This document shows, piece after piece, positions 1 through 64,000 of a stretch of 64,000 bases of DNA (within the stretch, counting starts at the first letter, position 1; each line of letters begins with the position of its first letter). The notes under the pieces were generated by a model, which was not told the origin of the DNA, searched no databases, and saw nothing but the letters and a program-made list of their open reading frames with translations. This DNA comes from Bolinopsis microptera (Eukaryota; Ctenophora; Tentaculata; Lobata; Bolinopsidae). The stretch spans positions 9,731,669-9,795,668 of the forward strand of contig NC_087072.1 of the NCBI RefSeq assembly GCF_026151205.1, written 5' to 3'. The position numbers were made by a program, and so were the translations under genes.

Positions 1-244
1 TTAAATCAACCTTTGACATTACCGAAACTACATAAAGTAACGTGTAAGCTTTAAAGTAAGTAATTTAACATCGTTGCTATGTAAACGCTAAAAGGATTAG
101 AGGATGGTAACTTGCATTTCAGCTCGCTTTGATGTAAAGATTCTCTTATCAACCATCAGTATTGAATAATGAGTAGTAGATTCAAAGATTAGCATCAATC
201 TCAGTAAGAACTTCACTTATCCAACTGTAACAGTTAGTATCTAG

Positions 245-468
245 GAGTATAAGTGAAATAGTGACCAGAGTATAAGTGAAATAGTGACCAGAGTATAAGC
301 GAAATAGTGACTAGAGTATAAGTGAAATAGTGACCAGAGTATAAGTAAAATAGTGACCAGAGTATAAGTGAAATAGTGACCAGAGTATAAGTGAAATAGT
401 GACCAGAGTATAAGTGAAATAGTGACCAGAGTATAAGTGAAATAGTGACCAGAGTATAAGTGAAATAG
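245..468. repeat. 23-bp minisatellite, about 10 copies
   Basis: Ten head-to-tail copies of a 23-bp unit (core AGTATAAGTGAAATAGTGACC) with only a few substitutions. No coding potential. It lies outside the left edge of the Penelope-like element. Confidence 0.95.
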
Positions 469-1030
469 CGTTTACAAGATCGTATTTCTATATTTTTGCT
501 GTATTAAAGAAGCTGTTATATGTCGTGATACAGTGAGTTTACTTAGTGGGGGGTGGAAGAGATTATCAGATGATTGGAATTCAAATAAATATAATAAGCT
601 TAGATTTGCGCATTTAAATTTGCAACTGTCGATCTAATTTGCAATCAGATCAGATCAGATCAATTATAAGGTTCCCACTTCCCAATACGCTAAGCCATAG
701 TATGAGTTGTGTTTTGAAGATGTTTGCCGATGAGATCGATGGATGTCACCTTAATGGCTTACTTATGCTTCACCTCAATCATTTTTAAGCGCCGTTAAAA
801 ATTTCAAATTTGCTGTTTGATATGATATAAAATGGAATAACTGTAAAATCCCTGATTGAATTCAATGAAACTGATAAAAAGCATTTGAAGGCAAATTTCT
901 GAATTTGACTTTAAATCGAGCTAAAAGCTGAAAAGCACTATTTAACACACGTATGGATATACTATGTATTACTAAACTTGATATAATATTATGTATATAC
1001 TAACATGTCATATATATATAATATAAATTA
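469..1030. other. AT-rich non-coding stretch ending in a TA microsatellite
   Basis: No open frame or RNA gene seen. It ends in a short TA-rich microsatellite near 1010-1035. A similar TA tract occurs near 4658-4678, on the other side of the Penelope-like element, which would fit insertion into a microsatellite. A degenerate 55-bp motif at 66-112 recurs at about 4915-4970. Confidence 0.5.
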
Positions 1031-1597
1031 TATGATATGTTAATTTGAACAGTGAGCAGTGAATAGCTTGTTATTATATGATTTACGTCCTTAGTTTTTG
1101 CTAGTTGGCCCTTTTTATGATATTATTACCCCCTTTTGCACAGTTCTTCAGGAGTGTTTCCCTTCATGTTTTCTGTTCCTTAGACCAAACAGGGGCGTGA
1201 GCTGCCCGCCCTAGCTACGGTACGAGAAGCAGCGGCAGTGTGTGATCCGGTTATAAAGAGTGTTCTTGGAACAACAGCACTCTGCTTGGCTGCACTGTGA
1301 CAGTGGGAGAACATTAGTTCATGTCACCTAACGCCCGCTTAACCTTGGCAGCCCCAAGGCATCTGGTTGGTGATGGTTCCCAGGGCTTTTTCAGTTGGAG
1401 TCGGCTGTTAAGTTTGTCCTGTAAATTCTTGACTTAAGAAAGGAAATAAAATATATAACATCACATCCAACACTTGGATTCATCCCAACAGTATTATTTC
1501 CCCTGATATAACACCGTGTAATAAGTCAAGATGTCTCACCTGTAAACCATTCAGGTCAAGTAATATTTTCACCAGTTACGTTACTAATAATTCTTTC

Positions 1598-4231
1598 ATG
1601 TTAACTCACTCTGAATCCTTTTCTTGTAAATCTTCTTCTATTATCTATCTCCTCACTTGTTCTTGTGGTATTCAATATGTTGGGCTCACAGAACAGCGCC
1701 TTAATGAACGCATGAATGGACACCGTGCTTCGGTTAAAGCCGGCAAATCCTCCTTTGTCCATGACCACTTTAATACTCCCGGTCATAATTTTCATGACGC
1801 CTCCATTCAAATTATTGATTTTATTGACCCTTCCTCTACTGAAGACCCTCGTCTGGCCTTAGCTGACAGGGAACTTCTTTGGATTAATCTCCTGAGCACT
1901 GCTCACCCTCTAGGTCTCAATGACAACATAAAAGGTTCTGGTAATATTTCTAAAAGCAACTTTAACGATATTTATTTTAAAAGTAAAATAAAAAGATATA
2001 AAAGAGGACATGGCAGAAAAAAGAAAAACAAAAGCCATGAAGATAGAATATACAAAAGGACTCTCACTTTAAGAGAGATTGACAATAAATATGAAAGTTT
2101 AAAAAGAAAAATGTCTGAAAGCAAATACAGCTTTTATAAAGATATAAGTAGCCTTCAAAAAGGCGAGCTCAAACAACTTAGCTCTCATTCCCTCTGCAAA
2201 TCTGGAGCCATTTTCCTTGTTATACAATCTTTTGCTGGCCAAGACAGCACTTCTTCTCCTAATATCACCTCTGTTAATAGCGAGTTTATCACTTTTCACT
2301 ATTGTTCTAAAATATTTGATAAACTCCGAATAGAATCAGTCATTCGTGACTCTAGGATCTTGACTCTTCTCCCTCCAAACCTTACGCCTTTCCTTCCCTT
2401 AAAAGTTTACTATAAGTACGATATTCCTGTCGGGCGTAAGCTTTTTAATTATAATAGATTCCTTAAATCACTTGATAATACTACTATTTCCTCCATCCTG
2501 GAAGGTGATTGCCCCTGTTCCAGTAACCCTTATTGCTATCAGCCTCGAGGCCACATCATCACCGGTGACCTTGCTTTCATTGAGCACGAGGATTTAAGAG
2601 GCATCATGAGTTACGGTACCAAATTTAGGGAACCTGTGTCTGTTCCTCCTGAGCAAATCTTGGAGAGCCTCAACGAGTGTTCAGCCAACTTCGCCACCCG
2701 TATGGCTAGGAAACATGGACTTTCATGTTTGGAATTCCAGGATTGGAAAGATGAGGTCTCCCGGATCTTCACCAATCGCCTTAACTTCCTCTCCTCCTCC
2801 CCTAATAACTTCACTCCCTACAATTCCATTCTACAAAGGGATGATGTTAAATCTTATCTCGACAGTCTTTCTTCTTCTTTTATTATTTGCTCCGTAGATA
2901 AAGCTTCAAATAATTATGTTTTTGTCTGCAAGAAGTTTTATCTTTTAACCCTTCTCAACGAACTTGGCTACGATCTCACTTCTCTAGAGTGTCGTGGCAA
3001 TTCTACTTATCATCCGGTTAACTCTGTAGAGGATGATATTATTCAGGAACATGTGAACTTCATTAAAGATAACTTTAATATTCGTGTTTCTGAGGACAAC
3101 CTTTGTCTACCGAGAATCTTTTGGATTCCTAAACTTCACAAGAATCCTTATAAGTCTAGATTTATAGCTGGGGCCAGTAAATGTACCACTAAGCAGATAT
3201 CAGTTGTAGTCAACAAAGCTTTAAAAGTTTTAAAAGAATACTTTTCCAAATACTGCAACTCTATCTACAACAATACTGGAATTAACTGCGACTGGAGCAT
3301 TAACAGCTCTAAACAGTTCCTGGAAAGGCTGCCTAGACTAGAGATTTTTAATATGCAGGTATACGACTTTACCACTCTGTATACCAATCTAGACCTTCAG
3401 GTTGTACAGTCACTGCTTTTCGAGCTAATAGATCTCCTCTTTAGTAATACGAATAAATTTATTTGTGTTTCTCTGTATAAGAACAACAATTTTTTCTCTA
3501 AAAAGGAATATAACGGATACTTATGTTTTTCTGCTGATAAACTCAAAACAGCTATTACATTTATTCTGTTTAACACTTTTGTTTGTTTTGGGGATCAGAT
3601 TTTAAGACAAACGAAAGGCATTCCCATGGGAGGGAATTCTAGTAGCCAGTTCGCTGATCTTTCGCTAGGGAAGTGTGAATTCAACTACATGACACGCCTA
3701 ATCAAAGAAAAGAAGTTCGGTCTCGCTAAGCTCCTCTCAAGAAACTGCAGATATGTCGACGACCTCAACACCATGAACTATTTGCATTTCTCTAACCTAA
3801 TCAGGTCCATTTATCCACCTGACCTGCTTATGGAGAGGAGTGGTGACGACAATAAGTCCGTAAACTATCTCGACATCAACATCTCGATGAATAACTCCGG
3901 ACACGTCGCCACCAAGCTTTACAACAAACTTGATGACTTCAACTTTCCTGTGGTCATGTACACCTTTCCTAACAGTAATATTTCCTCTTCTGTTGGTTAT
4001 AATGTTTTTTACGGTCAGGTCCTTCGTTACTCTTCCATTATCTCAGACCTTGATTCTTTTCTGTGTTCTACCAACACCCTTTATAGGACACTTCTTTCAA
4101 GATGTTATAATGACAGACTCCTGAAGAGTAAATTCAGAAAGCTTCTGAAAGACCGACCTAGTATTCTGTACAAATACAGTATACTTGATGTCAGCGACAT
4201 CCTTGACATAACATTTAACGTGAACAGGTGA
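1598..4231 (+). CDS. Penelope-like (Naiad) GIY-YIG endonuclease plus reverse transcriptase
   Basis: An 877-codon open frame. Residues 15-60 carry a GIY-YIG nuclease core: IIY at 15-17, YVG at 27-29, arginines at 34, 38 and 43, and a metal-binding-like C21xC23 with H42 and H55/H57. A basic linker follows. The DCPC motif matches the CxC linker described for Naiad elements. The reverse transcriptase contains FWIPKLHK, YDFTTLYTNL (motif A), KGIPMGGNSSSQFAD (motif B) and RYVDDLN (motif C, YVDD). It should nick target DNA and prime cDNA synthesis there. No internal stop or frameshift is visible, so this copy may be young. The frame is open upstream to 1433 with no ATG, and that stretch encodes CNKSRCLTCKPF, a cysteine cluster typical of the region before this nuclease. 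The true N-terminus is therefore probably upstream of 1598, by a non-ATG start, splicing or a frameshift at the TGA at 1430. Confidence 0.9.
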   Translation: MLTHSESFSCKSSSIIYLLTCSCGIQYVGLTEQRLNERMNGHRASVKAGKSSFVHDHFNTPGHNFHDASIQIIDFIDPSSTEDPRLALADRELLWINLLSTAHPLGLNDNIKGSGNISKSNFNDIYFKSKIKRYKRGHGRKKKNKSHEDRIYKRTLTLREIDNKYESLKRKMSESKYSFYKDISSLQKGELKQLSSHSLCKSGAIFLVIQSFAGQDSTSSPNITSVNSEFITFHYCSKIFDKLRIESVIRDSRILTLLPPNLTPFLPLKVYYKYDIPVGRKLFNYNRFLKSLDNTTISSILEGDCPCSSNPYCYQPRGHIITGDLAFIEHEDLRGIMSYGTKFREPVSVPPEQILESLNECSANFATRMARKHGLSCLEFQDWKDEVSRIFTNRLNFLSSSPNNFTPYNSILQRDDVKSYLDSLSSSFIICSVDKASNNYVFVCKKFYLLTLLNELGYDLTSLECRGNSTYHPVNSVEDDIIQEHVNFIKDNFNIRVSEDNLCLPRIFWIPKLHKNPYKSRFIAGASKCTTKQISVVVNKALKVLKEYFSKYCNSIYNNTGINCDWSINSSKQFLERLPRLEIFNMQVYDFTTLYTNLDLQVVQSLLFELIDLLFSNTNKFICVSLYKNNNFFSKKEYNGYLCFSADKLKTAITFILFNTFVCFGDQILRQTKGIPMGGNSSSQFADLSLGKCEFNYMTRLIKEKKFGLAKLLSRNCRYVDDLNTMNYLHFSNLIRSIYPPDLLMERSGDDNKSVNYLDINISMNNSGHVATKLYNKLDDFNFPVVMYTFPNSNISSSVGYNVFYGQVLRYSSIISDLDSFLCSTNTLYRTLLSRCYNDRLLKSKFRKLLKDRPSILYKYSILDVSDILDITFNVNR

Positions 4232-4331
4232 TCACTGACGAGTGATTGCTAGGGGGTCTTGGCACATTAAACCGGTACAGGTATTAAACCCCCGAAACCG
4301 GTGTGCCAAGTCATCTGCTGATGATGTTCAC
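4220..4331 (+). ncRNA. Structured RNA element spanning the retroelement stop codon
   Basis: Four helices can be drawn. An outer GTGAACA (4220-4226) pairs with TGTTCAC (4325-4331). ATCACT/AGTGAT closes a GACG loop right after the stop codon. CTTGGCAC (4258-4265) pairs with GTGCCAAG (4303-4310), continued by ACCGGT (4271-4276) with ACCGGT (4297-4302). GGGGGT (4252-4257) can pair with ACCCCC (4288-4293) inside the hairpin loop, which makes a pseudoknot. CTGACGA and CGAAA strings recall a hammerhead ribozyme core, but the helices do not fit the canonical hammerhead, which Naiads are reported to lack. Its role is unknown; template recognition or self-processing are possible. Confidence 0.5.
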
Positions 4332-4655
4332 ATAACATTATTTCCTCTCTCCTTTATTCCTTCCGTCTTTTCTTAAACTTACAGTTCAGTTACTTTATTT
4401 CACCAGGTCTACCTAAGGATCAATTATTCTTTGGTGGGGTTTCACTTCTGGTATTGGCTTCATTCCCGTTCCTTTTCCTTATTCTTTATACTTATTTTTT
4501 ATATAGTTTAATGAGATTAAACCCATACTTCTCAAAAACTTATGAACATAGACCGAATTCTTTCGTATGGCAAGCATGATTAGATATCTTCACTCTCCAG
4601 CGTCATGTTGATCATATTAAATCAGGACCGTTTAAGATAGACGAAGCCGGAATCA

Positions 4656-6988
4656 AGGGTATATATAATATATATAAACTACCAACAATTGCGGCGAATA
4701 AAACAGTGCGGAAATGTCACGGCAAACAAAACTTAACGAAAAAATAAAGCTGAACCCCCTTCCTTGATTCCTTGAAGTTGAAAATGTTGTGACCAACTTA
4801 TCTGTACGGAGTCAAACTCAGAGTAAACTTGCAGCTTGTCAAGAATAAAAGTATTATGATTTAAAAAAACTTTGCTGTAGGTGTGAGGAGATAGTCTTAA
4901 ACTTTTGTGTTAACAACATCGTTGCTATGTATAATGTTAACGTGAGAGTATTAGAGGACGGTTATAATCATCTTTGCGATTTTTCAACTGTCACAATATG
5001 TAGCAACTCGCAAATAATCATTATAAAGCAGAAAAGAGTCGTGTGACAGTTACAAAATAACGACGCTAGAACTGATATTACAGACATTTACTGTAATCAT
5101 AGTGTTGAAACTTTTATTCTTGAGTACACTATTGACTTTAATCGAGTGTTACTATGATCAGAAACGAAGCAAGAGGCACTCCCGTGACGCCAAAAGGGTT
5201 TTACTATGAAATGTATCCTAGGACATCGAACAAACATGACAGCACCATGAAACAAACATAACAGCACCGATATGACAACATCTTTTTGAGCTGGCCTAGT
5301 CCTACAGCCACAGTTTTCTGCTACACCAGTTTCAAATAAAGTAAGCATAGAATTACCAGCAAACGGCACAAAACTATGAAAACATTAGATTTTCACCTAT
5401 TTTGCTGTCTTAACGCACCAAACGTTGACTGGATGATGTAATAAAGTAATAATAATAAAATATAATAATAAAATATAAGCTAAACCAAGAGATTTCATCT
5501 AATCTCGTGTTATCAATCTAATTAACGACTCAAGACTTGCAACGAAGATCTTCAATGTTGTTTACACTAGCTAGCTGACACACACATGGAGCTGACACCA
5601 ACTCGACCTTGATTATAAACTTGTGCGGTTTGGAGAAGGTGGTTTCATTATTGCTGGACCAATGTTTAGATGGTCAGCTATGGTATTGGTTGTGTGTCTG
5701 TGGTTCCAAACTTTTAATAAGATGACAAACTCGACCACTGTGATGAGTGTGATCTTCATATTATCAATGTCGACACATCTCTGTCATTCTAATCAGTTAT
5801 TATCTTGGTTCGACCGCAACAGCTGAGCTACGGGGCCAGAAGCAATTGTATCTGTAGAATTAGTACTAAAGATAATTGTATTAAATATTAGTTGTATTTT
5901 GATAATGAGTTGACGTTGAGAACAAGCTAATGATACTGTAGAAGTTTCTTACCTACAAACAAAATACAGCTACATAAATGAGGACATAACAACCTCGGTA
6001 GATATACGCACATCTCCTCAATTACTGGAGGTGTATTGTCATGTAAATACCAATAAGTTACTACCCTATGGTATAAATCTCTAGTGTTATGTGCCTTATT
6101 AACGGATGTAAGAAGCGGGCCCCACTTATAGCAGACAGAGACGCAGCCATCCTTGTAGCTGGAGAGTGAGAAGTGTAGAGTGAGAATGAGAGTGCTGCCT
6201 GCTCGCGATTATGTTATCTAAGTAGCTAAATGTCTAAATTATTATATCAAGTAGCCACCCTAATCACGTAAAATAGACAGTTTTGCTGAACAAAAGTTGA
6301 ACTGTGTGAACACAATACTGAGTTAGCGAGCTGTGTTCATCTCTGTATTATGTTAAGGTCACGTGATTTGCTCTGCAAGTTTGGATCACGTGATTTAGGA
6401 CCACTGTTGCAGTCCTTTGAGCTTATCCAGGGTATTGTGTTATAGGATTAGTCAGCCTTTTGTTTAAGATTCGTAGGCCATTCTCTTTAAGTTCATACCA
6501 TCAAAACTAAATTCCTGAGGTTTAACCTTCATGAATCATGAATGTACAATTTTACAACCAAAACTATGTACGAGTCAAACATCAGACATCTTTGAAATGA
6601 GAAAATAGCCTAAAATAGCTTAAAAAACGCCTTAAATCGTGTAAAAAATTACAGTCTTTTCTCACCAAAGGTATGTTTTACCTTTGGGAATGTACTAATT
6701 TAAGTGAAGACTGATTGAAAAATAATAGGAAAAAAGAAGATTTTTAGAAGACAATTTTGTTAAGTGTAAAAAAGCGTAAAATTTCCCTTTCTTGAGCTCT
6801 ACATACTACTAAAACAACGTATTTATGAGTCCAATACCCGCACACCTGTACTCTCTTTTTGAATTTGTGTTAAGGCTAGGTAGGGTCACTTTCAGTCTCT
6901 GTGATAATACACTTTTTAACATTGGCCAGTCCAGTCATAGTTGAAAACTTCGTTTCTCGCTTACAAATCTTTGCTTCTTCCTCGTCAA
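4656..6988. other. Intergenic, no gene recognised
   Basis: Only short chance frames. It contains a degenerate copy (about 4915-4970) of a motif at 66-112, two GTCACGTGAT/ATCACGTGAT E-box palindromes at about 6358-6395, and a dispersed repeat at about 6709-6790. It is downstream (3') of the minus-strand GPCR. Confidence 0.6.
6709..6790 (+). repeat. Dispersed repeat, copy 1 (second copy at 47700-47780)
   Basis: About 75 bp (ACTGATTGAAAAATAATAGG onward) nearly identical to 47700-47775. In both places it is followed by GTGTAAAA-type sequence. At the second locus that has expanded into a decamer array. Probably the end of an unnamed transposon. Confidence 0.7.
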
Positions 6989-9424
6989 TTAGAGCCAGAG
7001 GTTGAGGATCTTTGGTATGTAGATGCCGAAGAGAAAGAATGTTGAATTCATGAAGATCACTACAGCCCGCAGGATAGCTCGAACCTCTGGTGGAGAGAAA
7101 CTGTAGCTTGAAAGAAACATGATGGAGCACAACATCACCACAAATGTGGCACAAAAGATGTTGAGGGATTCTTTAAAGTTGTGATCAAGTTTCCTCATCT
7201 TGAAGGTCATGACCATGGTTATGAGGAGCGATAGACTTGGAACAACCAATGAGATTATCATGATCTGGTTGTCGATGATGGTACACATGAGATACCAGGG
7301 TCTGTGAGGCATTTCCTGGTATCTTTTAAATGCCCAGCTAGGCCGGCCATCTCCGGTGTAGCGATCAATAAGGAGGATGGTAGCTGTAATTCCCAGACTA
7401 AGCAAGTTGAAGAAGATTTGACCTGCTCTTTTTATGAGCAAAACTAACTTTGGTGGCTTAAAATCTTGTTTGACAGCGAAAATGTCGTAGACTTTAACGC
7501 ACTTATAGAGCAGGTTGGCTGAGATCAATGTAGCATAAATTGCAAAGGAGTAATATTCCACCGAGCAAGTAATGTTCGAGGGTTTGAGAAGAGGAGTGAA
7601 CGACGTAGGATATCCGATCAGCAAGCATAGTAAGATCATGTAGAGATAGCCTGGTTCAGAAGCTTTGATAATTGGGCTGTCCTTGTTTCTAAAGATAATA
7701 AGACCGACGATTATGACCATTGCCATACCAAACGGTATGCAGGAGGCTCCCACGATGAAAAACGTTGAATCTTGTCGGATGTAGATTTCTGGGGTCAAGA
7801 CACAAGCAGTGTGGTTTTCAGTGGATTTCATAGAGTGATCACATGATATGCACATGTCGGTGTCAGTTTCGGAGCTAAATTGGTTTAGCTTGCAAGGTTC
7901 ACAGGTCCAACAGCAGGGCAGGTATTGAATATTCTCGTCAAAAAGTCTATGGGTGCCTGGCTGGCAGGTATGTGAACACGTTTTGTTGTAGCCTGATATG
8001 CTTTCCAGAAGACTTTTGTTGGTTACTTCTATTCGGTCAACGAATGCCCTTCCTAGAGTCCTGAAAGTTTGTGTCTCAGTTTTGTAGACCCCAATCCCGT
8101 AGCCAGTATTGATTGTCTTGTTGAACATCTTGATGGGTATTGTTACATTCTCTTCCAGAGTAACATTCAACGTTCGATTCTCATTCACAATTTCGTTGAA
8201 CAGCTTATTTTTGTAGTCCATTAAACATTGAGTGCCGGTAGGTAATACAGGTACTCCCACATTTGTAAGAATGGCGTGGAGAGATTCTAAAACCAGCTTA
8301 ACTCCTCCGACCATGTAAGGAATCCAGCTGGTCAGTTTGCACATCTTTGGCTCATCTCGATCTTTTGGACATCTGTAACTTTGTACATTCTGATAGATGT
8401 CGTCGATGTAGTCTCTCTTCTTAACCTGTCTCCAGTCTTTGTTTAAATCTTTTAATGTTTGATCCAGTTTAACATTGAGGAGATCTGGTAGTGGAAGTAT
8501 GAGGGTGTTGTGTCCAGAGGTATTTAGGATTTTTGCATAGTCGTCCAGGTTACTGTATCGTCCGTTTGATAATCCGAGTATGTAGATCTTATCTCGGAAT
8601 CCTAGATTACCGACCATCTCCTCTAGCATCGCTCTGGTTGTTGATCCTGAATTTTGTAGAATGAGTTGAACCCGTGAAGGAGTTCCACCTGTTTTATTGT
8701 AGGTTTCTTTTATCCTAGGTATGTGAGATTGGTATGTGACATCAGCTACTCGTCCACATCCTACTTTCTTGACGTAGCTGTTGTATATGTGCTCGGCCAT
8801 ATCTTTCGAAAATTTATGGTACCATATATCCATGTGCTTATAACCCATCTTTTCAAGGAATCGTATGGTTATTTCAGCTTCGTTTATTTCTGTGTCGATC
8901 ATGGAAAATAGATTTGGATATTGGCTTTGAGACATCAACTCACCATCATTGACCATGTAGACGAATGTGGGAGTATTGAATGACGTCGTGATAGCAGCAG
9001 ATCTTTTGATATACGAGTTCATGTCAACCCCAGAAACTCCCACCAACTTTTTGTTGCGAGCAAGTGCAGTGGAGGCTCTCGCTGTTACAGCTGAACTCAT
9101 GCAGCTATCATACATCTCGTATCCCAAGGTCTTGTTGAAATCTCTCTTAAATCTTTCATTTTCTTTGTCAATCACCATTCTGAGCACGATGGCCTTTTGG
9201 ATGTTATACTCTTTCATCCCCTTGTGAGAGCAATGCTGAACTAGAGTGCCATTATAACCACTTGTGTACTCGAGACGACCTATCTGGAACATTCCTCCGA
9301 TGATGTAGTCTCCGTCTCTTGCTGCGACGGGAGTGTCAAGATGCCGGACACGACAAACTCCCCCGCCTACACCAGCTATAATTCCTGGTGACGTGAGGGC
9401 TAAGAAGAGGGATATTGCAAACAT
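6989..9424 (-). CDS. Intronless class C (metabotropic glutamate-type) GPCR
   Basis: 811 residues. There is a signal-like N-terminus (about 1-20), then an extracellular Venus-flytrap ligand domain (about 30-470) with many N-glycosylation sites. The cysteine-rich linker (about 485-545) contains CQPGTHRL, CCWTCEPC and CISCD. Seven membrane helices (about 560-805) include FKESLNIFCATFVV and IYIPKIL, which match helix 6 and the PK motif of class C helix 7. It is a plasma-membrane receptor signalling through G proteins. The flytrap region aligning with the amino-acid-binding Ser/Thr motif reads FVYMVNDGELMSQ, so the usual ligand-binding serines and threonines appear absent and the ligand may not be an alpha-amino acid. 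The cytoplasmic tail is only a few residues, much shorter than in mGluRs. The whole gene is one exon, while vertebrate relatives are multi-exon. ATG at 9424 chosen because the signal peptide follows it. Confidence 0.9.
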   Translation of the reverse strand: MFAISLFLALTSPGIIAGVGGGVCRVRHLDTPVAARDGDYIIGGMFQIGRLEYTSGYNGTLVQHCSHKGMKEYNIQKAIVLRMVIDKENERFKRDFNKTLGYEMYDSCMSSAVTARASTALARNKKLVGVSGVDMNSYIKRSAAITTSFNTPTFVYMVNDGELMSQSQYPNLFSMIDTEINEAEITIRFLEKMGYKHMDIWYHKFSKDMAEHIYNSYVKKVGCGRVADVTYQSHIPRIKETYNKTGGTPSRVQLILQNSGSTTRAMLEEMVGNLGFRDKIYILGLSNGRYSNLDDYAKILNTSGHNTLILPLPDLLNVKLDQTLKDLNKDWRQVKKRDYIDDIYQNVQSYRCPKDRDEPKMCKLTSWIPYMVGGVKLVLESLHAILTNVGVPVLPTGTQCLMDYKNKLFNEIVNENRTLNVTLEENVTIPIKMFNKTINTGYGIGVYKTETQTFRTLGRAFVDRIEVTNKSLLESISGYNKTCSHTCQPGTHRLFDENIQYLPCCWTCEPCKLNQFSSETDTDMCISCDHSMKSTENHTACVLTPEIYIRQDSTFFIVGASCIPFGMAMVIIVGLIIFRNKDSPIIKASEPGYLYMILLCLLIGYPTSFTPLLKPSNITCSVEYYSFAIYATLISANLLYKCVKVYDIFAVKQDFKPPKLVLLIKRAGQIFFNLLSLGITATILLIDRYTGDGRPSWAFKRYQEMPHRPWYLMCTIIDNQIMIISLVVPSLSLLITMVMTFKMRKLDHNFKESLNIFCATFVVMLCSIMFLSSYSFSPPEVRAILRAVVIFMNSTFFLFGIYIPKILNLWL

Positions 9425-9846
9425 AACACAATCTCAATATCTGAGAACTCACTAAGGAGGATTGTTGTGCAGATTAGTAAAATGCCAACTTGAACATTGA
9501 ACAATGGTTACGTTATTGGTTTATAAGGGAATCCATTATCCATCAGATCTTTTTTTCTTTGTCAATCATTTTTCTGAGGAAGAAAAATTGCTGACTCATC
9601 AGAGCTTAAGTTCAGAACAAAAGTCAGGATATGGTCTAATGACAGTACGAAAAGAATTAGATACATTAGTATTCAATCTGGCATATGACATTTACATCGG
9701 TGCTAGACGAGGTAGTGGTACTGCCACATCCCCACTTTATCTCATAATGCTTAAATGCTCCTGTGAACTGCACTCACCTGATCTAGACTTTAACAGAATA
9801 TACCATTGTATGCCACTAATTAACATGATCTAAAATACATATAACA
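9425..9846. other. Upstream region of the GPCR, no gene
   Basis: A + frame at 9504-9833 encodes nothing recognisable. The stretch probably holds the GPCR promoter. Confidence 0.5.
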
Positions 9847-10065
9847 GCTGACAAGATTTCAGTCACGTGACCTGAAATCATTAGGCTTAAGAGGCAGTTC
9901 ACGTAATTGATCACGTGATCAAGAACTGATCGAGTGATCAAGTGATCATGACACTGATCACGTGATTAAGAATCCGATCACGTGATTACCCAATCCTTGT
10001 CAGACAATTTTCCAGACGTAGACTCCAGTCCTAGTGTCTGAAACCCGGCCTTGCCTAATCAAACC
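9847..10065 (+). repeat. E-box-rich dispersed repeat, copy 1 (inverted copy at 14985-15175)
   Basis: Begins CTGACAAGATTTCAGTCACG and ends with TGTCTGAAACCCGGCC. The reverse complement of 14985-15175 has the same order of landmarks. It carries several ATCACGTGAT palindromes and variants. It lies directly upstream of the kinase, so it may supply bHLH/bZIP-type binding sites. MITE-like, but terminal repeats were not resolved. Confidence 0.75.
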
Positions 10066-10076
10066 ACTTACAATGG

Positions 10077-10083
10077 TATATAA
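10077..10083 (+). promoter_or_regulatory. TATA box for the PIM-like kinase
   Basis: TATATAA lies 75 bp before the ATG at 10158. That leaves a short intron-free leader, consistent with the intronless gene. Inferred from sequence and spacing only. Confidence 0.5.
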
Positions 10084-10157
10084 TCCTCACGGACCCATTA
10101 CAAGTTATCTACATTTCCACATCTACTAGTTACAACTACATTCAACAATTCAACAAA

Positions 10158-10991
10158 ATGTTCGGTTTCTTGAGAAAAAAGTCTGATGAGCCAGCTCCTG
10201 ATTCCTTCTTTGGTGCCTACACACTGCTCGACAAACTGGGACAAGGAGGGTACGGAACTGTGTTTATTTGCGAGAATAACACAACTGGAGCACTGCACGC
10301 TGTCAAGATAGTTCACGACAGGAAATACAGCCGGAAGTCCTGGTGCCCCCGCAGACAAATGGACATGCCTGACGAGATCCTCCTCTGGGAGAAAGCTGAC
10401 CATCCCTCTATCGTGCAGCTGTGTGACCTGTTCCTGGAACAAGACTTCTGGATGTCCGTGATGGAGTACGATCCTGAATACCTGGACTTGTTTAAAGTGC
10501 TGATGAAATCTGGTCCTATGAATTCAGCAGTTACACGAGTTATTATCAGACAAGTCATTCAAGTGAGCACATACCTTCACTCAGTCGGTGTGGATCATAG
10601 AGACATAAAGGACGAGAACATTCTATACAACCCTAGAACAGGACACATCAAACTCATAGACTTTGGATCAGCTTCAGCCATCACGGACAAGTGTACATTG
10701 TACGCCACATTCCAAGGTACTGAGGGGTATGTTCCTCCAGAATACTACATCAAGGGGTGCTATCAAGTACAACCTGCTGCAGTTTGGAGTATCGGATGTC
10801 TGGCTTACACCCTCCTGAAAATGAACCCTCCTTATCTGAAGAAGGAGGATATTGTTGGAGGGAAGGTTGTTGAGTGGGACTTTACTGAAGATTCCAGAGC
10901 TAGAGACTTTGTTGACCAGTGTTTGAATTACAATGTTAATCACAGGATTAACTTCAATTCTCTCGCTAGACATTCCTGGTTTAAAAATTAG
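10158..10991 (+). CDS. PIM-like serine/threonine protein kinase, intronless
   Basis: 277 residues, essentially one kinase domain. Visible elements are the glycine loop GQGGYGTV (about 29-36), the ATP lysine in HAVKIV, the catalytic loop HRDIKDEN, DFG in LIDFGSAS, and a PPEYY activation-segment end. The hinge VMEYDPEYLDLF carries a proline-bearing insertion like that of PIM kinases (ERPEP..DLF), and AAVWSIGCLAYTLL matches the PIM helix F. All catalytic residues are present, so an active cytosolic or nuclear kinase is expected. PIM enzymes are controlled mainly by expression level and lack a regulatory domain; the same seems true here. A TATA box lies 75 bp upstream, an E-box repeat before that, and AATAAA at 11234-11239 is a plausible poly(A) signal. 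The single-exon structure suggests a retrogene origin. Confidence 0.88.
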   Translation: MFGFLRKKSDEPAPDSFFGAYTLLDKLGQGGYGTVFICENNTTGALHAVKIVHDRKYSRKSWCPRRQMDMPDEILLWEKADHPSIVQLCDLFLEQDFWMSVMEYDPEYLDLFKVLMKSGPMNSAVTRVIIRQVIQVSTYLHSVGVDHRDIKDENILYNPRTGHIKLIDFGSASAITDKCTLYATFQGTEGYVPPEYYIKGCYQVQPAAVWSIGCLAYTLLKMNPPYLKKEDIVGGKVVEWDFTEDSRARDFVDQCLNYNVNHRINFNSLARHSWFKN

Positions 10992-11474
10992 ATTTTTTTA
11001 AATCATTCAAATATGGAAACTTTAATGAACTACATGCTTCATTTTCGGAGTGAACAAGTTGAGTTTATTTTAAGTATTTCTGTGTCATTATCACCATTTT
11101 AGAGCATTTTATACATTTTTACAATTTGTAATATCATTACTTTCACAATCAATCGGTTACAATGCAGATTACATTTTCTTGCGATTAGTACTAAAATTAT
11201 TTACGAAGTATTACAATTACGGTGCTTGCAGCAAATAAAATATTATCAACCAAGTCCCAAACATTCCATCATGCATACACAAATAAATGTGATCTCTTAG
11301 GATTATACTGCCATAGACAAAAAAGGTTAGGCAAAAACGTAGGTCTCTGAGTAAATCGGCCCCTCGACGTTTTATCGGAGTCAATATAGGCATAGTAAAT
11401 TTGTTAATTGCCCTCCACTCAAAAACAAGCCCATTATAATACACACTCCTCGTTAACCCACGATCCTGTTTCAG

Positions 11475-11757
11475 ATACGATCTATCTACGCTGAAAGGAA
11501 TAGAAGCTACATTTTCAGAACTGGAAGAAGTTGTGGGGTTGGAATACCTCAAAGCGTTCCATCTAAATGACAAGAAGGGACACTGTGATGACCACTTAGA
11601 CCGGCACGAGGTGTTAGGCGAGGGCTGCATCAAGTTACCTGTCTTTAAATATCTGGTCAAGAGGTTCCCGAACATTCCGATGGTTTTGGAGACACCTGAT
11701 GAGGACAAATGGGCTGAGGAACTTGTTATTCTCAGGGAATTGTTCAGTGGTGAGTGA
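11475..11757 (+). CDS. Terminal exon of an endonuclease IV (AP endonuclease family 2) gene, partial
   Basis: A splice acceptor (CCTGTTTCAG) precedes 11475. The exon opens in a frame reading YDLSTLKGIEATFSELEEVV, then LKAFHLNDKKGHCDDHLDRH, HEVLGEGCIKLPVF and VLETPDEDKWAEEL. These match the C-terminal half of Nfo/Apn1 enzymes, which cut DNA at abasic sites in base-excision repair. They include the zinc-binding HLND, D.H.H and E.P regions. The stop is TGA at 11755, but a good donor (GTGAGT) overlaps the last codons, so one more exon is possible. The exons for the N-terminal half of the barrel are not in the preceding 500 bp and I did not find them in the window. They may lie further upstream with the kinase nested in an intron, or this may be an isolated fragment. 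Confidence 0.8.
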
Positions 11758-12641
11758 AGCGCGAGGATTGGTTATTTATTTATTTTGATGATGTGAACTT
11801 AAAAGTTGACTTTCAGTATTGATATTAGGTGTTTATATTTTTGTTTAAATTAAAATAACGGGTATGCTAAGTTTTGGTTGCAATTTCGATTTTATCAAAT
11901 TGTAGTGGGTCTTGAAATAGATAACGGTTACCATAATAGGAGGCAAATCCAGTTTCCTGACATCATTACTTTAAGCACTTAAGTCGGGTTTTTTAGCAGG
12001 AATAAGTTAAGAGAAAGCATCTTGCATTCTGCAAAAATTGGTATTGTAACGGAGAAAGAACTTAATCCTAGACTACTATTTGCGCTGTTGAGTGTTGAGG
12101 AGAACTGTCTTCATTGGCGATATAATTTTTAGTTTGATGCATGTTTCCGTATTATGTATTATTAGTATCGTCATCGTTGAAATTTTGATTGAAATGTCAG
12201 TTGAAAAGATGATTGAAAGATGACATATTTTATCAATACAAGTTCTAGGTTCTCTCCTACTATAATTATAACGGTAACTCAATGTTGAACATACATTTTT
12301 TAGAGTTAGAGAAGAATAAACGACTTGAGTTTAAAATTATAGGATATAATTAAGACCGAATTTTGAATCGAATTTTGAATCGACCGATGAAGACATATAT
12401 ATTTACGTAAGCTTTAAAACCTTAAGCCAAGTGTTAGACAGATATCCTTGATTTTAAATTTTGCTAATTTATTTGTCGATTTTCAGTTTTATATACATTT
12501 ATTTTTGAATTGAGCTTTGTGATATTCATCATGACTTATAAGTATTTCTCTCTTAGTCTTATCAAAGCTGAAATTGGATTAATGAATTACTGTTCGATCA
12601 GGAGGTGTCAAAATCTAAGAATAATGAAAATTTACAATATA
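11758..12641. other. AT-rich non-coding stretch
   Basis: No gene, RNA or clear repeat seen between the endonuclease exon and the fold-back element. Confidence 0.5.
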
Positions 12642-13159
12642 GATATTTGACCAAAACCCATAATCATGGGTAGAGTGGACCGCTGCCAGTGTCTCTCTTT
12701 CCCAAACAAAAGGAAATGATATTAATTTGATTGACCGTGCTCAAATGCAAAATGATACCGAGAATGAAATCGGTCGCTCGCTTTTCCCATTCATTCACGG
12801 CTTACGAATTGTAATAAGTTTCGATTGATTACATCAATCAGATGCTGTAAAAATCTCTTTGGGTTGCGTTCGGGTCGATACCTAGTATTTCGGGGTAAGG
12901 GTGGTAGTTATTAGTATTACTTATTGAATAAGCTGAAGTTTATTGAATCTTTATTGCCGAGTACAGCTGCCTTTGGATAGTTCTTCTTAATCTATTACAA
13001 TTGTAAATGAATGGGAAAAGCGAGCGACCGATTTCATTCTCGGTATCATTTTGCATTTGAGCACGGTCAATCAAATTAATATCATTTCCTTTTGTTTGGG
13101 AAAGAGAGACACTGGCAGCGGTCCACTCTACCCATGATTATGGGTTTTGGTCAAATATC
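12642..13159. mobile_element. Fold-back/MITE with ~170-bp inverted arms
   Basis: The left arm (12642-12820) starts GATATTTGACCAAAACCCA and the right arm (12990-13159) ends with its reverse complement. The arms are nearly identical for about 160 bp and enclose about 170 bp of unique sequence. No coding capacity. The target duplication is not obvious. Confidence 0.9.
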
Positions 13160-14548
13160 ATCTCTTTTTGATTATAATATCAGGGTACTTTATAAAGTTG
13201 AAATATACACTGATATCTTCATTAAATAGGAGGAAGTTTCAACGATTTCGAAATTTTTCCTTTGAAAACATTTCCTTGTGTTTAGGGAAGCATATCGGTC
13301 GATCACTGACTGAATATGCCACTTAATACTCATTCAAGTTGGCATTAAATTCATATATAATGACATTAAACTGTCGTGGCAAAGCAGAATTTGTTGGAAA
13401 TCACGAATGAGCAAATTCTCACCTTTCGCACGTGCAAACTTTGAGCGGACGTTGCGTGCGCATTGAATATTGAATCGCCGTAAATTTTAGCATGTAATTG
13501 TTTTATATATAACTTGATAAGCATGCAAAGTTTCAAAGTATTTCAAGAAGAATTGTAATCACAACGGGACTCTAAAGTTGACAGAAAATGACGAAAACAG
13601 CAATTTACAGTGATTTTAGTAATTTTCTATCAATTTGGGCGTGTCCCCACGTGTGCAACTTTTCGATTTTTAACTTTAAAACTAGCCTAATGCACAATTT
13701 ATACCTATAGGAAGCAGAACTGAGCTCCACAACCCAAGGCATGGCCCAACACCAGAGAATACTAAATCGCAAAATTGACGTTTTTATAAAATAATTCTTC
13801 AAAAAAGCACAAACTTCAATGACGAATATCTTTATGAAGGAGCAAGCTAGAAAAACTTTCCGGTAGATTTTCAGAATGCTTGAACAATTATCTAAGATGA
13901 AAATTTCCTCAGATTTTGAATACAATTACTTTTTAATGGTGTAAAATCATTTTAAAAAGTTATTACTTTGTCAAAAATCAAGTTTTAAAAACGGTTAACT
14001 TGATGACGTCATCAAGGGGTGTTCATGACGTCAAATAATTTGTTTATAAATGTAAACTAAAGTGTAAACAATTATTTTCAAGACCTGTGGTCGGAAATGG
14101 CTGTATCTTTTATACTTTAGAATCTATGGACAATTAAATACAGGCTACAATTGACTGGCAAAGCGTCTATCCCTGAATATATATGTATGTATGTATATAT
14201 CACGACAATCTATCGTAAAACAGGGGTTCTAGAAAACCCACTTCCCGATGTTCCTGAAACCTGGAACTTTTTTTGCAGTCGATTTGGTCAACGTCTAGAC
14301 GCCCTGAAAAATTTCAGATCTCTAACTCAATTTTAACATGGTTTTTAAAGCATCTGAATATGGCGATTTTGGGTTTTTTACCGAATTTCGTATAACAGTG
14401 CTGGCGAGTATTTTATGCAAATTTCTTAAAAATCTCAACATAACTATTTTTTATTCCTGTCATCTTTGACATCAAATTAGAATGTTTTGAACTAAAAATA
14501 AATCTGCTGAACGACTTCCGATGAGTCTTAATGCCTGAAAAACTCCTG
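13160..14548. other. Non-coding stretch with CRE-like sites
   Basis: No supported gene. Two TGACGTCA-type motifs occur at about 14004 and 14028 (GATGACGTCATC and CATGACGTCAAA). These are CREB/ATF-like half or full sites, but no target gene is evident. Confidence 0.4.
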
Positions 14549-14581
14549 CCGGAGGCGGCGGCCTTCGGCCGCCGCCTCCGG
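14549..14581. repeat. GC-rich perfect hairpin
   Basis: Two perfectly complementary 15-nt arms surround TTC, so the folded form is a 14-bp stem capped by a UUCG tetraloop. It is almost pure G+C in AT-rich surroundings. A second small hairpin, GTGCA...TGCAC, follows at 14587-14605. Confidence 0.9.
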
Positions 14582-14984
14582 CCGGAGTGCACGCTTCGCC
14601 TGCACGAAAGAGGCTTGTAACGTGTACCAAAGGGGGTATAATAGTATTAGTAAAGGGGGTATAATAGTAAATGGGGTACATAGTATACCCACAATAAATG
14701 CAACGGTCGTGCTTGCCAGCACTGTGATTAGTAGTAGTAGTAACTTCACCGAAACTTTGCAGTTTTAACGGAATTTCTTCAGTTAAGAATTAGTTAGATA
14801 ATTATGGATCAGGCAAAAGACACAATTGAGATACTAGAAGAGAGAAAGCATTTCAAAATGGAAAATCATATTCTCTCGTTTCGGTCCTATTTTCAAATAT
14901 GATATTATTATTACCTAAACCAAAATTTCACAGATTTAACGGAATCCGTGTTGATTATAATATAATCTGTCAGTGTGTTGATTA

Positions 14985-15175
14985 GACTAGGCCGGGTTTC
15001 AGACACTAAGGTGAAGGGTCGGAGTCTGAGAAAACTGGCTAACAAGTACCGGGTAATCACGTGACCGGATTCTTAATCACGTGATCACATTATCATTCAC
15101 ATGAACAGCCTCTAAAGACTTAAAATTTCTTGTCATGACTCATGTGAGGTCATGTGACTGAAATCTTGTCAGATC
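14985..15175 (-). repeat. E-box-rich dispersed repeat, copy 2 (inverted)
   Basis: Reverse-complement relative of 9847-10065: GGCCGGGTTTCAGACACTA at one end, TCATGTGACTGAAATCTTG at the other, and ATCACGTGA palindromes between. A 12-bp perfect palindrome follows at 15196-15220. Confidence 0.75.
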
Positions 15176-15269
15176 TAAATTTTGTTTATTAGTGTCATAC
15201 AATGAACTGTTCATTGTATGAGTATTGCTGAAATTGGTATGTCACCAATTAACAAGATTGTCATTAATA

Positions 15270-18200
15270 TTCTGTTAAATTCTAGTTCAGTGATGGGACA
15301 GACTTTAGAAAATACAACTTTTCGTTTTGTTAAGCTTTCTGTTATGGGCTACTTCCGATCGAAATCAAACTTCCAGCACTTCAATCGTGTCATATGCCAC
15401 CTATAGTTGACTTACTAACTGGTTGCGGGTGAGAAATTCAGTCAAAACTGTAAAATTTCGGTCCTGGAAATTTCATCTTCAAAAACTGAAAATGGGACAG
15501 AGATTGGGACAATATGATTTTACAATTTTATTCGGGATTTTGACTTCCAGTATCCCGATTTGGTTTCATACCATCATCAATTAACTGACTAATTGGTTTC
15601 TGGGCAAAAATTTCATCTAATCTGTCAAATTGGTGTTCAGAAAATTTCATATTTGAAAATGAAACAGACTTTTGAAAATAACACTTTTCGTTTTGTTAAG
15701 CTTTCTGCTGTGGGCTTTCTCCGACCGAAATCAAATTTCCAGCACCTCAATCGTGTCATATGCCACCTATAGTTGACTACTAATTGGTTACGGGTGAGAA
15801 ATTCAGCCAAAACTGTAAAATTTCGGTCCTGCAAATTTCATCTTCAAAAACTGAAAATGGGACAGAGATTGGGACAATATGATTTTACAATTTTATTCGG
15901 GATTTTGACTTCCAATACCCCGATTTGGTTTCATACCATCATCAATTAACTGACTAATTAGTTTCTGGGCAAAAATTTCATATAATCTGTCAAATTTGTG
16001 TTCAGAAAATTTTATATTTGAAAATGGGACAGACTTTTGAAAATAAAACTTTTCGTTTTGTTAAGCTTTCTGCTGTGGGCTTCCTCCGACCGAAATCAAA
16101 CTTCAAGCACCTCAATCGTGTCATATGCCACCTATAGTTGACTTACTAATTGGTTACGGGTGAGAAATTCAGTAAAAACTTTAAAATTTCGGTTCTGCAA
16201 ATTTAATCTTCAAAAACTGAAAATGGGACAGAGATTGGGACAATATGATTTTGCAATTTTATTCGGGATTTTGACTTCCAGTATCCCGATTTGGTTTCAT
16301 ACCATCATCAATTAACTGACTAATTGGTTTCTGGGCAAAAATTTCATCTAATCTAGATCTGTCAAATTTGTGTTCAGAAACTTTCATATTTGAAAATGGG
16401 ACAGACTTTTGAAAATAAAACTTTTCGTTTTGTTAAGCTTTCTGCTGTGGGCTTCCTCCGACCGAAATCAAACTTCAAGCACCTCAATCGTGTCATATGC
16501 CACCTATAGTTGACTTACTAATTGGTTACGGGTGAGAAATTCAGTAAAAACTGTAAAATTTCGGTTCTGCAAATTTAATCTTCAAAAACTGAAAATGGGA
16601 CAGAGATTGGGACAATATGATTTTACAATTTTATTCGGGATTTTGACTTCCAGTATCTCGATTTGGTTTCATACCATCATCAATTAACTGACTAATTGGT
16701 TTCTGGGCAAAAATTTCATCTAATCTGTCAAATTTGTGTTCAGAAAATTTTATATTTGAAAATGGGACAGACTTTTGAAAATAAAACTTTTCGTTTTGTT
16801 AAGCTTTCTGCTGTGGGCTTCCTCCGACCGAAATCAAACTTCAAGCACCTCAATCGTGTCATACTACTACTACTACTACTATGTCGGAGCTAAGTCCGAT
16901 CTACGCCAGAAAACCCCCTCCATATATCCCTGTCCCGCATCAGGGTTCGCAGTTCCTCTTTAGAGTTTGTCCCAACTTCCTTCAGTAACATAGACAAGTA
17001 GCTTTGTCTTGGTCGGCCTTGCTGTGCTCTACCGTGCGTAGGTTCCCATAAGACTAAATCACTGGCAAGTAGCTCAGGATGTCGGATGCAGTGTCCCGCC
17101 ATTTTTAATCTCCTGCTTCGTAACTTGTTTGACAGCCTTGGGAGGCTACCATACAAAGTTATATTGCTGACCTTGTCCTTCCATGAGATACCCAGCACCA
17201 TACGCAACATCTTTGTGTATGTCCCGTCCAAACAAATCGTGTCATATGCCACCTATAGTTGACTTACTAATTGGTTACGGGTGAGAAATTCAGTAAAAAC
17301 TGTAAAATTTCGGTTCTGCAAATTTAATCTTCAAAAACTGAAAATGGGACAGAGATTGGGACAATATGATTTTGCAATTTTATTCGGGATTTTGACTTCC
17401 AGTATCCCGATTTGGTTTCATACCATCATCAATTAACTGACTAATTGGTTTCTGGGCAAAAATTTCATCTAATCTAGATCTGTCAAATTTGTGTTCAGAA
17501 AATTTCATATTTGAAAATGGGACAGACTTTTGAAAATAAAACTTTTCGTTTTGTTAAGCTTTCTGCTGTGGGCTTCCTCCGACCGAAATCAAACTTCAAG
17601 CACCTCAATCGTGTCATATGCCACCTATAGTTGACTTACTAATTGGTTACGGGTGAGAAATTCAGTAAAAACTGTAAAATTTCGGTTCTGCAAATTTAAT
17701 CTTCAAAAACTGAAAATGGGACAGAGATTGGGACAATATGATTTTACAATTTTATTCGGGATTTTGACTTCCAGTATCTCGATTTGGTTTCATACCATCA
17801 TCAATTAACTGACTAATTGGTTTCTGGGCAAAAATTTCATCTAATCTGTCAAATTTGTGTTCAGAAAATTTTATATTTGAAAATGGGACAGACTTTTGAA
17901 AATAAAACTTTTCGTTTTGTTAAGCTTTCTGCTGTGGGCTTCCTCCGACCGAAATCAAACTTCAAGCACCTCAATCGTGTCATATGCCACCTATAGTTGA
18001 CTTACTAATTGGTTACGGGTGAGAAATTCAGTAAAAACTGTAAAATTTCGGTTCTGCAAATTTAATCTTCAAAAACTGAAAATGGGACAGAGATTGGGAC
18101 AATATGATTTTGCAATTTTATTCGGGATTTTGACTTCCAGTATCCCGATTTGGTTTCATACCATCATCAATTAACTGACTAATTGGTTTCTGGGCAAAAA

Positions 18201-18888
18201 TTTCATCTAATCTAGATCTGTCAAATTTGTGTTCAGAAAATTTCATATTTGAAAATGGGACAGACTTTTGAAAATAAAACTTTTCGTTTTGTTAAGCTTT
18301 CTGCTGTGGGCTTCCTCCGACCGAAATCAAACTTCAAGCACCTCAATCGTGTCATATGCCACCTATAGTTGACTTACTAATTGGTTACGGGTGAGAAATT
18401 CAGTAAAAACTGTAAAATTTCGGTTCTGCAAATTTAATCTTCAAAAACTGAAAATGGGACAGAGATTGGGACAATATGATTTTACAATTTTATTCGGGAT
18501 TTTGACTTCCAGTATCCCGATTTGGTTTCATACCATCATCAATTAACTGACTAATTGGTTTCTGGGCAAAAATTTCATCTAATCTGTCAAATTTGTGTTC
18601 AGAAAATTTTATATTTGAAAATGGGACAGACTTTTGAAAATAAAACTTTTCGTTTTGTTAAGCTTTCTGCTGTGGGCTTCCTCCGACCGAAATCAAACTT
18701 CAAGCACCTCAATTGTGTCATATGCCACCTATAGTTGACTTAATAATTGGTTACAGGTGAGAAATTCAGTAAAAACTTTAAAATTTCGGTTCTGCAAATT
18801 TAATCTTCAAAAACTGAAAATGGGACAGAGATTGGGACAATATGATTTTGCAATTTTATTCGGGATTTTGACTTCCAGTATCCCGATT
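15270..18888 (+). repeat. ~366-bp satellite array with 738-bp dimer structure (left part)
   Basis: The landmark GATTTGGTTTCATACCATC recurs at 15557, 15922, 16288, 16660, 17409, 17781, 18147 and 18519, with a truncated start at 18885. Spacings alternate 372/366 because every second unit has an extra 6 bp (CTAGAT), so the recent expansion unit is a 738-bp dimer. One gap is enlarged by a 383-bp LINE insertion. Short frames inside are meaningless. A second array of the same family lies at 38093-39285. Confidence 0.95.
16864..17234 (-). mobile_element. 5'-truncated LINE insertion in the satellite
   Basis: A 371-bp insert flanked by a 12-bp target duplication (AATCGTGTCATA at 16852-16863 and 17235-17246). 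The minus strand ends in a (TAG)n tail. It encodes the C-terminal end of a LINE polyprotein: RRLKMAGHCIRHPE, LVLWEPTHGRAQQGRP, LMRDRDIW. Structure, tail and target duplication show target-primed insertion after the array formed. Confidence 0.9.
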
Positions 18889-19207
18889 CGCGCTCACTAA
18901 ATCGCTCGCCCAAACTTTTTTCATTTAACTGTTAATGCGTATTTTCGCATTGGATAAATTGCAAAATTGGTTTTGCTGTCAGGAGTGCTGCGCTGGTTCT
19001 ATATCCTCAGTAGTTTGCTTCAAGCTCAGTTAACGTCTAGCCTTAATAACACCTTATTCAGTTATTCTATACTTCATATTTGACTACACTATTTACTCGA
19101 TTAAAAGTCTGTGATTCATGATCAAAGGTATAGCATGTTAATTTCGAGTGATTAAAACTTAAAGTTCATCGCCAATGGTCAATTAGTGCTTTCGTTAACA
19201 ATTTCAG

Positions 19208-19309
19208 GTTTACTGCCGAGTTTTTGTTGGGTTGACCATTTTGTGGAAATCTACCGGATCAGGATGTCTCCATCCATTCGTGTCCCACTAAAGCTTCATC
19301 AAAAACAAG
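19208..19309 (+). CDS. Candidate first coding exon of the large transposon's gene
   Basis: Bounded by a good acceptor (ACAATTTCAG) and donor (ACAAG/GTACAT). ATG at 19264 gives MSPSIRVPLKLHQKQ, ending in phase 1. The same frame is also open upstream across the exon. Short, with no recognisable domain. Supported only by splice signals and position near the left end. Confidence 0.3.
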
Positions 19310-19555
19310 GTACATATACGTACACTTAGAGCACCTTCACCATTCAACTCTACTCCAGCTTCTATCAATCACGATTTTTCACTATCACTGTTTCATACAT
19401 CTTTCAGCAGTGCAACTTCATTATAAGCAGCTGTTTCGGGTTTCGATTGTTAATCATATTTTTGAGGTTTGAAGTGTCGTTTTTTCCATGAATTTGCTGG
19501 TATGTAAAATTAGGTGGCTTACGTAATAATATCGATTGACAGCAATGTAAATAAT

Positions 19556-19836
19556 GTAAATGTTAGTGAACACTCAAATTATTTGTTGTCATTCCTCATT
19601 TATGGTTGTTCTTGTCTAAGTGATTTTATGTAGTCGCAATTTATTAAAACTGACTATCAAAACCTTCCCCGCAGCTTGTTTTAACATAATATCATTTGAA
19701 ATCATAATTGGACAGTGGTCTCCCAAAGAGAGTGCTCCTTAAAATACCCAAACTCAGACGCCTAACATCACTGCACCAGCAATATGAGTTATCATGTAGA
19801 AAGGAAACCAATCTCACTGCTCAATTCCCATTACGG
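19556..19836 (+). repeat. 281-bp direct repeat, left copy
   Basis: Matches 21846-22126 at all but one of 281 positions. The two copies flank the 2-kb element at 19835-21845 exactly, like a giant target duplication. Confidence 0.95.
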
Positions 19837-21845
19837 GTAAACCGCCCCTAAAATGTCACCTGTTTTTTGGGCCCAGATTGCCGAGTTAGGGCTAAATTTA
19901 CAGGGTTCTGAAGTGTCTAGGAATAATATTTAAACCTTTTTCTAGCCTGCCAGGAAGATTTGGAAATTTGAAAATAAAATCAGGTACAATTTTTTTGACG
20001 TTGAAATGGAGTCACTTTTAAAACACCTCCCCTAAAATGTCAACTCTATATGTGTGATAATTACAAAATGTACAGGAGGCCTGATTTATATTTTGTCACT
20101 AGTACTATTTGTTTTGTCTAATTAAAACATTAAGCTACTTGAAAAAATTCACTCACTAAAGGAAGTGCCTCAAAACCGTAATTACCCCCTAAAATGTCAC
20201 ATGCACCACCCCTAAAATGTCAGCTAAAACAGGTTGTGTAGCATTCAGAATGTTGCTCAATTATTAATTTTAACCACTTCTGGGACAAATATAACCTATT
20301 TCTGAGAGGTGTTGACCAGAATTTCTCTCTCTGTTGAAAAAAAATGGTGGAATTTAGTCAATTTACTTTTTGTGACTTTTTGGGGACTTTTTTTTGAATA
20401 CCCAGAACTTACGGCAAAACAGTAACTCAGTCAACAAAATTTACACCTGTAGTTAGATTATCTAGTTATAAACTAACAATTGACACAAAGGAAATGGATT
20501 CAATGTGATTTTAACCTAGTGCAAATTGCATGTTTTAATTGCATTTTTTGGGATTTTTAACATCATCCTGCATTTTGGCAATTTTAGTGACCTGTAGTTA
20601 ACTAAGCCAACCCAGTAATCGATCTGACCTTCTCTATAGACTAGATTTGACTGCTTTTAGCAAAATTGGATGTCAAAAACTACTAGTTTATGGTAAACCT
20701 ATGATATGCCCCCTAAAATGTCATTTTTTTCTCCCCTAAAATGTCAAATTTGTTGTTTGTTCGCATGGTGTGCGATAATAGCTCTTGTTCCTCCTCCGTC
20801 TGTCACCAGACCTTCCTCTCCGTTTCCCGCTCATTGGACCAGGTGAGCTTGCATGCATGTGAATGTGGGTGTAAGTATAGCTGTACTGTAGTTTATACCT
20901 AATTAAACCCCTATAGGAACCGAAAATTTATTTTCTGGCAGAAAGCTAGAAATTTACCAAAATATCGTCATTGTTTTAAATTTATTTTGATAAATAATAA
21001 ATAAAGCCTGGTTTGTCATCAATGCAGTTGTAACAACTATGCTGTGGGTCTATCAGTGATATAAGAAGATTTAGTTTCCAAGAACACAGACTGTCGGAAA
21101 AATTATGTTGTGTGAAGATTTTTAAAATTTATTTTAAATTGAACTTTTATTGACTTATTGGCATTTTCTAGGCCAGATTGAGATAAATTTGGCTGGAAGG
21201 AGCTGTTCTTGTATGTAGCAATGCATTGCATCTTAGGAAAAGCCTGAGTAATTTGATCTTTTGATCAGGTTAAAATGACATTTTAGGGGGGATAATTAGA
21301 CATTTTAGGGGATGTTTATTGCGATTAATAATATAAAACTAATTCCTTGAGCTGCCAAAGCTTTCCAATATTACCATTAGATGCTAAATATGATGTTTAA
21401 TAGGCTGGTACCTCCATTTTATGGTGCTTGTAGTCTCAAAGCCAGAATCTGATAAAATGACATTTTAGGGGGCGGCCAGGTGACATTTTAGGGGAGGGTA
21501 GTAATATTGAGTAATGTATAACTTTCCATATCTCCAGTCATATGTACAAAGTTGCTAAAATATGTAAATATCACTATCCTAGACCAAAACCGAGTTAATA
21601 TTAATGAATCCCAGAGTTATAAAATTGTGCGCTTTTTTTCAAAAGTAAAAAATTCGTACAAAGTGAAAAAAAATGCCCTTATGGCATCATTTAGATTCAA
21701 TTTCAGGATGTGGCAGGGTCCGAATGATATTTTTTTATGTTTAGGAGTTACAAATGATTAGGTAAGATACTTTTTAAGAAGCTGGGATCCAATCAATCAA
21801 GAGTGGCATTTTAGGGGTGGCTGACATTTTAGGGGCGGTTTACCC
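19835..21845. mobile_element. 2.0-kb non-autonomous DNA transposon with subterminal repeats
   Basis: Inverted ends of at least 24 bp start GGGTAAACCGCCCCTAAAAT. The motif CCCCTAAAATGTCA recurs about six times in the left half (near 19844, 20034, 20191, 20211, 20710 and 20734) in one orientation. It recurs about six times in the right half (near 21276, 21297, 21456, 21481, 21806 and 21824) in the opposite orientation. Such arrays usually bind transposase. There is no transposase frame, so it must move in trans. Confidence 0.85.
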
Positions 21846-22126
21846 GTAAATGTTAGTGAACACTCAAATTATTTGTTGTCATTCCTCATTTATGGTTGTT
21901 CTTGTCTAAGTGATTTTATGTAGTCGCAATTTATTAAAACTGACTATCAAAACCTTCCCCGCAGCTTGTTTTAACATAATATCATTTGAAATGATAATTG
22001 GACAGTGGTCTCCCAAAGAGAGTGCTCCTTAAAATACCCAAACTCAGACGCCTAACATCACTGCACCAGCAATATGAGTTATCATGTAGAAAGGAAACCA
22101 ATCTCACTGCTCAATTCCCATTACGG
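21846..22126 (+). repeat. 281-bp direct repeat, right copy
   Basis: Second copy of 19556-19836 (one mismatch, C to G). It continues into sequence not present after the left copy. Confidence 0.95.
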
Positions 22127-22979
22127 TATATTAAAAGATTTTATATTTAGATCTTCTAAAATCTGGAGCACGTCATAGCGCCAAAACTCAAGCTTCTTGA
22201 CTACTCCTATAAAGATAGCCTCGCTCAAAGATAAAACATCCGATAACTCGCTACAATTACAAATAATATACTACAAACAATGTATATGGACACGTTCATT
22301 TGAGTTTGAGGATATTGGTAAACAAAAATAATAGCATTTTCGACGATAGTGGCTTAATTTTGACATATATTAACCTAGCACGTTCAGAAGTTCTGAACAT
22401 TATAGCCACGTAACCCATACTCCCATATGCACTGCTCAGATAGAAAATCTATTGTTGTTAGGCACTATAATGGTTCAAATGTCACATCTTGTGTGACTTA
22501 GTTAACTGCAGTTGTCTAACTATCATTCCTTGGTCTGAAATATAGTAGATTAGGTCAATCTAACAATTATGATACAACATTGGTTAAAGGGCACGGATCA
22601 ATGAAACAAGAAATTCAATGAAACAAGAAATTTAATTTTAGCACATTTTTACAGAATAAAAAGATGTAAAACAATTCATAAAATATAATGCCCATTTGGT
22701 GTATGACTTTTTGTCCTTGACTGCTAGTTTGGTTTTGGAAGGACAGGTAACTAACGGGGCAAGAAATGCGCGTGCCTGGAAGCTTTTGCACACACCGAAA
22801 CGCTAGTTCAGTTAAGTTTATAGAGACAAGGCTCAGATTAGGACTAGAAGAAAAATTGTAAGCAGACATTAGGAGTTCTGTTTATAGTTGTTATTATAGG
22901 TTACAGTCTTGTTGTGACAAAAAGTCTACACTACGGTAAAACATTCTTTAGTTTATATTGTGTAGTTCAAGGATATAAA
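22127..22979. other. Non-coding interior of the large transposon
   Basis: No reliable gene. Short frames on both strands only. Confidence 0.4.
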
Positions 22980-23046
22980 ATGCAGCTTCAAGCTTTCAAG
23001 GTGGATATTGGAGAGCTGGCGAAAGATTATGGCCTTTGTATCAATG
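22980..23046 (+). CDS. Possible SAP-like exon of the large transposon's gene
   Basis: From ATG 22980 the frame reads MQLQAFKVDIGELAKDYGLC followed by ING. It then meets a GT donor (ATG/GTTATA). The spacing of hydrophobic residues resembles the first helix, turn and Gly of a SAP DNA-binding domain (F.V..L......GL..nG). Too short for certainty; the continuing exon was not found. Confidence 0.3.
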
Positions 23047-23412
23047 GTTATAATAAGCTATAAATATCTTAAACTATACAGTGCTAATTAAGATTTCTTT
23101 AAACTTCATTCTCAAATTAGATTTTAAAAATTCAAAAGTAAATATACAATAATTTTATTAAAACTTTCTCACACCTCACACATACTTTACTCACAGGACA
23201 AGACTTGGAAAACAGTAGCCTAGGGTAATTTTATTTGAGATGTGTGTGACCAGCCAGTTATAATGTTTGGGAAATAAGATTTGCGCAGTCAAAATCTTTG
23301 ACAGTCCAATCAAGCAGGGCGTGATTATGTTGATTCGTTAATAGCGCACGTTTTAGCTTACCTCGCAAGCACATTACACTAGTAGTAAAGTCAGTCATTC
23401 TGAATTTTGGGG

Positions 23413-24130
23413 TTAAATGTTAAAATTTTTGGTTGATCTAGTGTTGTGATTGTCAGGTGGGTCTGCCTGACAGATTAGAAGGCAGGGTTTCCTCGAGGAA
23501 CATGTGTAACCCTCATGTAAGGATATTGGAGCACGGAATTTCATTATCTTGTAGAGCTCGAGGTAACTGTGGTATGTATAGAGATTTTGTATAGCTAGAA
23601 TATTATTATGCTTAAATATCGGTTTGGTGTGCTCTTTTATGAAAACTTTTTGGTCAAGTTTCTGGTGTCCTATAGGCCTAGTACGTGCACAAGTCTTAAA
23701 CTTATCAAGGTATGCCAGCCTGTCACCAAATAGTACTCTGAGACAGTACTTCTGAGCAGTAAATAATGAGCTTATACGTTGTTTCGCTGCCCCACCCCAT
23801 ACAGATATACAGTAGGAAAGATGTGATTCGAACAGGGTATAATATAATTGTTGGTGTAGAAATTCTGGAAGGGAGCAGCGAAGTCTACATAAAGTGGATG
23901 TGGAATGATTTAGAGTTCGCTTAAGAGCTTTAATGTGATCTTCCCATGATAGGTTCTCGTCAATTATAACACCCAGAAATTTTGCGGATGAAACCTTTTT
24001 GATTGGAAAGTTGTCTATAGTTAATACAACTTCAGGGTGTGATAAAGTCTCTAACTTAGAACCTGCCATGGTGGGTTTGAAGTGTATGTAGCAGCACTTG
24101 GACATGTTTATATGTAATTTATATGTAAGA
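23413..24130 (-). pseudogene. 5'-truncated LINE reverse transcriptase fragment
   Basis: The minus frame reads INMSKCCYIHFKP, KFLGVIIDENLSWEDHI, LYYTLFESHLSYCISVWGG and QKYCLRVLFG. This is the thumb and post-RT region of CR1/Jockey-like LINE polyproteins. The YADD region and everything upstream are missing: in-frame sequence is blocked by a stop just beyond 24120. The last 230 codons are intact, ending at 23413. A dead fragment within the large transposon. Confidence 0.85.
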
Positions 24131-24289
24131 CTTTAATGATGACAAAAGCTCATTTACATCGAACGGTTACAAGCCAATATTTGGGTAACTTTGTCACACT
24201 CAGAATACCATACCTCTATTCTACTGTGAGGTGTCCTCAAAAACCTTTTAACTCATTATTTTATGGTTGATCTACCAATCTAATAATCT

Positions 24290-25440
24290 ACCAAAGTCAC
24301 TAAAAATGTGACAAAATAAACTTTTCCTGCCCCAAAAGTTTCAAGATAGTGTGTAAAAATTAGCATAGGCTGCTTTATTGCCTATATAAATCAATCCAAA
24401 CTACGAAAAATATCTGTTAATCTGATGACGATTACTTAAGTCTAATAATAACTGATGTGACAAAGTAAACATGTCTTGCGCCTATTTTGAAGATCTATAA
24501 CTCTATTGGAATTCAGCATTCTTTCAGAAACGATTGGTAGAATATTGTCTAGAACATCATGGAGCTCAAGTTTAACAATTTTAGGTTAAATTTGTCAAAG
24601 ACACTGAAAATGTAACAAAATTAACTTTTCCTGCCCCAACAATATCAAGATAGTGTGTTAAAATTGACATATGATGCTTTATTGCCTATATTAATCGATA
24701 CAAACTACGAACAAGATCTGTTAATCTGATGACGATTACCTAAGTCTAATAATAACTGATGTGACAAAGTAAACATGTCTTGCCCCTATTTTGAAGATCT
24801 ATAACTCTATTAGAATTCAGCATTCTTTCAGAAACGATTGGTAGAATATTGTCTAGAACATCAGAGCTCAAGTTTAACAATTTTAGGTTAAATTTGTCAA
24901 AGTCACTAAAATGTGACAAAATTAACTTTTCCTGCCCCAACAATTTCAAGATAGTGTGTAAAAAATTAGTATAGGCTGCTTTATTGCCTATATAAATCAA
25001 TCCAAACTACGAAAAATATCTGTTAATCTGATGACGATTACTTAAGTCTAATAATAACTGATGTGACAAAGTAAACATGTCTTGCGCCTATTTTGAAGAT
25101 CTATAACTCTATTGAAATTCAGCATTCTTTCAGAAACGATTGGTAGAATATTGTCTAGAACATCAGAGCTCAAGTTTAACAATTTTAGGTTAAATTTGTC
25201 AAAGTCACTAAAAATGTGACAAAATTAACTTTTCCTGCCCCAACAATATCAAGATAGTGTGTTAAAATTGACATATGATGCTTTATTGCCTATATTAATC
25301 GATCCAAACTACGAACAAGATCTGTTAATCTGATGACGATTACCTAACTCTTATAATAATTAGTGATGTGACAAAGTAAACATGTCTTGCCCCTATTTTG
25401 AAGAGCTATACCTCTATTAGAATACTATGTAACTTTATCA
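24290..25440 (+). repeat. ~302-bp satellite, about 3.8 copies in A-B-A-B order
   Basis: The landmark TTAATCTGATGACGATTAC recurs at 24417, 24721, 25023 and 25325. Copies 1 and 3 share one set of variants (CTTGCGCC, CTTAAG) and copies 2 and 4 another (CTTGCCCC, CCTAAG or CCTAAC), so the duplicated unit is again a dimer (~604 bp). Non-coding. Confidence 0.9.
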
Positions 25441-26162
25441 TCAATGAACTAGTTATTTTGCCAGCAAGGAGCTAACAGAGTTATAATAATTTTTTGTGAC
25501 GAAATAACCCTATTTTTGACCATGTTGCGGTAGTTTAATTGTGACACTGTTAACATATTACCACCCGTTAATGATTTATGTGGCTGGTGCGTGGTACTAG
25601 CAGTGTTGTTTGATCCATCTATCAATATTAGCTTGCTCACTGTGACCACGGGTTTTCTAATAGTACATAATATAAGGGGTTTAAGCTGGTATATGATTAT
25701 TTGTTCAATTTCACACATGTTCAGATATCATCAAGATTATGCGACAAAGTAAACTTGTTTGTGCCTTCTGTGTTTTAATTCCTTACGACTATTATGATAT
25801 AATAACAATTCCTAGCACTTCCAGGCCATCAAATAAACCTACGCTACTCAGCATTGCTTATCAGGGCCAGGGTGCCCTAAACATTCTTCACATGTTTTCT
25901 TAAACCGTTTCAGTCACCGGCTACACCACCCAGTCTAAGTACCTTCTCTGTTCTAGCCATACCAGGGTCCTAGCCATACCAGCGTTCCTTACGCTCAGTA
26001 CTAGCACATAACTGGTAGTCCCATAACGAGCACAATCGCCCCTACTTAACAACACTCGTCGACGCTCCCTGTACTTGTATTTTGGACATTTACTTTACTA
26101 TCAATTAATTGAGTATTAAATAACAATCAGATTAATCAATAACTAATTACCCACATTTCCAG

Positions 26163-26251
26163 GTCACCGTCAGTCCGAGTGTCCATTGTGATTGCCTGAA
26201 CTTCAGGTCTTACCCAGAATTACCGTGCAAACATTTTATTGGCGGTTATTC
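26163..26251 (+). CDS. SWIM-like zinc-finger exon
   Basis: Acceptor (ACCCACATTTCCAG) before 26163 and donor (TTC/GTGAGT) after 26251. The open frame contains HCDCLNFRSYPELPCKHFIG, that is CxC-x10-CxH, the SWIM zinc-binding pattern found in Mutator-type transposases, YqaJ-linked transposon proteins and some cellular proteins. It ends in phase 2. A TGA follows if the donor is not used. With its position inside the 15-kb element, it is most simply part of the element's own gene. Confidence 0.45.
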
Positions 26252-27204
26252 GTGAGTCGAACGTTGAATGGACCGATCTTCCGCTTTCATTCAGGTAAGA
26301 AACGGATCTTGCTTCATTAAAGTAATTATGAATAACCTATTTCAGCGTAAAACTAGTTGTTTGATCATTGCATCCTCTTGTAAAATAAACTAAATAACAA
26401 AAGTAGATAGATAAAGTGAATATTTAACAAGTTAACCCTTATCATACTGGGGTGCTTGGAGCTCATTCATTACTGGGGGTGGGTTGAAAGGACCCATCCC
26501 TAATAACTTTGGTTCTAGACGGTATTCAGCCACCACAAAAAGTGGAATGCTCTAGTTATACTTAGTTCTACAAGACTCATTATGTTCTAAAGGGCCAGAT
26601 AGTGCACAAGTGCACAAGATAGTCTCCTGCGTTAATTGAGAAATCACGTGGGATATCACAAGTTTATCACATGATACAGGCCTCAAAGTGATCCATGATC
26701 TCCATATAAGGAGCGGTTGTTGATCTAATTAATCCTCAGGTTAATGGGGGTGGGTTGAATCAACCCATCCCTAAGAAACGATTGTTGATTCGATTTACTC
26801 CTAGAATACTGGGGGGTGGGTTGAATCAACCCATCCCTAAGAAACGACTGTTTATCAGATTTACTCCTAGAATACTGGGGATGGGTTGAATCAACCCATC
26901 CCAAATCAGCCCGTATAAGGAGTGCTTGTTTTATAAATTGAGTTAAATTTTGCAGAACGCTGCAGGGATTGGTCAATCGCAAACATGAGTGTATGTGTGT
27001 GAATTTGAAAGTTGTGAACTATGCGACTCTACTCCAAATTTCATTATCAAGGTAGATACATTTTAGGAAAGACTCAAACAAACGAAATTTAAAAATAAAG
27101 TCAAGTTTTCGATCATAATCAGTGTAAAAAATATATAACATTTGGATATGAGTATTCGTACGAAAGAATTAATGGTTCATTTACACGAGTCACATTATGA
27201 AATA

Positions 27205-27345
27205 AGATGAACCTTCGTGCACATTCTAAGTCCACAACTTGGACACTGACTTTTGACCTTCGACAAACCGCAGACCTTCTTCTTGTAACCAGGTCCTGAT
27301 GCGTCCTTTACACACTGAACACACCGACTAGGCAGACCTGGACCT
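27205..27345 (-). pseudogene. piggyBac transposase C-terminal cysteine-rich domain
   Basis: The minus-strand frame reads SRCVQCVKDASGPGYKKKVC, then SQCPSCGLRMCTKVHL and a stop. This CxxC...CxxC...C...H array is the C-terminal zinc-binding tail of piggyBac transposases. A stop lies just upstream, and the middle of the transposase between this and 27543 is not recognisable. Confidence 0.75.
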
Positions 27346-27542
27346 CACCAAGGGTAGCAATGGTGTGTTTGGGTCACGACTTGTATCATGATCCGTACTC
27401 CTCAGAAACTTAGGGTCTTCGGTTTCTAAGTAGCAGTTGGTAAGGGTCCAGGTGCTAAGGCCGTGCAAGGACCTGTTCCTAATAGCAGGGAATGAAGAGG
27501 GCACGGGCAAGGTCTAATGGGCTTGATAGGTGTACGGGTATA

Positions 27543-27971
27543 TCACCGAGTTGAGTGCTTTGATGATAATACCATACTTTGCTGTTTGCTCTTCATGTAC
27601 TGGAGAAAACGGAAGCGCTTTCTAGTCGGATACAGACATTCATCAACTGTGAGGTATACCTCACAGTTGATGAATGTCTGTATCCGACTAGAAATATATT
27701 GATCAGGTATTAGTTCCGTGGCGAAATTAGCTTGGCACTTTTCGTAAAACTCGCGAATTGCCGTGAACCGGTCTCTTTTCCAATGCTCTGCTCTATCGTG
27801 TCGCATCTCTTTAGTTTCGAATGTTATTTTCGTCGACAGAAAGAAGAATCTGTTCCTGGACATCACCGCAGGAAATGCTGGAAAGTCCATCAGAAAGTGA
27901 GTAAATAGTCCGCAGACCGTCAAGGGCAGCTCCTCTCCCCGAAAGTAGATAAGGCCAATGAAAGCACACAT
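27543..27971 (-). pseudogene. piggyBac transposase, N-terminal/central fragment
   Basis: The minus frame includes CAFIGLIYFRGEELPL, MSRNRFFFLS, DRFTAIREFYEKC and YLTVDECLYPTRKRFRFLQY. These match the DDE_Tnp_1_7 domain up to the first catalytic Asp (TVDE) and the following QYM.SK motif. Open from 28010 or so to 27543 only. Just before TVDE the natural sequence is replaced by an inverted copy of the same stretch (palindrome 27619-27694). The second and third catalytic acids are missing, so this is inactive. Confidence 0.88.
27619..27694. repeat. Perfect 76-bp palindrome inside the piggyBac transposase
   Basis: Two 38-bp arms meet at GGTATACC (27653-27660) with no mismatch and no spacer. One arm is the normal codons for the TVDE motif and the other is its inverted duplicate. 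It looks like a local inverted duplication that broke the gene. Confidence 0.95.
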
Positions 27972-28784
27972 CTCAACCTTGTCAGTTATGCTAATGTAGG
28001 TGTACTTGTCATTCAGTCATTCATAAGAAGTTCAGGATTAAGTTTTTCCGACGATTCGAGCGTTGGTGTCCTTGACGTTTCAGGTACATTGATGTTATTG
28101 TTCATGTTGTTGTAACCCGTTCAAATAATTTACAACAACACTAATTGCAGTTGAAGTTAAACATTCAGACGAATTGGAGATATTTTTACTAGCTAACAAT
28201 GAAACCTTTCAATAGAGGGGTCGAAAAGATACATAAACTTTAGGTTGCCATTGGTTCTTCTACTAATTAACATTATTTCAACAATTTCTTGAAACATTTA
28301 TTCAAATTTGCAGATTTTTCATATCGTTTCTCGTAAACTATAGCTCTATAGATGTTCAAGCGGTCGGCTCAAGTGTGTTGAGTTGAGTGTAAGCTTGATT
28401 GGATTAGCCATTGACGTGCATGAAAGGGTGAAGTGCTAGACCCACTATGCCGTTCACTAGGAACCTCAATTCGGTCCCAGAGCTCCTGTATCACGTGATG
28501 TGACGCAGTATACCACGTGTTCAGCTCTAATATAGGAAGCAAAATCACTAATAGGCTAGAGAGCAAAAATTGCACTAAAATGAAGCAATTTCGGCATAAT
28601 TATGCTAATAGCTCTCCGGCCGATTGAAACTTGTTGATAAAAATAATATGGCTGATAGAGGAGATGATGCTGATAAAAGTCATATAAGTCAATATAAATT
28701 GAAATTTATCAAGTAACATTTATTTGTTACTGAACGGGAGGGATGGACGAATCAACCCACCCCCAGTATGATAAGGGTTAACAC

Positions 28785-29864
28785 TTTAACACAAAAGTTA
28801 ATTGATAAAATTAACAATCACCATGTAAACATGCGAGGTCATGAAAGCCCTCAACAACCCCTCCTTCATGAAGAGCTAGCTAAAGTGTTCAACGAGTCTT
28901 TCGAGAAAAACATTCACATTGAAGCAATAGGAGCAGGCATCCTTACACCACTGGCATAAGCCTGGTAAAACTCGCGGCCCAGTTAAGTCGATATGACCAT
29001 TGACCCTGCTGAATGTTTCTAGAAAGATCTTGTCACTGATAGTGCTAAACAGAATAGAGAGAGCTGTGGACAACTTCACCGGACCGTTCCAAGCTGCCTA
29101 CAAAGCTGGCAGAAGCTGTGCCGACCTAGTTTGGGCACAGAGCATGCTCATATCTGTAGTAATGAAGAAGGAGTTTGAATGGAACAAAAGTGAGTATTGA
29201 CATGTCAGCTGCCTTCAATGCCATCCGCAGAGGTACAACAATCAGACTACTAGAAGCTGCAGGATGCTCCAGAGACGACCTGAGGCTTGTACAATACCTC
29301 ATGGCTAACACACTCTAGTAGTCAGAGTGTGTTCTACTGATCAGAGATGTTCTCTTTCAACATAGGAGCCTCCCAAGGAGACAGCACAGCTGGTAAATTG
29401 TTTACCCTCAATCTAGCTGGAGCTGTAGTGCACATAAGAGCAGTCCTCCCCTCAAGACCCAACACTTCCGATAGCCGATAAACCACATGCCTCTTGAGTC
29501 CGGCTATTCAGACGATGTAAAGAAGATTGGTGAAGATATGGAGGAGTTACAGGATATCTTTCAGATCTCCAAGAATATTCTCAGTGAATGGAGTCTCTTT
29601 GTCAATGACACAAAGATAAAGTTTACCAGAGTGTATTTAGAAGAAGTTGGTGCCTGCGACGAGTGGGATAATGAGCTAAGAGGAAAAGAGGAGTGGAGAA
29701 ACGAGACGCTTCTTGGTACTAAGCTTAGATCAGAGCAGGATGTTACTAATAGAATAAATAAAGCTAACACCGCCTTCTGGTCATTTGACAAGCTGTGGTG
29801 CCAGGGATCAGAGAGGAGTCAGATAAATGAAAAGAGAAAGATCAAACTCTATGACCGCTGCTAA
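28785..29864 (+). pseudogene. Frameshifted LINE reverse transcriptase
   Basis: Spread over three + frames. Recognisable pieces are LLHEELAKVFNESFEKN, LTLLNVSRKILSLIVLNRIE, FQAAYKAGRSCADLVWAQ, SAAFNAIRRGTT, GASQGDSTAGKLFTLNLAG, GYSDDV (a decayed YADD) and ETLLGTKLRSEQDVTNRI with FWSFDKLW. The motif order (fingers, A, B, C, thumb) is correct, with several frameshifts and stops. It abuts the right end of the piggyBac element. Confidence 0.85.
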
Positions 29865-29982
29865 TGTTATGTATATGTTACTATCTTGCTGTTCAAATAT
29901 GTGTATTGCAATGAACATATATTTTTTCGACGATGTATCAAAACATTTAACATTCAGGCTTTCGGAGATTGACAAAGATTGA

Positions 29983-30162
29983 CATGACGGTAACAGCAAC
30001 TCGGGACGATTTGTCACTGCTGTCAACGACTTCTCGGGCAGAAAAGCGGACGGACTTCGCAGATTCGCTCCCAAAGCGAGCAAAAAAAAGCGAAAGAAGT
30101 TTCCCGAAAGGAAACTAAATTATGGTTTCGGATCAGACTCTGATTTCGAGAATGATGTATGA
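29983..30162 (+). CDS. Candidate terminal exon with basic then acidic tail
   Basis: An open frame contains KASKKKRKKFPERKLNYGFG and ends SDSDFENDV before TGA at 30160-30162. AG acceptors at 29996 or 29958 could feed it. A lysine cluster followed by an acidic SDSD end is typical of nuclear proteins. AATAAA occurs about 120 bp later (near 30280). Family unknown. It could be the last exon of the large transposon's gene or captured host sequence. Confidence 0.35.
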   Translation, partial: HDGNSNSGRFVTAVNDFSGRKADGLRRFAPKASKKKRKKFPERKLNYGFGSDSDFENDV

Positions 30163-30564
30163 TTTGGTCGAATTTTATGAATTTAAATCTGATTTTTGTT
30201 TTATTTTATTGCATCATTTATTGCTTTATTAATTTTTTCTTTTTTACAAAACAAGTTGTTCTCATTTTAATACAGTATAATGAATAAAACCATCTTCTCT
30301 TGATTCCCTGTTCTACGTAACACTTATTATGAGTCTCCGATCGCTTAAAAGAGGAAAAATGTATCTGTTCATTGTTCAAGTAGGTCATTAAAATGGATTA
30401 GTTGCTTACCCAAATATTATATTCAGAAAAACAGCAAGCGAGCATTATTGGGATTGTTGTTAAAGCAACCTCAAACAAATTGATAGATTATTAATACACA
30501 AATGCTGTATGCTATTGAGAGTACACTTACAGCAAACCACGCTGATAGTATGCTATAATTTCAA

Positions 30565-33500
30565 ATAATACTGGATATAGTGAACTGTATTTCCCAATAA
30601 TACTGGAGATAAGTGTACTGTATTTTCAAATAATACTGGAGATAAGTGTACTGTATTTTCCATTAATACTGGAGATTAGCGTACTGTATTTTCCAATAAT
30701 ACCGGAGATAAGTGTACTGTATTTTCCAATAATACTGGAGATAAGTGTACTGTATTTTCCAATATTACTGGGGATAAGTGTACTGTTATTTTCCAATAAA
30801 ACTGGAGATAAGTGTACTGTATTTTCCATTAATACTAGAGATAAGTGTACTGTATTTTCCAATAATACTGGGGATAAGTGTACTGTATTTTCCAATAATA
30901 CTAGAGATAAGTGTACTGTATTTTCCAATAATACTGGAGATAAGTGTACTGTATTTCCCAATAATACTGGAGATAAGTGTACTGTATTTTCCATTAATAC
31001 TGGGGATAAGTGTACTGTATTTTCCATTAATACTGGAGATAAGTGTATTGTATTTTCCAATAATACTAGAGATAAGTGTACTGTATTTTCCAATAATACT
31101 AGAGATAAGTGTACTGTATTTTCCAATAATACTAGAGATAAGTGTACTGTATTTTCCAATAATACTGGAGATAAGTGTACTGTATTTCCCAATAATACTG
31201 GAGATAAGTGTACTGTATTTTCCATTAATACTGGAGATAAGTGTACAGTATTTTCCAATAATACCGGAGATAAGTGTACTGTATTTTCCAATAATACTGG
31301 AGATAAGTGTACTGTATTTTCCAATATTACTGGAGATAAGTGTACTGTATTTTCCAATAATACTGGAGATAAGTAAACTGTATTTTCCAATAATATTAGA
31401 GATAAGTGTACTGTATTTTCCAATAATACTGGGGATAAGTGTACTGTATTTTCCAATAATACTGGAGATAAATGTACTGTATTTTCCAATAATACTGGAG
31501 ATAAGTGTACTGTATTTCCAATAATACTGGAGATAAGTGTACTGTATTTTCCAATAATACTGGAGATAAGTGTACTGTATTTCCTAATAATACTGGAGAT
31601 AAGTGTACTGTATTTTCCTATAATACTGGGGATAAGTGTACTGTATTTTCCAATAATACGGGAGATAAATGTACTGTATTTTCCAATAATACTAGAGATA
31701 AGTGTACTGTATTTTCCAATAATACTGGAGATAAGTGTACTGTATTTCCAATAATACTGGAGATAAGTGTACTGTATTTTCCAATAATACTGGAGATAAG
31801 TGTACTGTAATTCCAATAATACTGGAGATAAGTGTACTGTATTTTCCATTAATACTGGGGATAAGTGTACTGTATTTTCCATTAATACTGGAGATAAGTG
31901 TACTGTATTTTCCAATAATACTAGAGATAAGTGTACTGTATTTTACAATAATACTAGAGATAAGTGTACTGTATTTTCCAATATTACTGGGGATAAGTGT
32001 ACTGTATTTTCCAATAATACTAGAGATAAGTGTACTGTATTTTCCAATAATACTAGAGATAGGTGTTCTGTATTTTCCAATAATACTGGAGATAGGTGTA
32101 CTGTATTTTCAAATAATACTGGAGATAAGTGTACTGTATTTTCCATTAATACTGGGGATAAGTGTACTGTATTTTCCATTAATACTGGAGATAAGTGTAC
32201 TGTATTTTCCAATAATACTAGAGATAAGTGTACTGTATTTTCCAATAATACTAGAGATAAGTGTACTGTATTTTCCAATATTACTGGGGATAAGTGTACT
32301 GTATTTTCCAATAATACTAGAGATAAGTGTACTGTATTTTCCAATAATACTGGAGATAAGTGTACTGTATTTCCTAATAATACTGGAGATAAGTGTACTG
32401 TATTTTCCTATAATACTGGGGATAAGTGTACTGTATTTTCCAATAACACTGGAGATAAATGTACTGTATTTTCCAATAATACTAGAGATAAGTGTACTGT
32501 ATTTTCCAATAATACTGGAGATAAGTGTACTGTATTTCCAATAATACTGGAGATAAGTGTACTGTATTTTCCAATAATACTGGAGATAAGTGTACTGTAA
32601 TTCCAATAATACTGGAGATAAGTGTACTGTATTTTCCATTAATACTGGGGATAAGTGTACTGTATTTTCCATTAATACTGGAGATAAGTGTACTGTATTT
32701 TCCAATAATACTAGAGATAAGTGTACTGTATTTTCCAATAATACTAGAGATAAGTGTACTGTATTTTCCAATATTACTGGGGATAAGTGTACTGTATTTT
32801 CCAATAATACTAGAGATAAGTGTACTGTATTTTCCAATAATACTAGAGATAGGTGTTCTGTATTTTCCAATAATACTGGAGATAGGTGTACTGTATTTTC
32901 AAATAATACTGGAGATAAGTGTACTGTATTTTCCATTAATACTGGAGATAAGTGTACTGTATTTTCCATTAATACTGGGGATAAGTGTACTGTATTTTCC
33001 ATTAATACTGGAGATAAGTGTACTGTATTTTCCAATATTACTGGGGATAAGTGTACTGTATTTTCCAATAATACTAGAGATAAGTGTACTGTATTTTCCA
33101 ATAATACTAGAGATAAGTGTACTGTATTTTCCAATAATACTAGAGATAGGTGTTCTGTATTTTCCAATAATACTGGAGATAGGTGTACTGTATTTTCAAA
33201 TAATACTGGAGATAACTGTACTGTATTTTCCATTAATTATATTGTAGGTTAGTGTACTGTATTTTCAAATAATACTGGAGATAAGTGTACTGTATTTCCA
33301 ATAATACTGGAGATAAGTGTACTGTATTTTCCAATAAAACTGGAGATAAGTGTACTGTATTTTCCATTAATACTAGAGATAAGTGTACTGTATTTTCCAA
33401 TAATACTGGGGATAAGTGTACTGTATTTTTCAATAATACTAGAGATAAGTGTACTGTATTTTCCAATAATACTGGGGATAAGTGTACTGTATTTTCCAAT

Positions 33501-33735
33501 AATACTGGAGATAAATGTACTGTATTTTCAAATAATACTGGAGATAAGTGTACTGTATTTCCAATAATACTGGAGATAAGTGTACTGTATTTCCCAATAA
33601 TACTGGAGATAAGTGTACTGTATTTTCCATTAATACTGGGGATAAGTGTACTGTATTTTCCATTAATACTGGAGATAAGTGTACTGTATTTTCCAATAAT
33701 ATTGGAGATATAAAGTGAATTGTATTTTCCAATGT
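30565..33735 (+). repeat. 33-bp minisatellite, about 96 copies
   Basis: Unit ATAATACTGGAGATAAGTGT followed by ACTGTATTTTCCA, 33 bp, with occasional 32-bp units. Because 33 is a multiple of three, long frames appear on both strands and in several frames. They shift at each 32-bp unit and are artefacts. Blocks repeat at 790 bp (for example 31735 and 32525), so the array grew by block duplication. Confidence 0.97.
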
Positions 33736-34128
33736 GGAAAGCATATTTGAAGTCTATTATTTTGCTTTCCCAATTATATATTAGCAATAAGGAAGTGCTA
33801 CTACTTAAATGACAACGAACCACTCTGACTACTGACAAAAAGAGTTTTGATGTCTGTATAGACTTATCAGGTGGCCTTTTTAATGATCCAGATATGGCAA
33901 TATCTGGTCTCTGAAAACCACAAATATTGACTTATCCGCGGGCGCGGAACGTTTTGAGTGAACTTTGCTAGTAGGCAGAACATGTGGTTCGCCGGTGCTA
34001 AATTATCACAGATAACTAACGCGCATTTAGGAGACGCGCAAAAGTTGAAATTGTTATTACGGTTTGGGCGAGCGATTTAGAAAGAGCCATCCCGATTTGG
34101 TTTCATACCATCAAAATTATCTTGATCG

Positions 34129-34692
34129 AAATTATCTTGAAATTGATTTTATAGTTGTTTCTGATAGAGGGGAGTAATATCTATCAGCTGCTTTTGGTCC
34201 CATGAAAAAATATTGTTCCTAGCCGAAATTATCGCTGGTCAAAGGTCAGCGCTTAAGTGTAATTGTATTGCGCGAGCGATTTTCAAACGCGTGCCCTGAA
34301 AATCGAATTTTGAGATAGGCCTCAGAAACTTTTTTATTTGATTTTGAAAATCTTGGACCTGGAAAAATCGTAAAAAAATGAGATCCAAGATTTTCAAAAT
34401 CGAATAAAAAATGTTCTAAGGCCTATCTCAAAATTCGGCTAAATACATCTCTTCTAAATGATCCCTAGAACATATCCTGAAAGTTTCAGGGTGATTGCTC
34501 AAAAACGTAGGAGAAGATAGATTTTTAGACTCGATTTTCAGGGCTCGCGCAATACAATAACACATAAGCGCTGACCTTTGACCAGCGATAATTTCGGCTA
34601 GGAATAATATATTTCCATTGGACCAAAAGCAGCGGATAGATATAACTCCCCTCTATCAGAAACAACTATAAAATCAATTTCGAGAGAATTTC
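34129..34692. mobile_element. Fold-back element with nested inverted repeats
   Basis: The left arm (about 34137-34310) and right arm (about 34530-34690) are inverted copies sharing AAATTGATTTTATAGTTGTT, AGCCGAAATTATCGCTGGTC and TTGTATTGCGCGAGC. A second inverted pair lies inside (about 34297-34360 with 34385-34437, around AAGATTTTCAAAATC). Non-coding. It sits about 30 bp right of the 15-kb element and cuts off the satellite unit. Confidence 0.88.
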
Positions 34693-36440
34693 GATGAAGA
34701 CCCCCCCCCGGCCCCCTTAAGTACGATTGCAGATGTCACTGACTATTAAAGCATTTGGAAAAACCTCGTCGGGATTCTCTTGAATTCGGGAGCAGATTTT
34801 TTAAAACAACGTTAGTTTGGAATTAAGATAGAGGTTATGAGTTATGCATACTACATATTGATATAATATAACAGCAATATTGATGAAATTTTCAACGAAA
34901 TAGTATCAATAAAAAAGAGCAAAAGAGTGGAAAGATGTTGGAATAATGCTACTGGTGGAAGTCGCAAAATATTAAATCGGAACGGTGGCTGTAACAATGA
35001 ACAGTGAACATCATATAATCCCCAATAGCTGAAATTTCATTAATCGCAGATAGTGCTGGTTTATACCACTAAAGTTCTTAGCTAAAGTATGAAGTATCAA
35101 TAGAGTCTCAACACTCCTTCCTCAATATAGCTGAGTGCGACAGTTTTTTAGTATGTAGTATCATTCTAGCTTTAAGGGGACATACACAAAAACCTTTTAT
35201 GCCGGGACCCGGTAGTTAACTCCATATTAAGAAAGTATACATCAAAACAATAAGATTTATACATTAAAAATTATTTTTGAGAGCACTCACTTTCGAAAAA
35301 ATAAAGAAATAAATATTTTCTTTTTCGAAAGTTTTGGAAATTTTGAGAAGTCTGGCACTGTAATACCGATATTTCGGTTATTTTGAAGGTCTTTTGGCTG
35401 ATTTTTTACTGAACATTACTTACGATTCGTTAAAGAAACCCCTGAAAGGATTATATAATTAAACAATAAATGACGAAGTTACAGACCGAACAGGGTCGAA
35501 AAAAAATTGAAATTTATGCCTACTTCTAAAGTTGTACATTTCACCAATCACCCGGGTCAGCAGATATCGCTTCAAAAATTCTTGTGGGTGTAGCTGATGA
35601 TCATATCAAACTTTTTGGAGTAGGATTCCTCTCAGATTTGAGTTTTAAGCTATTAAATGTGGCATCAAACGACTTAGTAAAAAAGGGCCAAAATGGCAGA
35701 TTTAAGGCTTAAAATGCCTATAACTCAAAAAGTATCAGTTTTTTTGAAATAATTTTTACAAAATCGTAAGCTTGATAAGACGAAAAAATATTTTATAGAT
35801 GTAACCACTTTTCCTTGCTCTTTAGAGCGAGAATTTTCTCAATTCTCAACCTCAATATAAATTAGAAAATAGTTGTGATAAGAAGCGTAACTTAGTGTTT
35901 AAACTTTAATGTGTTAATTTCTAATTATAGCATTGCAGCTTTTACGAGTTAAAAGCGGACATAATACGCTGAGCTCCATTTTTTTTAAAAATATTTATAT
36001 TTGGAGACTCTCACTTCTCTCACCAACTATCATCAGAATATAATATTTATAAGATTGTAAACCGCCGGCAAACCTATTACACCGAAATTACTCCAAGAAT
36101 AAAAATGGAGACGGATAGAACTAAAATCATCGTCAGATGAATCAAACAGTGATTAATAGATATTATAATTCTGTCCTTCCATTTAACATTTTGTTATCAT
36201 TCGGTAAATTTCGTTGTGAATATGGCTCATTTTATCAGCCGCATAATTCGTATCATTACAATGATAAGAGATAGAGAGGGTTTAGATTTATCAATACAGG
36301 CTTATCTTTATACTGGCCATCTGTGACAATTTATTATTACTTTTTTCGGGGATTATTTCTTATGAAAATGAAATTGTCCATTCTAGTCAAGTATATTTAG
36401 ATTATCATCAATTAACCCTCCTGATGGCTGGCTGTTTCAG
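34693..36440. other. Non-coding stretch
   Basis: AT-rich. Starts with a CCCCCCCCC/GGCCCCC tract at about 34700. No gene, RNA or clear repeat seen before the exon at 36441. Confidence 0.45.
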
Positions 36441-36548
36441 GACCTACTTTGCTGTTCCAGGTAGTGCTGGAGAACAGTTCTTTGTTTTCAGCAACTTACT
36501 GTCTTGGTTATTGGAATTAAACGGTAAAGATTCGAAGCCCCCCTTGAG
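36441..36548 (+). CDS. Isolated internal exon of an IFT57-like gene
   Basis: Acceptor GCTGTTTCAG and donor TTGAG/GTAAGTTT bound an exon open in one frame: TYFAVPGSAGEQFFVFSNLL, then SWLLELNGKDSKPPL. The pattern YFA.P...GEQF..F..L..WL matches the N-terminal region of IFT57 (Hippi), a subunit of the intraflagellar transport B complex needed for cilia. It starts in phase 1 and ends in phase 2. No other IFT57 exon was found nearby; repeats lie on both sides. It may be one exon of a long-intron gene or a leftover fragment. Confidence 0.6.
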
Positions 36549-36611
36549 GTAAGTTTTAGTAATTTATAAGCTAAAATATGATTTTCATACTTTCAACACT
36601 ACTTTATATTA

Positions 36612-36907
36612 TACTAGAAAGCCCGTGGTAAAAGGGACGAAGCTAGTAGTATTCTTTCAATAAAGTTTTAATCGCATCAAAAAATATCCATCTCAACCGA
36701 AGATACAGCCGATTTAAATATAAAACACTTTAAACACAACGTAATTACCACAAAACCGATCAAAATGACGTTAAAACAATCATTGCACGTGCATGTGTGC
36801 ATTAAAACACCGTTGCTATGGAACCTTTTGGTTGTTACCTAAATTCCTATTTTTCATCTAATTTGCACGTGGGCGGTCGTACGTACAGAATTCTTTGAAT
36901 TATAGTA
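36612..36907 (-). repeat. Inverted copy of the 48.25-49.05 kb repeat family
   Basis: Starts ACTAGAAAGCCCGTGG and contains GGTTGTTACC and TTTGCACGTGGGCGGTCGTAC. This is the reverse complement of landmarks in 48250-49045. A fragment of the same end (TGACCACGGGTTTTCTAATA) occurs at about 25640. Unclassified transposon end. Confidence 0.8.
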
Positions 36908-37041
36908 GAGATATGATTAAATTGTCATTCTAATTCATGTGTCCTGGCTATAACTGTATAAGTTTCGTAGTATCAATAAGTTTTTCATGTATTTAGTATT
37001 TACACAGTCTTTCCTCAGTTACAGTAACAGAGAGTCTCGCT

Positions 37042-37279
37042 AAATGAACATCAGGCCTGCCGACCCCCACCACTTCTCACCAGATGAACATCAGGCCTGC
37101 CGACCCCCACCACTTCTCACCAGATGAACATCAGGCCTGCCAACCCCCACCACTTCTCACCAGATGAACATCAGGCCTGCCGACCCCCACCACTTCTCAC
37201 CAGATGAACATCAGGCCTGCCGACCCCCACCACTTCTCACCAGATGAACATCAAGCCTGCCGACCCCAACCACTTCCCA
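37042..37279. repeat. 40-bp minisatellite, 6 copies
   Basis: Unit ATGAACATCAGGCCTGCCGA followed by CCCCCACCACTTCTCACCAG. Six nearly identical copies, the last degenerate. Confidence 0.95.
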
Positions 37280-37503
37280 ATTGACTGACTAATTGAAGAT
37301 TTTAGGAACGCACCCGAACACTCCGGGGCCGAGTTGAACTTTAGATTTACAACCAATTGCGGGACTACCTTGTCGATGGTTTACGTGAAAACTTCTGCGA
37401 TTAAAGTGTTTCTTTCTTTATTGAAATTTTTACATATTTTATTAACATTTATTGACTACCTTATTGATGATTGTCGATGATTTACGTGAAAACTTCTGCG
37501 ATT

Positions 37504-38024
37504 TATTGAAATTTTAAGTTTTTAACATATTTTATTAACATTGTTTTAATTGGTCTTGTTCCAGATACAAATTCCAAGAACAGATCAAGTATATCTTCGT
37601 TACTGAATTTCATTTTCCTAAAATGTGCCTTGTATAGGGTATTCTTCTTGGGTAGGTACTCTTCGGAGGAGTTAAGGCTGGAGGCTGGGGGTGTAGAAGG
37701 GATGGAAGGAGTAGGGATAGAAGGAGGTTCAGTTATAGACTGGGAGTTGGCGTATTCTCGTACTTGGCTTCCTGAGCAAGCTCCTTCTCGACCACAGCCT
37801 TAGTTTTGAAGTCCCGAGTTGAAGAAATCTGCGCATCCGAGTGATGGAGTAGAAACTGTCTGTCATCTTTATGGACTCTCTTCTTCTGGAAGGCGGCACC
37901 AGATCTTTGGGAAATCGGGGTCGATGCAAGGGATTTATTGACATACGTTGCATGCCACTTTTCGGGATTTATATTTCTGGTGGAGAGGCTGGATCATCCT
38001 TTTCATTATGTTGCTGGGTGCCAT
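37504..38024 (-). pseudogene. Decayed coding region of unknown family
   Basis: Minus-strand protein-like sequence in shifting frames. ATG at 38024 gives MAPSNIMKRMIQPLHQKYKS and KVACNVC. After a shift come KSLASTPISQRSGAAFQ and KTKAVVEKELAQEAKYE. After another shift come PSIPTPSIPSTPPAS, LPKKNTLYKAHFRKMKFSNE and DILDLFLEFVSGTRP, then stop. Proline/serine-rich linkers and a charged helix look like real protein. At least two frameshifts or unrecognised short introns are needed. I cannot assign a family; transposon or host pseudogene are both possible. Confidence 0.4.
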
Positions 38025-38092
38025 GAGGACGTCTCCAAAACCAGCATACTCCCAGACGGTCACCAGATCGTTCTTCACAGTAACTCAGTACC

Positions 38093-39285
38093 CCAATTTG
38101 GTTTCATAATTCATACCATCATCAATTAACTGATTAATTGGTTTCTGGGCAAAGATTTCATCTAATCTGTCAAATTTGTGTTCAGAAAATTTCATATTTG
38201 AAAATGGGACCGACTTTTGAAAATACACCTTTCTTTTTGTTAAGCTTTCTGCTGTGGGCTTCCTCCGACCGAAATCAAACTTCCAGCACCTCAATCGTGT
38301 CATATGCCACCTATAGTTGACTTACTAAATGGTTGCGGGTGAGAAATTCAGTCAAAACTGGAAATTTCATCTTCAAAAACTGAAAATGGGACAGAGATTG
38401 GGACAATATGATTTTACAATTTTATTCGCAATTTTGGCTTCCAGTACCCCGATTTGGTTTCATACCATCATCAATTAACTGACTAATTGGTTTCTGGGCA
38501 AAAATTTCATCTAATCTGTCAAATTTGTGTTCAGAAACTTTCATATTTGAAAATGGGACAGACTTTTGAAAATAAAACATTTCGTTTTGTTAAGCTTTCT
38601 GCTGTGGGCTTCCTCCGACCGAAATCAAACTTCAAGCACCTCAATTGGGTCATATGCCACCTATAGTTGGCTTACTAATTGGTTACGGGTGAGAAATTCA
38701 GTCAAAACTGTAAAATTTCGGTCCTGCAAATTTCATCTCAAAAACTGAAAATGGGACAGAAATTGGGACAATATGATTTTACAATTTTATTCGCGATTTT
38801 GGCTTCCAGTACCCCGATTTGATTTCATACCATCATCAATTAACTGACAAATTGGTTTCTGGGCAAAAATTTCATCTAATCTGTCAAATTTGTGTTAAGA
38901 AAATTTCATATTTGAAAATGGGACAGACTTTTGAAAATACAACTTTTCGTTTTGTTAAGCTTTCTGCTGTGGGATTCCTCTGACCGAAATCAAACTTCCA
39001 GCACCTCAATCGTGTCATATGCCACCTATATAATAGTTGACTAACTGGTTGCGGGTGAGAAATTCAGTAAAAACTGTAAAATTTCGGTCTGGAATTACCT
39101 GGAAATTTCATCTTCAAAAACTGAAAATGGGACAGAGATTGGGACAATATGATTTTACAATTTTATTCGGGATTTTGGCTTCCAGTACCCCGATTTAGTT
39201 TCATACCATCATCAATTAACTGACTAATTGGTTTCTGGGCAAAAATTTCATCTAATCTGTCAAATTTGCGTTCAGAAAATTTGCA
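38093..39285 (+). repeat. ~366-bp satellite array (right part)
   Basis: Three-plus diverged copies of the unit seen at 15270-18888 (landmark at 38096, 38451, 38816 and 39192). These copies read CAGTACCCCGATTTGG instead of CAGTATCCCGATTTGG, so they form a separate, older subfamily. Confidence 0.93.
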
Positions 39286-39639
39286 GATTCTGATCAGATT
39301 TGTGATATACACATGTGATATATTGTGATATACATATCGATGGTTATCCTAATGTTTTCAATCCCGTGGTCTAACCCTGAGCTACCTTACTTTGTATATC
39401 TTTGTCACGTGATAATCTTTCTCTTTATGTTCGGAAGTCTGTTGTTAAGTATGAACTTTATAAATGCCAGCAACATGTTAATAACGGTTGTTCTGAGCCT
39501 GAACCAGACACTTTTTAATTTCTCGTTCTTTTGAGAATCAATTAATGATATTGCATCTGTAACTTATCTCTGTGTAAGAGATAAAAGAACTCACAACATA
39601 TTCGATATGGCAAACAACTTGGGCGGGTGTTTTAGTTAC

Positions 39640-39830
39640 ATCAATGTCGCTACACCATGTTTGAAACACTCGCGCCTGATTGGGTAGTCTAATATCACGT
39701 GACTTACCTCAGGGCGCCAATCACCGCGCGGCGTGCCGTCTCCTTAAATCCGCAATGACCGCATTCGATTGGTCTTTTAGTGTCACGTGACTTGTCGTAG
39801 AAGACCAATCAGTGGACAGTATCATAACTA
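39640..39830 (+). promoter_or_regulatory. Promoter-like cluster of CCAAT and E-box motifs
   Basis: Higher GC than surroundings, two TCACGTGA/GTCACGTGAC palindromes and several ATTGG/CCAAT motifs within 190 bp. A gene start on either strand is plausible, perhaps for the + strand exons at 43905 and 44156. No first exon is proven because the DNA downstream is occupied by a fold-back element and a LINE. Confidence 0.35.
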
Positions 39831-39943
39831 CAGGGACAAGGACTTCAGAACGAAGTGATCCTATTCCCAGTGTAGTTCTTGGAGTTGTTTGGTAGTTCTG
39901 TTTTGGTAAACATTCCCAGTGTCCTGTATTAGTCCAGTCATTT

Positions 39944-40894
39944 ATGGAAATGAACCTGCAAATCTTCAGATACTCACGAAACTTTGCACAGACCTTCCCA
40001 AAGGTATGAATAAACGTTTTTCGGTTGGAGACATTTTTTTACAGTGGGGAAAACCCAGGAGGGCCACGCCCATATTGACCTAATAATGTAACTGACCCTT
40101 TGCTTCTGAAGATCGTAGAGACTTCAAAATAGGCTTAAACGAAGCCGCATAAGCATGTTTATATAGAAGTTATTGATCAACACATGGCCGAAAATCCTTA
40201 CTTTCGGGAAATTCGCCAAAAACCATTTTGGGCGTGGCGCTGAGCCCATTTTACTAACTTTTGATACTTTGCTTACTTTTCGAGTTATTCGGGGGGAAAC
40301 CAGAGAAAATTTGCACGATATAGAGCAAAATAGGTTATATCAGCCATTTTTGCCTCCCGTTCTATGTTAATAACTCAAAAAGTGATCATTTTAGGGTACA
40401 TGTTGCTTCATAAGTTGTATATAAACATGGCCATTCTGCACAATTTGTACTCATTCAAAAATCTCTAGGGCCTTCATAGCCCAATTTACCAGATACCAAT
40501 ATTTTTGCATGATTTCTAGTACCGAAAATCAGTTTTCGCCAATAACTGAAAAAGTAAGCACTTTAAGGCATATGTTTCTTCATGCCAATTGCGGTTCTTT
40601 CGCACTTCATCCGAAGACTCTATCACGATCATATCAAAAGTTAGTAAAATGGGCTCAGCGCCACCCCCAAAATGGTTTATGGCGAATTTCTCGAAAAGTA
40701 AGGATTTTTTTTGAAGTCCCTACGACCTTCAGAAGCAAAGGGTCAGTTACATTATTGGGTCAATATGGGCGTGGCCCTCCTGGGTTTTCCCCACGGTAAA
40801 AAAATGTCTCCAACCGAAAATCGTTTATTCATACCTTTGGGAAGGTCTGTGCAAAGTTTCGTGAGTATCTGAAAATTTGCGGGTTCATTTCCAT
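39944..40894. mobile_element. ~950-bp fold-back element
   Basis: The left arm (39944-40264) and right arm (40632-40894) are inverted copies. Both contain GCACAGACCTTCCCAAAGGT or its complement, GGGCCACGCCCATATTGACC and GCGCTGAGCCCATTTTACTA. The left arm has about 58 bp extra. Non-coding. Confidence 0.9.
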
Positions 40895-40932
40895 ACATAC
40901 ATGTTACATGGCGAGATCTCCATCCAAAAGGA

Positions 40933-42905
40933 TTAGTCTGCGTCGACTGCGTCATTACTTTGTATTATACAACTTCGGCGGGTAACATTTCTCCATCCCT
41001 TTCGGTCTGCAGCTAATCTTCTCATACAATCAATCGTGAGTCCATTCCGATCCAATCTCTGCTCAGCATCCTCAATAAATACATCATTTAAGCTCTTCCT
41101 AGGCCTGCCTCTTGATCTCTTCCCATGCTTGGGTTTCCATTCAAGTAAATAGTTGGGTAACCGATCTTCAGGCATTCTACTGACATGTCCAAACCAACGC
41201 AGCCGTTTTGTTGTTATTATGTCAGCAAGAGCAGTTATTGATGCCCTTCTTAAAACATCCTCATTACTTACTCGATGGAACCACCTCACTCTCAGGATTC
41301 TTCTTAAGCAGTACTGATGGAAAGACTCCAATCTTCTTGTCTGCACTTGAGTCGTGTTCCATATCTCACATCCATAGGTCAGAATGGTAAGAACAGCTGC
41401 GATGTAGATTCGCACTTTGTTGTTAATGCTTATGTTCTTATTCTTCCAAATGTTGTTGAGTTGGTTAAAAGCTCCAGTTGCTTTTCCAATCCTGACACTT
41501 ATTTCTTTATCAATCTTGCCATCTGATGTAATTGTGGCACCCAAATAAGTGAATTGAGTGACCTGCTTTGCAGAGTTTCCATCGACAGTTATATCTATGG
41601 TCCTATTCTCTGGGAGTGGGTGCTGCGATGTATCTTTCCCAATGACCATGATCTCTGTTTTCTTTGCGTTCATCTTAAGACCCCCGAGCCCACAGTATTT
41701 CGCAATATTGTCCGTAGTTTCTTGCAGTCCTTCAACAGTGTCATCCATTCCTGCGATGTCATCAGCATAGTCCAGATCAATGACACATTTTTCCGGTTGT
41801 CTGGAACTTTGTCTGTACTGAAGAGTAAAACCACGGGATATATTTTTAAACTTCTCTGCAAGTTCTAATCCCCAGTTAAGTACAAGATTAAAAATGGGGG
41901 GCCCTTGCACATCACCTTGTCCAGTCCCCGAATCGACATCAAACCATCTTGTCAATTCTCCATTGACACGAACTGCACTTTCAGTTGCTCTAAAGAACGC
42001 TTTGAAAACATTGATATATTTTGTCGGAAGACCATAATGTTCAAAAGCTTTCCAAATAAAGTCACGATTGATTGAATCAAAAGCAGCTTTAAAATCAATA
42101 AAGTTTATGTACAAAGGGACGTTGAATTCTATACAATTGTGTATTATACAATGAAGTGAGTACAGCTGATCTATACAAGAACGGTTTCTCCTGAAACCAC
42201 ACTGATTCTCTCTGAGCAATTTTTCAAGCCCATTACTCAGTCTTTTTAACAACACAATTTGGAATAACTTTGATACAGTTGAACGTAACGTTATACCTCT
42301 GTTATTGTTGCAATATGTGAGGTCCCCTTACTTTGGGATGATGGTGATTATTCCTTTTCTCCAATCATTAGGAATATCCTCACTTTTCCACACAGTTTCA
42401 AAAAGATCCTTTAACCAAGGCAGAAGTCCAGAAGAACCGTACTTTAACTGCTCATTTGAAATTTCATCAATTCCAGCACTCTTGTAGTTCTTCAACTTCT
42501 TGATAGCTTCCTCAATTTCAAACAAGGACGGTGGTTCATCATCATTACTAAGGTATTCAAAAGAAAGTAACTTTTCATCCTGATCCAATATAGAGAAATC
42601 CACCGCATTTGCTGCTGGCGTCAAGAGTTCTTCAAAATATTCGGCCCAGCGATGTGACTGAGCTTCGGGATCTGATATAAGTGTCCCATTCTTATCCCGC
42701 ACTGCCGCAGATCTGCTTACTCTCTTGTTTGTTAAGGATTTTATTTTCTGCCAAACATCTCTTTGTTGGCCCTGCTTGGCAGCATCTTCTAATTCCTCAG
42801 CTACTCTAACAGCCCAAGCATTATCATCTCTTTTACAGTTCTGCCTAACAAGGCCGTTAATCCGCGAGTACTTAGCACGGTTCTCAGCAGTACTGGGTTT
42901 CTTTC
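40933..42905 (-). pseudogene. LINE reverse transcriptase, nearly intact, one in-frame stop
   Basis: The minus frame runs from about 42900 (NRAKYSRINGLVRQNCKRDD) through KLKNYKSAGIDEISNEQLKY, GIITIIPK, a single TAA (42328-42330), GITLRSTVSKLFQ, NQCGFRRNRSCIDQL, DFKAAFDSINRDF (motif A), GTGQGDVQGPPIFNLVLNWG (motif B), DLDYADDIAG (motif C), FTYLGATITSDGKIDKEI and the post-RT YGCEIW...RLRWFGHVSRMPEDRLPN and GRPRK. The frame is continuous across the TAA, so only that codon interrupts this part. The N-terminal endonuclease is absent: a 5'-truncated insertion. Family CR1/RTE-like by eye. Confidence 0.9.
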
Positions 42906-43286
42906 ATTTCCATAAATGCCCTAAATGACTGTACTATATACATGTTCGGCTTCTAAATTTTACAGATTGGTTTATATATTTGCACAGTGCAAGTACATAA
43001 ACCGTCATAACTTTTCTCGTTTTCTACGAAATGAGTTTTAATGTCTTCGGATAATCTTTACTCTCAGCTCTGGTTCAAGTCTGGTCTCTGTTATCTATCT
43101 CTACCAGGTTACTAAAACTATGACAAATGTATAAAACGTATCAATTTGTAGACTTATATTATTTTGTATTTCTATTTTATTATATATTGTTAAAGCTTTC
43201 GCTGACGTTAAGGAAAGTAGAGATTGTCCAGCAAGGGTGTTAATTAGCCGCAATCCTCCCAAGATAAAATACGTTAGGATCTTAAG

Positions 43287-43769
43287 ATTTTTTAGATATC
43301 ATTGAGCATAAGCAGTGATACAACGTATCTCGGGATGATCCGCAGAGTCTCGACTAGTTTCGGCTTACCGCCATCAACAGGATCGATGAATCATCTAGCG
43401 GGAAATTTGAAATCAATTATCAATAAACAACATTCCGAAAGTATAAAAGTAAAATTCAAAAGAAAAAGTCAGTAGGAAAAAGTACGAAGTAGGTAATGTA
43501 AATAAGGTAACTACTGTGAAAGCATGGAGTGGGCCAAAACAACTACAAAACGTGCAGAGTAAGACTGAACTGAGATATTCCTACTGACTTTTTCTTTTGA
43601 ATTTTACTTTTATACTTTCGGAATGTTGTTTATTGATAATTGATTTCAAATTTCCCGCTAGATGATTCATCGATCCTGTTGATGGCGGTAAGCCGAAATT
43701 AGTCGAGACTCTGCGGATCATCCCGAGATACGTTGTATCACTGCTTATGCTCAACGATATCTAAAAAAT
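43287..43769. mobile_element. Fold-back/MITE with near-perfect 192-bp arms
   Basis: Left arm 43287-43478 and right arm 43578-43769 are inverted copies with only a few differences (for example CATTGAGC against GCTCAACG), around a 99-bp centre. TTATATATTGTTA occurs at about 43180-43192 and again at about 43769-43781, which may be a target duplication enclosing about 95 bp more on the left. Confidence 0.92.
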
Positions 43770-43904
43770 TATATATTGTTATAGCATGGTCGCGAAAAGC
43801 TGGCTGTTACAAGCTCGAAATCGCATCATTAGTCATTACACTAAAAGCTCAAAATTAAGTGAAATCTTTTCGCGGTTAAAATTAATACTCAATGTACTGC
43901 CTAG

Positions 43905-44172
43905 GGCCAGGCACTGATAGGAAGACTAAAGGGATAGCTACCAATGCAAACAAAGGAGCTGTGGTGGAGGAAAGAGAAACAGTTGTAGTGAGCAGTACCG
44001 AGTTTTTAACGCCCGGCCCCTCATTTGGTGAGTTTTCTTTAAGATACTCGATAAAGATTGATAAAATATTTCAAAAGGACAGGATAGTTGAGTGGTAAAA
44101 TGTTCGTGTATTTACTCTTCATATTGAGTAACCTGTCAACGTCTAGTTTTGGCAGATTCGGATAACTTGTAG
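43905..44172 (+). CDS. Last two exons of an unidentified + strand gene
   Basis: Exon 43905-44027 follows an acceptor (TGTACTGCCTAG) and encodes PGTDRKTKGIATNANKGAVV and ERETVVVSSTEFLTPGPSF. It ends at a donor (ATTTG/GTGAGT) in phase 1. The next acceptor (AGTTTTGGCAG) at 44155 continues the same frame as DSDNL and stops at TAG 44170-44172. Splice signals and phases agree. Upstream exons would lie beyond the fold-back element and LINE and were not found. No family recognised. Confidence 0.5.
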
Positions 44173-44688
44173 GAGCTATCACTAAAAAAGTATTTTAATT
44201 TTCTAATGATCTTCTCTATCCGATTACCGGGTTCCGTTTGAGCTGTTAGGTTTCGAGGGAAACTTACTTTCTGTGAATAAGGTTGTGTTGGAAATGCTCA
44301 AATTGATACGCTTAAAAACAGAAACAACACAATCAATTGTTGAATTTTAATGGCAATACAATCAATTTTAAAATAATGTATTGTATTTGTGGTGGCTCCG
44401 AAACTTTGAAGGCTAATCAAGCCCGCACCTCCCTAATCCATATGCCGTTATTGCAATGGCGATATCCAAAAATTCAGAATGCCAGCGTTAAAATTCATGG
44501 TGATTTAAAGCATGAAATTCATGAATTACAGCAAATGGTCCCTGAATAAAAGAAAGCAAATTCGAATAGATATATATTTTGAAAATCTGGAAAGCAATAT
44601 AATCCCGAGCTAGAACAGCTGATCATATGATTTGCAGCTTTCCAAGAAGCCAAATCAATCACTCAATCCTATCGGTTTTAAATTAATA

Positions 44689-47037
44689 TTATGACTTGCT
44701 CTTCTTAGATTTTTTAGATTTTTTCGCATGCCCATCTTTATCTTCAGTAGTTTTCTCCCCTTTATCTTTATGTTTCCTTTCCTTTTTTTCGTCTCTGTTT
44801 TTCTTATCCTTTTTAGATTTCTGAGTGTGGGATTGGATTATCATTTGTGTATCTTGATCTAATGTGGGAAACTATCGTAATTTACGTACAAAAAATGACT
44901 TTTTCATATCACAATTTCAAACGTTTAACTGCACTATATACTGTAATACAAAACAAATACGTACCTTTTTCTCTCTCTCTTGTTTCTCAACCCGCTGTAT
45001 CAACTCCTCCGTCATTGCTTCATCTTCTCCTATCTTCCTTTGTGTCGCCTCCATTCCCACATTCAATGGAACAACTGTCACTCCGTTAACACTCGCTCCA
45101 TTTTCGATAACAGTTGGTGCATCTGAGGATAATTGTTCTGCTTCCGCATGTGCTGCAGCAGCCTCGATATCAGCAGCGATTGTTGATTCTGGTTCGGGTT
45201 CGGCAGTGGTTTCCAGTTCTGCTTCGGTGGTGGGTGTCGTTTCTGGTTCAATAGCAGTTACTGGTTCGGGTTCGGCAGTGGTTTCCGGCTCTGCTTCAGC
45301 GGTGGGTGCCGATTCTGATTCAATAGCAGCTACTGGTTCGGGTTCGGCAGTGGTTTTCGGTTCTGCTTCAGCGGTGGGTCCCAATTCTGATTCAATAGCA
45401 GCTACTGGTTCGGGTTCGGCAGTGGTTTCCGGTTCTGCTCCAGTGGTGGGTGCCGATTCTGATTCAATAGCAGCTACTGGTTCGGGTTCGGCAATAGTTT
45501 CCGGTTCTGTTTCAGCGGTGGGTGCCGATTCTGATTCAATAGCAGCTACTGGTTCGGGTTCGGCAGTGGTTTCCGGCTCTGCTTCAGCGGTGGGTGCCGA
45601 TTCTGATTCAATAGCAGCTACTGGTTCGGGTTCGGCAATGGTTTCCGGTTCTGCTTCAGTGGTGGGTACCGATTCTGATTCAATAGCAGCTACTGGTTCG
45701 GGTTCGGCAGTGGTTTCCGGTTCTGCTTCAGTGGTGGGTGCCGATTCTGATTCAATAGCAGCTACTGGTTCGGGTTCGGCAATGGTTTCCGATTCTGCTT
45801 CAGCGGTGGGTGCCGATTCTGATTCAATAGCAGCTACTGGTTCGGGTTCGGCAGTGGTTTTTGGCTCTGCTTCAGTGGTGGGTACCGATTCTGATTCAAT
45901 AACAGCTACTGGTTCAGGTTCGGCAATGGTTTCCGGTTCTGCTTCAGCGATGGGTGCCGATTCTGATTCAATAGCAGCTACTGGTTCGGGTTCGTCAATG
46001 GTTTTCGGTTCTGCTTCAGTAGTTACTGCTACTTCTGGTTCAGTGGAAGATGCAAGTTCTGTTTCAGTGGTCGATACCATGTCTGGTTCGCTAGTGGCTG
46101 CCGATTCTGGCTCAGTAGTTGCTGCCAGTTCTGGTTCAGGTTCTGCCTCAGTGGTAGATGCTAATTCAGGTTCTGTCTCAGTTATAGTGGCTGCTGGTTC
46201 TGGTTCAGTAGTGGCTAGCTGTTCTTGTTCAGTAGTTTTCTTCTGTTCATCATCTGCTGGCTCAATTGTCCGCTCTTCATCTAAAGGTGTGTTCTCTTGT
46301 TTTACTCCTTCATCAATTTGAACGAAATCTTGAGTCATTGGTGAAGTTGGTGATGGTGAACCGAGGGATCGACCTGATATGCTCCTTGTACGCTGCAGCA
46401 CAATATCCTGCGTAAAATTGTTTAATTTTATTCGAAATTATGGCACATTGAAGTCAGCAAATATGAACAAAAGAAGTAAAGGAGAAGCCGTCTAAATAAC
46501 GTAGTCGTTCTCTTATCGAGGCGTGTAAGTTATATAATTACAATTATAAAGGGCCTGTCTCTGATTATTTGAAGACTCTGACAAGTTCGTGAAATTTGAC
46601 AGCCATACCACGATGAACATAAAATGTAACGGGCCATATCAGTCTTGTATTACTGACAGTGCGAAACGATTTTTTTAAAGAAACAGCGCTTCGATAAAGA
46701 CCCAGGAAAAGTCATGTTCTCGTGTCTGTATCAGTAATAACACGATATTACTGATACTCTAACCGGAACGCAATAAGCAGGAATAATCTCTTACTTTTTC
46801 TTCCTTGGCAGCCAATCCATCGTACAGACTAGCCAAGTTTTTAACGGTCCCTCTTCTGTTTAGCTGTAGTATATTTTAAGTTATCATCGTGATGATTGAG
46901 TAGGTTAATAACTTAAACATTATTATCAAAAGTAATATCGAGAGAGGGATAAAAATAGCACTATTTTAAAAATTTAAAGAAAAAAAACTGTCTTTATACT
47001 TATATTTCCTAAAACTCACCGGGTTTGACTTTGCCAT
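44689..47037 (-). CDS. Repeat-rich acidic protein with lysine-rich tail, 4 exons, 553 aa
   Basis: Exons, in order: 47020-47037 (MAKSNP), 46795-46863 (LNRRGTVKNLASLYDGLAAK, EEK), 44965-46407 and 44689-44820. All junctions are phase 0 with consensus GT/AG (GTGAGT, GTAAGA, GTACGT; acceptors ACTACAG, TTACGCAG, CACACTCAG). The large exon starts DIVLQRTRSISGRSLGSPSP. It then carries about a dozen copies of a 24-residue unit (VAAIESESAPTAEAEPETTA, then EPEP), then a mixed Glu/Gln/Ala helix ending RVEKQEREK. The last exon is a lysine tail, KSKKDKKNRDEKKERKHKDK to KSKKSKS. It is therefore intrinsically disordered, acidic in the middle and basic at the end. No signal peptide or membrane segment is present. 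Function unknown; a cytoskeletal or nuclear scaffold is only a guess. Confidence 0.8.
45190..46020 (-). repeat. 72-bp coding minisatellite inside the acidic protein gene
   Basis: About 11-12 copies of a 72-bp unit encoding 24 residues. Copies vary mainly at three or four positions (T/A, S/A, T/I). Being a multiple of three, copy number can change without a frameshift. The opposite strand is open too, as a by-product of the same codons. Confidence 0.95.
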
Positions 47038-47699
47038 ATTTCTCCAACGACAACAAATATATCGTCGTAACAACTGCAATCAAGCGAATGTGACCATAAA
47101 ACAATTACTCTTGCACCATTCGATTATTTTAGCTGCTAATGTATTTCATTTATACTGTTTGTTTATGTTTACACCGTGACAACCTGTTAAAAAGCACCTA
47201 TGAAGTATGAAATGCTGACCTGAATGATAATAATTGCTTATTAGATGTCAAACTCAAGCACAACTAAGCTAGCCTACACTGTATAGTATGTACACAGAAA
47301 CTAAATTTGAGCGCAGCAGCATACACAGATACAGACATTGCCATTTGGACCTGTACTGGTCCATTTAAAGTTAAATTAGCATAATTATTTAACACATTAT
47401 TGTCAAGTGCTTGTTCTCAGATATTCTTTGTTTGTTTGTGGGTTACCCCACTCTACCTCAATACTTAAGTAAAAAGGCTACGTCCACATAATGGCTGAGA
47501 TCTAATGATATTGCAAGTACTTATTAAGATACAAAAGAACAATACTAGATTCTGGTTTGTTTATTGTTAGTTGACTGGGTCAGATACATTGATCCGATTG
47601 TAGTCTCTGATGTTGGCAATCTTGTAGAGCTATGATGTTTGTGTGAATTACAAAGCCTCTAATGTTCAAATTACTAATCGACCGTAATTGAGTGGTTGA
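47038..47699. other. Upstream region of the acidic protein gene
   Basis: No gene or repeat recognised. It should contain the promoter of the minus-strand gene ending at 44689; no clear TATA box was seen. Confidence 0.4.
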
Positions 47700-47983
47700 A
47701 CTGATTAGAAAATAATAGGAAAAAAGAAGATTTTTAGAGGATGATTTTGTTAAGCGTAATTAAAAGTGTAAAAAATTGTAAAATAGTGTAAAATAGTGTA
47801 AAATAGTGTAAAATAGTGTAAAATAGTGTAAAATAGTGTGAAATAGTGTAAAATAGTGTGAAAAAATGGTATCTTTTTTAATATAATTTTTACTACACCA
47901 TACACCAAAAAAGGCAAAAGTGTAGTGTAAAATAGTGTAAAAAAAGTGTAGTGCACACACCCCCCCCCCCCCCCCCCCCCCCC
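47700..47983. repeat. Dispersed repeat copy 2, decamer microsatellite and 24-bp poly-C tract
   Basis: 47700-47775 repeats 6709-6790. It is followed by about ten units of TGTAAAATAG (to about 47870) and, after a spacer, a run of 24 C at 47960-47983. Coding frames through it are artefacts of the decamer. Confidence 0.9.
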
Positions 47984-48249
47984 GAGCATGTTTGTGGATG
48001 ATGATCTGATCACTTTGAGTGAATACTGATAGTGACGTTCCTTAAAACCGAAGAAATTTGCGTTATAGCGCTTCGGTTGCTGTCCTATAAGTGCTGGATC
48101 ACGTATCTGCAAGATCTTAAAAGGGTCATAACTCGGTTAAATTGTAAACAACCAACTTGAAATTTTGGGAAAGCACTTCAATTATCAAGCCAAATGTGTC
48201 TAGAAACTTTGAAGTTCCTAACTGAAAGCGTTCTCACTTAATGGTGAAA

Positions 48250-49045
48250 ACGTAATTACGTTGTGTTGAAACTTTGAAAAAGTGTTTTAAATTTAGATCG
48301 ACTGTATTTTCGGTTGGGATGGATGTTTTTTCATGCGATAAAAACTTACTTTCAAAGAACGCTTTTAGTTTCCTCCCTGTGACCACGGGTTTTCTAGTCT
48401 TACTTATAATTCAGAGAATTCTTTTTGTACACTGTACACTGTACGACCGCCCACGTGCAAATTAGGTAAAAAGCAGAAGGTTGCAAAGTAACCATGGTAA
48501 CGACGGTTATTACACGCACGTGCACGTGCAAAGATTGGCAAACGGCATTTTTATCGGTTTTGTTGATATTGCGTTTTGCTTCAGTTTGTGCGAGCAACAT
48601 TTTACTATTTTAATCGGCTGTATCTTCGGTGGGGATCATGAATACTTTTTGACACGATTAAAACTGACTGCCAAAGAATACTATTACTCTATTAGGTTTC
48701 TCCCTGTGACCACGGGTTTTCTAGTCTATATTATAATTCAGAGGATTCCCTTTGTACAATGTACGTACACTGTACGACCGCCCACGTGCAAATTAGGTAA
48801 AAAGCAAAAGGTTGGAAAGTAACTATGGTAACGAGGGTTGTTACACGCACGTGCACGTGCAAAGATTGTTAAAACGGTATTTTTATCGGTTTTGTTCAAG
48901 ATATTACGTTGTGTATAGTGCGAGCAACATTTTAATCGGCTGTATCTTCGGTTGAGTAGTAGGATATTTTTTGACTCGATTTAAACTTACTATCAAAAAA
49001 TACTATTAGCTTCCTCCCTGGCCCTGTAACCACGGGTTTTCTAGT
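48250..49045 (+). repeat. ~325-bp tandem repeat, about 2.4 copies
   Basis: The landmark ACCACGGGTTTTCTAGT recurs at about 48382, 48709 and 49029 (spacing 327 and 320). Each unit also holds CGACCGCCCACGTGCAAATT and CACGCACGTGCACGTGC. An inverted copy lies at 36612-36907. Confidence 0.93.
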
Positions 49046-49457
49046 ATATTGATAAGTTGATAGTAAATCGATAAAGTCATAATTAAGGAAAATACGTGAA
49101 AAATAATTGGGGAAAATAATGATGGTGACCTAAATTTTGGTAGTCCGAAAATATGGTGTTTTTTTCCCGAAAACCACCCACTTTCGTATCATTTAAATAT
49201 GTCTCGTAAGGTAGTAAAACAATCGTTCTCTTTTTCATATAAAGGATTTACTAATAAAAACTATAAAAGATTATACAGAAAGCTATGATAAGAAAATATT
49301 ATTTTGCTAAACATAAAAATGTTCTACCCAGTGCATGGCTACATGTACAGATGTACTGTTAGTAAGTTAACAGTTAACGAAGTCCGTTCTACGGGAATAT
49401 GTCAATTTACCATCACCGGGCTTGCCAGTTCAAAAGTTCAAATGACGTAGACAACGC

Positions 49458-52400
49458 TTAGGCTGATTCTTTGTTCTTATTCTTCTTGCCTTTGCCTCCC
49501 TTCTTGCCTCCCTTATTCTTCTTATTCTTATTCTTCTTATTCTTCTTATTATTGCCTCCTTCTTCTTCCTCGTCTCCTGCTGCCTTGGCTGCCTTCTTTG
49601 CCTTCTTTTTGCAGATTTTAGCTTTCTTAGAACTGAGACCCTCACATGAAGACACCTCTCCGAGTTCTTCTTCTCCTCCTGCACCACCACAGGGGGTCAC
49701 ATCGTATTCCACGCTAGTCTCTGTGCAAGTAGGGTTCCTCAGCATCGCCATAGCGTTCTGCGGACACACTATTACTATCTCGCGTTATGAATTTATTATT
49801 AAATGAGCTATCATTTCCAAATTCTTGATCTCTTGTAAAAAACAAACTGTTCTTTAGAAAGTGCAATTCAGCTAAATCGGGTCTGAAAATTTACCGTAAA
49901 ATGATTAAGGCCACCCTCAAATCCCGAGTTTTCTGTAGCTACTAAAAAAGCTTTTTTACAACTACAGTGATATGGGTATAAATCATTTTGCGGCACTCAC
50001 CTCGTAGTATCCGAAGTATTCGGATATTCCAGAATTTGCAGCATCCTCATTCTCTGGGTAGAGGCGTTTGTAGATATCTCCCATTCCCGTTGCGGTATTC
50101 TTGACTGAAGTCTCCAAAACTGAAGAGAACAAGCTCTATTAGTATTATGAATCGTCTTAATGAGCTGTGTCATATCATACGATTGATTAAATGATCTTGA
50201 CTGAATCCATATTATACATATTTAAACGTGCATTCTTTTGGCTGTGAAATTTTGTTGCATAATACATGTATTTGTTTGTCTTATCATAATTTAACTATAA
50301 GTGGTTGCACAAATTGGAACTCACCTTCATCTTGAATCATTGAAGCTGTGCAGCATCCAAGAAAGTATCCTGATAGACATCCTCACACTCTTCCACGCAG
50401 AACTTCTCGATTACAGCCTCTTTGATGTCTCCGAACGAGATGTCTTCAGCTTCCATATCAGCATATGCTGATAAATCGTACCTGGGGAATAATTAGGTTA
50501 TTGCTATGGTAGAAAATATTACATTCATACATAAAACTGTAAGCTTGCTGAGCTCAACAATAGATAGTAAGTTGTAACGGGTTACGTGTAAATCGGAGAT
50601 ACAACAGTTATAATATAACGGCTGTACTAAGTGAATTCGAACTTGCACCCTCTTTACACTTTACAGCACACTGGGACCAGACAGTAACCTTAGGCAACCG
50701 AGCCACTTAGTTCAGACTTTGTTATAATTCTTATGTAGTAGCGCCCATTATCTATGATCTGTTCAATAACTTCATGTTCTATGCAATATTGAATATTTGC
50801 TTTACTGTACAATTTTAAAACGTTTTAATAAATATGAAGGAGGCTCACGTGGAACATTGTTCGGGAACTGCTACATCGTTGTTTCTGTTGTTGCCGCCGC
50901 GTTTATTCACAGCTGGGACCCCTCCAGTAGACTTAAGGAACCACTGGTAAAGGGTGTTGAAAGCTGGAAAAAGTGGTCGTCATTGAGATTGAAATGAAAT
51001 GCGAGGTTTATAGTCGGTCCTTTGCAGCACATGCCGCATGCGTCATGTAACATTGATCATTTAAAATTTATACGCAGCAAATAGTTAAATAGTATAGTGA
51101 AAGAGATTATTATTCATTGATCGAGACATTTGTAAATTGTAACTAATGCCTAGTTGAAATGTTTACGGATCTATTTGTATTAAATATTGATATATTCACC
51201 TTTGTAGAAGTAAGTATAGCATTTGCCTTCATCGTCCTGGTTGGTCTGGCACAAGTTAGCCATGGTTCGTTCAAGCATAAGTGACATCTGATTTGGATAA
51301 ATTTTAATTCCATGTCCGTTACAAAAATTGTAATTCAATATAATCAGTCAATAGTTGATCGTTCTTCTTTATTTCAAGTCACATTCTTATCAGTATTAAT
51401 ATATGATATTGTCTTACGTCATCCCAAGGTAATCTGTCTTTAACGACATCAACCCAGAAGTCCAACCAGTCTTCACCCTCGAGGTAGGCGGCGGATGTGT
51501 TCTAGAAAGTTAATAGACTTAATTAATTCCAGAAAGTTTTTACATTTTGCCACGTTAGCAAAATATTCCATCATCCTCATTGAAATAATTGATACATTTT
51601 TAAGGGAAAGACTATACTTACAAAGCCACCGAAGTTCATCACAGTGTACCAGATATCAGCCTCTCCAATCCTGATCAGAATGCATCATTAGTCAATAGTT
51701 GGTTGATCTAAACTCAATGCTTAACTATCATATTCCCTGAGTAACTTGCTGGCATTTGTGAAAAGTTCATTCCATGCAATTGGAAGGTTACAACTTAAAT
51801 GAATGTTTTAAAAAACAAACTTGTGCTTGCAGCCCATCCAAGCGTCCATCATTTTACCAGAGCATCGGCAGTTGTACTCCATTACTGGGTTGAGGATTTC
51901 AGTTTCTATGATTTTGAAGAAATCTTTGTCGAACTCAGCCGCAATCATGGCTCTCATAGTGTCGTTGAGGAACACCTCAGCAACCTCGAGAACATCACAG
52001 AATACGCCACTGCATTGATCTTCATCAGCATTGAACACCTAGTTATTGATTATTGAGTGTTTTAAATTCCATTGTCACGTTTCAGAGTCCACTTCCAAAG
52101 ACTATCTTAATTTATTGTCCCAATTTGACTAATGATTTCCGAAAATTAAATCCGCGTGAATGTCACAGAAAAATACGGTGAAGAATGGCGAAGAACGTGG
52201 CCATTGAAATATTTAAAATTACCTTGACGAAAGCCTTCTTGCAAGTTTTTCCTAGGATGACACTGCCTTGACTTTGATAATCAGGTTTGTTGATTTTACA
52301 CAGATCATTTTTGGCAGTCATGATACCAAGCTGGGCGGTGTTCTGTATTCTGACACCATCCGGGAATATCGTTGCGTAGCCCTCAATTAAACCTTTTTGA

Positions 52401-52736
52401 ATTTGGTAGAGGAACGAGGTCTTTTTTGCCTGAAATATTAGTAATGGTAGAAATAAGTTAGAAAATTAGTGACTTTGACCCTACTAGTTGTAGTAATGGT
52501 AGAAATAAGTTAGAAAATTAGTGACTTTGACCCTACTAATAATAGTATCACTCTTTTCTTTTCTGATTGTGCTCCTAGAAACGGCATAATGAAAAAACTT
52601 AAAACCTATTGAGTCTTCAAATAAATCAACGAAAAGTGCTCACCCCCGGGGCAATCTCAAAGTTAGGCACAAATTCTGGTTCTTCTTGTGCCAACGCAAC
52701 AGCCAGGAGGCAGGCGGCTACCAATAACACTTTCAT
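49458..52736 (-). CDS. Secreted cysteine-containing protein with poly-lysine tail, 9 exons
   Basis: Exons: 52644-52736, 52223-52429, 51821-52038, 51622-51670, 51418-51501, 51200-51287, 50325-50467, 50001-50119 and 49458-49757; about 433 codons. Exon 1 is a clear signal peptide (MKVLLVAACLLAVALAQEEP). The body carries cysteine motifs: DQCSGVFCDV, YNCRCSGKMMDAWMGCKH, ANLCQTNQ, EKFCVEECEDV and SGYFLGCCTASMIQDE. A Glu-rich stretch and KKNKKNKNKKNKGGKKGG-type tail end at 49458. Splice sites are consensus and phases agree at every junction except inside exon 7. There the frame before about 50380 (ECEDV) and after it (SGYFLGCC) differ by one base, and the upstream frame would stop at CAATGA. A TATAAA-like box sits about 100 bp before the ATG, at the edge of a fold-back element. 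Extracellular or granule protein of unknown function. Confidence 0.75.
50633..50711 (-). repeat. tRNA-derived SINE head or tRNA pseudogene
   Basis: On the minus strand TGGCTCGGTTGCCTAAGG resembles a pol III A box. About 45 nt later GCAAGTTCGAATTC resembles the B box (GGTTCGANTCC) and T-loop. No intact cloverleaf or CCA-proximal stem is apparent, so a SINE relic is more likely than a working tRNA. It lies in intron 6 of the secreted protein gene. Confidence 0.5.
52441..52541. repeat. 52-bp tandem duplication in intron 1
   Basis: Two copies of a 52-bp unit beginning GTAATGGTAGAAATAAGTTA, at 52441 and 52493, almost identical; a recent duplication. Confidence 0.92.
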
Positions 52737-52836
52737 CTAATGGCAAGAGATAATTTTAGGTTAAGTTAGTTGATTTCAAAATTAAAAACAAGAATCAGAG
52801 ACGAGTGGTGTCGCTTTTAAAGTTTATGCAGCATTT

Positions 52837-53316
52837 ATAGATGTGGATTCTCGTGGGGAGGTGAGGTACATTTGTTTACTTTAATAGTAAGTACCTGCTC
52901 AGCAGAGGAGTGAGGTGATGCACATTTTGTGATATGGAACGCTTGTAAGTTGTAACTCCTTCTTGTTACCCCCTTTGAAGGTCCCGAATTATTTTCATTT
53001 TTTGGTTTTTAATTTTTTTTGTTTTTGCTTTTACGGGTCACCGGTTCCGTACCTTTTTTGTTAAGGTAAAAGTAAATTTTTGAAAAAAAAAAATACGTTA
53101 TTTTTTAAGTCAAGAAGTAGAACAGTCATCAAAACGACCTTTGCTTTCGTTCAGAAAATAATTCGGGACCTTCAAAGGGGGGTAACAAGAAGGAGGTACA
53201 AGCGTCACAAGCGTTCCATATCACAAAATGTGCATCACCTCTCTCCTCTGCTGAGCAGGTAATTACTATTAAAGTAAACAAATGCACCTCACCTCCCCAC
53301 GAGAATCCACATCTAT
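52837..53316. mobile_element. Fold-back element upstream of the secreted protein gene
   Basis: Left arm 52837-52996 and right arm 53153-53316 are inverted copies (ATAGATGTGGATTCTCGTGG to GAAGGTCCCGAATTATTTT), with a ~155-bp centre. It starts about 100 bp upstream of the ATG at 52736 and its edge overlaps a TATAAA on the minus strand, so it may supply part of the promoter. Confidence 0.9.
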
Positions 53317-53863
53317 TAGTAAAGGAATACAAAATTAAACGAGGATTCTTGATACTATTCGGCGTAACTAATATTTCAGTTTAAAGCATAATTGACGACC
53401 GAAAATATTTATTAGTAGCATAGTTAATTTCGTTATGTCAAAAATGTGCTTTTTCATTTTGCTGCTTGCCGCCGATAAAAATTGTGGAAAACTACCTGCG
53501 GGTGTGGACAGTAGAATAAAAAGCAACCAAACTGGTTTTTATTTTATCTCAGCGTCGGCTTGGCCTTAAATAAAAAATCTCTGCAGTCTTTATTTGAAGG
53601 TTAAGTCTGGTTAACCTTTTTCCTTTTTGGGTCATTAAAATCCTCATAGTTAACTAACGCACATTTACATAATAAGTGCAATTCAAGATGAGCAGAGAGC
53701 TGAAGAAAAAGGTTTTGATATTTGCCATTATTCATTGTAGCTAATTTTCCGGTGTGTTAGCGTCATAATAAGACTAAGCCCCCTTCCCCACAGTTATCGT
53801 AAAGGTACAAACTTTACGATCAATTTGATGATGGAGATGTAAAAATAGGACAATCTGAGGGTC

Positions 53864-53965
53864 ATACATCCGGATCCCGATGGCACCATGGCGGCACTGT
53901 CGCGGCGGGCGGCCACGAGAGTGCCGCGAGAGTGCCGCGAGAGTGCCATCAGGATTCGGATGTAT
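53864..53965. repeat. GC-rich ~100-bp inverted repeat
   Basis: Arms ATACATCCGGATCCCGATGG (53864 onward) and the complementary end at 53943-53965, 23 bp each with a few mismatches. Between them are three GAGAGTGCCGC-like units and a run of GC. A small mobile hairpin element is plausible. Confidence 0.75.
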
Positions 53966-55859
53966 ACCAAATCTGAGTAGTTACAAGTGAGCCTAGAAAA
54001 AGGTATCGTTAATTATCGTACTTGCAAGTTGTAACAAACTGAATGGCTCAATGACTAAAAGCTAAGCCGATGTTTCTTAGAATGTGAATCACAAACTTAT
54101 ACAAGAGAAAGGACAAGGGTGGGTATTATAACTAAACACAGGATAATGAGTTGAGCCGGGTCGAATTTACAATGTTGTATGAGATGCGTCATAAAACTAG
54201 CTGATAAGGAAACTTGATAAGGGTTTGCAACCAATCAAACACGTTTAACACCCCTCCCATCGGCCATCTTAATTAACTTAAACTTATTATCGATATAAGA
54301 ATACTGTTCAAGGCAAGTTCAACATGAGCTTTGTCATAACGGGAGTTGAATTTCAGTAAGTTGTAATTCTGCTCGCCAACAAAAGACGCTGAAGCTGCAC
54401 CCTGATAAATTAACATGTGTTATATTACAGGGTATAGGAAAATTGAGGGAATATTCCATTTAACCAATTTACTATAATAAATACCGCCTCGAAACTGCCT
54501 TCATATATCTGTTCTTTTATTTTAGTTTTACATATCCAGTCTTGTGCCCGAGCCCCGGACACTGTCACATCAATAATTAATAATACGATAAGAGATTTAT
54601 CGAAATTTGCAGAATTCCCCTATAACTATAAGTCAGACGAGATCGGTCTGTAAGAACTTGTTTCAAAAATAAAAGAACATAAATGTAACACCATGATGCG
54701 CCACACGAAAATCAAAATTCCTGCAATGAAACGGTTATGAGACTCGTTCAGTGGTCAGCCGTCAGTCATGTAACCAACAAGAGCCGTTTAAACAAACGCA
54801 GCTGAATTTTAAAACTGTCCGGAGAGGGTGTACACGATCACGAGCTGGTACGCGTGTCTTGTCACGTGGCCGCATACCCCTTTTTCTTAATTAGGTTAAT
54901 TTTACGCGGCGTCACTGGCACGCCTGATAAGGGTCTAATTTCAGATAAGTTTTAACGTGAAGGTGGATTGAACTCTAGTTAGAATCAAGGTCGTGAACGT
55001 AAACCATGCTGCTTCCACCGTAGGTACGCAAGTCACCGTCTAGAAATAAGTTCTTATCTGCCTTTGGACCGGACCAATGTCATAATTGATTTTATAAGAT
55101 TGGAACCGTAACTTACTAAACAGAATTTATGAGCCAATTTTTTCTTTAAACTTGCATTCCTAAATACTAACAAAGTTTATCTTATTTTATCGGCCCTATT
55201 ATGGACGGACCAAATTGTGAAGAGCCCAAAATGAGAGCAGAGCAAATTGAGAAATTGTGAAGAGACCAAATTGAGAAATTGTGAAGAGACCAAATTGTGA
55301 AGAGATCAATTTCAAACTGACCAAGTTGTGAACTGACCAAATTCAAAATTGTGAACAGACTGAATTGTTACTAGTAGAGGGAAAACTGTTTAAATAAGGG
55401 CCTTCCATGACTGGCCGATAACAGATAAGGTACGTAGCGGAACAATTCTCGAATGAATACACGCGATTTCTAGTTACAACATCATTTGAAGATTACATAC
55501 AATTATATTTATACAGATAGATATTGATTAGCCCAATAAATAATCTAAAAATCGTGTTCAAAACAGAGTCTATGGATGACTGCAGCTCGAACTACTACGT
55601 CTACAGTGCGTGTGTTTATTCTGACACCCAGGAAACAACTGCAAACTCATAACAACAACAGAAATAAGTACATGTCTTCAAAATAAACATTCTCGCACAC
55701 CACTGATACACAAAGTGAAATGTTTTAGACCGGCTGCGGAGTGTTTTTTATATTCAGTGTGCGTCCAATCAGGGGGTGACTGCCGGAAGACACTGTCTAG
55801 CTGCAGTAGGATGTTGGAATTATCGCGTTAGCCCCACTCTGTCGCTTGACGCTTGACGG
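53966..55859. other. Intergenic, with short purine-rich repeats
   Basis: No gene seen. At about 55205-55360 a 13-25-bp motif (GAAGAGACCAAATTGTGA-like) is irregularly repeated. The right end should be the 3' UTR of the zinc-finger gene: AATAAA on the minus strand at 55615-55620, about 240 bp past its stop. Confidence 0.5.
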
Positions 55860-62651
<6,792 letters not shown>

Positions 62652-62876
62652 CACTGCGGGGTTGGGGTTTTGTTGAAAATATTTTCAGTTTTCTAGATTA
62701 TTGGGTTTAAAGATGGTTTTGGAAACAAGCCAGACGGAATAATACGATGCTTACATGGTATAAATCCAACCATGGGATAAATCCAACCAGAAAAAAATGG
62801 GTAATCTTGCATTATAAAATGGGCAGCACCCAAATAAATGGCAATATTAAAAATCATGAAGAATTCTTACTTACTT

Positions 62877-63200
62877 GTTTGTTCGATTGTGTTAACAGAA
62901 AGATCTGATACCAAATTAAAAGTTCAAGACTGGAAACGAAGAACAAAAAAGTGTCTGTAAACTGAACACAGAATATTTGGGGTGCACGACTGAAATGCAA
63001 ATCGAGAAAGTGAGTAGAATCAGGTCTCGGTCATCTGCTTGTCGTAGATCATGATCTCACGCAGGTGGTCACGTTACCACATGACGCGTTTACATACCGT
63101 TAATGATTGTTTGCTACATTGGTAATACTTGAACACGTGCTACCTCCGCAATAACACGTGTTACGCCAAACAGGGCACGTGCGCAGCGATTAATCGCACT
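62877..63200 (-). promoter_or_regulatory. 5' region of the zinc-finger gene with three CACGTG E-boxes
   Basis: A splice donor (minus strand ACAA/GTAAGT) near 62876 suggests a non-coding first exon just to the right. CACGTG occurs at 63134-63139, 63155-63160 and 63176-63181, evenly 21 bp apart (two helical turns). No TATA box seen. Promoter role inferred. Confidence 0.4.
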
Positions 63201-64000
63201 ACTGATCGAGGTCTACAAGGAAGAAATCTGGTTTGAAACGGCTATAATTGCTCCTACGGATAGAGCCAGGACCGATAAATAGATCCGGATGGGGCATCCA
63301 GCCTTGCTAATCACACGTTAATCATTAATTCAATTTCTAGAATCACTTAAATGCTGAAAATTATACTCAACCTCAAACAAAAGGATTATACCATGTAAAG
63401 CTGACAGATTTGAGTGCTTAATGACAGGGTGGTGCGGAGGTCAGAAGCTTCTCTGACTCCTCTTAATGATTTAGCAATAATCATCTCACGGCTAGATTCA
63501 ATCTGTGCCGATGAGATGTCTAGTATAATGGCAACAAAATGGCGCCTATCAATAACATTAAAATCGGAGAAGTTGATTCAAGTCTTTGACCTTGCCGGGG
63601 GACTAAAGGTGACTACTCATTCCTGAAGTTGAAGACATATGCTCAGCCAATTATGAACACGCTTGTCGCGCAATTAGACCCGCAAGTTGTTAGAAGAAGA
63701 CAGCGAAAGGTTCTTATTAGTTATTAGATAGTCACGTGACATGATTACCAATTCATGATGATCCCTTGGTATATTGGGCCAGGGTTAATCCTGCTTGATC
63801 AAGCAATTCTTAGCTTTGATGTCTTGATTTAAACTCTAAATTATCGAACATGGTGAGATAGTGGCATGTTGATTATCGGTCTAACCATAACCATTAAATG
63901 CTGTTTGCTGCCCTGAAGGTCACCCATGAGTGGAAATACCTATAATAGAAGGAGAACTGGTATAAGAGATGCAGAAGTTCAGATTTAAAATAGGTAGTTT
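63201..64000. other. Intergenic to the window end
   Basis: No supported gene. One GTCACGTGAC palindrome near 63732. Confidence 0.5.

Follow-up and report, generated by a model that had tools for sequence, protein, structure and literature searches.

The window (the whole 64,000-nucleotide stretch of Bolinopsis microptera DNA that was analysed) contains a satellite unit that breaks off and resumes 15.2 kb later. What was inserted there, which transposase moved it, and how did its relatives come to spread?

Boundaries, termini and copies of the insertion

The left-hand satellite terminates in the 9-mer ATCCCGATT (18880..18888), inside a satellite unit, and the same 9 bp past the right end (34089..34097) continue in the satellite register. 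The flanks were joined to form a 340-bp empty site (joint 300|301), which aligned to nine places, seven of them satellite at 92.9-98.2% and a further two at 88%; the matches span query positions 1-325, i.e. 25 bp past the joint. It is confirmed that 18889-34088 (whole element 18889..34088, + strand, 15,200 bp) is an insertion in a satellite unit with an exact 9-bp duplication. The preliminary description had proposed a single giant DNA transposon, and this is borne out by the duplication, the empty-site matches and the existence of other copies.

The terminal inverted repeats (left 18889..18915, + strand; right 34062..34088, - strand) are 27 bp long. Each consists of an outer 8 bp, specific to its end (CGCGCTCA at the left, GGCTCTTT at the right in minus-strand reading), followed by a 19-mer common to both ends, CTAAATCGCTCGCCCAAAC (18897-18915 on the + strand and 34062-34080 on the - strand). 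A poor match of the outermost 8-9 bp had been pointed out earlier, and the outer 8 bp do differ; however, the difference is a conserved family property. Because these 8 bp were retained, each at its own end, in 14/15 examined copies >5 kb, the termini are asymmetric rather than decayed.

Other loci with the same terminus had been named as a check on the transposon reading, and such loci were found: the genome assembly contains 66 exact 19-mers and 937 matches at ≤1 mismatch, vs 0 for a control pattern (the 19-mer read backwards). The exact 19-mers form 23 head-to-head pairs, 21 of which were examined (C2:18381585 and C10:5061 were left out), and exact 9-bp duplications, all different, were present in 16 of the 21, window included. 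Left and right 9-mers were identical in these 16/21 copies and in 0/420 cross-copy comparisons; as a set, this test was confined to exact head-to-head pairs, with unpaired exact and one-mismatch ends outside it. Nine one-mismatch loci were sampled, and in seven of them the paired ends were only 350-470 bp apart. The 937 matches suggest that the family has left many gene-less descendants, which may have the binding site in common. Mutator-like elements (MULEs) are expected to have target duplications of 8-11 bp, usually 9, and 8-11 bp is the range given for the superfamily (PMC6446971); the 27-bp terminal inverted repeats are family-wide, with identical inner 19 bp.

The transposase gene and its remnants

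Copy P (18.2 kb) has the same ends as the window element, a 9-bp duplication and a multi-exon Mutator (MULE) transposase. In Pfam, its exons matched PF10551 (5.7e-14, positions 2-98 of 99), PF21056 (8.8e-15) and, weakly, SWIM (0.0079); the MULE and ZSWIM1-3 RNaseH-like models were matched well above cut-offs, and a MULE-type DDE domain is present in the family by virtue of these exons. A relative at C5:3.35 Mb is collinear with them, and AG/GT borders flank each of the nine exon pieces to within two bases (predicted joins, read by eye). In P, the SWIM finger follows the D, D and E exons, an arrangement that is common, although not universal, in MULEs. The Mutator-type gene suggested previously is supported by the PF10551 match in P, the ends of which are those of the window element. 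The expectation of further copies with an intact gene was borne out in part: copies exist, MULE-bearing P among them, but no complete undamaged transposase gene was found in any copy, and the first D exon of P has a frame break.

Among the 29 matches listed for the two D exons, the only family members were P, one piece of 31 residues and a partial locus at C3:8.92 Mb. A genome scan with PF10551 gave 88 matches, none of them within the 23 exact-end pairs; P was missed, probably because its exons are split. The nearest MULE-domain candidate, C1:5448864, was rejected as a neighbour, 7.7 kb from the end of a separate 1.7-kb element. Other end variants were found at 6, 24 and 5 places and, besides that neighbour, 0/34 had any of the listed MULE matches closer than 20 kb. 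A PDB search with the catalytic part returned one match (E 0.04), a designed protein, which was taken as chance.

In the window copy, the MULE transposase retains a SWIM zinc-finger exon (26163..26294, + strand), which has AG/GT borders and a 1-bp frameshift. The SWIM exon scored E 0.0017 and 18.3 bits against PF04434, just under the curated 19.6 cut-off. It was found at 13 loci of the family, where the best piece is 85-100% identical; at 10 of them the match is full-length and free of stops. It is the only exon of the C5 relative with a convincing match in the window copy, where the MULE-type DDE domain is absent (no D-exon match among those listed). A probable last transposase exon (29983..30162, + strand), with a basic tail and the ending ...SDSDFENDV stop, was assigned from its position and its conservation in P. 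The insert had been described as gene-bearing: the SWIM-like exon is indeed present, but the gene is not intact, being frameshifted by 1 bp and lacking its catalytic exons. A SAP-like exon, also proposed, is unsupported, with no SAP match among the 104 window ORFs (≥40 aa, E≤0.05) in a scan that also missed the short SWIM exon. Scans of the ORFs in Lc and M detected no transposase. Although E and M have the same ends, motif and exon searches found no SWIM exon in either, and a Pfam scan of M found no transposase. Two SWIM loci (C1:20656537 and C11:8551200) were rejected: they lie ~3 kb from family ends but outside them, and their mutual homology halts before the ends.

Probable internal deletion, nested elements and alternative explanations

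A 9.2-kb segment of P, which contains the D, D and E exons, is missing from the derivatives. The deletion junction is contiguous in 10/12 derivatives; it is lost in I and carries a foldback insertion in K (726 bp, at TTAA, touching the junction). Because this foldback adjoins the junction, the deletion may have arisen through imprecise loss of a foldback-like insert. Median divergence was 1.0% among the 12 derivatives and 2.6% to P; the ~1% difference among derivatives therefore points to recent spread as ~9-11 kb units. The tree of copies was poorly resolved, with F beside P at a support of 0.32. The divergence and tree calculations lacked segments S2 and S3 for copy I and segment S4 for copy P; E and M, whose similarity is limited to the end regions and a few inner blocks, were omitted. 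The block comparison used blocks >120 bp, so that short blocks in the 302-bp repeats were left out.

Several further sequences are nested in the window copy. An element of 2.0 kb (19834..21846), with inverted repeats and TA at both edges, lies between direct repeats of the host element (~280 bp), and the genome has at least 40 places related to it; when six copies of its family were fetched for long duplications, the left end was recognised in 4/6 and the right in 0/6. An open frame (23413..24132, - strand), LINE reverse-transcriptase-like by motif only, matched 0 Pfam families at E≤1 and lies in a block missing from P. Tandem repeats of 302 bp (24292..25423) are also present in F, Lc, I and, at 306 bp, P. 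The nested piggyBac (26436..28777, with TTAA at 26432-26435 and 28778-28781) contains a transposase fragment (27543-28016, - strand). Ten other copies (nine derivatives and P) show the site without the insert, D offers one flank only and I none; an ancestral piggyBac common to the copies was rejected, as none was seen in the others compared. A LINE reverse-transcriptase fragment (28997..29864, + strand), weak here and matching RVT_1 at 3.3e-17 in Lc, belongs to a block common to 11/12 derivatives and missing from P. The open RT frame of Lc (up to 502 aa) was rejected as cargo, because at a divergence of only ~1% the openness of a frame does not indicate selection. The 33-bp minisatellite array (30559..33733) has 96 units here and varies in length in relatives.

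Two alternatives concern the history of the locus. Misassembly or satellite recombination could have joined the junctions: misassembly is common in satellite flanks, and the right-hand satellite extends for just 34 bp (34089-34122) before other DNA, satellite being found again at 38086-39282. Other copies with the same ends occur in different surroundings, on several chromosome-size contigs, and have duplications of their own; this was counted as refuting an artefact, the probability of which we consider negligible. The clean junction in 10/12 derivatives would also suit a scheme in which the derivatives are ancestral and the 9.2 kb of P an insertion. However, the extra segment holds upstream exons of the same gene, ordered as in the C5 relative, and C3:8.92 Mb has five long blocks of it (554-2019 bp, 91.6-99.3%) beside a family right end, which makes this scheme very improbable and favours a deletion in the derivatives.

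The identity of the transposase was weighed similarly. A KDZ/Zisupton element, with the SWIM exon derived from a KDZ transposase and a duplication of KDZ type, had been offered as an alternative, and the SWIM-like exon and the length of the element resemble KDZ. The alternative is unsupported and highly unlikely, given that the gene of P matched MULE in the profile search proposed earlier, with scores well above cut-offs for the MULE and ZSWIM1-3 models; a genome search for the KDZ domain PF18758 gave 0 matches, the control of the same search being silent everywhere. Alternatively, the SWIM exon and the gene of P could be passengers, and another transposase could move all elements with the 27-bp ends. 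This would agree with the abundance of 19-mer matches (937 at ≤1 mismatch) and the short pairs at 7/9 sampled loci, with catalytic exons kept at few loci, and with the failure to find the SWIM exon in E and M. Against it, the exons of P are enclosed by the ends and follow the order seen in the C5 relative, and 9 bp fits the superfamily of that gene, known for duplications of 8-11 bp (PMC6446971). Passengers are thus improbable, and a MULE transposase is retained as the mobilising enzyme.

Proposed mechanism and comparison with known systems

The window element is very probably a giant, internally deleted, non-autonomous MULE derivative, the lineage of which would have lost its catalytic exons before ~9-11 kb units spread. 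The window copy itself was most likely mobilised in trans by an enzyme encoded elsewhere. In the proposed mechanism, MULE transposase from a fuller copy would bind the 27-bp ends, excise the unit and insert it where the target is cut with a 9-bp stagger; the 9-bp duplication would result from repair. The founder of the window lineage would have lost the 9.2-kb catalytic-exon segment and acquired two LINE-like pieces, after which units of ~9-11 kb would have spread. The window copy would have landed in the satellite unit and later taken up the piggyBac and, probably, the 2-kb TA-flanked element.

The family belongs to the known MULE superfamily, within which it forms a new variant, unusually large and rich in introns. 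A broader reading is tenable but tentative: a ctenophore lineage of giant MULEs, with a full form of ~18 kb and a ZSWIM1/3-related transposase of about ten exons, might tolerate units of 9-11 kb or larger, with LINE passengers and growing minisatellites, past the supposed limit of cut-and-paste transposition. DNA transposition is said to fall markedly above ~6 kb of cargo (PMC6431247), complete arthropod MULEs are reported to measure 1.4-10 kb (PMC13359780) and animal MULEs to be rare, with a median of 0 in 100 genomes (PMC8277862). A young family spread as 9-11 kb units, together with a partly preserved 18-kb intron-rich relative, offers a natural test of the size limit.

ZSWIM1/3 are host genes, and their proteins have the same Pfam RNaseH-like domain (PF21056) and SWIM finger, whereas the gene described here lies between transposon ends. 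A relationship between ZSWIM1/3 and a ctenophore lineage would be relevant to how those host genes arose. The deletion derivatives known from maize Mu are gene-poor, are moved in trans and have internal deletions between their ends. Pack-MULEs are likewise gene-poor units moved in trans, with internal sequence deleted or foreign sequence inserted (PMC6431247), and the plant Pack-MULEs of Jiang 2004 are ≤7 kb (as stated in PMC6431247). Strong domain matches in the present family were of transposon type only, and no host gene fragment was identified by ORF domain scans, the reach of which excludes diverged or non-coding host DNA.

Tm1/Foldback Mutator elements share the 9-bp duplication, MITE-like relatives and the coexistence of transposase-bearing and gene-less members; their terminal repeats are composite and of variable length (PMC3169594), in contrast to the 27-bp ends found here. 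Composite repeats at both ends are absent from this family, the 33-bp array lying near the right end only. Rehavkus, a MULE outgroup, likewise combines a 9-bp duplication with a minisatellite, and its terminal repeats of 26-400 bp cover the 27 bp found here; it has a PHD finger (PMC6446971, Table 1), whereas here a SWIM finger is present and the minisatellite follows the probable last exon. No PHD finger was detected in the 62, 85 and 104 ORFs (≥40-42 aa) of Lc, M and the window, respectively, or in the joined exons of P found so far. Among animal MULEs, the groups Curupira, Ghost, MULE-Cg and Phantom also have a MULE DDE domain, and a 9-bp duplication, a SWIM finger and inverted ends each occur in several groups (PMC6446971). 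The parts of its table that were compared include no ctenophore group, and the family described here differs from the animal groups in its fullest copy of 18.2 kb, with at least nine exons, and in its derivative units of ~9-11 kb.

Insertion site and distribution of the ends

The element occupied window 18889-34088 (15,200 bp) and was bordered on both sides by ATCCCGATT (window 18880-18888 and 34089-34097). The target was a tandem satellite (window 15293-18888, unit of about 366 bp), one unit of which was broken at a single point. The joined flanks (340 bases) matched nine satellite places, seven of them at 92.9-98.2% and the other two at 88%, the matches spanning 325 of the 340 bases, 25 of these beyond the joint. 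The exact repeat on both sides and the satellite matches bear out the single giant insertion with a 9-bp duplication proposed in the preliminary description. In the right flank, just 34 bp of satellite were left, and satellite was found again at window 38086-39282.

The 27-bp ends consist of an end-specific outer 8 bp and a shared, inverted inner 19-mer. In the 264.65-Mb assembly, the 19-mer had 66 exact occurrences (counted from the list) and 937 with no more than one mismatch, and the same sequence read backwards had no match. The exact occurrences made up 23 head-to-head pairs (own count), the two ends of each pair lying no more than 25 kb apart. When the end regions were used as Blast queries, 31 matches were obtained for the left end and 44 for the right. 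Of the 21 pairs examined, 16 were flanked by a perfect duplication of precisely 9 bp, different every time, and these included 14 of the 15 copies over 5 kb; the pairs lacking it were copy I and end pairs q15, q16, q17 and q18. In the cross-copy control, the 9-mers agreed in 0 of 420 comparisons.

In the large copies, the outer 8 bp were CGCGCTCA at one end (14/15, the exception being copy F) and GGCTCTTT at the other (14/15, the exception being copy N). Nine one-mismatch loci were sampled and seven had an end pair 350-470 bp apart; the outer ends of these short pairs were mostly CGCTCCTA on one side and GGCTCTTA or GGCTTTTA opposite.

Several other features were observed in the window: a Class C G-protein-coupled receptor gene in a single 814-aa frame (window 6992-9433, minus strand; 7tm_3 1e-33, NCD3G, ANF_receptor), a protein kinase in one 310-aa open frame (10059-10988, plus strand; Pkinase 4.9e-52), a LINE-type reverse transcriptase frame (40936-42327, minus strand; RVT_1 7.6e-26), and 24/72-bp tandem repeats crossed by coding-length frames on both strands (44858-46437), of which the minus-strand frame had no Pfam match.

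The transposase gene

The SWIM-like exon reported earlier inside the element was located at window 26163-26294, with AG and GT borders and a Pfam SWIM score (E 0.0017) that fell just short of the cut-off. The match was full-length and stop-free at 10 of 13 family loci; the window copy and copy Lc had a 1-bp frameshift in the exon, as did copy D, judging from a split match. A second family, at C5:3.35 Mb, carries this exon at 52% identity and has additional exons of MULE appearance.

Copies A (the window copy), F, E, M, O and P were compared with these further exons, and only P, an 18,198-bp copy (C13:14157381-14175578) that has the same 27-bp ends and is flanked by the duplication CTTAAATTT, gave a convincing match, with its exons in the same order as in the C5 relative. 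All nine exon pieces of P had AG and GT borders no more than 2 bases from the peptide ends. The joined peptide, with X at the frame break, matched PF21056 (ZSWIM1-3 RNaseH-like, 8.8e-15) and PF10551 (MULE, 5.7e-14), both over the cut-off, in agreement with the Mutator assignment first suggested. The three acidic positions common to P and the C5 relative, within LDSTHKTN, MTDID and NNGVEALN, are read here as a putative DDE triad. In the two-D-exon search, identity of at least 80% was found, among the 29 matches listed, only in P, at C3:8924630-8925337 and in a 31-residue piece at C3:17484701. A same-ended copy with a MULE gene was found, but not an intact one: the gene in P has a frame break, so that P may not be active.

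The second MULE family (L051-L052, C5:3347900-3357900) had related exons at about 50% identity and a SWIM exon at four full-length loci; no convincing 19-mer-like end was seen in 10 kb of one locus. Another SWIM exon family was observed at 19 loci, two of which (L053, C1:20656498-20656761, and L054, C11:8551083-8551385) lay about 3 kb from giant-family ends, at nearly equal distance. Since the homology between these two loci ended short of the ends, this proximity may be a coincidence.

Deletion derivatives and their spread

P 3248-12472 was missing from the derivatives, and the deletion junction was contiguous in 10 copies (A, B, C, D, F, G, J, Lc, N and O). Copy I had lost the block spanning the junction, and in copy K this block was split by a 726-bp palindromic insert. 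Because the K insert sits at a TTAA abutting the junction, our guess is that the deletion may have begun with an element of this kind. By eye, the right flank of the window copy from window 34110 onward resembled this palindromic foldback (copy K 5412-6138).

Two blocks were absent from P. F 1404-2984 was present in 10 of 12 derivatives (the region was lost in J and O); we take it to be LINE-like from its motif, and the window's copy had no Pfam match. F 6192-7755, with coding sequence for a reverse transcriptase (in Lc, RVT_1 at 3.3e-17), was present in 11 of 12, being absent from I and shortened in the window copy. We infer that the founder acquired both blocks and that P never had them.

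The derivatives spread recently, the twelve diverging from each other by 0.4-2.2% (median 1.0%) and from P by 2.6%. The copy tree was weak and placed F next to P (support 0.32), which conflicts with a single founder, whereas the common junction and blocks fit one; they imply that the unit that spread was about 9-11 kb, including the 33-bp array. E and M had ends and some inner blocks in common with the other copies; the SWIM exon was found in neither, nor a Pfam transposase in M, and the two form a second type of element.

The added length of the window copy came from a piggyBac (DDE_Tnp_1_7 3.9e-12; site empty in 10 other copies) and a 2-kb TA-edged element, the first 400 bp of which had 41 matches listed, 95-100% identical. 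The latter (2.0 kb) had 28-bp perfect inverted repeats and a TA at each edge, and lay between direct repeats of about 280 bp of host element sequence (window 19555-22127 with the repeats), an arrangement perhaps produced by recombination of two insertions at separate sites.

In the proposed mechanism, a P-type transposase would recognise the 27-bp ends, make a staggered cut of 9 bp at the target, and be supplied in trans to the deletion derivatives, the window copy among them.

Comparison with known Mutator-like elements

No published account of a giant MULE family with these 27-bp ends was found in searches of open-licence literature. In the table parts covered, no ctenophore appeared among the MULE groups of PMC6446971, and no such family was named in PMC11797021 ("Mutator", 0 occurrences) or PMC10232365 ("transposon", 0 occurrences). 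PMC12221973 describes placozoan chromatin loops with Mutator ends and, in one ctenophore, promoters with DNA transposons. Both 9-bp duplications and SWIM fingers are familiar from known MULEs (PMC6446971); the superfamily itself is not new, and the novelty lies in the size, the intron-rich gene and the minisatellite.
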